Shown piece after piece: positions 1 through 42,855 of a DNA stretch of 42,855 bases (position 1 is the stretch's first letter; each line of letters opens with the position of its first letter). Both the position numbers and the translations under genes were made by a program. Origin of the DNA: Burkholderiales bacterium (GTDB lineage: Bacteria; Pseudomonadota; Gammaproteobacteria; Burkholderiales; Casimicrobiaceae); NCBI GenBank assembly GCA_014378555.1, contig JACMNN010000126.1, positions 1 through 42,855 of the forward strand, read 5' to 3'. Under the pieces are notes generated by a model that saw nothing but the letters and a program-made list of their open reading frames with translations, made no database searches and was not told the DNA's origin.

Positions 1-1002
1 AAAACGCAGGGCTTCAATGCGCTCACAAGACAGCTCGATGCCCGACACTTCGTGCGGGATCGGCAACCGCTCGATGCGCGCGTTGAACAGCCGTAACCAG
101 TCACTCGCCTGATGCGTTTCGTGGGCGGCTTGCAGGGCAAATTCAGTGTGTTTAAGCGTACCCATCTGGAAGCGAAACAGAATCGCTTGGGTAGCAGCGG
201 CACGACCACGCAAAAAGTCTTGCAGTTGCATCAACAGTTGCTCAACCCCCGGCATCCAGTGCGATTGTTCGCGGGCTAAATCTGGGAATTCCACGGTTTC
301 ACTGTAGCGCGCGGTGGGTTGCCAGTAAGGCAGCGCTTCATTAAATTCTCCGTAGGCACGACCGAGTAGCAACGGCAGCGCCTTGCCGAACCGTTTGCCA
401 AGGGCGGCGGCGGGAATATTGCGCACCGCTGCCAAATGATGCAGGTTTAACGCTCTGAGGGCATCCAGCGCGTCCAGCGGTAAATCGGTGCAGTCCAGCA
501 TCAAATCATCAAGCCATTCGCCGATGTTGCTGCCGACCACTAACTGGCGATGCGCACGCGCCAACCACTTGGCACCGCTGGCGGTTGGCGCAACGATCAC
601 ATGCGCGCGTAAGCTCATGGCGGCCGCTATGGCTTGCGCGCGCTGCTGCAACGCAGCTAGACCGCCGAATAACGTGACCGACGCGGAGATTTCGAGCAGC
701 ACGCCGAAAGTTTGGTCGATATGGACGTTGGGTGTGAGTTGACTGGTCTGCTCTGCGAGCCGTTGCAGCAGGGCTGTTTCGCGCAGCGGCTCACGCACCA
801 GTGACACCAACATTTCGCTCAGCGAGTTAGCTTCGGCCAGCGACTGCCCGACATCAATACCTAAGCGCGCGGCTTTTTGATTGCGCGCGACGATTTGATC
901 CCGTCGGGCGTCACGCTCAAAGATTACGACCGGGGCTGACTCGATCAGCGAGCGCGAGAAAGCTTGTAGCGGTAGAGAGGGAAGATAGAAAGCAAGCCAC
1001 AT
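1..1002 (-). CDS. imuB: ImuB, Y-family polymerase-like mutasome protein (3' end outside window)
   Basis: ImuB is the non-catalytic Y-family subunit of the ImuA-ImuB-DnaE2 mutasome, which links the beta clamp to the error-prone polymerase DnaE2 during SOS mutagenesis. The ATG at 1002 opens a frame that stays open to base 1 (334 residues seen). The N-terminus MWLAFYLPSLPLQAF is typical of ImuB, and the first acidic catalytic motif of active Y-family polymerases (D-x-D-x-F-F) is not there, as expected for ImuB. The frame starts 30 bases after imuA ends on the same strand, so both are read from the LexA-controlled promoter before imuA. The C-terminal part with the clamp-binding motif and any dnaE2 gene would lie left of the window. 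Family assignment is from sequence resemblance and gene order. Confidence 0.9.
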   Translation of the reverse strand, partial: MWLAFYLPSLPLQAFSRSLIESAPVVIFERDARRDQIVARNQKAARLGIDVGQSLAEANSLSEMLVSLVREPLRETALLQRLAEQTSQLTPNVHIDQTFGVLLEISASVTLFGGLAALQQRAQAIAAAMSLRAHVIVAPTASGAKWLARAHRQLVVGSNIGEWLDDLMLDCTDLPLDALDALRALNLHHLAAVRNIPAAALGKRFGKALPLLLGRAYGEFNEALPYWQPTARYSETVEFPDLAREQSHWMPGVEQLLMQLQDFLRGRAAATQAILFRFQMGTLKHTEFALQAAHETHQASDWLRLFNARIERLPIPHEVSGIELSCERIEALRF

Positions 1003-1032
1003 GGCAACGTTTTGACGGCAACGCCGATGGCA

Positions 1033-1869
1033 TCAGTGCGCGACGCGCGTGTCGGCGGACGAAACCAAACCTGACGCGACGACAAGGGGTTGAGTCGCCG
1101 TCGTGACCGAACTGTCGATCATCGGGCTCTGAGACTTGGTAAAGTGGCCGGTCATGACGGCTGTGTTCAACTGCGAGCGTGCTGCCAAATGGGTGAACAA
1201 TTTAGGTTGAACTGTAGCGCGATCGAGGCAAATCAACGGAGGCGCTAACGACTGTCCGCGACACTTAAGCACCTGCAATCGCACTTGCGATTCTGTGACG
1301 CTGTAATCTAGGCGCAACCATGCCGGTGACGGCTGCGCCATGCAACTCGTTGTCCGAAAATGAATCAGCAGCGTGTCGCGACCGATGCACGCCATGTGCA
1401 GGCGACGCAGAGATTCGATGGCGGTGTTGGCGCGTGGCGGGCTCCACAACACCACCATGCCCGGTAGCCCGGTTTTTAATGCCTGCTCGGTTGACCAGAG
1501 GTTGTCGGCAAACTGTTTAACAGTCGGCGCGGGGTTAATCTGTGAAATGCGTTTGACATCAATCCCCGCTTGGCGCAACGCTGGAGAAAATAGCTTGTGC
1601 GGCACGCCAATACACAGAATCGGGCGTTTCTCGTGGCTGAGACGTGCCATCGCCGGTGACAGCAGCGACAACTCGCCACAACCCACGGTGTCGGTCATGA
1701 TTTCGGTCATCGCGCCGGGGGGCCAGCCGCGCCAAGGCAAATAGGCATCAAGTGCGGAATACCCGGTGCCAATACCTGCAGCTGCCACTCCTCCCGCGCC
1801 GACGTGATTCGGCAGCGTGGCTTGCAGCGACGGGCTTTGTGCGATCAGTTGTAGCAGGGTAGGGCGCAT
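1033..1869 (-). CDS. imuA: ImuA, SOS mutagenesis RecA-like protein
   Basis: ImuA belongs to the RecA/SulA-like proteins of the imuA-imuB-dnaE2 damage-inducible mutagenesis cassette. The 278 residues show the expected N-terminal stretch (GYSALDAYLPWRGWPPGAMTEI, about residues 36-57), which resembles the RecA core entrance where the Walker loop is degenerate, followed by the conserved block LVSPP-like VVLWSPPRANTAIESLRRLHMA. The ATG at 1869 lies 18 bases after a near-perfect LexA box, which supports this start. imuB follows after 30 bases. It is expected to be silent until LexA cleavage. Role beyond assisting the mutasome is not visible from sequence. Confidence 0.9.
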   Translation of the reverse strand: MRPTLLQLIAQSPSLQATLPNHVGAGGVAAAGIGTGYSALDAYLPWRGWPPGAMTEIMTDTVGCGELSLLSPAMARLSHEKRPILCIGVPHKLFSPALRQAGIDVKRISQINPAPTVKQFADNLWSTEQALKTGLPGMVVLWSPPRANTAIESLRRLHMACIGRDTLLIHFRTTSCMAQPSPAWLRLDYSVTESQVRLQVLKCRGQSLAPPLICLDRATVQPKLFTHLAARSQLNTAVMTGHFTKSQSPMIDSSVTTATQPLVVASGLVSSADTRVAH

Positions 1870-1883
1870 GATGATGTCAGCAA

Positions 1884-1912
1884 TAAATACTGTATAGATT
1901 AACAGTATACAA
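1884..1912 (-). promoter_or_regulatory. LexA box inside the imuA promoter
   Basis: Positions 1888-1907 read TACTGTATAGATTAACAGTA, matching the proteobacterial SOS consensus CTGT-N8-ACAG with both flanking TA pairs. On the minus strand a -35 like TTGTAT (1912-1907) and a -10 like TATTTA (1889-1884) are 17 bases apart, so LexA bound here would cover the whole spacer. The site is the only strong signal upstream of imuA-imuB. Confidence 0.92.
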
Positions 1913-1963
1913 GCCTAGCCCTACCGAAAAAACTAACCGTCAACTCCGTTCGTGCTGTGCCTA

Positions 1964-1996
1964 GTCTTCATGGTGGTCAGTCACCGCCATGAAGAC
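1964..1996. repeat. Intergenic inverted repeat, 14-base stem
   Basis: Arms 1964-1977 and 1983-1996 are reverse complements with one T/C difference that still allows a G-U pair, around a 5-base loop. No T run follows on either strand, so an intrinsic terminator is not supported. It lies between the imuA promoter and a possible small leftward ORF (2067-2270). It could be a transcript-end hairpin or a repeat element remnant. Confidence 0.55.
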
Positions 1997-2066
1997 ACCA
2001 GGGAACCCGCTCGACCTGCGCTTACGTGCGTTACACAACGGACCCTACACCGCGAAACGCGCCGTA

Positions 2067-2270
2067 TTACTTGTGTGTCTTTGACAGCGTGGTGCGCTTG
2101 GTCCCTGCGTCTTTGCCGTCGGAAGTTTTCGTGTGGCTCGCGTCTGTGGTGGTTGACGGATTCGATTGGTTACCTGAACCGGTTCCTTTTGTATCGGGCG
2201 TCGCCTTGGTGTCTTTAGCGGTTTCTTTTTTGTCTCTACTGTTGGCTTGGGCGGTGTTGGATTGATCCAT
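2067..2270 (-). CDS. Possible small hydrophilic protein, 67 residues
   Basis: This frame from ATG 2270 encodes a Thr/Lys/Ser/Asp-rich protein with no hydrophobic segment and no Cys, beginning MDQSNTAQANSRDKKE. Low-complexity hydrophilic small proteins of this kind are common in Betaproteobacteria, but I recognise no family. The ribosome site is weak (GAAAG about 6 bases before the ATG). An equally open frame on the other strand (2026-2265) encodes an implausible hydrophobic peptide and is probably its shadow, or the reverse. It is divergent from uvrB. Treat as tentative. Confidence 0.35.
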   Translation of the reverse strand: MDQSNTAQANSRDKKETAKDTKATPDTKGTGSGNQSNPSTTTDASHTKTSDGKDAGTKRTTLSKTHK

Positions 2271-2372
2271 GATTAGCTTTCAAGAGTGGTTTATCTAAAA
2301 AATTCGGCAAGATCAGCGTTTACAAAATTTGCGATGCTGGCCGCTATGAAAGTTAATTTCATCGGTTCGCAC

Positions 2373-2386
2373 TTGGCATAGGTCAA
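2373..2386. promoter_or_regulatory. FNR-like palindrome (weak)
   Basis: TTGGCATAGGTCAA fits the pattern TTGNN-N4-NNCAA of Crp/FNR-superfamily sites (consensus TTGAT-N4-ATCAA), with two bases off in the left half and one in the right. It lies about 100 bases upstream of the uvrB LexA box and 100 bases upstream of the small ORF start at 2270. The other bases of 2271-2473 show no gene or clear signal. A chance match is possible. Confidence 0.25.
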
Positions 2387-2473
2387 GCGCGCCGCGTCGA
2401 GTAGGACACCGTGCTTTAGCGCTTTTTTCTTGAATTTAACGATACGCGTTGGCGCAAAGACATGTGTTTATCA

Positions 2474-2514
2474 GGCTGTACGCATTGACAGTAATTGCCT
2501 CGGCAAGCGATAAT
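2474..2514 (+). promoter_or_regulatory. LexA box overlapping the uvrB promoter
   Basis: Bases 2476-2491 are CTGT-ACGCATTG-ACAG, an exact CTGT-N8-ACAG LexA core. Overlapping it is a perfect -35 TTGACA at 2485-2490 and a -10 GATAAT (five of six) at 2509-2514, spacer 18 bases. Seven bases past the -10 falls at 2520-2521, the first bases of the uvrB ATG. LexA would block the -35 directly. Confidence 0.85.
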
Positions 2515-2519
2515 GGCCG

Positions 2520-4553
2520 ATGCGCGTTACCTTTCCCAATTCTCCGTATTCTCTTGAACAATTATTCGAGCCAGCGGGGGACCAGCCCACGGCCATTGCC
2601 ACGCTTATCGATGGCATCGATTCTGGGTTGCAGTTTCAGACCTTGTTGGGCGTAACCGGCTCTGGCAAGACGTTCACCATGGCTAACGTGATTGCGCGCA
2701 CTGGGCGACCGGCCATCGTGATGGCCCCGAACAAAACCTTGGCGGCGCAGCTTTATAGCGAGTTTCGCGAGTTTTTTCCGGACAACGCGGTGGAGTATTT
2801 CGTCTCCTACTACGACTACTACCAGCCGGAGGCGTATGTGCCGTCGCGCGATCTGTTCATCGAAAAAGACAGCGCGATCAACGAGCATATCGAGCAAATG
2901 CGGTTGTCGGCAACCAAGAGCATCATGGAGCGCAAGGATTGCATCATTGTGGCGTCGGTGTCGTGCATTTACGGTATCGGCGATCCGGTGGATTACCACT
3001 CGATGATTTTGCATTTGCGTGAGGGCGACAAACTCGATCAGCGCGCGGCTATACGGCGCTTAACGGAAATGCAGTACGACCGAAATGACATGGATTTTTC
3101 GCGCGGCCGCTTTCGCGTTCGTGGCGAAGTGCTAGATATTTTTCCGGCTGAGCATGCCGAAACTGCAGTGCGGGTGACCTTCTTCGATGACGAGATCGAG
3201 GTGCTGCAGTTGTTCGATCCGCTCACCGGCCACATCAAGCAAAAAATCGGTCGTTTCACCGTGTTCCCTGGTTCGCATTACGCCAGCCCGCGTTCGAACG
3301 TGCTGCGCGCGGTTGATCTGATCAAAGCCGAATTGCATGAACGAAAAAATCAGTTCGTCAGCGAGATGAAATTGCTGGAGGCGCAGCGCATTGAGCAGCG
3401 CACGCGCTTTGATCTCGAGATGATGAGCGAGATTGGATTTTGCAAAGGCATCGAGAACTATTCCCGACACATGAGTGGGCGCAAGCCGGGTGAGCCGCCG
3501 CCGACGCTGATCGATTACATGCCGCGCAATTCGTTGATGTTTATTGACGAGTCGCACGTCACCGTCAGCCAGGTCGGTGGCATGTATCACGGTGATCGAT
3601 CGCGCAAAGAAAACTTGGTGAATTACGGCTTTCGGTTGCCCAGCGCGCTCGACAACCGACCGCTCAAATTTGAAGAGTTTGAAAAGCTCATGCCGCAGAC
3701 GATTTTTGTGTCGGCAACGCCGCAAAAATATGAGCAAGAGCATGCCGATCAGGTGGCGGAACAACTGGTTCGCCCCACAGGTTTGGTCGATCCCATTTTG
3801 TTTGTGCGCCCGATTGCCACGCAGGTGGATGACCTGCTTGCCGAGGCAAACTTGCGCGCACAAAAAGGCGAGCGGGTGATCGTGACCACGCTCACCAAAC
3901 GCATGGCCGAGGACTTAACCGATTACCTAAATGAGAACGGCCTGAAGGCCCGCTATCTGCATTCGGACATCGACACGGTGGAGCGCGTAGAAATCATTCG
4001 CGACTTGCGACTGGGTGAGTTTGATGTGCTGGTGGGCATCAATCTTTTGCGCGAAGGTCTGGATATTCCAGAGGTTTCGCTGGTCGCCATTCTGGATGCC
4101 GATAAAGAAGGCTTTCTGCGCGCTGAGCGCTCTCTGATTCAAACGATTGGTCGGGCCGCGCGGCATATCAACGGCACCGCCATTTTGTATGGCGACAAGA
4201 TTACCGATTCGATGCGCAAAGCCATCGATGAGACCGAGCGTAGGCGTAACAAACAGATTGCCCATAACCTTGAGCATGGCATCACGCCGCACGGCGTGAA
4301 GAAAGCAATCAAAGACATGATCGACGGGGTCTATGATCCCGACGAAGAAAAGCGCGTGTTGCGTGAAAGCAAGGCGAAGGCCGAGTTTGGCGCGATGGAC
4401 GAAAAGTCGCGCGCAAAAACACTTAAATCGCTGGAGAAAGCGATGCTCGACGCCGCGCGTAATCTTGAGTTTGAGAAAGCCGCTGAGATGCGCGATCAGC
4501 TCACCAAGCTTAAGGAAGAAATGTTTGGCGTGGGGCATGCGGGGACGGGGTGA
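2520..4553 (+). CDS. uvrB: UvrB, excinuclease ABC subunit B
   Basis: UvrB is the damage-verifying helicase-like subunit of nucleotide excision repair. It receives damaged DNA from UvrA and recruits UvrC. The 677 residues match the usual length. Walker A GVTGSGKT is at residues 44-51, the damage-probing beta-hairpin [16 protein letters not shown] at 93-108, a DESH Walker B box near 342, helicase motifs V/VI ([21 protein letters not shown]) and a C-terminal UVR coiled coil ([31 protein letters not shown]) that contacts UvrC. The start is fixed: an in-frame TAA lies at 2511-2513 and no other NTG codon precedes the conserved GDQP motif. No Shine-Dalgarno is visible. Expected to be SOS-induced through the upstream LexA box. 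Confidence 0.98.
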
Positions 4554-4730
4554 CCGTGTCCTGAACTTAGTGTCGCGCAACGAAAGCGTCCGTCCATAAG
4601 CTGTGTGCGGGTTAGGACTATTCCGACCATTTTTCTCCGCAGCGCACTGGTAAATAACCTTCTTCGGTGAAGCTTTGCCGCTAGTCTGCCCGCAGGCAAA
4701 ATAGCGAAACCATGAAACTAGCATCTTAGG

Positions 4731-5276
4731 ATGCAAAGAAAATTTATTTCTGGTTTCAGTCTAATTGAGCTGATGGTCACGATCTCGATTCTGGCGATCT
4801 TGGCCTCGATTGCAGTGCCCAATTTAGGGCCATTTCTTGATAGCTCTCGATTGCGCGCCATTTCAGGAGACGTGTCGGCCAGCCTCGCCGAGGCCCGATC
4901 CGAAGCAATGAAACGCGGTACCTACGTGTCCGTTGCGCCTGCAACAGCGAGCGGAAACTTGTCTGATGGTTGGGTGGTGTTTTTAGACAACGTGCCGCCA
5001 GACGGCATGGTGTCAACAACATCCACCGTCATATCGCGGCAGGCGGCATACGGTGGGGATGTGTTGGCCCGCGCCTCGATCGGTGGATCACAAGCGTTTG
5101 TTACGTATGACCGATTAGGTCGTTCTGTGTTGACCAATCTCGGCACTGGTGCGGGTCGAATCGAAATGCAAATCGGGTCCATTGGCGCTGCTCGCAAACA
5201 GGGCTCACTTTGTATTAACTGGGGTGGCAGGGCTCGACTGGTTGCCGATGTGGTCGGAGGAGAGGCATGCAAATAA
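4731..5276 (+). CDS. fimT: FimT/GspH-type minor pseudopilin
   Basis: This 181-residue protein is a minor pilin of the type IV pilus, inserted in the inner membrane and likely placed at the fibre tip. It has a short leader ending in Gly (MQRKFISG) then FSLIELMVTISILAILASIAVP, with Glu at +5 and the usual hydrophobic helix, so PilD would cut after residue 8. The GspH/FimT domain follows (SLAEARSEAMKRG..., GWVVFLD). It is the first of six co-oriented pilus genes; the 177 bases upstream (4554-4730) hold no gene and presumably the operon promoter, though I see no convincing -35/-10. FimT homologues also bind DNA in natural transformation of some species; whether this one does is not visible. Confidence 0.9.
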   Translation: MQRKFISGFSLIELMVTISILAILASIAVPNLGPFLDSSRLRAISGDVSASLAEARSEAMKRGTYVSVAPATASGNLSDGWVVFLDNVPPDGMVSTTSTVISRQAAYGGDVLARASIGGSQAFVTYDRLGRSVLTNLGTGAGRIEMQIGSIGAARKQGSLCINWGGRARLVADVVGGEACK

Positions 5277-5773
5277 ATCGAACGGCTGCATTTACCCAGC
5301 GCGGATTTGCCTGCCAACGTCGGGGGTTTAGTCTTCTCGAAGTGCTGGTCACGCTCGTACTGGTCGCTATTGGTTTGTTGGGTGTCGCGGGGATGCAGGT
5401 CGCCGCCATACGGCTGGCAGACGCAGCCGATGTGCGCAGCAAAGGGTCCACCTTTATTGACGGTATGGCTGAACGGATACAAACCAATCCCAACAATGCA
5501 GCCGCGTACGCGGTGTCGCTGACCGGTAGCGTGAGTTCGGGCGCTGCCGCTGCCGATGTAACTGCTTGGAAGGCAAGCATTGCGCAGGCACTACCGAACG
5601 GTCAGGGCAGCATCACGGTGACCCCAGATGGCAGTTGTCCCGAGGTGACAGCGTCTTCTAGAGTGTGCAATTTAGTGACCATAGTTGTGCAGTGGAGCGA
5701 AATCCGTGCGAAACGAGCAATGGGCGGAGCGGCACCGGAAACAGTCATCTTTCAATCAGTGGTTCGGGTCTAG
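5267..5773 (+). CDS. pilV: PilV, type IV pilus minor pilin
   Basis: PilV is a minor pilin that primes pilus assembly with PilW, PilX and FimU/FimT. The 168 residues carry a 20-residue leader ending QRRG, then FSLLEVLVTLVLVAIGLLGVAGMQ, the usual PilV signature (Glu+5, then GLLG-x-AGMQ). The ATG at 5267 overlaps the end of fimT by 10 bases and has a strong GGAGGAG at 5256-5262 inside fimT, so translation is probably coupled. Two Cys in the C-terminal third (CPEV, RVCN) may form a disulfide. Confidence 0.92.
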   Translation: MQINRTAAFTQRGFACQRRGFSLLEVLVTLVLVAIGLLGVAGMQVAAIRLADAADVRSKGSTFIDGMAERIQTNPNNAAAYAVSLTGSVSSGAAAADVTAWKASIAQALPNGQGSITVTPDGSCPEVTASSRVCNLVTIVVQWSEIRAKRAMGGAAPETVIFQSVVRV

Positions 5774-5781
5774 GTGCAGAC

Positions 5782-6951
5782 GTGAATTTTTCTATTGGTG
5801 CCAAGCGGCTGGCGGGGCGGACCCCATTTAAACGGCAACGAGGTCTGTCGTTGATCGAACTAATGGTTGCCATGGCGCTGGGCCTGGCAATTGTGGCCGC
5901 AGTGGGGTATGTGTATGTTTCGGGCATTGGCGGCTACAAGGTGCAAGACGCTCAATCGCGGATGCAGGAGTCTGCTCGTTTCGTGATCGAAACCGTTTCG
6001 CGGGACGTGCGCATGGCCGGTTACTTCGGCTGCACCCGCTCCGACAACCTTGGCAATAAGGGCTACGTTGAGGTGGTCGCATCGCAGCCGGTGATGACGC
6101 TGGACATCGACTGGCTCAACGGCGGATCAAACGACACGGTGCTCGATCGATTCGTCGACACCTCATACTTTATTCGTGGCATCTCCGCCTCTGCTTCCAA
6201 TACACACCCCGCCCTACCCAGATACGCAAAGCTTATGGGGTCACTTAAGTCTGGAACGGATGTATTGCTCGTCATTCGATCAGGAGAAGACCAGCAGAAT
6301 GCCGTGCAAGATGCGGATCCAACCACCCTTGCCTTTACGTTGCCGCAAAAACTTCCAGGTGTGAGTAGCGGCGACAACGTGACGATGGTGATAAGTGATT
6401 GTCGTGTTGCACGAATTTTCAAGCCAACGTATCAGACTGTCAGCGGCAGCCCTACCGTCAGGCTCAACGTGCAAAACGGCATGAATAAAAACAATAACGC
6501 GACCGGCGCCATTGATGACCTTAATGGCCAATTCGGCGCTGAGGCCGTAGTGAGCTTATTTACGCCCAGCATTTTTTATGTCGCCAAGCCCTCGCTGGTG
6601 GGACGTCTGCCAGAGCTGCGCCGGGTCACCATCGCGCAAAATGAAGCGAGCAACTACGGCAGGTGGAGCGCTACGGGCGGAGAGGTGGTCGCGACCGGTG
6701 TCGAGACGTTCCAAACAAGCTACATGGTGACCACCAATATCGGCACCAGTGCCGCGACTTCGCAGGAGTTTTCGCTTGCCGCAATGGAGGCAAGCCCCAG
6801 CAACTGGGGCAATGTCACGGCAGTGCGCATTCAATTCACTATGGTGGGACAGGACAGCGGCACCTCAGTCGTTCAAGCTGACGGAAAACTGCGCCAAACT
6901 TACGATTTCGTCGTGGGTGTCCGGGCTCGTCAGTACAAAGGTGTGAGCTGA
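5782..6951 (+). CDS. pilW: PilW, type IV pilus minor pilin
   Basis: PilW is a larger minor pilin of the tip-priming complex. I place the start at GTG 5782, 8 bases after the pilV stop, giving 389 residues and a leader of about 21 residues that ends KRQRG before LSLIELMVAMALGLAIVAAVGYVYVSG. Upstream GTG codons in the same frame (such as 5665) would bury the start over 100 bases inside pilV and make an overlong leader. The body has the pattern of PilW (DVRMAGYFGC, RSGEDQQ, YFVRgis-like blocks). It precedes pilX by 2 bases. Confidence 0.9.
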   Translation: MNFSIGAKRLAGRTPFKRQRGLSLIELMVAMALGLAIVAAVGYVYVSGIGGYKVQDAQSRMQESARFVIETVSRDVRMAGYFGCTRSDNLGNKGYVEVVASQPVMTLDIDWLNGGSNDTVLDRFVDTSYFIRGISASASNTHPALPRYAKLMGSLKSGTDVLLVIRSGEDQQNAVQDADPTTLAFTLPQKLPGVSSGDNVTMVISDCRVARIFKPTYQTVSGSPTVRLNVQNGMNKNNNATGAIDDLNGQFGAEAVVSLFTPSIFYVAKPSLVGRLPELRRVTIAQNEASNYGRWSATGGEVVATGVETFQTSYMVTTNIGTSAATSQEFSLAAMEASPSNWGNVTAVRIQFTMVGQDSGTSVVQADGKLRQTYDFVVGVRARQYKGVS

Positions 6952-6953
6952 GC

Positions 6954-7508
6954 ATGCGCAGTCATGACGCAAATGCTCACCGTGCTTCGAGTCGACGCCT
7001 TATAGCGTCAAGGCAAAAAGGTTTTGCCCTCATCGTCGCGCTGCTGTTGTTGGTCGCACTGTCGTTCATTGGTGTCAGCGCACTGCGTAACGTGACGTTG
7101 CAAGAGCGAATGGCCGGCAATCAATATTATCGAACCGTCGCATTGCATGAGAGCGACGGGGCGCTTAGATATGCCCGACAGGTCATCCAGTCGGCGTGGC
7201 AAAGCGACGCTATTCCGGCGTCCACCGCGCCGGGTTCAATTGCGCTCTGGGGCAGTCTGGTTCCGCAATCATCCATTGCGTTCTTTGCTTCCGGTGCCAA
7301 TTGGTCGGGCGCAACCACCGTCCCTAGTTTGTCATCGACTCGTCCGGTAGCAGCCCAAGTTGCAATTGAGGTGCTTGACCAAGGTGCAGCGCCGTGTGAT
7401 TCGAATACGGAATGTAGGTCGTACTTTATTCGTTCGACCACGCGTGTGGTCGATCCTGTTACCAACGCCTCTATCGTCACTCAGGAATGGTCGACCTATC
7501 CAAAATGA
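6954..7508 (+). CDS. pilX: PilX, type IV pilus minor pilin
   Basis: PilX (184 residues) has a positively charged leader ending RQKG, then FALIVALLLLVALSFIGVSALRNVTLQERMAGNQ. The Glu at +5 of major pilins is replaced by Val, as is usual for PilX, and the LQERMAGN segment after the helix is characteristic. It starts 2 bases after pilW and its stop TGA overlaps the ATG of pilY1 in an ATGA junction. It acts with PilY1 in adhesion and in countering pilus retraction. Confidence 0.9.
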   Translation: MRSHDANAHRASSRRLIASRQKGFALIVALLLLVALSFIGVSALRNVTLQERMAGNQYYRTVALHESDGALRYARQVIQSAWQSDAIPASTAPGSIALWGSLVPQSSIAFFASGANWSGATTVPSLSSTRPVAAQVAIEVLDQGAAPCDSNTECRSYFIRSTTRVVDPVTNASIVTQEWSTYPK

Positions 7509-10500
7509 ATGTACGACCAATACCCCTTGCAATTTTTGCCGCCGCAACAGGTTGTCTCATCGCAATCTCGGCAGCTGCAGACGCACAATCAACGATGGCG
7601 CAGTCGCCGATGACTGTGCAGCAACCCGCCCCCCCGATAGTCATGCTCTCGGTCGGGCGCGACGAGCGACTTTATAACGCGGCCTACAACAACTACTCGG
7701 ACATCGACGGCGACGGTACGATCGACGTGGATTACAAGCCGGGTGTCATCACTTATTTTGGCTTGTTTGATTCGGGCAAGTGCTACAAATACCACGGTTC
7801 GAAAAGTCAATTTGAACCGTTTAGTGCCGTGGTCGATGCGGTTGCCAAGACGTGTGGGCAAAGCGTCGCTTGGAGCGGCGATTGGCTCAACTACGTGACC
7901 ACCTCGCGCATGGATGTGTTGCGCCGGGTGTTTTATGGCGGCAAACGCAGCGAAGATCTGGCCACGACCGTGTTGGAGCGCGCCTACATTCCACAAGACG
8001 CGCACGTGTGGGGTTCCGAGTTCAGCAGCACCCGTTCAAGCTATGACATCCGGCAATACACCACGTTGTCATCGCCCGAGGCAAATACTCAGCACCTTTT
8101 TGCCAATGCGACGTTAAATGGGTCTGCGGCGAATCCGCCGTTGATGCGTGTTTTGCTAAGCCGCAGTGAACGCATTTTCGATTGGGTTGCCAGAAAAGGC
8201 CCGGTTGCCGATCGCCTCATCAGCAACCCGGTTGATGGCAGTGATGCCGTGGTGGAGCCGACGGATTTCGTAGTTCGTGTGCTTGCCTGCGTTAAATCAG
8301 CGGCTTTTCCAATGGAGCCTGAATGCAAGGGCTATCCGACCGCTAACCCGACTGTGTGGCGTCCAACGGGCGTTTTGCATGATTATGGTGAAAATCGTTC
8401 AGTCGCGTTTGGCCTCATCACAGGCTCGTACGACAAGTCGAGAGCAGGCGGTGTGCTGCGCAAAAACGTAGGTTTTTTCGATGACGAAATTGAGCCTATT
8501 ACCGGCATGTTTATTCCTGCCGTCAATGGCATCGTGGGCGCCTTTGACAAACTACGAATAGCGCAGTGGCAGGCGGGCGGTTATGCCTGTAGTGGCGACT
8601 GCAAAGATTACGGCAACCCGATCGCCGAAATCATGTACGAGGGGCTGCGCTATCTAGGCAGCGGTGGTGCGCCCACCCCCGCTTACGCAATTGGCGCATT
8701 AGGCACTGACAGTGCGTTGGGCCTGCCTTTGCCCCTGTGGTTAGACCCATTTCGCCCGGCACTTTTAGGGGGATTGCCGGTTTGTGCCAAGCCTGTCCAG
8801 ATGGTGGTCAGCGACGTCAATCCCACATTTGACGCGGATCAGGTGCCTGGCACTGCGTTCGGAAGCTTTGCGGGTCCCAGCGCGCCGACTAAGCTTGCCG
8901 GCTTGAATGCTTCGAGCTTGGGTCAGACAATTTGGTCTGCCGAAGGATTGGCGGCGCGACACTATTTTTTAGGTGAAAGTCTGGCGCACACAGGCAACAC
9001 TTATGACGCAGCGCCGACCGCCAAGCTCGCGAGCTCGTTTGGAAACATACGCGGCCTAGCGCCCAGTGACCCGACGCGGCAGGGCAGTTACTATGCCGCA
9101 GCCGTGGCTAACTTTGGTGCCAAAAATCCAATTACCTCGCCTGGTAACAGGGCGGTCGATACCTACGCCATCGCTTTGCCGCCGACCACTCCCAGCATCG
9201 CAATTCCCACCGGCGGGGGCGCCATCACGGTCACACCGTTTGGCAAAAGTATTGGCGGATGTAACGCGGGTGAGTTCGTTGCAGGAACCCCGTTTTTAAC
9301 CAATCGTATTGTTGGCTTCTATTTTGAATCGGTAGAAAACGTACCCGGATTCCCAACGACCGCTAACAATGGCGGGCGCGCGATTGGCGCATTCAGGGTC
9401 AGTTTTAACGACAACGAGCAGGGTACTGACAACGCCATGAGTGCGGTTGTTCGTTATCAATTTCAGGTCAATATCGACAACAGCGTGACCATGCGGTTAC
9501 GGTCAGAGTCTGCAGCGCGATGCGTTGATCAAAATTTAGGTTTTGTTGCTACGGGATCAACCACAGATGGCGTTTTTTTAGGGGTGCGCGATTTAGACGG
9601 CGCCGGTGGTGCCTATACGCTGAACGATTCTACTCACTCGTTCGACGTAAATTTGACAACCAATGTTCGGGCCTATGCGCCGGCGGGACGCTTGGCTACG
9701 AGTTACGAGCGCAATTTCACGCCATCAGGCGCCACAAATTCGGGCGGTTCAATCCCGCAAAATCCGCTTTGGTACGCGGCCAAGTACGGCTCAGCTGGCG
9801 GGGTGCCAGACACCAATACCTTGCCTCTGCCAAATTATGCATCCGCGCGCAATCCCGAACGCCTACGCGCTAAAATTGCCGCAGCTCTCGACAACATTTT
9901 GAGCAACAGCCAACCAGCGACTGCAGTCAGCATGAGCGGTGGTGTCGTGAGAACAGGCACATCTTTGGCGTTCTCCTCCAACTTTCTTTTTTCCACGCAG
10001 AGCGTGCCGCGTTGGGCCGGTTTGCCGATGTCCGCCACCCTCTGGAAGGGTGGCGTGGACGCCCTACGTTTAAACGACGACGGCACACTCGGTAGCGTCA
10101 TCTGGTCCGCGCGCTTTCCAACCGTCACCACGGCCACCACGCCAGGGGATGACTTTGTCGGCTCCGGTAGGACAGTGATTACCAAAATGGGCTCGCTTGG
10201 CTGGGCGCCGTTGAACAACGCTAATTTGGCGACCGACGCCGGGCTCACCGGGCTACTCGCGCCCATCACGATGCAAATACGATTGTTGCCCAAACTTATC
10301 GAACAGTTCGGTGCCGTCGCGATGGCAAACCCGGTGCTGCTGCAGCAGCGCACCGCGCAGGCTGTTGCCAACTACGTTAAGGGCGACCCATCGTTGGAAC
10401 GCGGCAACACGCTGGCGAATTTAGTGGCGGGCACGCTGCGGATTCGCGACACGCCGCTGGGTGATATTGTTAACTCGGTGCCCGCCTATGACGGCCCCAC

Positions 10501-12088
10501 CGATTTGGGCCACAGCAGCAGCGGTATGCCGGGGGCAAACTCGTACGCGACGTATGTTGCCACCACCAAGGCATCGCGGCCAAAACGAATGTGGGTGGGC
10601 TCGAACGATGGCATGTTGCACGCATTCAATGCGTCCAACAGTGGCGCGGGAGGACTCATTCAATGGTCATTTATTCCGCAGGCGCTGCAGTCAAAGCTGG
10701 TTGATTTGGCGAGCCCGGCGTATGCCCATACCTATTTCATGGATGGCAAAGTCACAGTAGCCGACGTTTTTGATGGTGCAATTTGGCGAACTATTGTGCT
10801 TGCAGCCGCAGGCGCCGGTGCGCGAACGGTGGTCGCCATCGACGTGACTGGCAACACCCCTCAGGTGCTGTGGGAGGTGAGTGCCGGCGCGCCGGGCCAA
10901 CCGTTTGACGATCTGGGTTATGTGCTGGGGCGGTTAGACGTGGTTCGCGTTAATAGCGGCTCAACGACTACGCAGTGGGCGGTGGTGTTTGGCAATGGCT
11001 ACGAATCATCGGTACGCAGCGGCTCAACGACAAAACGGGTGGCCCGGCTGTTCGTGCTGGATGCTTTAACCGGTACCCAGCTCGGTGCCAAACTCACTGT
11101 GCCTGACAGCGCGGGCGTGGCGTACAACGGCCTGAGCAGCGCCGGCATCATTCGTGATCAAACCGTCACCGCTACCCTATCGCGGTCAACGCTAACCGCT
11201 TGGGCCGGAGACCTCGCTGGCAACCTATGGCGATTCCGAATCGTTGGCGACCCGTCCACTTGGCGCGTTGAAAGCTTTTCGAACACCAGTAACACTCCGA
11301 AGCCACTGTTTACGTCATCCCGCGTGCCAGACGCCGGAGGGACAGCGCTACGGCAGCCGATTACGGCGGAGCCGGCAATTGTCAGGTCGTTGAGCCTTGG
11401 TTATTACGTAGCCTTCGGCACCGGAAAGTTTTTTCAAGATGCAGATCGTTCGTCCACGGATGTTCAATCCATGTATTCCATTCGCGATACCGCCACCACT
11501 TTTCGAATCGCAAATGCTTCTGCGGCTGCGCTATTGACTGAGGCAGGATCGAATCGGAGTAATTTGCGGCAATTTTCGATCGCGTCGCAAAGCGGCACTG
11601 CGGGCGGCACAGGCGTGAGGACGCTGTCGGTTGCCGCCAACGCCGATAGCCAACGTGGCTGGTTTCTCGACTTTAATCAAAACGGCGCTGCAGGCTCACC
11701 CGCTGAGCGCATCATTGCCTCGCCAGTGATCTATCTGCCGCTGGTTTATGCGGGTACTTTTCAGCCGTCAGCCGATTCGTGTACGTCCGGTAGTAACGGC
11801 TGGTTCATGGCGTTTGGCGCGGACAAAACCGGAGCCACAACAAATTTTGATGCCAATGGAGACGGTGTGTTTGAGTCGACACCGGCAAATGGAGCCCGGA
11901 CCGGCGGCGGTTTTTCAGGAGGCTTCGGATTGGTTGCAAGCGCAGATGGCACCAAAATGAATTTCGTCGGACTGCCTGGCGCTTATCGCAACTTAAGTCA
12001 AGGGTCAGGCGGGCGGTCGCCGGCGCAGGGTGTCGCCAAACGTGTCGATACAGGCGCGGGTAGGATTAGTTGGAGGCAGATTCAGTGA
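7505..12088 (+). CDS. pilY1: PilY1-type pilus tip adhesin
   Basis: PilY1 is a large secreted tip protein that controls pilus extension and adhesion. I start at ATG 7505, which overlaps the pilX stop (ATGA) and gives a clean Sec signal peptide (MNVRPIPLAIFAAATGCLIAISAAADA); the ATG at 7487 only adds six charged residues. The product is 1527 residues. The N-terminal half has the PilY1 opening (VMLSVGRDERLYNAAYNNYSDIDGDGTIDVDYKPG) but no MIDAS (DxSxS), so the von Willebrand A domain found in some homologues is absent. The C-terminal half is the PilY1 seven-bladed propeller (about residues 960-1370, with KRMWVGSNDGMLHAFN near 1027). Two DxDxDG-type calcium loops are visible, DIDGDGTID at 66-74 and DANGDGVFE at 1449-1457. 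Confidence 0.93.
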   Translation: MNVRPIPLAIFAAATGCLIAISAAADAQSTMAQSPMTVQQPAPPIVMLSVGRDERLYNAAYNNYSDIDGDGTIDVDYKPGVITYFGLFDSGKCYKYHGSKSQFEPFSAVVDAVAKTCGQSVAWSGDWLNYVTTSRMDVLRRVFYGGKRSEDLATTVLERAYIPQDAHVWGSEFSSTRSSYDIRQYTTLSSPEANTQHLFANATLNGSAANPPLMRVLLSRSERIFDWVARKGPVADRLISNPVDGSDAVVEPTDFVVRVLACVKSAAFPMEPECKGYPTANPTVWRPTGVLHDYGENRSVAFGLITGSYDKSRAGGVLRKNVGFFDDEIEPITGMFIPAVNGIVGAFDKLRIAQWQAGGYACSGDCKDYGNPIAEIMYEGLRYLGSGGAPTPAYAIGALGTDSALGLPLPLWLDPFRPALLGGLPVCAKPVQMVVSDVNPTFDADQVPGTAFGSFAGPSAPTKLAGLNASSLGQTIWSAEGLAARHYFLGESLAHTGNTYDAAPTAKLASSFGNIRGLAPSDPTRQGSYYAAAVANFGAKNPITSPGNRAVDTYAIALPPTTPSIAIPTGGGAITVTPFGKSIGGCNAGEFVAGTPFLTNRIVGFYFESVENVPGFPTTANNGGRAIGAFRVSFNDNEQGTDNAMSAVVRYQFQVNIDNSVTMRLRSESAARCVDQNLGFVATGSTTDGVFLGVRDLDGAGGAYTLNDSTHSFDVNLTTNVRAYAPAGRLATSYERNFTPSGATNSGGSIPQNPLWYAAKYGSAGGVPDTNTLPLPNYASARNPERLRAKIAAALDNILSNSQPATAVSMSGGVVRTGTSLAFSSNFLFSTQSVPRWAGLPMSATLWKGGVDALRLNDDGTLGSVIWSARFPTVTTATTPGDDFVGSGRTVITKMGSLGWAPLNNANLATDAGLTGLLAPITMQIRLLPKLIEQFGAVAMANPVLLQQRTAQAVANYVKGDPSLERGNTLANLVAGTLRIRDTPLGDIVNSVPAYDGPTDLGHSSSGMPGANSYATYVATTKASRPKRMWVGSNDGMLHAFNASNSGAGGLIQWSFIPQALQSKLVDLASPAYAHTYFMDGKVTVADVFDGAIWRTIVLAAAGAGARTVVAIDVTGNTPQVLWEVSAGAPGQPFDDLGYVLGRLDVVRVNSGSTTTQWAVVFGNGYESSVRSGSTTKRVARLFVLDALTGTQLGAKLTVPDSAGVAYNGLSSAGIIRDQTVTATLSRSTLTAWAGDLAGNLWRFRIVGDPSTWRVESFSNTSNTPKPLFTSSRVPDAGGTALRQPITAEPAIVRSLSLGYYVAFGTGKFFQDADRSSTDVQSMYSIRDTATTFRIANASAAALLTEAGSNRSNLRQFSIASQSGTAGGTGVRTLSVAANADSQRGWFLDFNQNGAAGSPAERIIASPVIYLPLVYAGTFQPSADSCTSGSNGWFMAFGADKTGATTNFDANGDGVFESTPANGARTGGGFSGGFGLVASADGTKMNFVGLPGAYRNLSQGSGGRSPAQGVAKRVDTGAGRISWRQIQ

Positions 12089-12549
12089 CGTCGATCAAGC
12101 CGCCTAGATCAAGCCGCAAGCCGCTGAAATTGCATGGCTTTTCGCTTATTGAGTTGATGATTGTGGTGGCCATTGTCGGAATCCTCGCCGCCATCGCGTA
12201 CCCCAGCTACGTTGAATACGTAGAGCGGGCAAGACGCAAAGACGCAACCGCGGTGATGCTGGAGGCGGCGCAATTTGTCGAGCGTTACTTTACCGAGCGT
12301 AGAACCTACGTTGGTGTGGATGCAGCGTTGCCAGCGGCTTTAAGCAGCGCGCCTCGCGAAGGGACCGCCAGTTACAGCATTGCTATTTCCAACACCACAG
12401 CAACAAGCTACGTGCTGAGTGCGGTTCCAGTCGCCGCCTACACGCCAGCCAAATGCGGTTCGTTGCGTGTGGATCAGCAAAGTGTTCGTGGCATAAGCAA
12501 CCCCGCATCGGCCACCGCGATGGAGATCGGTGATTGCTTTAATCGCTAA
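12085..12549 (+). CDS. pilE: PilE-type type IV pilin
   Basis: The 154-residue product is a pilin with KLHG before the cleavage point, then FSLIELMIVVAIVGILAAIAYPSYVEYVERARRKDA, the classic pilin helix with Glu+5. Two Cys near the C-terminus (AKCGSL, GDCFNR) fit the disulfide-bonded D-region. The GTG at 12085 overlaps the pilY1 stop (GTGA) and has GGAGG at 12072-12076 with an 8-base spacer, which decides the start; a TTG at 12070 is less likely. Its place at the end of the minor pilin operon suggests a minor pilin, although a major pilin role cannot be excluded from sequence. No T-rich terminator hairpin follows. Confidence 0.9.
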   Translation: MTSIKPPRSSRKPLKLHGFSLIELMIVVAIVGILAAIAYPSYVEYVERARRKDATAVMLEAAQFVERYFTERRTYVGVDAALPAALSSAPREGTASYSIAISNTTATSYVLSAVPVAAYTPAKCGSLRVDQQSVRGISNPASATAMEIGDCFNR

Positions 12550-12703
12550 GCGAACTGCAAGCTGGCAAGAAGCTTAGTTGGACGTTATTTGCCCGAGCTG
12601 ACGAGCTTTCTTGATAGGAGACGCGCACACGCGATGGACGAAGTCCATCAAGATTCAGGTCAGCGTGACAGCCCCAATTTGCGGCTTCGACAACTCAATC
12701 CGT

Positions 12704-14101
12704 TCATTTCAATTGCGTCACATCGAGGACAGCGGAAAGTTGCCAATCCTCCCCGATTTCCGACGCAACGGCGACCACCCAGTTTTCTGAGTCAACCGTC
12801 AGCTGGGACACACTATTGGCCTTGCTCGGGTCGAACGCGCAAAGGACGTAGCTGGCCTCGTTTTTTAAAAAACTGATTATTGGCAGGTGTTCTGATTTAT
12901 CGGGCGTCTGGGCAATTCGCGCATCGGCAAAGTTGCAAATCACTTCGCAACCGACCAGCACCACGTTATTGCTATCTTCCAACCAGCGTACTGCGGCTAT
13001 CGTCCATGGCTCCGATACGCTTCCGCGCAGGCAAAGAAACGTTCCTACACATAAGTTCGCCTCGCTCAACTCGTAGCGCAGCAGAAAGCCCCCGTCGCTG
13101 TGATTCTCAACGATTGCAGAATGAGTGTGGTGGCTGGCTGAGGTCCCTGGGGCGGTGATTGGCTTGGCCTGCTCTTGCAGCGCGCTCCAACACTCAATAA
13201 ATCCCACCACCGTCGATACGACGTCTTCACGTCCGACGCGGGGGATTGATCTGGCATTGGTGTAGCCAAATTCGCGCATCGCGCGTCGAACAAAATCCTG
13301 CATTTCTTGCGCTGATAGCCCGACTTGCAGCGCTGATTGCAGCAGCGCTTCATAAACGTCACTTGGGGCGTGTCGCGAAGGCGGTGTCGCCAGTTCACGC
13401 ATAGTGAACGCCGCGTCTTGCGCGTTAATGTAGAGCGGTGCAATCGGTTCCCACGTCGTGGGAACTCTGGCAAATGGCATCGGCGGCACATCGCTTAGAA
13501 GATCGGATGCGGCCAGCCCAGAGCCGGCGTGAGTGGGCGACACTAGGGTGAAGCTGCACGTTTTGCACAGGATTCCAACCAACCGCACCGCAACCGGAAG
13601 GCGACCGGGCGCTAATGACAGTGGGTTCAGCCATGCCATTAACCAAACTTGCAACACCTGATGAGTGAGGGCTTCGCGGTTTTCTCGATCCGGAAATCGT
13701 TCGGAGATGATGTAGCCGGTCAACGCGTAAACGGTTCGCCAAAATCCCGGCGGCGGTGCGCAGAATCCGAGGTTGCAGCCGGCGTAGATTCGGGCTAAAA
13801 CACGCAGCGCGGTTTCAATCGCTTTGGTTGAGAGCAGGGTGGTCTTGTACAACACGATGGGGTGCGGTTGACCTAATCCAGCCCGGTGCCATAGTGTTTT
13901 TGCCAAATGCAAATAGGTATCTAACGCTTGCCGAGCGTGTGGCGGAAGCGGGTGCGACGCGTTCCAGTAATTGGACTCAAGCAGTTCCCACAGTGGGTCG
14001 CTGAGCAACAGAACCGCAGCATCGTAATCGCCGGCTGTAATGGCGTACACCGCGTCTCGCAGCGGCGTGGCGAGATGATCGGCTTGCTCGGTTTGGGTCA
14101 T
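12704..14101 (-). CDS. Unknown 465-residue protein with PilZ-like C-terminal motif
   Basis: I cannot name this protein with certainty. The N-terminal 310 residues look soluble and mostly helical (AGDYDAAVLLLSDPLWELL, ARQALDTYLHLAKTL). Around residues 328-390 there is a beta-rich segment with IVENHSDGGFLLRY, which fits the (D/N)xSxxG motif of PilZ domains (N333-G338), followed by VGTFLCLRG and AVRWLE; the upstream RxxxR motif of c-di-GMP-binding PilZ domains is not seen. The gene converges on pilE with 154 bases between (no gene, no clear terminator). It also follows radA on the same strand by 82 bases and could be the last gene of that run. A c-di-GMP-related pilus effector is a guess from motif and position. 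Confidence 0.75.
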   Translation of the reverse strand: MTQTEQADHLATPLRDAVYAITAGDYDAAVLLLSDPLWELLESNYWNASHPLPPHARQALDTYLHLAKTLWHRAGLGQPHPIVLYKTTLLSTKAIETALRVLARIYAGCNLGFCAPPPGFWRTVYALTGYIISERFPDRENREALTHQVLQVWLMAWLNPLSLAPGRLPVAVRLVGILCKTCSFTLVSPTHAGSGLAASDLLSDVPPMPFARVPTTWEPIAPLYINAQDAAFTMRELATPPSRHAPSDVYEALLQSALQVGLSAQEMQDFVRRAMREFGYTNARSIPRVGREDVVSTVVGFIECWSALQEQAKPITAPGTSASHHTHSAIVENHSDGGFLLRYELSEANLCVGTFLCLRGSVSEPWTIAAVRWLEDSNNVVLVGCEVICNFADARIAQTPDKSEHLPIISFLKNEASYVLCAFDPSKANSVSQLTVDSENWVVAVASEIGEDWQLSAVLDVTQLK

Positions 14102-14183
14102 GAGTTCTTGATGGGTATTACTTGACCTTGGAACTCTCTAACGCACTTAAAGTTCATTTAACATAATATAAATTCCCGAACTT

Positions 14184-15548
14184 CTAGCTGCCGCGAACAT
14201 TCTGACGAATTGCATCGATAGCCGCTTCAATCCGCACGATGGGCGTCAAAAAGCCATCTTCAACACGTTCTCGTGCCTGCCGATTTACCGGTGGGCCAAT
14301 CACCTTTGAAAAACCAAGCTTGTCGGCCTCCACCACGCGCAGCGCACTGCCAATGACCGGCCGAACTTCGCCCCCTAAGCCCAGTTCGCCAAATACGACT
14401 ACGTCGGACGGAATAGCCACGCCGGTCAATGACGACCAAATCGCGGCGACGATGGCTAAGTCCGCAGCGGGCTCGGTGACCCGAATTCCGCCTACGACGT
14501 TAACAAACACATCAAAGCCACCCAGCTGACTGCCTAAGTGCCGGTTCATCACCGCCAGCAACATGGCCAAACGCTGGCTGTCAAACCCCGTGCACACCCG
14601 TCGTGGATTGCCTGTGGTGCGATCGACCAGCGCTTGCACTTGAACCAGCAGCGGGCGCGATCCCTCGATGGCCGCAAACACGGCATTACCCGGCGAAACC
14701 TCTTGTCCGCGCGCCAGGAACAAGGCCGACGGATTGCTGACACCGCGTAGACCATCTTCGAGCATGGCAAACACGCCGATTTCGTTGGATGCGCCGTATC
14801 TATTTTTAAGCGCGCGAATGATGCGAATATTCGATCCCGGCTCGCCCTCAAAGTAAATGACCGTGTCGACCAAATGCTCAAGCACGCGGGGGCCAGCAAT
14901 CGCGCCTTCCTTGGTCACGTGGCCCACCAAAATGGTCGCGGTGCCGGTGCGCTTTGCCAGTCTAGTCAATTCGGCCGCGCATTCGCGAACCTGAACCACT
15001 GAGCCGGGTGCTGACGAAAACGACTCGCTAAACATCGTCTGAATAGAGTCAATCACTATTACTTTTGGCGATAGCAACCCGATTTGCTCAACGATCGCGT
15101 CTAGCGACGTCTCGGCGAGCATGTTGATGCCACTTAAGTCCAGCCCAAGCCGAGTGCCGCGTGCGGCTACCTGCGCCGGCGACTCTTCCCCGGACACATA
15201 AAGCGTGGTCATCTGGCTGGATAGCGCGGCAATGGCTTGCAGCGTTAGGGTTGATTTTCCGATGCCGGGGTCGCCGCCGATGAGCGTGACGCCGCCGGGA
15301 ACCAAGCCACCGCCTAGCGCGCGATCAAACTCTGGGAGTCCTGACGACCAACGCAATTCTGAGCCCGGCTGCACGTCGGACAGCTTGACCACCCGCGCTG
15401 CTGAGGAAACCGTGGAAGTGGCTCTACTCGTGGTTTGCCGCGCCTCTTCTAATGTGTTCCAGGCGTTGCACGCTGAACACTGGCCTTGCCACTTGCTAGC
15501 AGCGGCGCCGCAGTCTCGGCATACGAACGTTAGTTTTACTTTTGCGAT
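14184..15548 (-). CDS. radA: RadA, DNA repair/recombination ATPase, apparent ATC start
   Basis: RadA is a RecA-like branch-migration helicase in recombination. The start at ATC 15548-15546 gives 454 residues (E. coli RadA 460). With it the N-terminus aligns as (M)AKVKLTFVCRDCG, and the zinc finger C10-x2-C13-x10-C24-x2-C27 is intact. Walker A GGDPGIGKST is at 91-100, the RadA motif appears as KNRYG (usually KNRFG), and a Lon-like C-terminal domain follows. No ATG, GTG or TTG occurs in frame between the upstream TAG (about 15570) and the GTG at 15392, which would delete the zinc finger. An AAAGG lies 7 bases before the ATC. Either ATC is used as start or an ATG has mutated or been misread. It follows ugd by 71 bases. 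Confidence 0.93.
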   Translation of the reverse strand: MAKVKLTFVCRDCGAAASKWQGQCSACNAWNTLEEARQTTSRATSTVSSAARVVKLSDVQPGSELRWSSGLPEFDRALGGGLVPGGVTLIGGDPGIGKSTLTLQAIAALSSQMTTLYVSGEESPAQVAARGTRLGLDLSGINMLAETSLDAIVEQIGLLSPKVIVIDSIQTMFSESFSSAPGSVVQVRECAAELTRLAKRTGTATILVGHVTKEGAIAGPRVLEHLVDTVIYFEGEPGSNIRIIRALKNRYGASNEIGVFAMLEDGLRGVSNPSALFLARGQEVSPGNAVFAAIEGSRPLLVQVQALVDRTTGNPRRVCTGFDSQRLAMLLAVMNRHLGSQLGGFDVFVNVVGGIRVTEPAADLAIVAAIWSSLTGVAIPSDVVVFGELGLGGEVRPVIGSALRVVEADKLGFSKVIGPPVNRQARERVEDGFLTPIVRIEAAIDAIRQNVRGS

Positions 15549-15619
15549 AACTAGACCTTTAAAATCAATCGACTAGCCGCGGTAGGTGAAGCTTTACTTC
15601 ATCTCATGCGCGCGCGACT

Positions 15620-16957
15620 TTATGCGTTGAGCCGCCCAAACGCGTGATATCGAAGTCCCGCAGACCGAGCCTTTGCGGCATTAAACACGCTGCGCCCGTC
15701 GAACACGATAGGCGTGCGCATAACGCGCGCAACCTCCTCCGGTGTTACCGAGTAGAACTCTTTCCACTCGGTTGCAACCAGCAATACATCTGCGCCCGCT
15801 AACGCTTGCATTGCCGTTTCGGTAGTCGAAAAACCTGCGTTAACGGCCAATTCTGCTCGGCCGGTGTGTTGCGCCTGCGGGTCGTAGGCGCGCACCGAGA
15901 ATCCGGCGTTGAGTAGCTTTTGCGCCATCACGATACCGGGCGCTTCGCGCACATCGTCGGTGTCGGGTTTGAACGCCATGCCCCACAACGCGATGACGGT
16001 GTCTTCGGGTTTGCGGCCTTCAGCGCGCAACAGTGCCAGCAATCGATCCGCCATTAATTCACGCTGCAGCACGTTAATTTCCGCTGCCGCGTCGGCAATT
16101 CGCATCACCGAGCCCACCGCTTCGCCCTGCTTCACCAGCGAGGTGACGTCTTTAGGAAAACACGAGCCACCGTAACCGCAACCGGAGTTCAAAAACTTCT
16201 GCCCGATGCGCGGATCCAGTGCCATGGCGTCGCGCACCGAGTCGATGCATGCGCCCGTCATGTCCGCCAGATTAGCCAGCTCATTCATGAAAGAAATGCG
16301 AACCGCCAGCATCGCGTTTGCCGCGTATTTGGCCAATTCAGCCGATTCAACGGACATCACTAATGTTCGCTCAGCGCTGAGTTTTAGCGGTGCATAGATT
16401 TCTCGCAACTGCGCTTCCGCATGGGCATCGCTTACGCCGAACACGGTGCGTTGCGGTTGCAGAAAATCTTGGAGCGCGTGTCCCTCCGCCAGAAACTCAG
16501 GGTTGGATGCGACCCGAAAAGACACCGGACGGGCGGCCTTTTCTGCCGCGCTTTTCAGCCGCGCTGCGAGTTTTTGGCCGGTTCCGACCGGTACCGTTGA
16601 CTTGGTAACGATCAAGCTGTTGTTCGGTGCGTTCAGTGCAATGGTGTCGGCGGCGGCGAGAAGATAGGACAGGTCACTTGAGCCGTCCGCTAGGGGCGGC
16701 GTACCGACGGCCAGAAACTGCACCTCACCATGCCGGGCGGCATCAGCGGGATCGCTGGTGAATCGCAACCGGCCATTTGCCAGCTCTTGCGTCAATAAAT
16801 CATCCATGCCGGGCTCAAAAAAAGGTGTTTTGCCTTTTGCTAGCGCTTCTAGCCGAGCAGAGATCAACTCGGCGCACACTACGTCGTGGCCGAGATTTGC
16901 CAGACAGCTTGCCTGCACAAGTCCAACGTAGCCCGCCCCGTAAACAGATATTTTCAT
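15620..16957 (-). CDS. ugd: UDP-glucose 6-dehydrogenase
   Basis: Ugd oxidises UDP-glucose to UDP-glucuronate with two NAD+, a precursor for capsule, exopolysaccharide or lipid A sugars. ATG 16957 gives 445 residues beginning MKISVYGAGYVGLVQASCLA, with the Rossmann GAGYVG at 7-12. The catalytic Cys266 is in GCGYGGSCFPKDV (259-271), and the C-terminal substrate domain has GMAFKPDTDDVREAP. The open frame extends further upstream into lapB but the extra part has no family resemblance. It lies 19 bases after lapB and is likely co-transcribed with it. Confidence 0.96.
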   Translation of the reverse strand: MKISVYGAGYVGLVQASCLANLGHDVVCAELISARLEALAKGKTPFFEPGMDDLLTQELANGRLRFTSDPADAARHGEVQFLAVGTPPLADGSSDLSYLLAAADTIALNAPNNSLIVTKSTVPVGTGQKLAARLKSAAEKAARPVSFRVASNPEFLAEGHALQDFLQPQRTVFGVSDAHAEAQLREIYAPLKLSAERTLVMSVESAELAKYAANAMLAVRISFMNELANLADMTGACIDSVRDAMALDPRIGQKFLNSGCGYGGSCFPKDVTSLVKQGEAVGSVMRIADAAAEINVLQRELMADRLLALLRAEGRKPEDTVIALWGMAFKPDTDDVREAPGIVMAQKLLNAGFSVRAYDPQAQHTGRAELAVNAGFSTTETAMQALAGADVLLVATEWKEFYSVTPEEVARVMRTPIVFDGRSVFNAAKARSAGLRYHAFGRLNA

Positions 16958-16976
16958 TGTGTTTGTATGTTGTTTG

Positions 16977-18137
16977 CTATTGTCCGAGAGGCGTGGCGCG
17001 GAAGCTTTCCCACTCATTGCAGCCCGGGCATTTCCAATAATAACGCGGTGCCCTGAAGCCGCAATGGCCGCAGTGAAACCCGGGCGTTTTTTCGGTGGCA
17101 TTGCGCAGTAACAGCGCAACTTCGTTCATGGTGTGTGCGGCGTTGACGTCGTGTTTTTCGCTCTCAAGCTCGAGCAGACGCGCCACCTCGCGAGCCGACG
17201 GCTGACTACGCAACGCGCGGGTCAGGCGACTGAGCGCTATGTCCCTGCTCTCCAGCTTGATCGATGCATCAACCAACCGCGACAGTCCGAGCGTGGTTGA
17301 TATTTCATCCTGCGCCGACGCTAGTTGGGCCACAGCCTCCTGCGGCGTGCCTAGACGCTCGTATAACGTGACAATATCGTCACTGATCAGCACCAATAGT
17401 CCTGGGCTGGTCCGTTTCAGCTCCGAAAGCGCCTGAAGCGCTGCCGGTTTGTCATCCGCTTTGAAGGCTGCTTTGAACGCTATTAACGCGACTCGAGCGC
17501 TATTGCGGTTCGCGCTGGATGCATCAGTCAGGTGCCGCGTGACGTTTGCCGTGTCGCCCGCAGCGAGCGCCAATTCGGCCAGTTCACAGTGATACTGGGC
17601 GATAAATCGACCCTGCGGTTCGCCACTCAGCTTTTGAATTCTTTGCCGAGCCGCAATGGCTTTTTGCCATGCTTTTTCCTGCTCCAAGACCGATGCCAGC
17701 TTGGTGACTGCTTCCGCTTCGTAGGTTGATCCAGCGAGTTGTTCGTATACCGTTTCTGCGCGGTCAAATAGGCCTGCTGCATGGAAATCTTGAGCCAACT
17801 CAAATTGCGCGAGCTCGCGCTTTTCTTTGGGTAAGTCGTGACGATCTACCAGCGATTGGTGAATGCTGGTCGCCTCCCCTACTCTGCCCTGACGCCGAAA
17901 CAGGCTGCCTAAAGCGAGCTGCAAATCAAGCGCATGCGGGTCGCGGCGCGATACGTCAACAAAGCTCTCAACGGCTTTGTCATGTTGTTCACGAAGTAGA
18001 AAATTTAAGCCTCGGAAATATGCTGAAGGCAACGCCCGTGCATCTTGCAAGACGTAACGAATGTCAACGCGAGCGGCAAACCAGCCGAGCGCAAAGCAAC
18101 CTAGCGGCACCAACAGCCACCAAGCTTCAAATTCCAC
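16977..18137 (-). CDS. lapB: LapB (YciM), LPS assembly regulator
   Basis: LapB is an inner-membrane TPR protein that presents LpxC to FtsH and so limits LPS synthesis. The 386 residues begin with one membrane helix (WWLLVPLGCFALGWFAARVD, about 6-25), then TPR repeats (ALPSAYFRGLNFLLREQHDKAVESFVDV, LGSLFRRQGRVGEATSIHQSLV), and end with a rubredoxin-like metal site (CGHCGF and CPGCNEW). The start is GTG 18137 with AAGG 6 bases upstream. The usual partner lapA, a two-helix protein gene, is not between ihfB and lapB: only 38 bases separate them. Confidence 0.94.
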   Translation of the reverse strand: MEFEAWWLLVPLGCFALGWFAARVDIRYVLQDARALPSAYFRGLNFLLREQHDKAVESFVDVSRRDPHALDLQLALGSLFRRQGRVGEATSIHQSLVDRHDLPKEKRELAQFELAQDFHAAGLFDRAETVYEQLAGSTYEAEAVTKLASVLEQEKAWQKAIAARQRIQKLSGEPQGRFIAQYHCELAELALAAGDTANVTRHLTDASSANRNSARVALIAFKAAFKADDKPAALQALSELKRTSPGLLVLISDDIVTLYERLGTPQEAVAQLASAQDEISTTLGLSRLVDASIKLESRDIALSRLTRALRSQPSAREVARLLELESEKHDVNAAHTMNEVALLLRNATEKTPGFHCGHCGFRAPRYYWKCPGCNEWESFRATPLGQ

Positions 18138-18175
18138 AAAAAACCTTAGCCACTAAAGGCAACTAAGACCAATGC

Positions 18176-18481
18176 TTATGCATTGGAAAGACCATCCATG
18201 CCTAGCTGGTCTACGCGTTCGCGCAGCTCCTTGCCGGCTTTGAAATGCGGCACATGCTTGGCTGGGACGACGACTTGGTCGCCGGATTTTGGGTTTCGCC
18301 CCACGCGCGGTGGGCGGTACGACAGCGCAAAGCTGCCGAAACCGCGAACCTCAACTCGGGAGCCCTCTGCGAGAGCGTCCCCGATGGCGTCAAGCATCAG
18401 GCGAACGGCCAGTTCAGTATCTCGGGCCATCAAATGGGGAAAGCGCTCGGTAAGTCTCGCCACTAGGCTTGAACGCGTCAT
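18176..18481 (-). CDS. ihfB: Integration host factor subunit beta
   Basis: IhfB pairs with IhfA to bend DNA in the nucleoid, recombination and sigma-54 promoters. The 101 residues show the family pattern [42 protein letters not shown] and the C-terminal [14 protein letters not shown]; the beta-arm Pro is within [11 protein letters not shown] or the RNPKSG arm. The ATG at 18481 has a G-rich ribosome site (run of six G then AG) just upstream, after a perfect palindrome. It lies 97 bases downstream of rpsA. Confidence 0.97.
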
Positions 18482-18500
18482 TACTACTCCCCCCTTAATT

Positions 18501-18525
18501 GGACGCGATTTTGAAAATCGCGTCC
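18501..18525. promoter_or_regulatory. Perfect 12-base-arm palindrome in the rpsA-ihfB gap
   Basis: Arms 18501-18512 and 18514-18525 are exact reverse complements around a single G. In the leftward transcript it makes a stable hairpin that ends about 7 bases before the G-rich ribosome site of ihfB. No T run follows, so it is not a standard terminator. It could be an RNase processing site, an mRNA-stabilising hairpin, or a protein-binding site. Confidence 0.6.
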
Positions 18526-18578
18526 GCCGATCTAACTGATTTTTCTGCTGCTCGCGTTATTGACGCTGTTAACGCTGC

Positions 18579-20285
18579 CTATTCAGGCTTGCCGTCTTGC
18601 TTTGCTTTTAACAGCGCGCCGAGACCGGCCAAACCAGCGCTGGTGTTGCCACCGGACGCAGGCTCATCTTTAGCGTGCTGACGCACCGCTTCGGTCTCGT
18701 CAGCCGAGTCTTTCGCTTTGATCGACAGGCTGATGTTGCGTGTTTTGCGGTCCACGTTGATGATCATGACTTCAACCGTTTCGCCATCTTTTACATGGCT
18801 GCGGATGTCTTCAACGCGATCACGTGAAACTTCAGACGCGCGCAGATAACCTTCAACGTCGTCAGCCAGTTGGATGACAGCACCCTTGGCTTCAGTCGAC
18901 TTCACGGTGCCGGTAACAATCGCACCCTTGTCGTTGATGCCAACGTAGTTGTTGAACGGATCACCATCGAGCTGCTTGATGCCAAGCGAAATACGCTCGC
19001 GCTCGACGTCAATTCCGAGCACAGCGGCTTCCAACTCTTGACCCTTCTTGAAGTCACGCACAGCGGTTTCGCCGGGCACGTTCCAAGACAGATCGGAGAG
19101 GTGAATCAGGCCGTCAATGCCGCCTGGCAAACCAATGAACACGCCGAAGTCAGTGATTGACTTGATCGCGCCGGAGACTTTGTCGCCCTTCTTGTAATTG
19201 GCAGCAAACTCGTCCCACGGATTGGCTTGGCACTGTTTGATGCCGAGCGAAATACGACGACGGTCTTCGTCAATCTCAAGGATCATGACTTCAACTTCGT
19301 CACCCAAGGACACGACTTTGGATGGGCTTACATTCTTGTTAGTCCAGTCCATTTCGCTGACGTGAACGAGGCCTTCAATGCCTGCGTCGATTTCAACGAA
19401 CGCGCCATAGTCAGTGATATTGGTGACTTTGCCGAACAGACGCGTACCTTGTGGGTAGCGACGGGCAAGACCGACCCACGGATCGTCGCCCAATTGCTTG
19501 AGGCCGAGCGAAACACGGTTTTTCTCTTGATCGAACTTGAGAACCTTGGCCGAAACTTCCTGACCCACGGTAAGCACTTCTGATGGGTGCTTGACGCGAC
19601 GCCATGCCAGATCGGTGATGTGCAACAAGCCATCGATACCGCCCAAATCGACGAATGCGCCATAGTCGGTGATATTTTTAACGGTACCGGTGACCGTTGA
19701 GCCCTCTTTGAGCGTGGACAGCAACTCGTCGCGCTGGGCGCCCATCGAAACTTCAAGCACCGCACGGCGGCTAACCACCACGTTGTTGCGCTTTTTGTCG
19801 AGCTTGATGACTTTAAAGTCGAGCTCTTTGCCTTCGTAAGGACTGGTGTCCTTGATTGGACGCATGTCGACCAGCGAGCCTGGCAGGAAGGCGCGAACGC
19901 CGTGCGTCATGACGGTCAGGCCGCCCTTGACCTTGCCAACGACCATGCCAGAGACGATATCGCCCTGGTTCATTGCGTTTTCAAGGAAATACCACGAGGC
20001 TAGGCGCTTGGCCTTGTCGCGCGAAAGCTTGGTTTCGCCGAAGCCGTTTTCGATGGCTTCAATCGCAACTTGGATGAAGTCCCCTGCGGCGACTTCGATT
20101 TCGCCGCGGTCGTTTTTGAATTCTTCAATCGGGATATAGGCCTCCGATTTAAGGCCCGCGTTTACAACTACAACGTTGTAGTCGACGCGCACGACTTCTG
20201 CCGTGATGACTTCGCCCAAGCGCATTTCCTTGCGGATAAGGCTCTCTTCAAACAGATCGGCAAAGCTGATGTTTTCTTCAGACAT
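18579..20285 (-). CDS. rpsA: 30S ribosomal protein S1
   Basis: S1 binds mRNA on the 30S subunit and aids initiation on structured or weak-SD messages. The 568 residues contain six S1 OB-fold repeats (roughly 21-87, 105-171, 192-260, 277-347, 364-434, 451-520), seen as repeated [30 protein letters not shown]-like blocks shared between repeats 3 to 5. The first two repeats are more divergent, as usual for the ribosome-binding part. It follows cmk by 100 bases, the standard proteobacterial order. Confidence 0.98.
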
Positions 20286-20351
20286 TTAGTAACTTTCGGT
20301 GTGCTCTCGTTTCGGCGTGATTGCTGAAAAGTAGAGGTTAGGTTGATGGAT

Positions 20352-20376
20352 GGATGAAACATTTTTTGCTTCATCC
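20352..20376. repeat. Hairpin in the cmk-rpsA gap
   Basis: Arms 20352-20358 and 20370-20376 (GGATGAA / TTCATCC) enclose an 11-base loop rich in A/T. In the leftward transcript it lies about 67 bases upstream of the rpsA ATG. rpsA is autoregulated through its leader in E. coli; whether this hairpin plays that part is unknown. Confidence 0.35.
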
Positions 20377-20385
20377 TCGGGACGG

Positions 20386-21144
20386 TTAGCTTGCTTGAGT
20401 CGACGCCAAGCGTAAGTGCCAAAGCTTTAAAATTGCCGCCACGGTCTCGTCTGGACTGTGTGCTGCGTTGTCGATCACGATGGCGTCGATAGCAGGTTTA
20501 AGCGGGGCGATTTTGCGGGATTTGTCCTGCCAATCGCGGCGCCGAATCTGCACTTCAACATCATGTTGCACCTGCGCTCGGATAGTCTCAAGTAAGCCCG
20601 TAATTGTAGGGGATTTCCCCTTGTCAATCAACTGCTTAGCCGACATCGTCTCGCCTGCGGCAACGCGAAGCTTGGCGACCTGGCCGGCCCGCCTTCCGGC
20701 CCGCACTTCAGCGGTGGTGGTCAAGTAGATTTTTAGCAAAGCGTCGGGAAACACGACGGTTCCCATGTCGCGTCCGTCCGCAACCAGACCGGGCGCGGCG
20801 GCAAAATCGCGCTGTCGCTGCAGCAGCGCCGCGCGCACTTGCGGTATCGCGGACAAAGTCGATGCTGCCATTCCGACCGCTTCCGACCGAATAGCGACGG
20901 TGGCGTCCACGCCGTCTAGCCACACTGCTTCGCCAACAAACTTTAAAGAAAGCGCTTTAGCTTCGGCCTCTAACAAGTTGATTTCATTGAAGCTTATTTT
21001 TCTAGATAAACAAGCCTGCGCATGCGCTCGATAGATCGCACCTGAGTCGAGCAGGCCAAAATTGAGCGCTTCGGCGATGCGTCGGGCAATGGTGCCTTTA
21101 CCCGACGCCACCGGACCGTCAATGGAAATGACCGGGGTGATCAT
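20386..21144 (-). CDS. cmk: Cytidylate kinase
   Basis: Cmk phosphorylates CMP and dCMP with ATP. The 252 residues have the P-loop IDGPVASGKGTIARRIAEAL (8-27), DSGAIYRA, and GRDMGTVVFPDALLKIYL. Compared with E. coli Cmk (227 residues) there are about 25 extra residues between GRR and the lid motif RRRDWQDKSR, as two short additions on either side of a recognisable KQLIDKGKSPTITGLLETI block. The upstream gap (21145-21339) holds no gene and presumably the promoter of the cmk-rpsA run. aroA, often upstream in relatives, is not here. Confidence 0.96.
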   Translation of the reverse strand: MITPVISIDGPVASGKGTIARRIAEALNFGLLDSGAIYRAHAQACLSRKISFNEINLLEAEAKALSLKFVGEAVWLDGVDATVAIRSEAVGMAASTLSAIPQVRAALLQRQRDFAAAPGLVADGRDMGTVVFPDALLKIYLTTTAEVRAGRRAGQVAKLRVAAGETMSAKQLIDKGKSPTITGLLETIRAQVQHDVEVQIRRRDWQDKSRKIAPLKPAIDAIVIDNAAHSPDETVAAILKLWHLRLASTQAS

Positions 21145-21339
21145 CGTTGAAATACGGATACAGCTTTACTATTAAACGCCCATCCAGCTAGGGTATGTAC
21201 GTTGTTTTCTGCATGTATCGACTTGTCGGTAAATATCGCGCGAGGCTTGATAGATAGGAGGTGGAAGGAAGAAGTCATTGCCGTCGGACGCGCTATGGAA
21301 TGTAGGAATTTTAGGTTGCCGCCAGATTTCAGCACCGCC

Positions 21340-21370
21340 AAAAACAAAAAACGCCGGGGTGTCCCGGCGT
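21340..21370 (-). terminator. Intrinsic terminator after the ComEA-like gene
   Basis: An 8-base-pair stem (21351-21358 with 21363-21370, ACGCCGGG/CCCGGCGT) with a 4-base loop is followed on the minus strand by TTTTTGTTTTT. It lies 46 bases after the stop of the leftward helix-hairpin-helix gene and separates it from cmk. Confidence 0.9.
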
Positions 21371-21415
21371 GTCATGCGCTACGGTGCGACCGGTAAAGAC
21401 CCGCCGCGACCCTGC

Positions 21416-21778
21416 CTATTTTTTCTTTGCGGCAGTGGCCTGCTTGGCAATAATTTTGTCTTTGATCTTGTCGTAAACGTCTTGGGTCAGGATTTTTTTA
21501 TTAACCAGGTCGTCTTTGCCGTTATACGGGCGGCCTTTCACAATGGCGGCTGAACGCGCCTCGCCAATCCCGTCGAGCGTCGCCAATTGTTTGGCGGTGG
21601 CGCTATTGATATCCATCGGCGTAGCGGCGGCGGGTTCGGCCTTGGCTGGCGCTGCAGGGGCTTTGCTGGCGGGTGTGGTGGCCGTGGCGACGTCTTTTTT
21701 CGCCTGCTTATCATCAAGCGCAAAGGCTGGGGCAGCAAGGACGGCAGCCGCTAGCAGGGCGACGAAAATGCGTTTCAT
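21416..21778 (-). CDS. ComEA-like secreted helix-hairpin-helix protein
   Basis: This 120-residue protein has a Sec signal peptide (MKRIFVALLAAAVLAAPAFA, cleavage near 20), an Ala/Pro/Lys linker, then a ComEA-type helix-hairpin-helix DNA-binding motif (MDINSATAKQLATLDGIGEARSAAIVKGRPY, 55-85) and a second helix pair to about 108. ComEA proteins bind incoming DNA in the periplasm during transformation. The ATG 21778 has AGGAG about 10 bases upstream and gives the signal peptide; an upstream frame extension is not needed. A competence role with the pilus cluster is plausible but not shown, since many such proteins are of unknown function. Confidence 0.88.
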   Translation of the reverse strand: MKRIFVALLAAAVLAAPAFALDDKQAKKDVATATTPASKAPAAPAKAEPAAATPMDINSATAKQLATLDGIGEARSAAIVKGRPYNGKDDLVNKKILTQDVYDKIKDKIIAKQATAAKKK

Positions 21779-21890
21779 GGGTAAGTTTCTCCTATTGACG
21801 AACATTAAACTGAGCAAATTGTTCAGATATCTTATCGATTACTGCGTCGCGATGCTCGTCTGCGGCAAACCGCCGCGAACTGCAGAAACG

Positions 21891-22988
21891 TCAGAGCGAC
21901 AAAACGTGCCCCTCGTCCGGCTTGGCATTGCCCGAAACCACCTCGGCCATCGCGGCCTGCGACGCCTCAAGTCCGGTCGCGCGCACTATACGCAGCCACG
22001 GTTGATCGGCGCGCGTGATCGGCACCATGAAGTCCGTCCACGCCGCGCCTAGCTTGCCGAGCAATGCTGGGTTGCCCCAATCGGCGATACGTTTTTTGAT
22101 TTGCGACGGCGCGAAAAAAAGCGTCGGACGCGGCCCTGGCAGCTCGCCCACTTTACCCAGATGTTTCCAGTCGGTGCCACCAATCGAGGCGCTGTATTTC
22201 AACGCACTGCCCAAATGGGTGTGCAGTTCACGACGCAGCGCCACATTGCCTGAAAAATCGACATACACCGTGGTCTCCGTCGCTGACAACTCGCTCACTT
22301 GGTCATACGTGAACACCTCGTCATAACAGCCCAAGCCGCGCACAAAATCAAGGTTCGCCGGTGAGGTTATGCCCACGACGGCCAAGTCTTTTCTGCGCGA
22401 TAGGCAGAACGCCGTGCCGTAAGCTGTCTTGCTCGAAGCACTCGACAACACCACCCGCTGTGCTCCGAAAAACTGGTTGTCGTCAAGAAAATCGTCGATC
22501 AGGAAACTTGTGAAAAACAGCGGCCGCAACACCATCTGTTGTCCTTCCGTTGCTGCGTGATAACCGGGGTCGGTGCTACATCGCGCGTATTGGTTGTAAA
22601 CGGCGGGCAGTCCGGCACGGTGCTCGGCGGCGTCGACAAAGCCACTGGGCGTCACCCGTCCCGGCTGCACGATCACCTGCGAGGCCATCGGCAAATAACC
22701 GTAAAAGCGCTCGCCGACGGCCAGCCCATCCACCCTACTCGCCATCACCGTGGCGAAGCCCCACACCGGAATCATTCCCCAGCCCGGCTCTCCGGTTGGA
22801 AAAAATTGCCAGTAATTCATAGCGTCGCCAAACATTGCGTAAGTTACGTTGTTAGCGGTAAACGCGAACGAGTCGATGCTCAGCAACACCTCGCCCAGCT
22901 CAATTTCGATCGAAGCGGGTTGGCTGATGGTTCTCGTCTCGGCGGGGTTGCCTTTGCGGCTTTGCAGTTGCACCAAGGGACGGGTCAT
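21891..22988 (-). CDS. DUF2855 family protein
   Basis: The 365-residue protein matches the DUF2855 family, which resembles medium-chain dehydrogenases but has no known reaction. Visible blocks are GEVLLSIDSFAFTANNVTYAMFGDAMNYWQFFPT near the N-terminus, GWGMIPVWGFATV, VVLSSASSKTAYGTAF (where the Rossmann turn would be) and a C-terminal TDFMVPI. The ATG at 22988 starts just before MTRPLVQLQSRKG; the frame opens 11 codons earlier but that part lacks resemblance. It lies 112 bases upstream of the ComEA-like gene on the same strand. Confidence 0.85.
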   Translation of the reverse strand: MTRPLVQLQSRKGNPAETRTISQPASIEIELGEVLLSIDSFAFTANNVTYAMFGDAMNYWQFFPTGEPGWGMIPVWGFATVMASRVDGLAVGERFYGYLPMASQVIVQPGRVTPSGFVDAAEHRAGLPAVYNQYARCSTDPGYHAATEGQQMVLRPLFFTSFLIDDFLDDNQFFGAQRVVLSSASSKTAYGTAFCLSRRKDLAVVGITSPANLDFVRGLGCYDEVFTYDQVSELSATETTVYVDFSGNVALRRELHTHLGSALKYSASIGGTDWKHLGKVGELPGPRPTLFFAPSQIKKRIADWGNPALLGKLGAAWTDFMVPITRADQPWLRIVRATGLEASQAAMAEVVSGNAKPDEGHVLSL

Positions 22989-23167
22989 GGCGTGGATCTC
23001 AAAACAAGACGGGATGTACACATGCTAACGGCAGATTGCACTAAAGCGACGCCGTAACGATCACCAAATGCGGACACCTTGCGTGCCTTGAGTCAGGGTC
23101 GTGTGATATCGTTTTTATTGCGATGAGGCACGGACCTCCGTACATTTTTACGCCATGGAGAAACGCG

Positions 23168-23221
23168 ATGTCCCGCGCTCACGCCCTTCGAATTTGCCGC
23201 GATGTTGCTAACTTGCGCTGA
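23168..23221 (+). CDS. Possible 17-codon leader peptide
   Basis: ATG 23168 opens MSRAHALRICRDVANLR and stops at TGA 23219-23221, directly abutting the GTG 23222 start of the next gene. GGAG at 23157-23160 with a 7-base spacer is a better ribosome site than any before that GTG. It would couple translation of the downstream membrane protein, and its Arg-rich make-up (4 Arg in 17) could matter. I know no such leader; real translation is unproven. Confidence 0.45.
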   Translation: MSRAHALRICRDVANLR

Positions 23222-24052
23222 GTGAATCACTTTTTTTCCACCATCTACGCGTTTTTTCTCGACTCCCTGACATTCGCGTCGCCGGTCACCGCAGCGGTGC
23301 TCATCGCGCTGGCGTCGCTATTGGCTGTGGTGACGGTGGTGTTGCTGCGCCTGGCTTTGCAAATGTTGATTGCGCCATGGCAGCGCATTAAGTGGCGTCG
23401 CCAATGGCGGGCGCTCGCCAAAAAAGAAGGCTGGACCAGCGAGCATACGCGCCAGCTCTCCGGCAGGCGCGGGCGCAATTCGTGGCGGCTTGCGGTGCTG
23501 CGCAAAGGCAAGGGCTACTTTAATCGCACGCAAAGTCGGCCCAGTCAGGCAATCTGGCAAATGCGCAAACTGAACCACGGAGATCGGCTTTTTATCGTGC
23601 CAAAGGAGGAATATTTGGCGAAGCGGCGCAACATATTCGACGACACCAAGGTGTCCAAAGTGCCCGATTTGCACCACTTTGCCGGGGCGTTGGCGGGGCT
23701 TGTCACCCGTGAATCGTGGGCCGCGGCGGCGGTCGGCTGGTCGGTGGCGGGCGACCATCATGCTGACTGGATCAACGAGGATTTGCCGACCATCCACGTT
23801 GGCAGTGCATGGTTTCAAGCGCGCTATGTGGTGCTGGCTAATCGCGCTCCGCTGGCGCTGGGCATGATCAACGCTCGATCAGAGGCGTTGTGGGCTCGAG
23901 TGCTGGCCGACGCCTCGATCAAGCCTGATCAATTTATGGTGGTGTTGATTGAGGGCCAGTTTTCGATGCGCGTAGCAGGTAATTTGACGCGGGCCACGGT
24001 CGCGGGGCGATTCTGTCATTTAGGACTGTTGCTGACCGAATGTCTGTCTTGA
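23222..24052 (+). CDS. Unknown membrane-anchored protein, 276 residues
   Basis: I do not recognise a family. One strong membrane helix is at about 20-48 (SPVTAAVLIALASLLAVVTVVLLRLALQMLI), followed by a basic segment (RIKWRRQWRALAKKEGW) that suggests the C-terminal part is cytoplasmic. The rest has mixed alpha/beta character and no motif I can name. The start is GTG 23222, touching the stop of a possible leader peptide (TGAGTG). The frame is long, with few stops nearby in its frame and ordinary codon use, so it is probably real. It converges with the Crp/Fnr gene. Confidence 0.7.
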   Translation: MNHFFSTIYAFFLDSLTFASPVTAAVLIALASLLAVVTVVLLRLALQMLIAPWQRIKWRRQWRALAKKEGWTSEHTRQLSGRRGRNSWRLAVLRKGKGYFNRTQSRPSQAIWQMRKLNHGDRLFIVPKEEYLAKRRNIFDDTKVSKVPDLHHFAGALAGLVTRESWAAAAVGWSVAGDHHADWINEDLPTIHVGSAWFQARYVVLANRAPLALGMINARSEALWARVLADASIKPDQFMVVLIEGQFSMRVAGNLTRATVAGRFCHLGLLLTECLS

Positions 24053-24093
24053 TGGCAACGATTAACGCGGCAGAGACGGGGCCTGGCTGCGTA

Positions 24094-24123
24094 GTGCCGG
24101 TCGAGAAGTGCGCGACCCGGCAC
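24094..24123. repeat. Hairpin between convergent genes
   Basis: GTGCCGG (24094-24100) and CCGGCAC (24117-24123) pair and can be extended by TCG/CGA with one bulged C. It lies in the 152-base gap between two convergent genes, where a bidirectional terminator is expected, but no T run follows on either side. Confidence 0.35.
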
Positions 24124-24204
24124 GATGCTTCGCCTACCGCTGCCGTTGCAATCTGCGCACAAAAGCGTTGATCAGAACGCCCCTAGCCTTAGCGACAACC
24201 GCCG

Positions 24205-24924
24205 CTACGCCGCCAGCGTTTCGGGCAATAAGCGGTCGTATTCTTTTTTGACCACCGCATAACATTCGCAAGTTCGCCGTTCCAAACCAGGACGATCGAG
24301 CACCGAAATCTTACCGCGCGAATATCGAATCAGGCCGGCAGCTTGCAGTTGCATCGCCGCTTCCGTGACGCCTTCGCGACGCACGCCGAGCATGTTCGAG
24401 ATGAGTTCTTGTGTCATCGTCAGCTCATGGCCCTGCAACCGGTCAAGACTTAGCAATAACCAGCGGCAGAGTTGCTGATCAAGCGAATGATGGCGATTAC
24501 AAACCGCGGTTTGCGCCATTTGCGTGATCAACGCTTGGGTGTAGCGCAGCAGCAGATGCATGGTCGGCCCAGCGCGATTGAATTCGTCTTTCATGGTTTG
24601 CGCGGGCAACCGGAAACCGCGTCCGGCACTTTGTGCCACCGCGCGGCTGGGAGTAGATTCGCCACCCATAAACAACGACACACCCACTAAACCTTCATTT
24701 CCCACCACCGCGATTTCCGCCGAAGCGCCATTTTCCATCACGTACAACAGCGAAACAATCGCGGTCGTTGGAAAGTACATGTGCGTCATCGTTGTGCCCG
24801 ACTCGTATAGCACCTGTCCGAGCGCAATCTCCACCGACTCGAGTTCTGGCAAAAGGCGCTGCCATTCGCCGGCAGGCAGCGCCGCTAGGAGTCGATTTTT
24901 CTTTGGGTCTGGAGCTGTGGCCAT
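24205..24924 (-). CDS. Crp/Fnr family transcription regulator
   Basis: The 239-residue product has an N-terminal cyclic-nucleotide-binding-like beta-roll (about 30-135, with YESGTTMTHMYFPTTAIVSLL and AEIAVVGNEGLVGVSLFMGG) and a C-terminal winged helix (about 165-215, TMTQELISNMLGVRREGVTEAAMQLQAAGLI). The arginine and serine pattern that binds cAMP in Crp is not evident, and there is no Fe-S Cys cluster as in Fnr, so the ligand is unknown. ATG 24924 has GGAG with a 6-base spacer and is preferred over the TTG at 24954. A palindrome at 25032-25047 upstream may be an autoregulatory site. Confidence 0.92.
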   Translation of the reverse strand: MATAPDPKKNRLLAALPAGEWQRLLPELESVEIALGQVLYESGTTMTHMYFPTTAIVSLLYVMENGASAEIAVVGNEGLVGVSLFMGGESTPSRAVAQSAGRGFRLPAQTMKDEFNRAGPTMHLLLRYTQALITQMAQTAVCNRHHSLDQQLCRWLLLSLDRLQGHELTMTQELISNMLGVRREGVTEAAMQLQAAGLIRYSRGKISVLDRPGLERRTCECYAVVKKEYDRLLPETLAA

Positions 24925-25347
24925 TGCGGTCTCCAAGCGGTTGCTACTCGCCAATACTTAGGCGGCGTTAGTTCGCGATTGGCTGGTAGTTATATCAATC
25001 CCAGATTGTACAAACGAGCCAAGGAGCTGTGTGTTCGATAACGTACATAAGAGAAAGCAACAGTCAAACTGCGCTTGAGCATTGTCGAGCTGTGAACGCG
25101 GAGAGGACAGTGAGTTCAGCAACGCAGCACTTGAACGGCTATGCCACACATCCGACCTTTTAAAATCCACTGAACTGGCCCGTGCGGCGCACCCAAAAAA
25201 ACACACACCAATCGGAAAAACCATATAAGCTATTGTGTATAAGGCTATGTGCTGCTGTTTAGCCGCGCAGCATCGAGCCCGCGGTGCATTTGTCGTATCA
25301 AGCCGCACTGTGCCCGCCAATTTGTTCTACCCTCAGCCGATCGCATC
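24925..25347. other. Divergent intergenic region
   Basis: These 423 bases separate the leftward Crp/Fnr gene from a rightward small gene. They hold one clear palindrome (25032-25047) and no convincing gene; open frames here are short, start at weak codons and look random. The A/T-rich part near 25190-25240 may carry the promoter of the rightward gene. Confidence 0.6.
25032..25047. promoter_or_regulatory. Palindrome TGTTCG-N4-CGTACA, candidate operator
   Basis: TGTTCGATAACGTACA is a 6-4-6 dyad with one mismatch, about 108 bases upstream of the Crp/Fnr start. A perfect version lies at 29837-29852. Size and symmetry fit Crp/Fnr-superfamily operators; the link to the adjacent regulator is inferred. 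Confidence 0.5.
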
Positions 25348-25722
25348 ATGGATTCAATCCCTCAAGACGCACGCCCTCAGGGCCATCAGACACAGTCGTC
25401 GGATCAATTTGAAAACAGCGTGGAGTCGCCTGCTGCAGGGTTTGTCAACGCCTTCGCTGAGGCGCCACGGTGCCCGATTCCGCTCACACCCATCGAACAG
25501 GAGCAACTTCACGTACGGGTAATTGCGCTCGAAAATTTGGTAGTTGCGCTACTTTCGACGGCAACCGATGAACAGCTTGATTGCGCCCGTGACCTAGCGG
25601 CCTACATCGCGCCCAGAACCGGTGCAACCTCGCACCCGCTGACGCTGCATGCGGCAGCAGAAATGCTCAGTATCGTTAATCGCGCCAAGCGCTTACGAGC
25701 AACGCCGCAACTAGGTAAGTGA
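25348..25722 (+). CDS. Small conserved-looking protein of unknown function
   Basis: The 124-residue frame from ATG 25348 has a polar N-terminal third and a helical core (LTPIEQEQLHVRVIALENLVVALLSTATDEQLDCARDLAAYIAPRTGATSHPLTLHAAAEMLSIVNRAKR). The block RVIALENLVVALL followed by HPLTLHAA looks like a conserved short family of Burkholderiales, from memory and without a name. No signal peptide or membrane helix. No clear ribosome site precedes the ATG. It converges with the hydrolase gene with 13 bases between. Confidence 0.6.
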   Translation: MDSIPQDARPQGHQTQSSDQFENSVESPAAGFVNAFAEAPRCPIPLTPIEQEQLHVRVIALENLVVALLSTATDEQLDCARDLAAYIAPRTGATSHPLTLHAAAEMLSIVNRAKRLRATPQLGK

Positions 25723-25735
25723 CGCGCCGACAATC

Positions 25736-26557
25736 TCAAATCTGAATAAAGTCAAGCAACTCTTTTGTTGGGCGAACTTTATCGGTGGCGAACAGGCCAT
25801 GCGGTGCGCCGTCGTACTCGATCAACTTCGAATTCGCTATCCCCGCTGCCGCTGCTCTACCGGCGGCCCGGATCGGCGCGGTCTTGTCGGCAGTGCCATG
25901 AATAATTAACGTAGGCACTTTAAATGCAGACAGATCGGGCCGAAAGTCGGTGGTGGCAAACGACTTCGCGCATTCCAAAGTCGCCTTGAGGCTCGCTTGC
26001 ATTGCAACATTAACGGCGGATTGCAGCAGCTCCACACTTACCGGATGCCCAAGCAAACCCACGCCGAAAAAGTCTTTAAAGAAGCCGCCGAAAAATTTGG
26101 TGCGATCATCCTTCATGGCCTGGGTCATTTTGGCGAACACCGATTCGTCGGTGCCATCCGGGTTGTCGTCAGTCTTCAACATATGCGGCACCACTGAGGA
26201 CACCAGCACAGCCTTTGCTACCGACTGCCCGCTATGCCGTGACATGTAGCGGGCGAGCTCACCGCCGCCCATCAAAAAGCCCACCAACACGGCATCTGTC
26301 GCGCCCGTTTGAGCAAGTACTGCGGCCAAGTCATCCGCAAGCGTGTCGTAGTCGTATCCCAGCCATGGCTGCGACGAACGGCCAAATCCGCGACGATCGT
26401 AAGCAATAGCGCGACAGCCTGCATCAGCGATGGCCATCGCCTGATCGTCCCAACTGTCTGCCGACAAGGGCCAACCGGACAGCATGATCACCGGGCGACC
26501 CGATCCCCGGTCCTTGACGTAGAGCCTGGTTTGATCTTTGGTGCCGACGTAGTTCAT
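25736..26557 (-). CDS. Alpha/beta hydrolase, chloroperoxidase-like, nucleophile lost
   Basis: The 273 residues from ATG 26557 match the length and fold of cofactor-free haloperoxidases/esterases: oxyanion block SGWPLSADSWDDQ, YDRRGFGRSSQP, the nucleophile elbow, then D224 (HGTADKTAP) and H253 (GAPHGLF). The elbow reads GFLMGGGE, with Leu95 where the family has Ser in GFSMGG. Codon 26275-26273 is TTG, one base from TCG. The rest of the frame is undamaged. A GTG at 26614 would add 19 residues without resemblance. With no serine the usual ester or perhydrolysis chemistry is not expected, so it is either inactive, recently mutated, or has another role. Confidence 0.9.
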   Translation of the reverse strand: MNYVGTKDQTRLYVKDRGSGRPVIMLSGWPLSADSWDDQAMAIADAGCRAIAYDRRGFGRSSQPWLGYDYDTLADDLAAVLAQTGATDAVLVGFLMGGGELARYMSRHSGQSVAKAVLVSSVVPHMLKTDDNPDGTDESVFAKMTQAMKDDRTKFFGGFFKDFFGVGLLGHPVSVELLQSAVNVAMQASLKATLECAKSFATTDFRPDLSAFKVPTLIIHGTADKTAPIRAAGRAAAAGIANSKLIEYDGAPHGLFATDKVRPTKELLDFIQI

Positions 26558-26855
26558 GGCAGACCCGCGAGCATGATTGACTGAGCGAACAGTGTCGCGA
26601 CCGTCTGGATTCACGTATGTAGGTCAAGTGCCTTCGGCGCAGTAGGTCTATCGCTACACGACGTCGGGTTTTTCTGCCGAGCGATGCGCTGGATCACTGA
26701 CGTTGCGATTGCCATCGAACTTTCAATGGAAAGGCCGCCACGCTAGAAACCGCCGCTACCCGCGCGCGCAATTACGATGACAAAACGCTCAATTCTTCGG
26801 CACTGGCGTGACCGAGGCAAGCAGAATGCTTAGCCGTCTAAAAATCCTACTGGGG

Positions 26856-27590
26856 TCAAGCGTCCATTCGAATCGAGTCTGCATGCGCAGGATACGGGGA
26901 TGCTTGAGCCATATCAGCCGGCAACCCGGCGAGCTTGTTGGAAAATCCGTGATTGATGTCGCGATGATGCGCCTCGTCGGCGCGAACCACCAACACCACG
27001 TCGCGCAGCGTCGCATCATCGGGCAGCTTCCAGTAGTGCTTGGCAATCGCCGGGGCGGGCACATTCGGGGAACGCCCCTCATCAATTTCCTGAAGATAGA
27101 GCGTGTAGCTGAGCACGGCCTCTTCTTCGAAATAGCCAACGATGCGGTGTGCGGTGCGCCCAGAGACCAAATAAATTAAGAAGAAGCCGACGTAGAAAAC
27201 CCATTGCACCAACAAGATGACGATGCGCTCAAAAGAGGTCGGCTTGGCAATTTCGATGAACGTCATAAGGTGCATACGCTCGTTCTCCGCCTCTTCCAAC
27301 AGCGTACGAATCCAGCCTTCATCGTCCTTCATGCTGCGCAGACTGCTGAGGTGAACTGCCGTAGCGCCAACCATGCCGGGCACGGCGGCCACCGTCTCCA
27401 AAACGATGGCTCGATGGCCGTAGCGTTTGGCAAAAAAAGTGTCTGCTATCACGCGCAGCAACTTGGTGAAGCCCAGCGCGAAATGATCCGAAAGGCCCCT
27501 TGGGCCGTGATGGACAACGCCCTCCTCAATGTCTGTGTCGTCTTTGACGGTGAGTGTGTTGAGCAATCGGTCGGGAGCGTTGGCGGACAT
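26856..27590 (-). CDS. aox: Alternative oxidase (bacterial AOX)
   Basis: AOX is a membrane-surface di-iron ubiquinol oxidase that reduces O2 to water without pumping protons and resists cyanide and NO. All ligand motifs are visible in 244 residues: LET (E65), NERMH (E104, H107), EEEA (E155-157) and [11 protein letters not shown] (E206, H209). Two membrane-surface hydrophobic helices are at about 60-80 and 122-143. It has no mitochondrial extension. It lies 54 bases downstream of an aldehyde dehydrogenase on the same strand and may share its promoter. The 298 bases downstream to the hydrolase start hold no gene I can support. Confidence 0.95.
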
Positions 27591-27644
27591 AGCGCTTTAT
27601 CCTAATGGTTACGAGTGACGCGGTACCTCTACCGAAGTCTATGC

Positions 27645-29033
27645 CTAAGCCACAGCGTCGATCGACGCGGTGCGCACAAGTTTTTTGTTCACGAACTCTT
27701 GTATGCCTTGAGCGCCAAGTTCGCGCCCAAATCCGGAGTTCTTAATGCCGCCGAACGGCAGGTCAGGCGACGATCCGGTCGGCTGATTGATGAACATCAT
27801 GCCCGTGTTGACGCGACTGGCCAAGCGCTCGCCGCGTGCCACGTCCGCAGTAAATACGGAGCCACCCAAGCCGAAGTCAGAGTCGTTCGCTAATGCCACC
27901 GCTTCATCTTCGTCCTTAACGCGAAAAATCATCGCGACCGGGCCAAAAAATTCTTCATGGAACGCCGGGTTGTCGCGCGTGACGTTGGTCAAGACAGTGG
28001 GTTGCATAAACGCGCCAGCCATCGGGACTCGTTTGCCGCCAAGCACCACAGTCGCACCCGCTGCCGTGGCGACGTCAACCTGGCCAAGTAGCTTAACCAA
28101 AGCTGCCTCAGACGACATCGGCCCAAGCGTTGTTGCTTCATCCATCGGATTACCCGGTACAAACGCTTCGAACGCTGCCTTGAACTGCGAGCAAAATGCA
28201 TCTGCTACCGCTTCAACAATGATGAACCGTTTTGCGGCCACGCAGCTCTGCCCAGTGTTCGCCATGCGCGCCTGCACAGCCCACTTTACTGTCTTGGCGA
28301 TATCAGCGTCCTCAAGGACAATGAAGGCGTCGCTTCCGCCTAGTTCCATGGTTGCTTTTTTAAGATTTTGACCCGCTCGAGCGGCCACACTCCTACCCGC
28401 GTCAACGCTGCCAGTGAGTGCAACACCCTTCACGCGTCGGTCATCAATCACGGTGTTAACTTGTTCATGAGAGATGCGCAAGTTGGTGTACGCGCCTTCG
28501 GGCGCGCCTGCGTCTAGCCATAACTGTTCAAAAGCCACCGCACATTGCGGCACATTTGCAGCGTGTTTGACCATCACGACGTTACCGGCCATCAAATTAG
28601 GCGCAGCAAATCGAGCCAGCTGGTAGTAAGGAAAATTCCACGGCTGAACGCCAAATAAAACGCCTATCGGCGTACTTTCAACCTTGGCTTCGCCTTCTTT
28701 TGGCGTAAGCTGCACAGAAACTAAAAACAGTTCGGCGTTCTTCGCGTAATACTCAATAATTGCTGCACTGAGCAGCACTTCACCTCTGGCCTCGCTGGTG
28801 CGTTTGCCCATTTCGAGCGTGATCAAGCGGGCGAATTCATCAACTCTCTTACGCATCATGTCAGCGGCTTTTTCGGCTACTGCAGCGCGTTGCGCAAACG
28901 TAGTTTGTCGCCAGTGGTTGAAGCACCCGTCGGCTTTGACTAGTGAGCTTTCAAGCTCGGCATTAGTTGTAGATTGATAAGTTTTGAGTATCGAACCGTC
29001 ATACGGGTTCACGCTTTGATAGATCATAGACAT
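27645..29033 (-). CDS. NAD(P)-dependent succinate-semialdehyde dehydrogenase, Sad/YneI type
   Basis: This aldehyde dehydrogenase (462 residues from ATG 29033) resembles E. coli Sad (YneI), which oxidises succinate semialdehyde to succinate. Catalytic Cys264 is in NTGQSCVAAKRF and the general base Glu230 in MELGGSDAF; PWNFPYYQLARFAAPNLMAGN (131-151) and FGPVAMIF are family blocks, and the C-terminus FGGIKNSGFGRELG is typical of Sad. A second ATG at 29027 is possible. Exact aldehyde specificity is inferred. It is the gene before the alternative oxidase. Confidence 0.9.
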   Translation of the reverse strand: MSMIYQSVNPYDGSILKTYQSTTNAELESSLVKADGCFNHWRQTTFAQRAAVAEKAADMMRKRVDEFARLITLEMGKRTSEARGEVLLSAAIIEYYAKNAELFLVSVQLTPKEGEAKVESTPIGVLFGVQPWNFPYYQLARFAAPNLMAGNVVMVKHAANVPQCAVAFEQLWLDAGAPEGAYTNLRISHEQVNTVIDDRRVKGVALTGSVDAGRSVAARAGQNLKKATMELGGSDAFIVLEDADIAKTVKWAVQARMANTGQSCVAAKRFIIVEAVADAFCSQFKAAFEAFVPGNPMDEATTLGPMSSEAALVKLLGQVDVATAAGATVVLGGKRVPMAGAFMQPTVLTNVTRDNPAFHEEFFGPVAMIFRVKDEDEAVALANDSDFGLGGSVFTADVARGERLASRVNTGMMFINQPTGSSPDLPFGGIKNSGFGRELGAQGIQEFVNKKLVRTASIDAVA

Positions 29034-29151
29034 AGCTTTCAAGCAGTTGTTGCAGCAGACCGCGTCGCTTGATCTGCTGCTTGCGCGCTACGCCAAAGTA
29101 GTGGCAGACGCGTCCGGAAAGAGCGCGCCCAATTAACAGAGCGCTGACCGA

Positions 29152-29703
29152 TTAGGTTTTGTTAAAACGCACCTTGGCCGCATTCACGCAGGAGGTTTTT
29201 GGCTCGCCTGCCATCGTGTCGCACTTCTCAACCGCAACTTTGTAGTTTGCATCGGTTTTGTCTTCTATCGCAGTCGTTGTTGCTGCCGCAACTTTCTTTT
29301 GCAATTTGGCGTCTGCGATCGCTTTGGTGTGCGTGGCTTTGGCTTCGGTGCGGCACAAAGTCTTCGCTTGTCCGGCTTTATCGTCGCACATTTCTTTGGC
29401 TACCGAATACGTTGAATCGGCCATGGCGACGGCGACCTTGTTGCCATCTTTGTCCTTGCCGGAGTAGCTGTATTGCAATTCCGCCAGCGCGACTTTTTCT
29501 TTGCCTTTAGCTTGTTGCATGCAAATATCTTTTGCATTAGCAGTCGATGTGCCACACGCGTCCTTATCGGCTTTATAGGTCGCTTTAATGCGATCTTTTC
29601 CAGCGGAGTAGTCAGATTTGGTGATCGTCGCCGCGAATGAGCCAGACGCTATGCACATCAGAGCAATGGCAGCAGCGGTTTTGCAGTGTTGAAGGGTATT
29701 CAT
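29152..29703 (-). CDS. Secreted Lys/Ala-rich protein with three C-x10-C repeats
   Basis: The 183 residues begin with a Sec signal peptide (MNTLQHCKTAAAIALMCIASGSFA, cut near 24). The mature part has three similar units, each with C-x10-C: C50/C61, C106/C117 and C161/C172, spaced 55-56 residues apart, with AK-rich helices between. Similar Lys/Ala-rich periplasmic proteins occur in Burkholderiales, from memory, and lack an assigned function; a disulfide in each unit is likely. ATG 29703 has GGAA about 7 bases upstream. A perfect palindrome at 29837-29852 lies 134 bases upstream. Confidence 0.85.
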   Translation of the reverse strand: MNTLQHCKTAAAIALMCIASGSFAATITKSDYSAGKDRIKATYKADKDACGTSTANAKDICMQQAKGKEKVALAELQYSYSGKDKDGNKVAVAMADSTYSVAKEMCDDKAGQAKTLCRTEAKATHTKAIADAKLQKKVAAATTTAIEDKTDANYKVAVEKCDTMAGEPKTSCVNAAKVRFNKT

Positions 29704-30118
29704 AATTATTTCCATTTCAAGAATTTGGCGGGATTTCACCGATGCCAGATTATGAAAATGGGCACCTGGCGCTGCTATCAGACGAGGGCCCAATGACGCG
29801 TAGTTTCTCTCCTACCTGCGAATTAATTGACGGTTATGTTCGTTGGCGAACAGACTGCACTGTTAATCTGAAATAAAGTTGTGCGTATTGCAACTGCGTC
29901 GTGTCACAGCGTCGCACTGTGTCTCGATCACACCCTGTACGTTTCGCCTTGAGTGCGACTATCTCCTGTTTTTTCTTTCTTGTTTTGCCGCCAAGATTGT
30001 CTGATTAATTCGGCAAACTCCAGTTTTCTATGAACATCGTAAAAATTGAGTTCGTGCGCTGATCTAGCGTTGAACGGTTCCTTCATCGCGTCCCAAGTTT
30101 TGATCATTGTCTACATCC
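29704..30118. other. Divergent intergenic region
   Basis: These 415 bases lie between the leftward Cys-repeat protein and the rightward histidine kinase. They hold the 6-4-6 palindrome (29837-29852) and pyrimidine-rich stretches, but no supportable gene or RNA. Promoters for both genes are expected here. Confidence 0.6.
29837..29852. promoter_or_regulatory. Perfect palindrome TGTTCG-N4-CGAACA, candidate operator
   Basis: TGTTCGTTGGCGAACA is an exact 6-4-6 dyad upstream of the Cys-repeat protein gene. A one-mismatch version lies before the Crp/Fnr gene at 25032-25047. It fits the spacing of Crp/Fnr-superfamily sites. Confidence 0.6.
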
Positions 30119-31831
30119 ATGTCAGACCACCGAACCAGATTTAGCAATATTGACAAGGCACGCAAGGCCGATGGAGTTGAGGTTCAACGACAGCAAACGC
30201 TGCTTAAAACAGGTGCGTTGCAAGCGGCTATTCTTACTAGTGCCAATTTCTCCATCATCGCGACAGACGAGAGGGGAATCATTCAGCTATTTAACGTTGG
30301 CGCCGAGCGCATGCTCGGCTACACAGCCGCTGAAGTTGTCAACAAAATCAATCCGAGTGATATTCACGATCCGCAAGAAGTAATGGCTCGCGCTGAGGCG
30401 CTATCGCTTGAGCTTGGCACTCAAATTACGCCTGGTTTCGAGGCGCTGGCGTTCAAAGCGTCGCGGGGCATTGAGGACATTTATGACCTCACCTACATCT
30501 GCAAAAATGGAAGTCGTTTTCCGGCGATTGTGTCAATCACAGCGCTACGCGACGACGATGGCAGGATCATTGGCTACCTGCTCATCGGCACCGACAATTC
30601 GGTGCGTAAAGAAGTCGAGCGAGCCCTCAAAGAGGCGATATCGGTGGCCGAAAAAGCCAATCTGGCAAAGTCAGATTTTCTGTCAAGCATGAGCCACGAA
30701 TTGCGTACGCCGCTTAGCGCAATTCTTGGGTTTGCGCAGTTGATGGAGTCCGGCACACCGCTGCCCACACCCGCGCAAAAACGCAGCATTGATCAGATTC
30801 TCCAGGCGGGTTGGTATCTGCTTGATTTGATCAACGAAATTCTCGATCTGGCATTAATAGAGTCGGGCAAACTATCGTTGTCGCTGGAGCCTATTGCGCT
30901 GTCAGAAGTATTGCTTGAATGCGAAACGATGATCGAATCACAGGCGCAAAAGCGCGGCATCACGGTAACTTTCGAGCGCATCGACTTTCCGTGTTTTGTG
31001 AAAGCGGACCGCACCCGAATTAAGCAGGTGTTAATTAACCTTCTGTCGAATGCCATCAAATACAACCGTCCCGGCGGCGTGGTGGCGGTTAGCTGCGTTA
31101 GAAAAGCGCAAGGCCGCATTCGCGTTGATGTCGAAGACACCGGCGAAGGCCTGACTGCTGAAAAAATATCGCAACTGTTTCAACCCTTTAACCGCCTCGG
31201 GCAAGAGTCCACCACTGAGCAGGGCACGGGCATTGGACTGGTGATGACCAAGCGTTTGGTCGAACTGATGGGCGGCGTGCTTGCAGTGGAAAGTATCGTC
31301 GGCAGAGGCAGTATTTTTTCGATAGAAATGAACTTAACTGTTGAGCGCCCTCGACTGATCGACCACTTCCAGGACCTCCAGGAAGTGGTGGCGACCAACT
31401 TGATCAACGACTTAGACCTCGACGTGCGCACCGTGCTCTACGTAGAGGACAACCCGGCCAATTTAATGCTGGTAGAAGACATGATTGCGCGCCGTGCCGA
31501 CATTCGCTTACTGACCGCAAAAGACGGCATGAGCGGCATTGCGATCGCACGCAGCGCCAGGCCCGACGTGATTTTGATGGATATTAATTTGCCGGGCATA
31601 AGTGGCATCAAAGCACTGAAAATTCTGGCCGACGACGCAACCACCAAACACATTCCTGTCATCGCACTTAGCGCCAATGCGATGCAACGTGACATCGAAA
31701 AGATGCTTGAGGCCGGTTTCTTCCGCTACCTCACGAAGCCGATCAAGTTCACTGAATTTATAGAAACGCTCGACGAAGCATTGAAACTTGTGAACACAAA
31801 AACCAGCCGTTCGGACAGCGAGAAATATTAA
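30119..31831 (+). CDS. PAS hybrid sensor histidine kinase with receiver domain
   Basis: From ATG 30119 the product is 570 residues with no membrane helix, so it is a cytoplasmic sensor. Order of domains: PAS (about 35-165, SIIATDERGIIQLFNVGAERMLGYTAAEV), HisKA with H-box SSMSHELRTPLSAILGF (His193), HATPase (N-box NLLSNAIKYN at 307-316, then DTGEGL and GTGIGL), and a C-terminal receiver (about 438-560) with acceptor Asp488 in LMDINLPG and Lys in YLTKPIKF. A TTG at 30107 could add 4 residues; neither has a clear ribosome site. The next gene starts 2 bases after its stop. Confidence 0.93.
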   Translation: MSDHRTRFSNIDKARKADGVEVQRQQTLLKTGALQAAILTSANFSIIATDERGIIQLFNVGAERMLGYTAAEVVNKINPSDIHDPQEVMARAEALSLELGTQITPGFEALAFKASRGIEDIYDLTYICKNGSRFPAIVSITALRDDDGRIIGYLLIGTDNSVRKEVERALKEAISVAEKANLAKSDFLSSMSHELRTPLSAILGFAQLMESGTPLPTPAQKRSIDQILQAGWYLLDLINEILDLALIESGKLSLSLEPIALSEVLLECETMIESQAQKRGITVTFERIDFPCFVKADRTRIKQVLINLLSNAIKYNRPGGVVAVSCVRKAQGRIRVDVEDTGEGLTAEKISQLFQPFNRLGQESTTEQGTGIGLVMTKRLVELMGGVLAVESIVGRGSIFSIEMNLTVERPRLIDHFQDLQEVVATNLINDLDLDVRTVLYVEDNPANLMLVEDMIARRADIRLLTAKDGMSGIAIARSARPDVILMDINLPGISGIKALKILADDATTKHIPVIALSANAMQRDIEKMLEAGFFRYLTKPIKFTEFIETLDEALKLVNTKTSRSDSEKY

Positions 31832-31833
31832 TC

Positions 31834-32655
31834 GTGATTTCTGAAGACGATATCCTCAATGCCAGTGTGCTGATCGTCGACGATAACGCGGCAAACGTAG
31901 AGCTGCTTGAGCAACTGTTACAAAGCGCGGGCTATACCCATGTGACCTCCACTATGGACCCCACCGTTGTTTGCGCGATGCACCAAGAAATTAATTTTGA
32001 CCTGATCCTGCTTGATCTGAAAATGCCCGTTATGAACGGATTTCAAGTGCTGCAAGGGCTCAAAGCGCTGGGCCTTGCTGATGAGTTATCGGTTATTGTG
32101 CTTACCGCAGAGCCAGGACAAAAATTACGTGCATTGCAGGCAGGTGCCAAAGACTTCATCAGCAAGCCTTTTGACCTGGTGGAGGTAAAAACGCGCATCC
32201 ACAACATGTTGGAGATTCGCCTTTGTCACACAAAAATACAGTGTCACAACACGGCACTGGAGCAAAGCGTTCTCGAGCGCACCGCCCAGCTGGTTGAAAG
32301 CGAGGAGCGATTTCGCAGCCTAACGGCGCTAGCTTCTGACTGGTATTGGGAACAGAACGAAAGTGGCGATTTCACCACTGTGTCGGGTCCGGTTATCGAG
32401 ATGATCGGCATTCGAATGAGTGCTTTTATGGGTAAGGCCACGGCCGAGGAAGCGACCGGATGGGATGAGTCGGAACGCCAAGCACTGCAAGCAAAAATCG
32501 CTGCGCGCGAACCATTCCTTAACTTCGCCTTCAGCCGACTCAACGCGGATGGCTCAAAACACTTCTACCGGGTGAGCGGCGAGCCGGTGTTCAATCCGGC
32601 TGGTCACTTCACGGGCTATCGGGGTATTGGCGTTGAGCTTCCCGCAGTTAGCTAA
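31834..32655 (+). CDS. Response regulator REC-PAS protein without an output domain
   Basis: The GTG-started 273-residue protein has a receiver domain (about 10-130: DD at 16-17, acceptor Asp61 in LLDLKMPVMNG, Lys in FISKPFD), a coiled linker (LEQSVLERTAQLVESEERF, 145-163) and a PAS domain (to the end, DWYWEQNESGDF...GYRGIGVE). After PAS such proteins normally continue into a GGDEF, EAL or kinase part; here the frame stops at once, so it may act only by protein contact. It follows the hybrid kinase by 2 bases and is likely its partner. Confidence 0.88.
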   Translation: MISEDDILNASVLIVDDNAANVELLEQLLQSAGYTHVTSTMDPTVVCAMHQEINFDLILLDLKMPVMNGFQVLQGLKALGLADELSVIVLTAEPGQKLRALQAGAKDFISKPFDLVEVKTRIHNMLEIRLCHTKIQCHNTALEQSVLERTAQLVESEERFRSLTALASDWYWEQNESGDFTTVSGPVIEMIGIRMSAFMGKATAEEATGWDESERQALQAKIAAREPFLNFAFSRLNADGSKHFYRVSGEPVFNPAGHFTGYRGIGVELPAVS

Positions 32656-33005
32656 TGCATCGGCGCCGCGAGGCTGAATGCACGAAGCTTTGCTTTTGAC
32701 GATTGGCGAGAGCGCACTAAATTACGCCGCTATGCAAAGAAAAACGCTACCGGTTACGCCACCCGCATGCGCGATAAAAAGCACTGAGAGGACGAAGAAA
32801 TTTAGGTTGGTAATGCGATGCTTTGCGCTTAGGTAGGATAGGCCCTACGTCACTTAGCGTGCCGTCTGATAGGCAGTTGACGACTTGCCGCCTAATATCG
32901 TTTTATCGCGCTGAGGCCCAAATCACTCTTGTGAAAGTTTGGTTATAACGCGCTCACAGTAACAAATTATTTTTGGTGAATTAAGCCAATTAAGCGGACT
33001 AAATT
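32656..33005. other. Intergenic region upstream of the glucan synthase unit
   Basis: 350 bases with no gene I can support; the longest frame is a 34-codon ATG frame with no resemblance to anything. The last 80 bases are A/T-rich (TTATAAC, AAATTATTTTT) and likely hold the promoter for the two following genes. Confidence 0.55.
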
Positions 33006-33254
33006 ATGAGCAGCATTTTTCATTTGGCAACCGCATCCGACTACCGTACTGCCCCGCTGACGCCCAGTATCGACGCAGTGTCGAAAGAGCAATCCGCACT
33101 CGAGCGGCACCTTGATGTCTGCAAAAAATCATCTGGTCGCCTGTTCGGGCTCCGCTGCAATGCAGAGTTGATGCACGGCTTCTTTGCCGCCAGATTTGTG
33201 ACCACGCTGGCGATAATTGCGGTGGCCGTTGTCATCAGTGCGATTGTGTTTTAG
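33006..33254 (+). CDS. Small tail-anchored membrane protein coupled to ndvB
   Basis: The 82-residue frame from ATG 33006 is polar to about residue 58 and ends in one membrane helix (FFAARFVTTLAIIAVAVVISAIVF, 59-82) with only the stop after it, a tail-anchor layout. Two Cys (39 and 51) lie just before the helix. Its TAG ends 3 bases before the GTG of the glucan synthase gene, so the two are almost surely one unit and translation of the synthase may depend on it. I recognise no family. A helper or membrane anchor for the synthase is a guess. Confidence 0.65.
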   Translation: MSSIFHLATASDYRTAPLTPSIDAVSKEQSALERHLDVCKKSSGRLFGLRCNAELMHGFFAARFVTTLAIIAVAVVISAIVF

Positions 33255-33257
33255 GCC

Positions 33258-36200
33258 GTGTCCCAAGCCGAGCTGTTGCGTCTTATACCGGATGCACCGG
33301 CGGCGGTATGTGCGATTCTTGACGGCTCCCGCGGTCCATTAGAACCGCCTATCCGGTCCGAGATTTTTGGTCCACAACGTTTCGCGCAACACGGCAAAAG
33401 CTTGGGCGAAACGCACCGTGCTGATCGCGCAACCCGCAGGGCTGTAACTTTTTTCCCGCGTCTTCAAGACAACATCAACGCGTTGCGCGAAGCGCATAGT
33501 TACATCGGCATGGAAGCTTCCACCGGCTACGACATTAGTCCCGCAGCTGAATGGCTGCTCGAAAATTTTCATCTGATTGAAGCGCAGCTTAAAGAGATTA
33601 CTGAGGGGCTGCCACGCAGCTATTTTCGCTCTCTGCCGGTGTTGTTGGACGACCCGCTGGCGGGCCTACCCCGCGTGTATAGCGTGGCTTGGGCATTCGT
33701 TGCTCACACCGACGGCGCGTTCGATGACGATTTGCTGGTGCAATTTTTGTCCGCTTACCAAGAGACACGTGAGCTCAATTTAAGTGAGATGTGGGCGCTG
33801 CCCACCACGTTACGTGTCGTGTTGATCGAGAATTTGCGCCGTATTGCAGAACGTGTTGCCACCAACAAAGCGGCACGCGAGGTGGCTAACCGCTGCTACG
33901 ATCGCATCGACACTTTCACGCTTGCCGCATTGGACGAGTTGCTTGCCCTATTGAATCAACGCGGCGTGGGTCGCGTTTTTTTGGCGCAAATGGCGCAGCG
34001 TTTGCGACATCACCGATCCGCCTCGGAGCCTCCGAGCGACGTGCCCTACCTTGACTGGTTACAACATGCGCTACCCGATCTAGCCGCAGCGCAGGCGCAG
34101 CAAGGCGTTGATCAGGCCGCAGACAACTTAAGCGTTAGCAACGCGGTGATCTCGTTGCGCTCTATTGGCGATGCTGATTGGCCTGAGATAGTCGCGCAGA
34201 TCAGCACGCTGATGCGACTGATGTTGACCTCCACGATATTCGCCGCCGAAGACATCGCCACACGAGATCAAACGCTGCACGGAATAGAACGCCTTGCCAA
34301 CCGCACCGGTCGCAGCGAACTGCAAGTCGCGCAAGCGCTGTTAAATCTGATGCGCGTCGATGTTGATGACAACCGCGCGGTAGCAGGCCATTGGCTGCAA
34401 GGCGCCGGCAGATCAGCCCTCATGCGCGAATTAAAACCTTCGATTGCGGCAAGGACGCGGTGGGTCACGATCGTACGACGTTTCGCGCTGCCCATTTATT
34501 TGACATCGTTAATAGCGGGCACCATCGGCCTTGTGTCATGGATGTTGCAAGGCCACGACATCGATCTCGCAGATGTCGGCACGGACACCGGGCAGTGGTT
34601 GACTTTTGGCGTGGTGATTCTGATGTTGTTCCCCGCCTCAGAGGCGGTGGTGACGATTATTAATCGGCTGATTAGCGAATCTGCGCGTCCGAGCCATCTG
34701 CCGCGTCTGGCACTAAACAGCGGCATTCCGGTAGAGCACCGCGTGTTGGTGGTAATCCCCGCGATGTTGACCAGCGAGGCATCAATTGGCGAGTTGGTGC
34801 ATCGGCTGCAATTGCACTTTTTGGCCAACCCCGAATGCAACGCGCAGTTCGCGCTGTTGAGCGACTATGCCGATGCCGACAGCCAACATGTCGAGTCCGA
34901 TGAACGGCTGTTGAGCAGCGCGACTGCGCAAGTGCGGCAACTTAACGAGCGTTATCCAGTGGCTGACGATGACGCCCGACGCTTTCTCATTCTGCATCGC
35001 GAGCGGCGGTTCAGCGAGAGCGAGCGGCGCTGGATCGGCTGGGAACGCAAACGCGGCAAATTGCAGCTTTTGGTCGCCGCGTTGGCTGGCAAGTCGTTCG
35101 ACGCGTTCCTGAATCTGGGCGAAGTGTCTCGCGTCGCCGCGAACACGCCCTACATTGTGACCCTCGATAGCGACACCCAGTTGCCCCCCGGCCGCCTACG
35201 TGAGCTGGTCGGTGTGGCCGCCCATCCGCAAAATCAACCGGTGCTCGATGCCAGCGGTCGCAGCGTGATTGCCGGTTACGGCATCCTGCAGCCGCGGGTG
35301 GTGACGCCGTTGCCAGCGCCGCAAAACTTCACCCTGTTCCACTGGCTGTTTTCAGGGCAGTGCGGCATCGATCCTTACAGCTCTGCCAGTTCCGAGGTGT
35401 ATCAAGACGTGTTCGGCGAAGGCACGTTTACTGGCAAAGGCTTGCTCAATGTGCGGGCCATGCATGCGGTGCTCAATGACCGGCTGCCCGAGGGGCAAAT
35501 TCTCAGTCATGATTTGCTTGAAGGCGCGATCGCCCGATGTGCTGCCGTTACTGACATCACCATCATTGAGGACGCGCCGACTCATGCCGACGTTGCCGCC
35601 TCGCGGGTGCACCGATGGACGCGCGGTGACTGGCAGCTATTGCCCATCTTATTCGGTTCGTTAGTGGCAAGCAACCGGTTTCCGTTGCGCGCCATCAATC
35701 GCTGGAAGATGTTTGACAATTTGCGCCGCTCGCTGGTGGCTCCGATGTCGCTAGCGTTGGTGGTGTCCGCGCTGGCGACCAGCATCGTCTCGCCTTCGGC
35801 TGCGCTGCTGTTGGTGTTTGCTGCCTTTTCAGCCGGGCCGCTGATGGGCGCTGTCGCCGGGCTTGCTCCAAGTCGGGACGATATAGCAAAGCGACACTTT
35901 TATTCGCAAGCGGTGACTGATCTTGCGCGCGCGTTTTTGAGCGGCGTGTGGCACGTCGCACAGCTACTCAATCAGGCGCTGCTCGCGGTTGATGCCATCG
36001 TGCGCTCGCTATATCGCATGACGGTCAGCCATCATCTCCTGTTGCAATGGACCACGGCTGCAGCGGCGCAAGCGGCGGCACAAACTCGACTCGGCGGGTT
36101 GCTACGCGCGCACTGGAGCCTGCCTGTGGTGGCGCTGCTGCTGCTGTTCACGCTGATTGCCGCTGACACGCAGCATCTTCACCTCGCCGTCGCCGTTTGC

Positions 36201-39200
36201 CTGCTATGGGCGGCCACACCGGTCTGGATATGGTGGGTGAGTCGCACTCATGCGACGAGCGAAGTCGCTGAACTTCCGCTCGATGATCAGTCTTACCTCG
36301 AAGGCATTGCACGCGACACCTGGCGGATGTTTGAGCGATGCGTGGTGGCAGACGATAACCACCTACCGCCGGACAATCTGCAGACACTGCCGCACGATAT
36401 GGTGGCGCACCGAACCTCGCCGACCAACATCGGTATGTACTTGCTGAGCGTGGCTTGCGCTCGTCAATTCGGATGGATCGGCACCGAGGACCTCCTGACT
36501 CGTATTAAAGCAACCGTTGCAACGCTCGGCACGCTGCAGCGCTATCGCGGTCACTTCATGAATTGGTACGACACGCAAACCCGTGCACCGCTGCTGCCGA
36601 TGTATGTTTCGACGGTGGACAGCGGGAATTTAAGTGGCCACCTGCTCACAGTAGCGCAGGCCTGTTTGGAGTTGGCGCGCGCGCCGTTTGATATCAGTGC
36701 TGCACGACGGGCAGTCCGCGCGTCCAAGCAGCGGCTCGCGCCGCTGCTGCCACTCGGGGCCGACCTGCAGCGCATGTTGCCTAATAATTCTGCGTTATCG
36801 CATTTGCTGACGCTTCCGGATCCGTTGCTCGATTTTCCGCTGCACGCCAACACGATGTTGCGGCTGTTGCATGAAGCATCGGATGAGTTGCGGATGCTTC
36901 CGGGCGGGGATGCGTCATTTCAGCAAGCTGATCCGCCGATGCTGTCAACGTCGCAAGACGCGCTACTGTGGTGCCTAGCTGATCACGTGACCACACTTCG
37001 ATCGGCGTGGCAGGACGCCCTGGCGGATGCCGAGCAACGCGCGCCCGAAACCACGCTCCGCTTGCAAACGCTGGCTGGCGAACTAGAGCAGATCGCGTGG
37101 CAGGCTGATTTCCGTTTTTTATATCACCGCAGGCGCCATTTATTTCACATTGGTTATCGCGTGGCTGAGCAGCAGCTTGACGCGGGCTTCTACGATTTGC
37201 TGGCGTCTGAATCGCGCCTCACCAGCCTTTTGGCGGTGGCCAAGGGCGATGTTCCGACACGCCATTGGGCCACCCTCGGACGTCCGTTTTTTGCGGTGGG
37301 CACCGTGGCCGGGCTACGATCATGGTCGGGTTCGATGTTCGAGTATTTGATGCCAACGCTGGTGCTTAACGAGCCGCACGACAGCGTTTTGTCCCACGCC
37401 TGCCACGCCGCGTTAACCGAGCAAATGGCGTTCGCCGCGACGCAACACGTGCCATGGGGAATTTCCGAGTCGGCCTATGCCGGACGCGACGAAACGCTCG
37501 CCTATCAATATGCACCGCAAGGCGTCCCAAGACTCGCATTGCGCCGCACCCCGATCGACGAACTGGTGATTGCACCGTACGCAACAGCCCTTGCTGCAGT
37601 CATCGCACCGCGACGTGCCTGTCTAAATTTTGCGGCGCTAGAAAAACTTTCTGCGCGAGGGCGATACGGTTTTATTGAGGCGTTGGACTTTTCCCCGTCG
37701 CGGCATGGCAATGGTGAACCGTTCGCTCCGGTGGCCACGTTCATGGCGCACCACCAAGGCATGACCATCGTGGCGCTGGCCAACGTGTTGTTGGGCGCAC
37801 CTGCGCAGCGCTGGGGCATGGCCAACGCGCACATTGAGGCCGTCGCCTCGCTGCTCCATGAGCGCTCACCGCGTGAAGTCTCAAAACTGTTTGCACCCAC
37901 CGCAGGCCCTCCTCTGGATTCGCTGCGACAGCGCGTGCCGGGCTTACTGCGCGAAGTGGTCGCAGGCACGCTTGCGGTCGAGCCGACCCATGTGCTGTCG
38001 AATGGTTGCTACAGCGTGACGCTTCGCGCCAATGGTGCCGGCGTTAGCCGTTGGGGCCAGACCACGATTTCGCGGTCGCGCGACGATGCGCTGCGCGACA
38101 GTTACGGCAGTTTTTTTTACGTGCGCCCGGCATCCGGTACCGGCGCATCAAATCATGCGCGATTGGCGTCCATCACCCAGCATCCTGCAGGCGATCCAGC
38201 GGCGCACTACGCGGCGACCCATCATGCTGATCGCGTGTGCTTCGAGGCTCGGTGGCCTGAGTTGCAGGCGTACACAACGGTGTGGGTTAGCCCTGAGGAT
38301 GACATCGAGTTTCGCAAAGTTGAATTGCGAAATTTGAGCGACCAAACCATCGACATTGAATTGATATCGGCATTCGAAGTCACGCTAACAGAGGCGCGGG
38401 CTGATGAGGCGCATCCGGCATTTACCAATCTGTTTCTGCGCGCGGAATGGCTCACCGATCATCAGGCACTGATCTTCGAACGCAAACCCCGCTTGGCGAC
38501 TGAACGTAGTTTGTTGGCGGCGCACTTTTTAGCCGATACGGATCGACAAGTGGTCGGCGTGCAAATCCAAACCGATCGTCTGCGTTGGCTGGGCCGCAAT
38601 CATGCGAGCGGTCAGCCACTGGCCTCGTTTGACGACCCACCTTCGCTCGCGACGCAGCCTTCCCAGTCGTCCACCGACAACCTGCTCACCCTCAATACCG
38701 GTCTCGACCCGGTATGCGCGATGGCGGTTCGACTTCGTATCGCGCCGTTCGCCAAAGCCGAGCTAACCTTTGCCACCGCCGCGTCTGACCACAGCAGCAC
38801 CTTGCGCGCGGTGATCGATAAATATCGTCAGCCCAGCCATGTCAAACGCGCGTCGCTGATGTCGGCCACATTGACCGGGATTCGTTTGCGCACATTGCGC
38901 ATCACTGCTGAAAACCACGCCGCAATCCAGACGCTGACCACTGCGATCATGCTCAGCCTCACCCGGCCACGAGCCAGTGCCGACAATGCGCCAGTGGTCA
39001 AGACTGCCATTGATGCCTGTGACCGGCGATTGCTGTGGCGCTTTGGCATGTCGGGTGACCGCCCAATCATTCTGGTCACCGCCGACATCATTGAAGGGTT
39101 GGGTTTGTTGCGCTCGCTGGCCAAAGCGCTGCGCGTGTGGTCATGGGGAGGGGTGGCCTGCGATCTGGTGATCGTGAACATGGAGCCTGCCTCATACCAT

Positions 39201-41936
39201 ATGACGCTGCATCGCGAGATTGCAGCCATGCGCGAACGGCATGTCAGTGGCGGCGACGTGGAGACCAATGGCATGCCAACGGTGACCGGCTTTTATCTGC
39301 TGCGCGGCGACGAAATTTCAAACGATGAGCTAAGCACGTTGCAAATGCTGGCGCGGATTCGTATCAATGCCGACGGTCGTCCGTTGACCCATCATGTGCA
39401 GGATTGGCTGGCGTTGCATTCGCGCGCATTGGTCAAGCGCAACGAAGCGGCCAACGTAGTGGTGGCCACGCATACCGCACAGAACACGGAAGTGCGCGCC
39501 GCCGTCGGCGAGTTTGAGCCGGTTTCAAACGAGTTTCGCTTTGATGTGGCAACCGATTTGCGACCGAAACGACCGTGGATCAATGTGCTATCAAACCCGG
39601 ATTTTGGCGCGCAACTGACGGAGTCGGGTGGCGGCTACAGCTGGGCAGTCAACAGCCGCATGAACCAGCTCACCGCGTGGTCGAACGATCCGGTGGGCGA
39701 CACGCCGTCGGAATGGTTTTTACTGCAAGACGTAAAGACGCGTAAAACATGGAGCGTGTCGCCGTCAGCATGGAGCGACGAGGCAGTGATCTACAGCGTT
39801 GCGCACGGCCAAGGCTACAGCAGCGTACGCCACACGCGCGGCGAATTAGAGGTGACGGCAACTTGGTGTGTTGATAGCAAAACATCGGTCAAACAAGTGC
39901 AGCTAAGGCTGCTCAATCGCAGCCAGCGCACGCAGAATTTGCGCCTGATTGGCATCACCGAATGGCTGATGGGCGCCAACCGCGCCGATCGTGGCAGCAC
40001 GCGCACCGCGATGCACCGACCCGAGTTACCGGCACGAAATTTCACGGCGCTGCTCTGCACGCAGCGCGAGCGCGCGGGTGGGTTTGGCGAAGGAACCGCA
40101 TTTCTGAGTCTGGGCAATCCGGTTGATGAAGTCAGCGAGGTCGTCGACTGGACCTGTGATCGCCGCGAATGTTTCAACGCGATGGGACAACTGGCACTAC
40201 CCGATCGCTTTGCGCAAAAGAGCGGCGCTGGCTTGGATCCGTGCGCGGCGTTGTCCACACTGGTCACGCTGGCCGCAGGCGAGGCAGCCGAGCGAGTGTT
40301 TTTGATTGGCTACGGCGAGAACCCAACCGCCGCACGAGAATTGGTGGCGCATGCCAACAGCAAACCAGCGCTAGACCGCGTCACACAAGCGCGCAGCATG
40401 TGGGACCAATTACTCGGCGCAACCGCAGTGCGAACCCCCGATCCGTTGTTCGACGCCATGGTCAATCGCTGGCTTTTATATCAGACCGTTTCGTGCCGAA
40501 TGTGGGCCAAGGCGGGCTTCTATCAGGCCGGTGGCGCCAGCGGATTCCGCGATCAGTTGCAGGACTCGATGGCGCTGGCTTGGGCGGCGCCGACGATGCT
40601 GCGCGATCAAATTTTGCTCTGCGCATCGCGGCAATACGCCGAAGGTGACGTTCAGCACTGGTGGCATTCACCTGGCGGCGCCGGCGTGCGAACGCACTTT
40701 TCGGACGATTTGCTGTGGTTGGCCCATGCCTGCACACACTATTTGCGCGCCACCGGTGAGGCCACACTGCTCGATGAACAGGTGCCATTTATCGAAGGCG
40801 TCGTAATTCCCGAGGGGGCTGAAGACGCCTACTACACGCCTACCGTCAGTGCCGACACCGCCACGGTTTACGAACATGCCGCACGCGCCATTGATCGCAG
40901 CTTACGGGTAGGCATCCATGGCTTGCCGTTAATGGGCACCGGCGATTGGAATGACGGCATGAACCGCGTTGGCCATGAAGGGCGCGGTGAATCGGTGTGG
41001 CTGGGGTGGTTCTTGTGCAAACTCGTAGCTGACTTCGCACCCATCGCACAGGCACGTAATGAGGCGGCGCGTGCCGAGCGCTGGCAAGAAGCGGCCACCG
41101 GTTGGAAGCACGCATTACTCGGCACGGCGTGGGACGGCGAATGGTTCAAACGCGCCTTTTTCGATGACGGCCAAGCGCTGGGCTCGCAGGCCAATGCTGA
41201 GGCGAAAATTGATCTCATCGCGCAGGCGTGGGCCGTGCTCTCGGGGGTCGCGCCCGTCGATAAGCAACGTGCGGCTTTGCAGTCGGTGGAGGCGCATCTG
41301 GTTGATCATGATGCCGGCTTGCTGCGCCTGCTCGACCCGCCACTTGCCAACGCGCTGCCCAGCGCGGGCTACATTCAGGCGTATCCGCCCGGCGTGCGCG
41401 AAAACGGCGGCCAGTATTCGCACGGCGCGGTGTGGGCACTGATGGCGCAGGCAGAATTTGCAACCGCAAACCCCGAAACCACTGACCGAGGCGACCTGCC
41501 GTATCGATACTTCACCTATCTGAGCCCTGCGCATCGCGCGGCACAACCGAAATACGGCGCGGTGTACGGCATCGAGCCGTACGTGATGGCCGGCGACACC
41601 TACACCCATGCGCCCTATGTCGGACGCGGCGGCTGGAGTTGGTACACCGGCGCGGCTGCGTGGATGCATCGCGCGGCGATCGAGTCGATTTTTGGCTTGC
41701 AGCAAACCGCGAAAACACTGTGTTTCAAACCCTGTCTGCCGGCGCATTGGCCGCAGGCCGAACTGATGCTGAAACGCGATGGGCGGACGATGCGATTCAT
41801 CTTTATTCGTGGCACCGAAGCCGCAACGTTGCAAGCTACCGCTTCACGGAACGCGACGTTACTGCCCTCAGGCCAAACAGTCGAATGGACAAAGCTGGCG
41901 AGCGACAGCACTTTCGTCATCCCCCTGCAACCCTAA
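33258..41936 (+). CDS. ndvB: Cyclic beta-1,2-glucan synthase (NdvB/Cgs type)
   Basis: This 2892-residue inner-membrane enzyme makes periplasmic cyclic beta-1,2-glucans. An N-terminal helical part (PAAEWLLENFHLIEAQLKEI) leads to membrane helices at about 408-430 and 447-470. A GT84 transferase domain follows (TLDSDTQLPPGRL near 636, RVHRWTRGDWQLLP near 782-795), then more helices (830-880, 955-1010), a glycoamylase-like cyclising domain (about 1010-1540, AYAGRDETLAYQYAPQGVPRLALRR, FMAHHQGMT), assigned to GH189 in recent work as I recall, and two beta-sandwich segments. A GH94 phosphorylase-like domain with general acid Asp2566 in GTGDWNDGMNRVG controls chain length. The GTG at 33258 lies 3 bases after the small gene's stop. 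All parts look intact. Confidence 0.95.
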   Translation: MSQAELLRLIPDAPAAVCAILDGSRGPLEPPIRSEIFGPQRFAQHGKSLGETHRADRATRRAVTFFPRLQDNINALREAHSYIGMEASTGYDISPAAEWLLENFHLIEAQLKEITEGLPRSYFRSLPVLLDDPLAGLPRVYSVAWAFVAHTDGAFDDDLLVQFLSAYQETRELNLSEMWALPTTLRVVLIENLRRIAERVATNKAAREVANRCYDRIDTFTLAALDELLALLNQRGVGRVFLAQMAQRLRHHRSASEPPSDVPYLDWLQHALPDLAAAQAQQGVDQAADNLSVSNAVISLRSIGDADWPEIVAQISTLMRLMLTSTIFAAEDIATRDQTLHGIERLANRTGRSELQVAQALLNLMRVDVDDNRAVAGHWLQGAGRSALMRELKPSIAARTRWVTIVRRFALPIYLTSLIAGTIGLVSWMLQGHDIDLADVGTDTGQWLTFGVVILMLFPASEAVVTIINRLISESARPSHLPRLALNSGIPVEHRVLVVIPAMLTSEASIGELVHRLQLHFLANPECNAQFALLSDYADADSQHVESDERLLSSATAQVRQLNERYPVADDDARRFLILHRERRFSESERRWIGWERKRGKLQLLVAALAGKSFDAFLNLGEVSRVAANTPYIVTLDSDTQLPPGRLRELVGVAAHPQNQPVLDASGRSVIAGYGILQPRVVTPLPAPQNFTLFHWLFSGQCGIDPYSSASSEVYQDVFGEGTFTGKGLLNVRAMHAVLNDRLPEGQILSHDLLEGAIARCAAVTDITIIEDAPTHADVAASRVHRWTRGDWQLLPILFGSLVASNRFPLRAINRWKMFDNLRRSLVAPMSLALVVSALATSIVSPSAALLLVFAAFSAGPLMGAVAGLAPSRDDIAKRHFYSQAVTDLARAFLSGVWHVAQLLNQALLAVDAIVRSLYRMTVSHHLLLQWTTAAAAQAAAQTRLGGLLRAHWSLPVVALLLLFTLIAADTQHLHLAVAVCLLWAATPVWIWWVSRTHATSEVAELPLDDQSYLEGIARDTWRMFERCVVADDNHLPPDNLQTLPHDMVAHRTSPTNIGMYLLSVACARQFGWIGTEDLLTRIKATVATLGTLQRYRGHFMNWYDTQTRAPLLPMYVSTVDSGNLSGHLLTVAQACLELARAPFDISAARRAVRASKQRLAPLLPLGADLQRMLPNNSALSHLLTLPDPLLDFPLHANTMLRLLHEASDELRMLPGGDASFQQADPPMLSTSQDALLWCLADHVTTLRSAWQDALADAEQRAPETTLRLQTLAGELEQIAWQADFRFLYHRRRHLFHIGYRVAEQQLDAGFYDLLASESRLTSLLAVAKGDVPTRHWATLGRPFFAVGTVAGLRSWSGSMFEYLMPTLVLNEPHDSVLSHACHAALTEQMAFAATQHVPWGISESAYAGRDETLAYQYAPQGVPRLALRRTPIDELVIAPYATALAAVIAPRRACLNFAALEKLSARGRYGFIEALDFSPSRHGNGEPFAPVATFMAHHQGMTIVALANVLLGAPAQRWGMANAHIEAVASLLHERSPREVSKLFAPTAGPPLDSLRQRVPGLLREVVAGTLAVEPTHVLSNGCYSVTLRANGAGVSRWGQTTISRSRDDALRDSYGSFFYVRPASGTGASNHARLASITQHPAGDPAAHYAATHHADRVCFEARWPELQAYTTVWVSPEDDIEFRKVELRNLSDQTIDIELISAFEVTLTEARADEAHPAFTNLFLRAEWLTDHQALIFERKPRLATERSLLAAHFLADTDRQVVGVQIQTDRLRWLGRNHASGQPLASFDDPPSLATQPSQSSTDNLLTLNTGLDPVCAMAVRLRIAPFAKAELTFATAASDHSSTLRAVIDKYRQPSHVKRASLMSATLTGIRLRTLRITAENHAAIQTLTTAIMLSLTRPRASADNAPVVKTAIDACDRRLLWRFGMSGDRPIILVTADIIEGLGLLRSLAKALRVWSWGGVACDLVIVNMEPASYHMTLHREIAAMRERHVSGGDVETNGMPTVTGFYLLRGDEISNDELSTLQMLARIRINADGRPLTHHVQDWLALHSRALVKRNEAANVVVATHTAQNTEVRAAVGEFEPVSNEFRFDVATDLRPKRPWINVLSNPDFGAQLTESGGGYSWAVNSRMNQLTAWSNDPVGDTPSEWFLLQDVKTRKTWSVSPSAWSDEAVIYSVAHGQGYSSVRHTRGELEVTATWCVDSKTSVKQVQLRLLNRSQRTQNLRLIGITEWLMGANRADRGSTRTAMHRPELPARNFTALLCTQRERAGGFGEGTAFLSLGNPVDEVSEVVDWTCDRRECFNAMGQLALPDRFAQKSGAGLDPCAALSTLVTLAAGEAAERVFLIGYGENPTAARELVAHANSKPALDRVTQARSMWDQLLGATAVRTPDPLFDAMVNRWLLYQTVSCRMWAKAGFYQAGGASGFRDQLQDSMALAWAAPTMLRDQILLCASRQYAEGDVQHWWHSPGGAGVRTHFSDDLLWLAHACTHYLRATGEATLLDEQVPFIEGVVIPEGAEDAYYTPTVSADTATVYEHAARAIDRSLRVGIHGLPLMGTGDWNDGMNRVGHEGRGESVWLGWFLCKLVADFAPIAQARNEAARAERWQEAATGWKHALLGTAWDGEWFKRAFFDDGQALGSQANAEAKIDLIAQAWAVLSGVAPVDKQRAALQSVEAHLVDHDAGLLRLLDPPLANALPSAGYIQAYPPGVRENGGQYSHGAVWALMAQAEFATANPETTDRGDLPYRYFTYLSPAHRAAQPKYGAVYGIEPYVMAGDTYTHAPYVGRGGWSWYTGAAAWMHRAAIESIFGLQQTAKTLCFKPCLPAHWPQAELMLKRDGRTMRFIFIRGTEAATLQATASRNATLLPSGQTVEWTKLASDSTFVIPLQP

Positions 41937-41939
41937 CAG

Positions 41940-41963
41940 CGAAAGCCGCGGCTTGCGTTTTTT
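41940..41963 (+). terminator. Probable intrinsic terminator after ndvB
   Basis: A GC-rich hairpin (AAAGCCGCGGCTT core, 41942-41954, with flanking CG/CG) is followed by TTTTTT at 41958-41963. It begins 4 bases after the ndvB stop. The loop is tight, so the stem is probably 6-7 pairs with one mismatch. Confidence 0.6.
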
Positions 41964-41984
41964 GATCGTTAGCTGCGAGTTTTC

Positions 41985-42072
41985 GTAGGGTGGGCACCCC
42001 GTGCCCACCAAGCGGTGGCATATCAACCATCTACTTGGCAACGATTTGGTGGGCACGGAGTGCCCACCCTAC
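41985..42072. repeat. 88-base palindromic element (GTAGGGTGGGCAC type)
   Basis: Arms 41985-42011 and 42046-42072 (27 bases each) are reverse complements with one mismatch, around a 34-base centre. Both ends read GTAGGGTGGGCAC. Very similar short repeats are scattered in the intergenic regions of many proteobacteria and cyanobacteria and look like transposase-less mobile elements, from memory. In RNA it would form a long hairpin between the convergent ndvB and bpt genes. Confidence 0.8.
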
Positions 42073-42087
42073 TTTTGGGCTGAAATG

Positions 42088-42117
42088 TCCGCTCGCCCTG
42101 AGCGCAGCGAAGGGTCT
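42088..42117. repeat. REP-like element (CCCTGAGC...GAAGGG)
   Basis: CCCTGAGCGCAGCGAAGGG (42096-42114) is an imperfect palindrome of the widespread repeat type CCCTGAGC-N-TCGAAGGG found between genes in many proteobacteria. It lies 15 bases after the longer palindrome. Only one copy is in this window. Confidence 0.55.
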
Positions 42118-42197
42118 GAAAGCGCTGGCGAAGCGGGCATTTGTTCAGCTTTGCAGGTTCGCCGCCGCATCAAAAAGATGTAGCGCGTTTAACAAAA

Positions 42198-42855
42198 TTA
42201 ACTGGTCGGTTGCGTGCGCCAACCGCCGTCCTGCAAAATCTCGTATGGGCCGAAGTTCGCTTTATAGGCCATTTTTTGGCTGCCTTCGATCCAGTAGCCA
42301 AGGTAGACGTAGCCGAGGCCCAGCGACTGCGCTTGATCCATTTGCCACATCACGCCGAAGGTACCCAAGCTGCCCTTGATGGCTGGATCGTAGAACGTGT
42401 AGACCGCCGATAAGCCGTCGGCCAGGACATCGGTGAGGCTGACCATGGCTAGATGCCCACTGGCGTCGCGAAACTCAACGAGCAACGTTTCAACGTGGCT
42501 TTGCAGCAAAAAATGCTGATATTGCTCTCGGCTGTCGCGGTCCATGCCGCCGCCGTGATGGCGTAGGCGTTGGTATTTCAGGTAGAGCTCGTAATGCTCT
42601 GCACTGTAGTGCAGCGGCACATAATGCGCCGTGAACTCAGCGCGGTGAGCCGCCCAAGCGCGGCGTTGGCTGCGGGTGGGCTTGAAGGTGGCCAGCGGCA
42701 CACGCAGCGGCAAGCAGGCATCACAACCGTCGCAATGCGGACGATAAATAAACGTACCGCTGCGCCGAAAACCTACGCGTAACAGCTCGCCATAGACACT
42801 GCTCGAAATGAGGTGGCTGGGTGTTGCCACTTGCGAACGCGCAGTGCGACCGTCA
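42198..42855 (-). CDS. bpt: Aminoacyl-tRNA--protein transferase Bpt (5' end outside window)
   Basis: Bpt transfers leucine from Leu-tRNA to N-terminal Asp or Glu of proteins, marking them for ClpS/ClpAP. 218 residues are seen; the frame stays open to the right edge ([16 protein letters not shown] reading into the window), so the GTG at 42830 is not the true start and about 25-30 residues, including the first Cys motif, lie outside. Visible: [78 protein letters not shown] and [24 protein letters not shown]. It converges with ndvB. Confidence 0.93.

Follow-up and report, generated by a model that had tools for sequence, protein, structure and literature searches.

Comparative support for an ATC start codon of radA within a genus of Casimicrobiaceae

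The radA locus of the window

Where does radA begin in a Burkholderiales bacterium of the Casimicrobiaceae (assembly GCA_014378555.1)? The question is raised by a stretch of 42,855 nt (contig JACMNN010000126.1; the window hereafter), in which a first-pass annotation had proposed that the gene starts at ATC. Read from this codon, radA covers 14184..15548 on the minus strand (454 codons plus the stop). Its product scores 554.8 bits against the family model TIGR00416 (cut-off 403.05), and the alignment begins at profile position 1. The Pfam domains of the protein are a zinc ribbon (Zn_ribbon_LapB, PF18073, E 1.5e-10) and KaiC/RecA-type ATPase and Lon-like domains (PF06745, PF13481, PF05362, PF13541). 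In the translation, the C4 zinc finger reaches from first to last Cys codon over 15468..15521 (minus strand); its cysteines, numbered from the ATC, are C10, C13, C24 and C27, and the first of their codons is 15521-15519. The motif GGDPGIGKST at 15249..15278 (minus strand) we take to be the Walker A motif of RadA. KNRYG is also present in the window protein, and KNRFG or KNRYG was found in the congeners whose sequence reaches that far; KNRFG is presumably a motif of the RadA/Sms family. With its family model, C4 finger, RecA-like ATPase and Lon-like C-terminal domain, the gene product fits RadA/Sms.

The ATC at 15546..15548 (minus strand) stands at the aligned Met position. An in-frame TAG is located upstream at 15573..15575 on the same strand, and the frame after it translates as S I D F K G L V I A K V K L T F V C R D C G. 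It had been claimed that no ATG, GTG or TTG lies in frame between the upstream stop and the zinc finger, and we found none from this TAG through 15521. The other particulars of the claim were equally borne out by the coordinates. AAAGG, a Shine-Dalgarno-like core, stands 7 bases before the ATC at 15556..15560 (minus strand), and the first in-frame NTG is the GTG at 15392 (15390..15392, minus strand; codon 53), whose use would remove the zinc finger. The codon comparison across nine loci given below indicates that this GTG is not the start. The leader from -20 to -1 (15549..15568, minus strand) is 75% AT, which is AT-rich relative to background starts. Upstream lies a gene for a nucleotide-sugar dehydrogenase of the UDP-glucose type (15620..17119, minus strand; TIGR03026, E 4.7e-120), and the first base of its stop codon lies 74 bases ahead of the radA ATC.

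Several other genes of the window were noted. A LapB-like gene near radA (16977-18137, minus strand) matches TIGR00416 with its C-terminal end (E 2.5e-4), and the RadA finger itself matches Zn_ribbon_LapB, so that a metal-binding ribbon is common to these near neighbours. In some congeners, a gene with a LapB-like C-terminus is found directly upstream of radA. For the 465-residue ORF downstream of radA (12704-14101), neither Pfam nor NCBIfam gave a match at E 0.001. Farther away, the window encodes a 1533-residue protein with a PilY1 domain (7487-12088) and a 2892-residue protein with GH94 and glucoamylase domains (33258-41936), the latter resembling cyclic beta-glucan synthases.

Start codons of radA in the genus and beyond

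A whole-genome search of the family gave a radA match in 53 of 64 genomes. Seventeen of the 64 belong to the same genus, and 14 of these had a match. The three congeners without one are G003, G009 and G016; G016 is 2.6 Mb in size and 97% complete, and its loss of radA may be genuine. In G013, a second RadA-like gene (G013:C17:1325-2620; 52% identity to the window protein) was found besides the ATC-start copy, and is either a paralogue or a contaminant. The order search found radA in 158 of the 160 genomes covered, and the phylum search in 145 of 150. The starts examined amount to 235 rows with 227 distinct start regions: 188 came from searches of relatives, family, order and named records, and 47 from a phylum sample. 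Order and phylum starts were read for part of these genomes, namely the returned loci, the listed matches beginning at query residue 1 and a sample of the rest; matches beginning at residue 1 were chosen because an Ile codon would be visible there.

The codon aligned with the window ATC is ATC in eight congeners (the window locus L001, L005-L010 and L016) and ATA in one (L004). The remaining five congeners with radA start with GTG (two), ATG (two) and TTG (one), where the start was taken as the NTG nearest the zinc finger. Aligning the starts of near relatives had been suggested as a check on the ATC; in-frame stops and no upstream NTG were found in the eight other ATC/ATA congeners. Just one codon separates the in-frame stop from the ATH codon in L004, L005, L006 and L016, and four codons do so in L007 and L008. 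The codon between stop and ATH varies (AAA, CTT, GTT). Since the codon before ATH differs between loci, the ATH codon is the sole shared start candidate. Over all nine loci the preceding codon is GTT, AAA, CTT, ATC or ACC, while the start is ATC in eight of the nine. L007, L008 and L010 have two ATC codons in tandem, and for these the choice was made by alignment and spacing.

An NTG at most 22 codons before the first zinc-finger Cys was found for 225 of the 235 starts (178/188 and 47/47). The ten rows lacking it are the nine ATC/ATA genomes and a duplicate, the public record L033 (JANXNI010000051.1, 'Burkholderiales bacterium'), which repeats L005, has the same start region as G015 and reads ATC. 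A second public record, L034 (JAAFIS010000010.1, 'Betaproteobacteria bacterium'), has the start region of G006 and reads ATG. Every radA start read outside the genus, and five within it, has a near NTG; an isolated ATH start may occur elsewhere in the order or phylum, outside the starts read.

We then compared the coding sequence ahead of the first NTG in the 36 pairs of the nine ATH loci. In codons 2-52, pS was 0.38-1.00 and pN 0.02-0.39; in the remainder of the gene, the values were 0.59-0.79 and 0.01-0.18 for the same pairs. The N-terminus is under purifying selection, less constrained than the rest of the gene yet clearly constrained, and the low pN relative to pS in codons 2-52 indicates that translation covers the region ahead of the first NTG. 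The four zinc-finger cysteines are invariant in all ATC/ATA loci. The first in-frame NTG occurs at codon 16 to 85, that is 45 to 252 bases past the ATH, a spread that leaves no shorter form of RadA common to the loci.

Two simpler accounts of the ATC have to be weighed against these data. A short RadA could start at the first NTG, the window GTG at 15392, and do without the zinc finger, and a mechanical list of ORFs with NTG starts indeed gives 14184-15392 for this gene. We regard this as very improbable, because the first NTG shifts from congener to congener and sometimes comes just before Walker A, and because the skipped stretch holds the invariant C4 finger and is under purifying selection. 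The ATC could also be an ATG misread through sequencing or assembly error. The window does come from a draft genome (G000; 3.55 Mb, 274 contigs, 87% complete), but ATC or ATA stands at this codon in eight other genomes, including G004, a single 4.47-Mb contig, and in the public record L033, so that such an error is ruled out at the level of the genus, and its chance is negligible. The ATC observation was confirmed by this comparison: with the same codon ATC or ATA in nine genomes, it is genuine and goes beyond chance. A start of radA at ATC is well supported by the aligned codons of the eight other ATC/ATA congeners and their upstream in-frame stops.

Two further candidates were tried and rejected. 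An alternative upstream NTG was dismissed on account of the in-frame stops upstream in the ATH loci. A start in another frame followed by a frameshift was dismissed because the candidate TTGs are not shared by other loci; the only other-frame NTGs running into the start were a TTG at -20 (L004, L005, L006) and a TTG at -71 (L004).

Leader, initiation machinery and other genes of the genus

The leaders of the nine ATH loci were compared with 359 background starts, which are NTG codons inferred by homologue alignment (ATG 234, GTG 87 and TTG 38 of the 359 entries) and include several copies of the same gene. The Shine-Dalgarno core is 5-6 bases from the ATH in all nine loci by the measure of the script. 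Pairing energies with the 16S tail range from -2.5 to -5.6, with a background median of -3.2; they are about average for the background, and the site is thus not specially strengthened. The AT content of -20 to -1 is 0.65-0.85, at the 96th-100th percentile of background starts in all nine loci. The predicted structure from -30 to +30 is weaker than that of 88-96% of the background in eight of the nine loci, the window included; L016, at the 62nd percentile, is unremarkable in this respect. The loci compared showed no conserved small ORF upstream of radA, and a role of such an ORF was rejected. A conserved block was noticed at 15561-15574 of the window and at the corresponding position in eight congeners. 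It precedes the Shine-Dalgarno core and contains TTGA some 20 bases ahead of the ATC. The AT-richness of the leader may be due to nothing more than a promoter lying there.

An initiator tRNA gene with anticodon CAU and the GGG/CCC stem was found in G004 (two copies), G011, G008 and G003. G004 and G011 are ATC users and G008 is an ATG user; no radA was found in G003. With a 77-base query on G000-G011, the initiator gene was not found in the drafts G000, G001, G006, G007 and G009, was partial only in G005 and G010, and was represented only by a divergent gene in G002. We assume that the missing initiator genes reflect missing sequence, since most of the drafts are fragmented; G002 and G006 have only about 20 contigs. 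A scan of 31 loci, comprising one locus of G000 and 30 of the 46 G004 hits, revealed no GAU tRNA in an initiator-like stem. The divergent initiator-like Met tRNA of G002, 83% identical to the query, lies in a dense array of 18 tRNA genes (L223, G002:C1 near 864986), and another dense array, of 13 tRNA genes, is found in G003 (L231, G003:C613). These arrays are perhaps a mobile or phage element.

The gene for IF3, infC, is known for non-NTG starts (AUU, AUC or AUA) and is autoregulated by IF3. G000, the genome of the window, contains infC. In each of the 11 copies read from the genus (L115-L117, L120-L124, L126, L128 and L129), the aligned codon is ATA and no NTG precedes the conserved core. 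Elsewhere in the order, ATA seems to be the start in L119 and L130, and ATC in L113 and L118, all four being from other families. The IF3 core is conserved in the genus. After this core, IF3 of the genus (L115-L117, L120-L124, L126) carries an Ala/Pro/Lys-rich C-terminal extension, which occurs in both ATC and NTG users of radA; L113 and L118, which belong to other families, lack it. The pcnB gene of E. coli has an AUU start; in this genus, every pcnB copy long enough to include the aligned place has an ATG there in frame, except for L376, which has TTG.

Two screens addressed other genes. The comparative screen covered 111 homologue groups (383 gene entries) in the radA neighbourhood of nine genomes, and groups present only in two close relatives count as weak evidence in it. 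It flagged 24 of the 111 groups for conservation above the first NTG, and the flagged groups were inspected. Besides radA, 21 of the 23 have a plausible NTG start and two are likely shadow frames; these two aside, radA was the only flagged group judged to lack an NTG start. When 580 kb of G004 were scanned for codon usage, nine of 418 genes were flagged, of which radA was the only convincing one. The other eight resemble shadow frames or pieces of broken genes, judged from translations, or are too weak to call. The scan missed infC and so has low sensitivity; genes of this kind beyond radA and infC may have escaped it.

Evolution and possible consequences of the AUC start

In a tree of 25 RadA proteins, the nine ATH rows form one side of a branch with support 75/84. 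The ATH label requires one change, a number as low as this was reached in none of 500 label shuffles, and 69% of 200 bootstrap trees likewise needed only one. A single origin is moderately supported. Most likely, NTG gave way to ATH a single time, in the ancestor of one sub-group within the genus, whose members have retained it. No pair of the nine loci has a dS below 1.15 past codon 52, and dS is often too high to be estimated; synonymous sites among these loci are near or at saturation. In the parts of PMC5622118 available, one of 61,358 ancestral AUG starts changed to AUU, AUC is not among the changes listed there, and changes from GUG or UUG to AUG are far more frequent than the reverse. 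A switch to AUC retained over so many lineages is unusual.

Three other readings accept the AUC and explain it differently. AUC might be a normal start throughout the genus because the initiator tRNA is altered or IF3 is relaxed. Nothing was found in favour of this, and it is extremely improbable: the initiator tRNA of G004, G011, G008 and G003 has the CAU anticodon and the GGG/CCC stem, the 31 loci scanned gave no GAU tRNA in such a stem, the IF3 core is conserved, the background starts (chosen as aligned NTG codons) are distributed over ATG, GTG and TTG in the numbers given above, and the screen for NTG-less genes yielded radA alone. Alternatively, the AT-rich block might be the radA promoter, with the transcript starting near the ATC and initiation leaderless or nearly so. 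In the nine loci, the high AT content and a TTGA that hardly varies, at about -20 to -17, would agree with this, but the constant spacing of the Shine-Dalgarno core speaks against it, as does the description of leaderless initiation in the available part of PMC9031893, which concerns AUG at or near the 5' end. We hold it to be improbable.

The third reading is that the AUC has no regulatory role: little RadA is needed, a weak start was tolerated, and this start then drifted along. Five congeners start with GTG, ATG or TTG, three of 17 have no radA (one of them 97% complete, hinting at a weak need), and the Shine-Dalgarno site is not specially strengthened, all of which suits such drift. However, ATG is one base away and yet occurs in none of the nine genomes despite their large synonymous divergence, and ATC is kept in eight of nine while the codon before it varies. 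The excess of changes toward AUG over the reverse for GUG and UUG, reported in PMC5622118, also goes against drift. We consider the lack of a role a real possibility, somewhat short of an even chance.

The reading we favour, and consider very probable, is that radA of this uncultured, betaproteobacterial genus has an inherited AUC start, retained with the one AUA in nine species and used with the ordinary CAU tRNA, which would lower RadA synthesis and expose it to discrimination by IF3; the parts on output and IF3 are what we infer. The AUC (AUA in one species) would be read by the ordinary CAU initiator tRNA. Two positions would pair and the third would be mismatched, giving weak initiation, which the spaced Shine-Dalgarno core and the AU-rich, mostly unstructured leader may assist. 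RadA output would then be low and set by the strictness with which IF3 rejects the start complex. In the passages available of PMC10158994, IF3 excludes weak pairs at the third base in favour of strong ones in a reconstituted system, and the AUC/CAU pair lies outside these passages. Excerpts of PMC10303841 mention a Bacillus lacZ fusion whose start, mutated to AUC, still gave expression, at a much lower level, and those of PMC5472188 report that the GTC start of Streptomyces sigR is repressed by IF3, which keeps SigR low. These data on weak pairs, the AUC fusion and SigR suggest that the rate of radA initiation may be low and IF3-dependent. Selection may act on either property or on neither. 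Sensing of the radA start by IF3 is plausible from the published work on other non-NTG starts and from the ATA of infC.

A more tentative extension, which we think rather unlikely, is that infC with its AUA and radA with its AUC make up a small set of genes in this genus that sense IF3. A drop of free IF3, for instance under ribosome stress or a nutrient shift, would then raise RadA synthesis together with IF3. If true, this would couple the capacity for recombination to the status of translation initiation. Whatever its role, a conserved AUC start in a DNA-recombination helicase would add a new kind of gene to the list of non-NTG starts. The nine loci would offer natural variants of the radA start, with the GTG, ATG and TTG sister species as controls. 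Gene callers limited to NTG would remove the RadA zinc finger in most of these genomes.

Among the matches listed in our searches of mostly open-access literature, no title or abstract described an AUC start of radA, and the matches for AUC or ATC starts dealt by title mostly with mitochondrial genomes or eukaryotic initiation. A term-ranked search of similar coverage gave no paper combining radA, IF3, start codon and translation initiation. Few conserved starts other than ATG, GTG and TTG are known, and the best-studied known ones, of infC and sigR, are both controlled through IF3. Like radA, infC has an ATH start at the Met position of its family that is conserved among relatives. Unlike infC, radA does not code for a translation factor, and a feedback loop is therefore not self-evident; the ATH trait of radA is confined to part of one genus in the starts read. 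E. coli pcnB resembles radA as a gene of nucleic-acid metabolism with an ATH start, but the pcnB copies of this genus that extend to the aligned place have ATG or TTG there, and the trait is thus not common to pcnB and radA here.

The sigR gene of Streptomyces is the closer parallel in being a non-translation gene with a conserved non-NTG start, which according to the passages available of PMC5472188 is GTC in 32 of 34 species and GTT in two. The codons differ (GUC versus AUC), and control by IF3 was established by experiment for sigR, whereas for radA it is suggested by sequence. In the same passages, sigR has an extensive AGGAGGTG site, unlike the ordinary site of radA. A further parallel is provided by lacI and other sugar regulators of Enterobacteriaceae, for which the available part of PMC11445065 reports that a weaker start is kept across relatives and confers an advantage; the starts of these regulators are mainly GTG, a normal start, unlike the AUC of radA.
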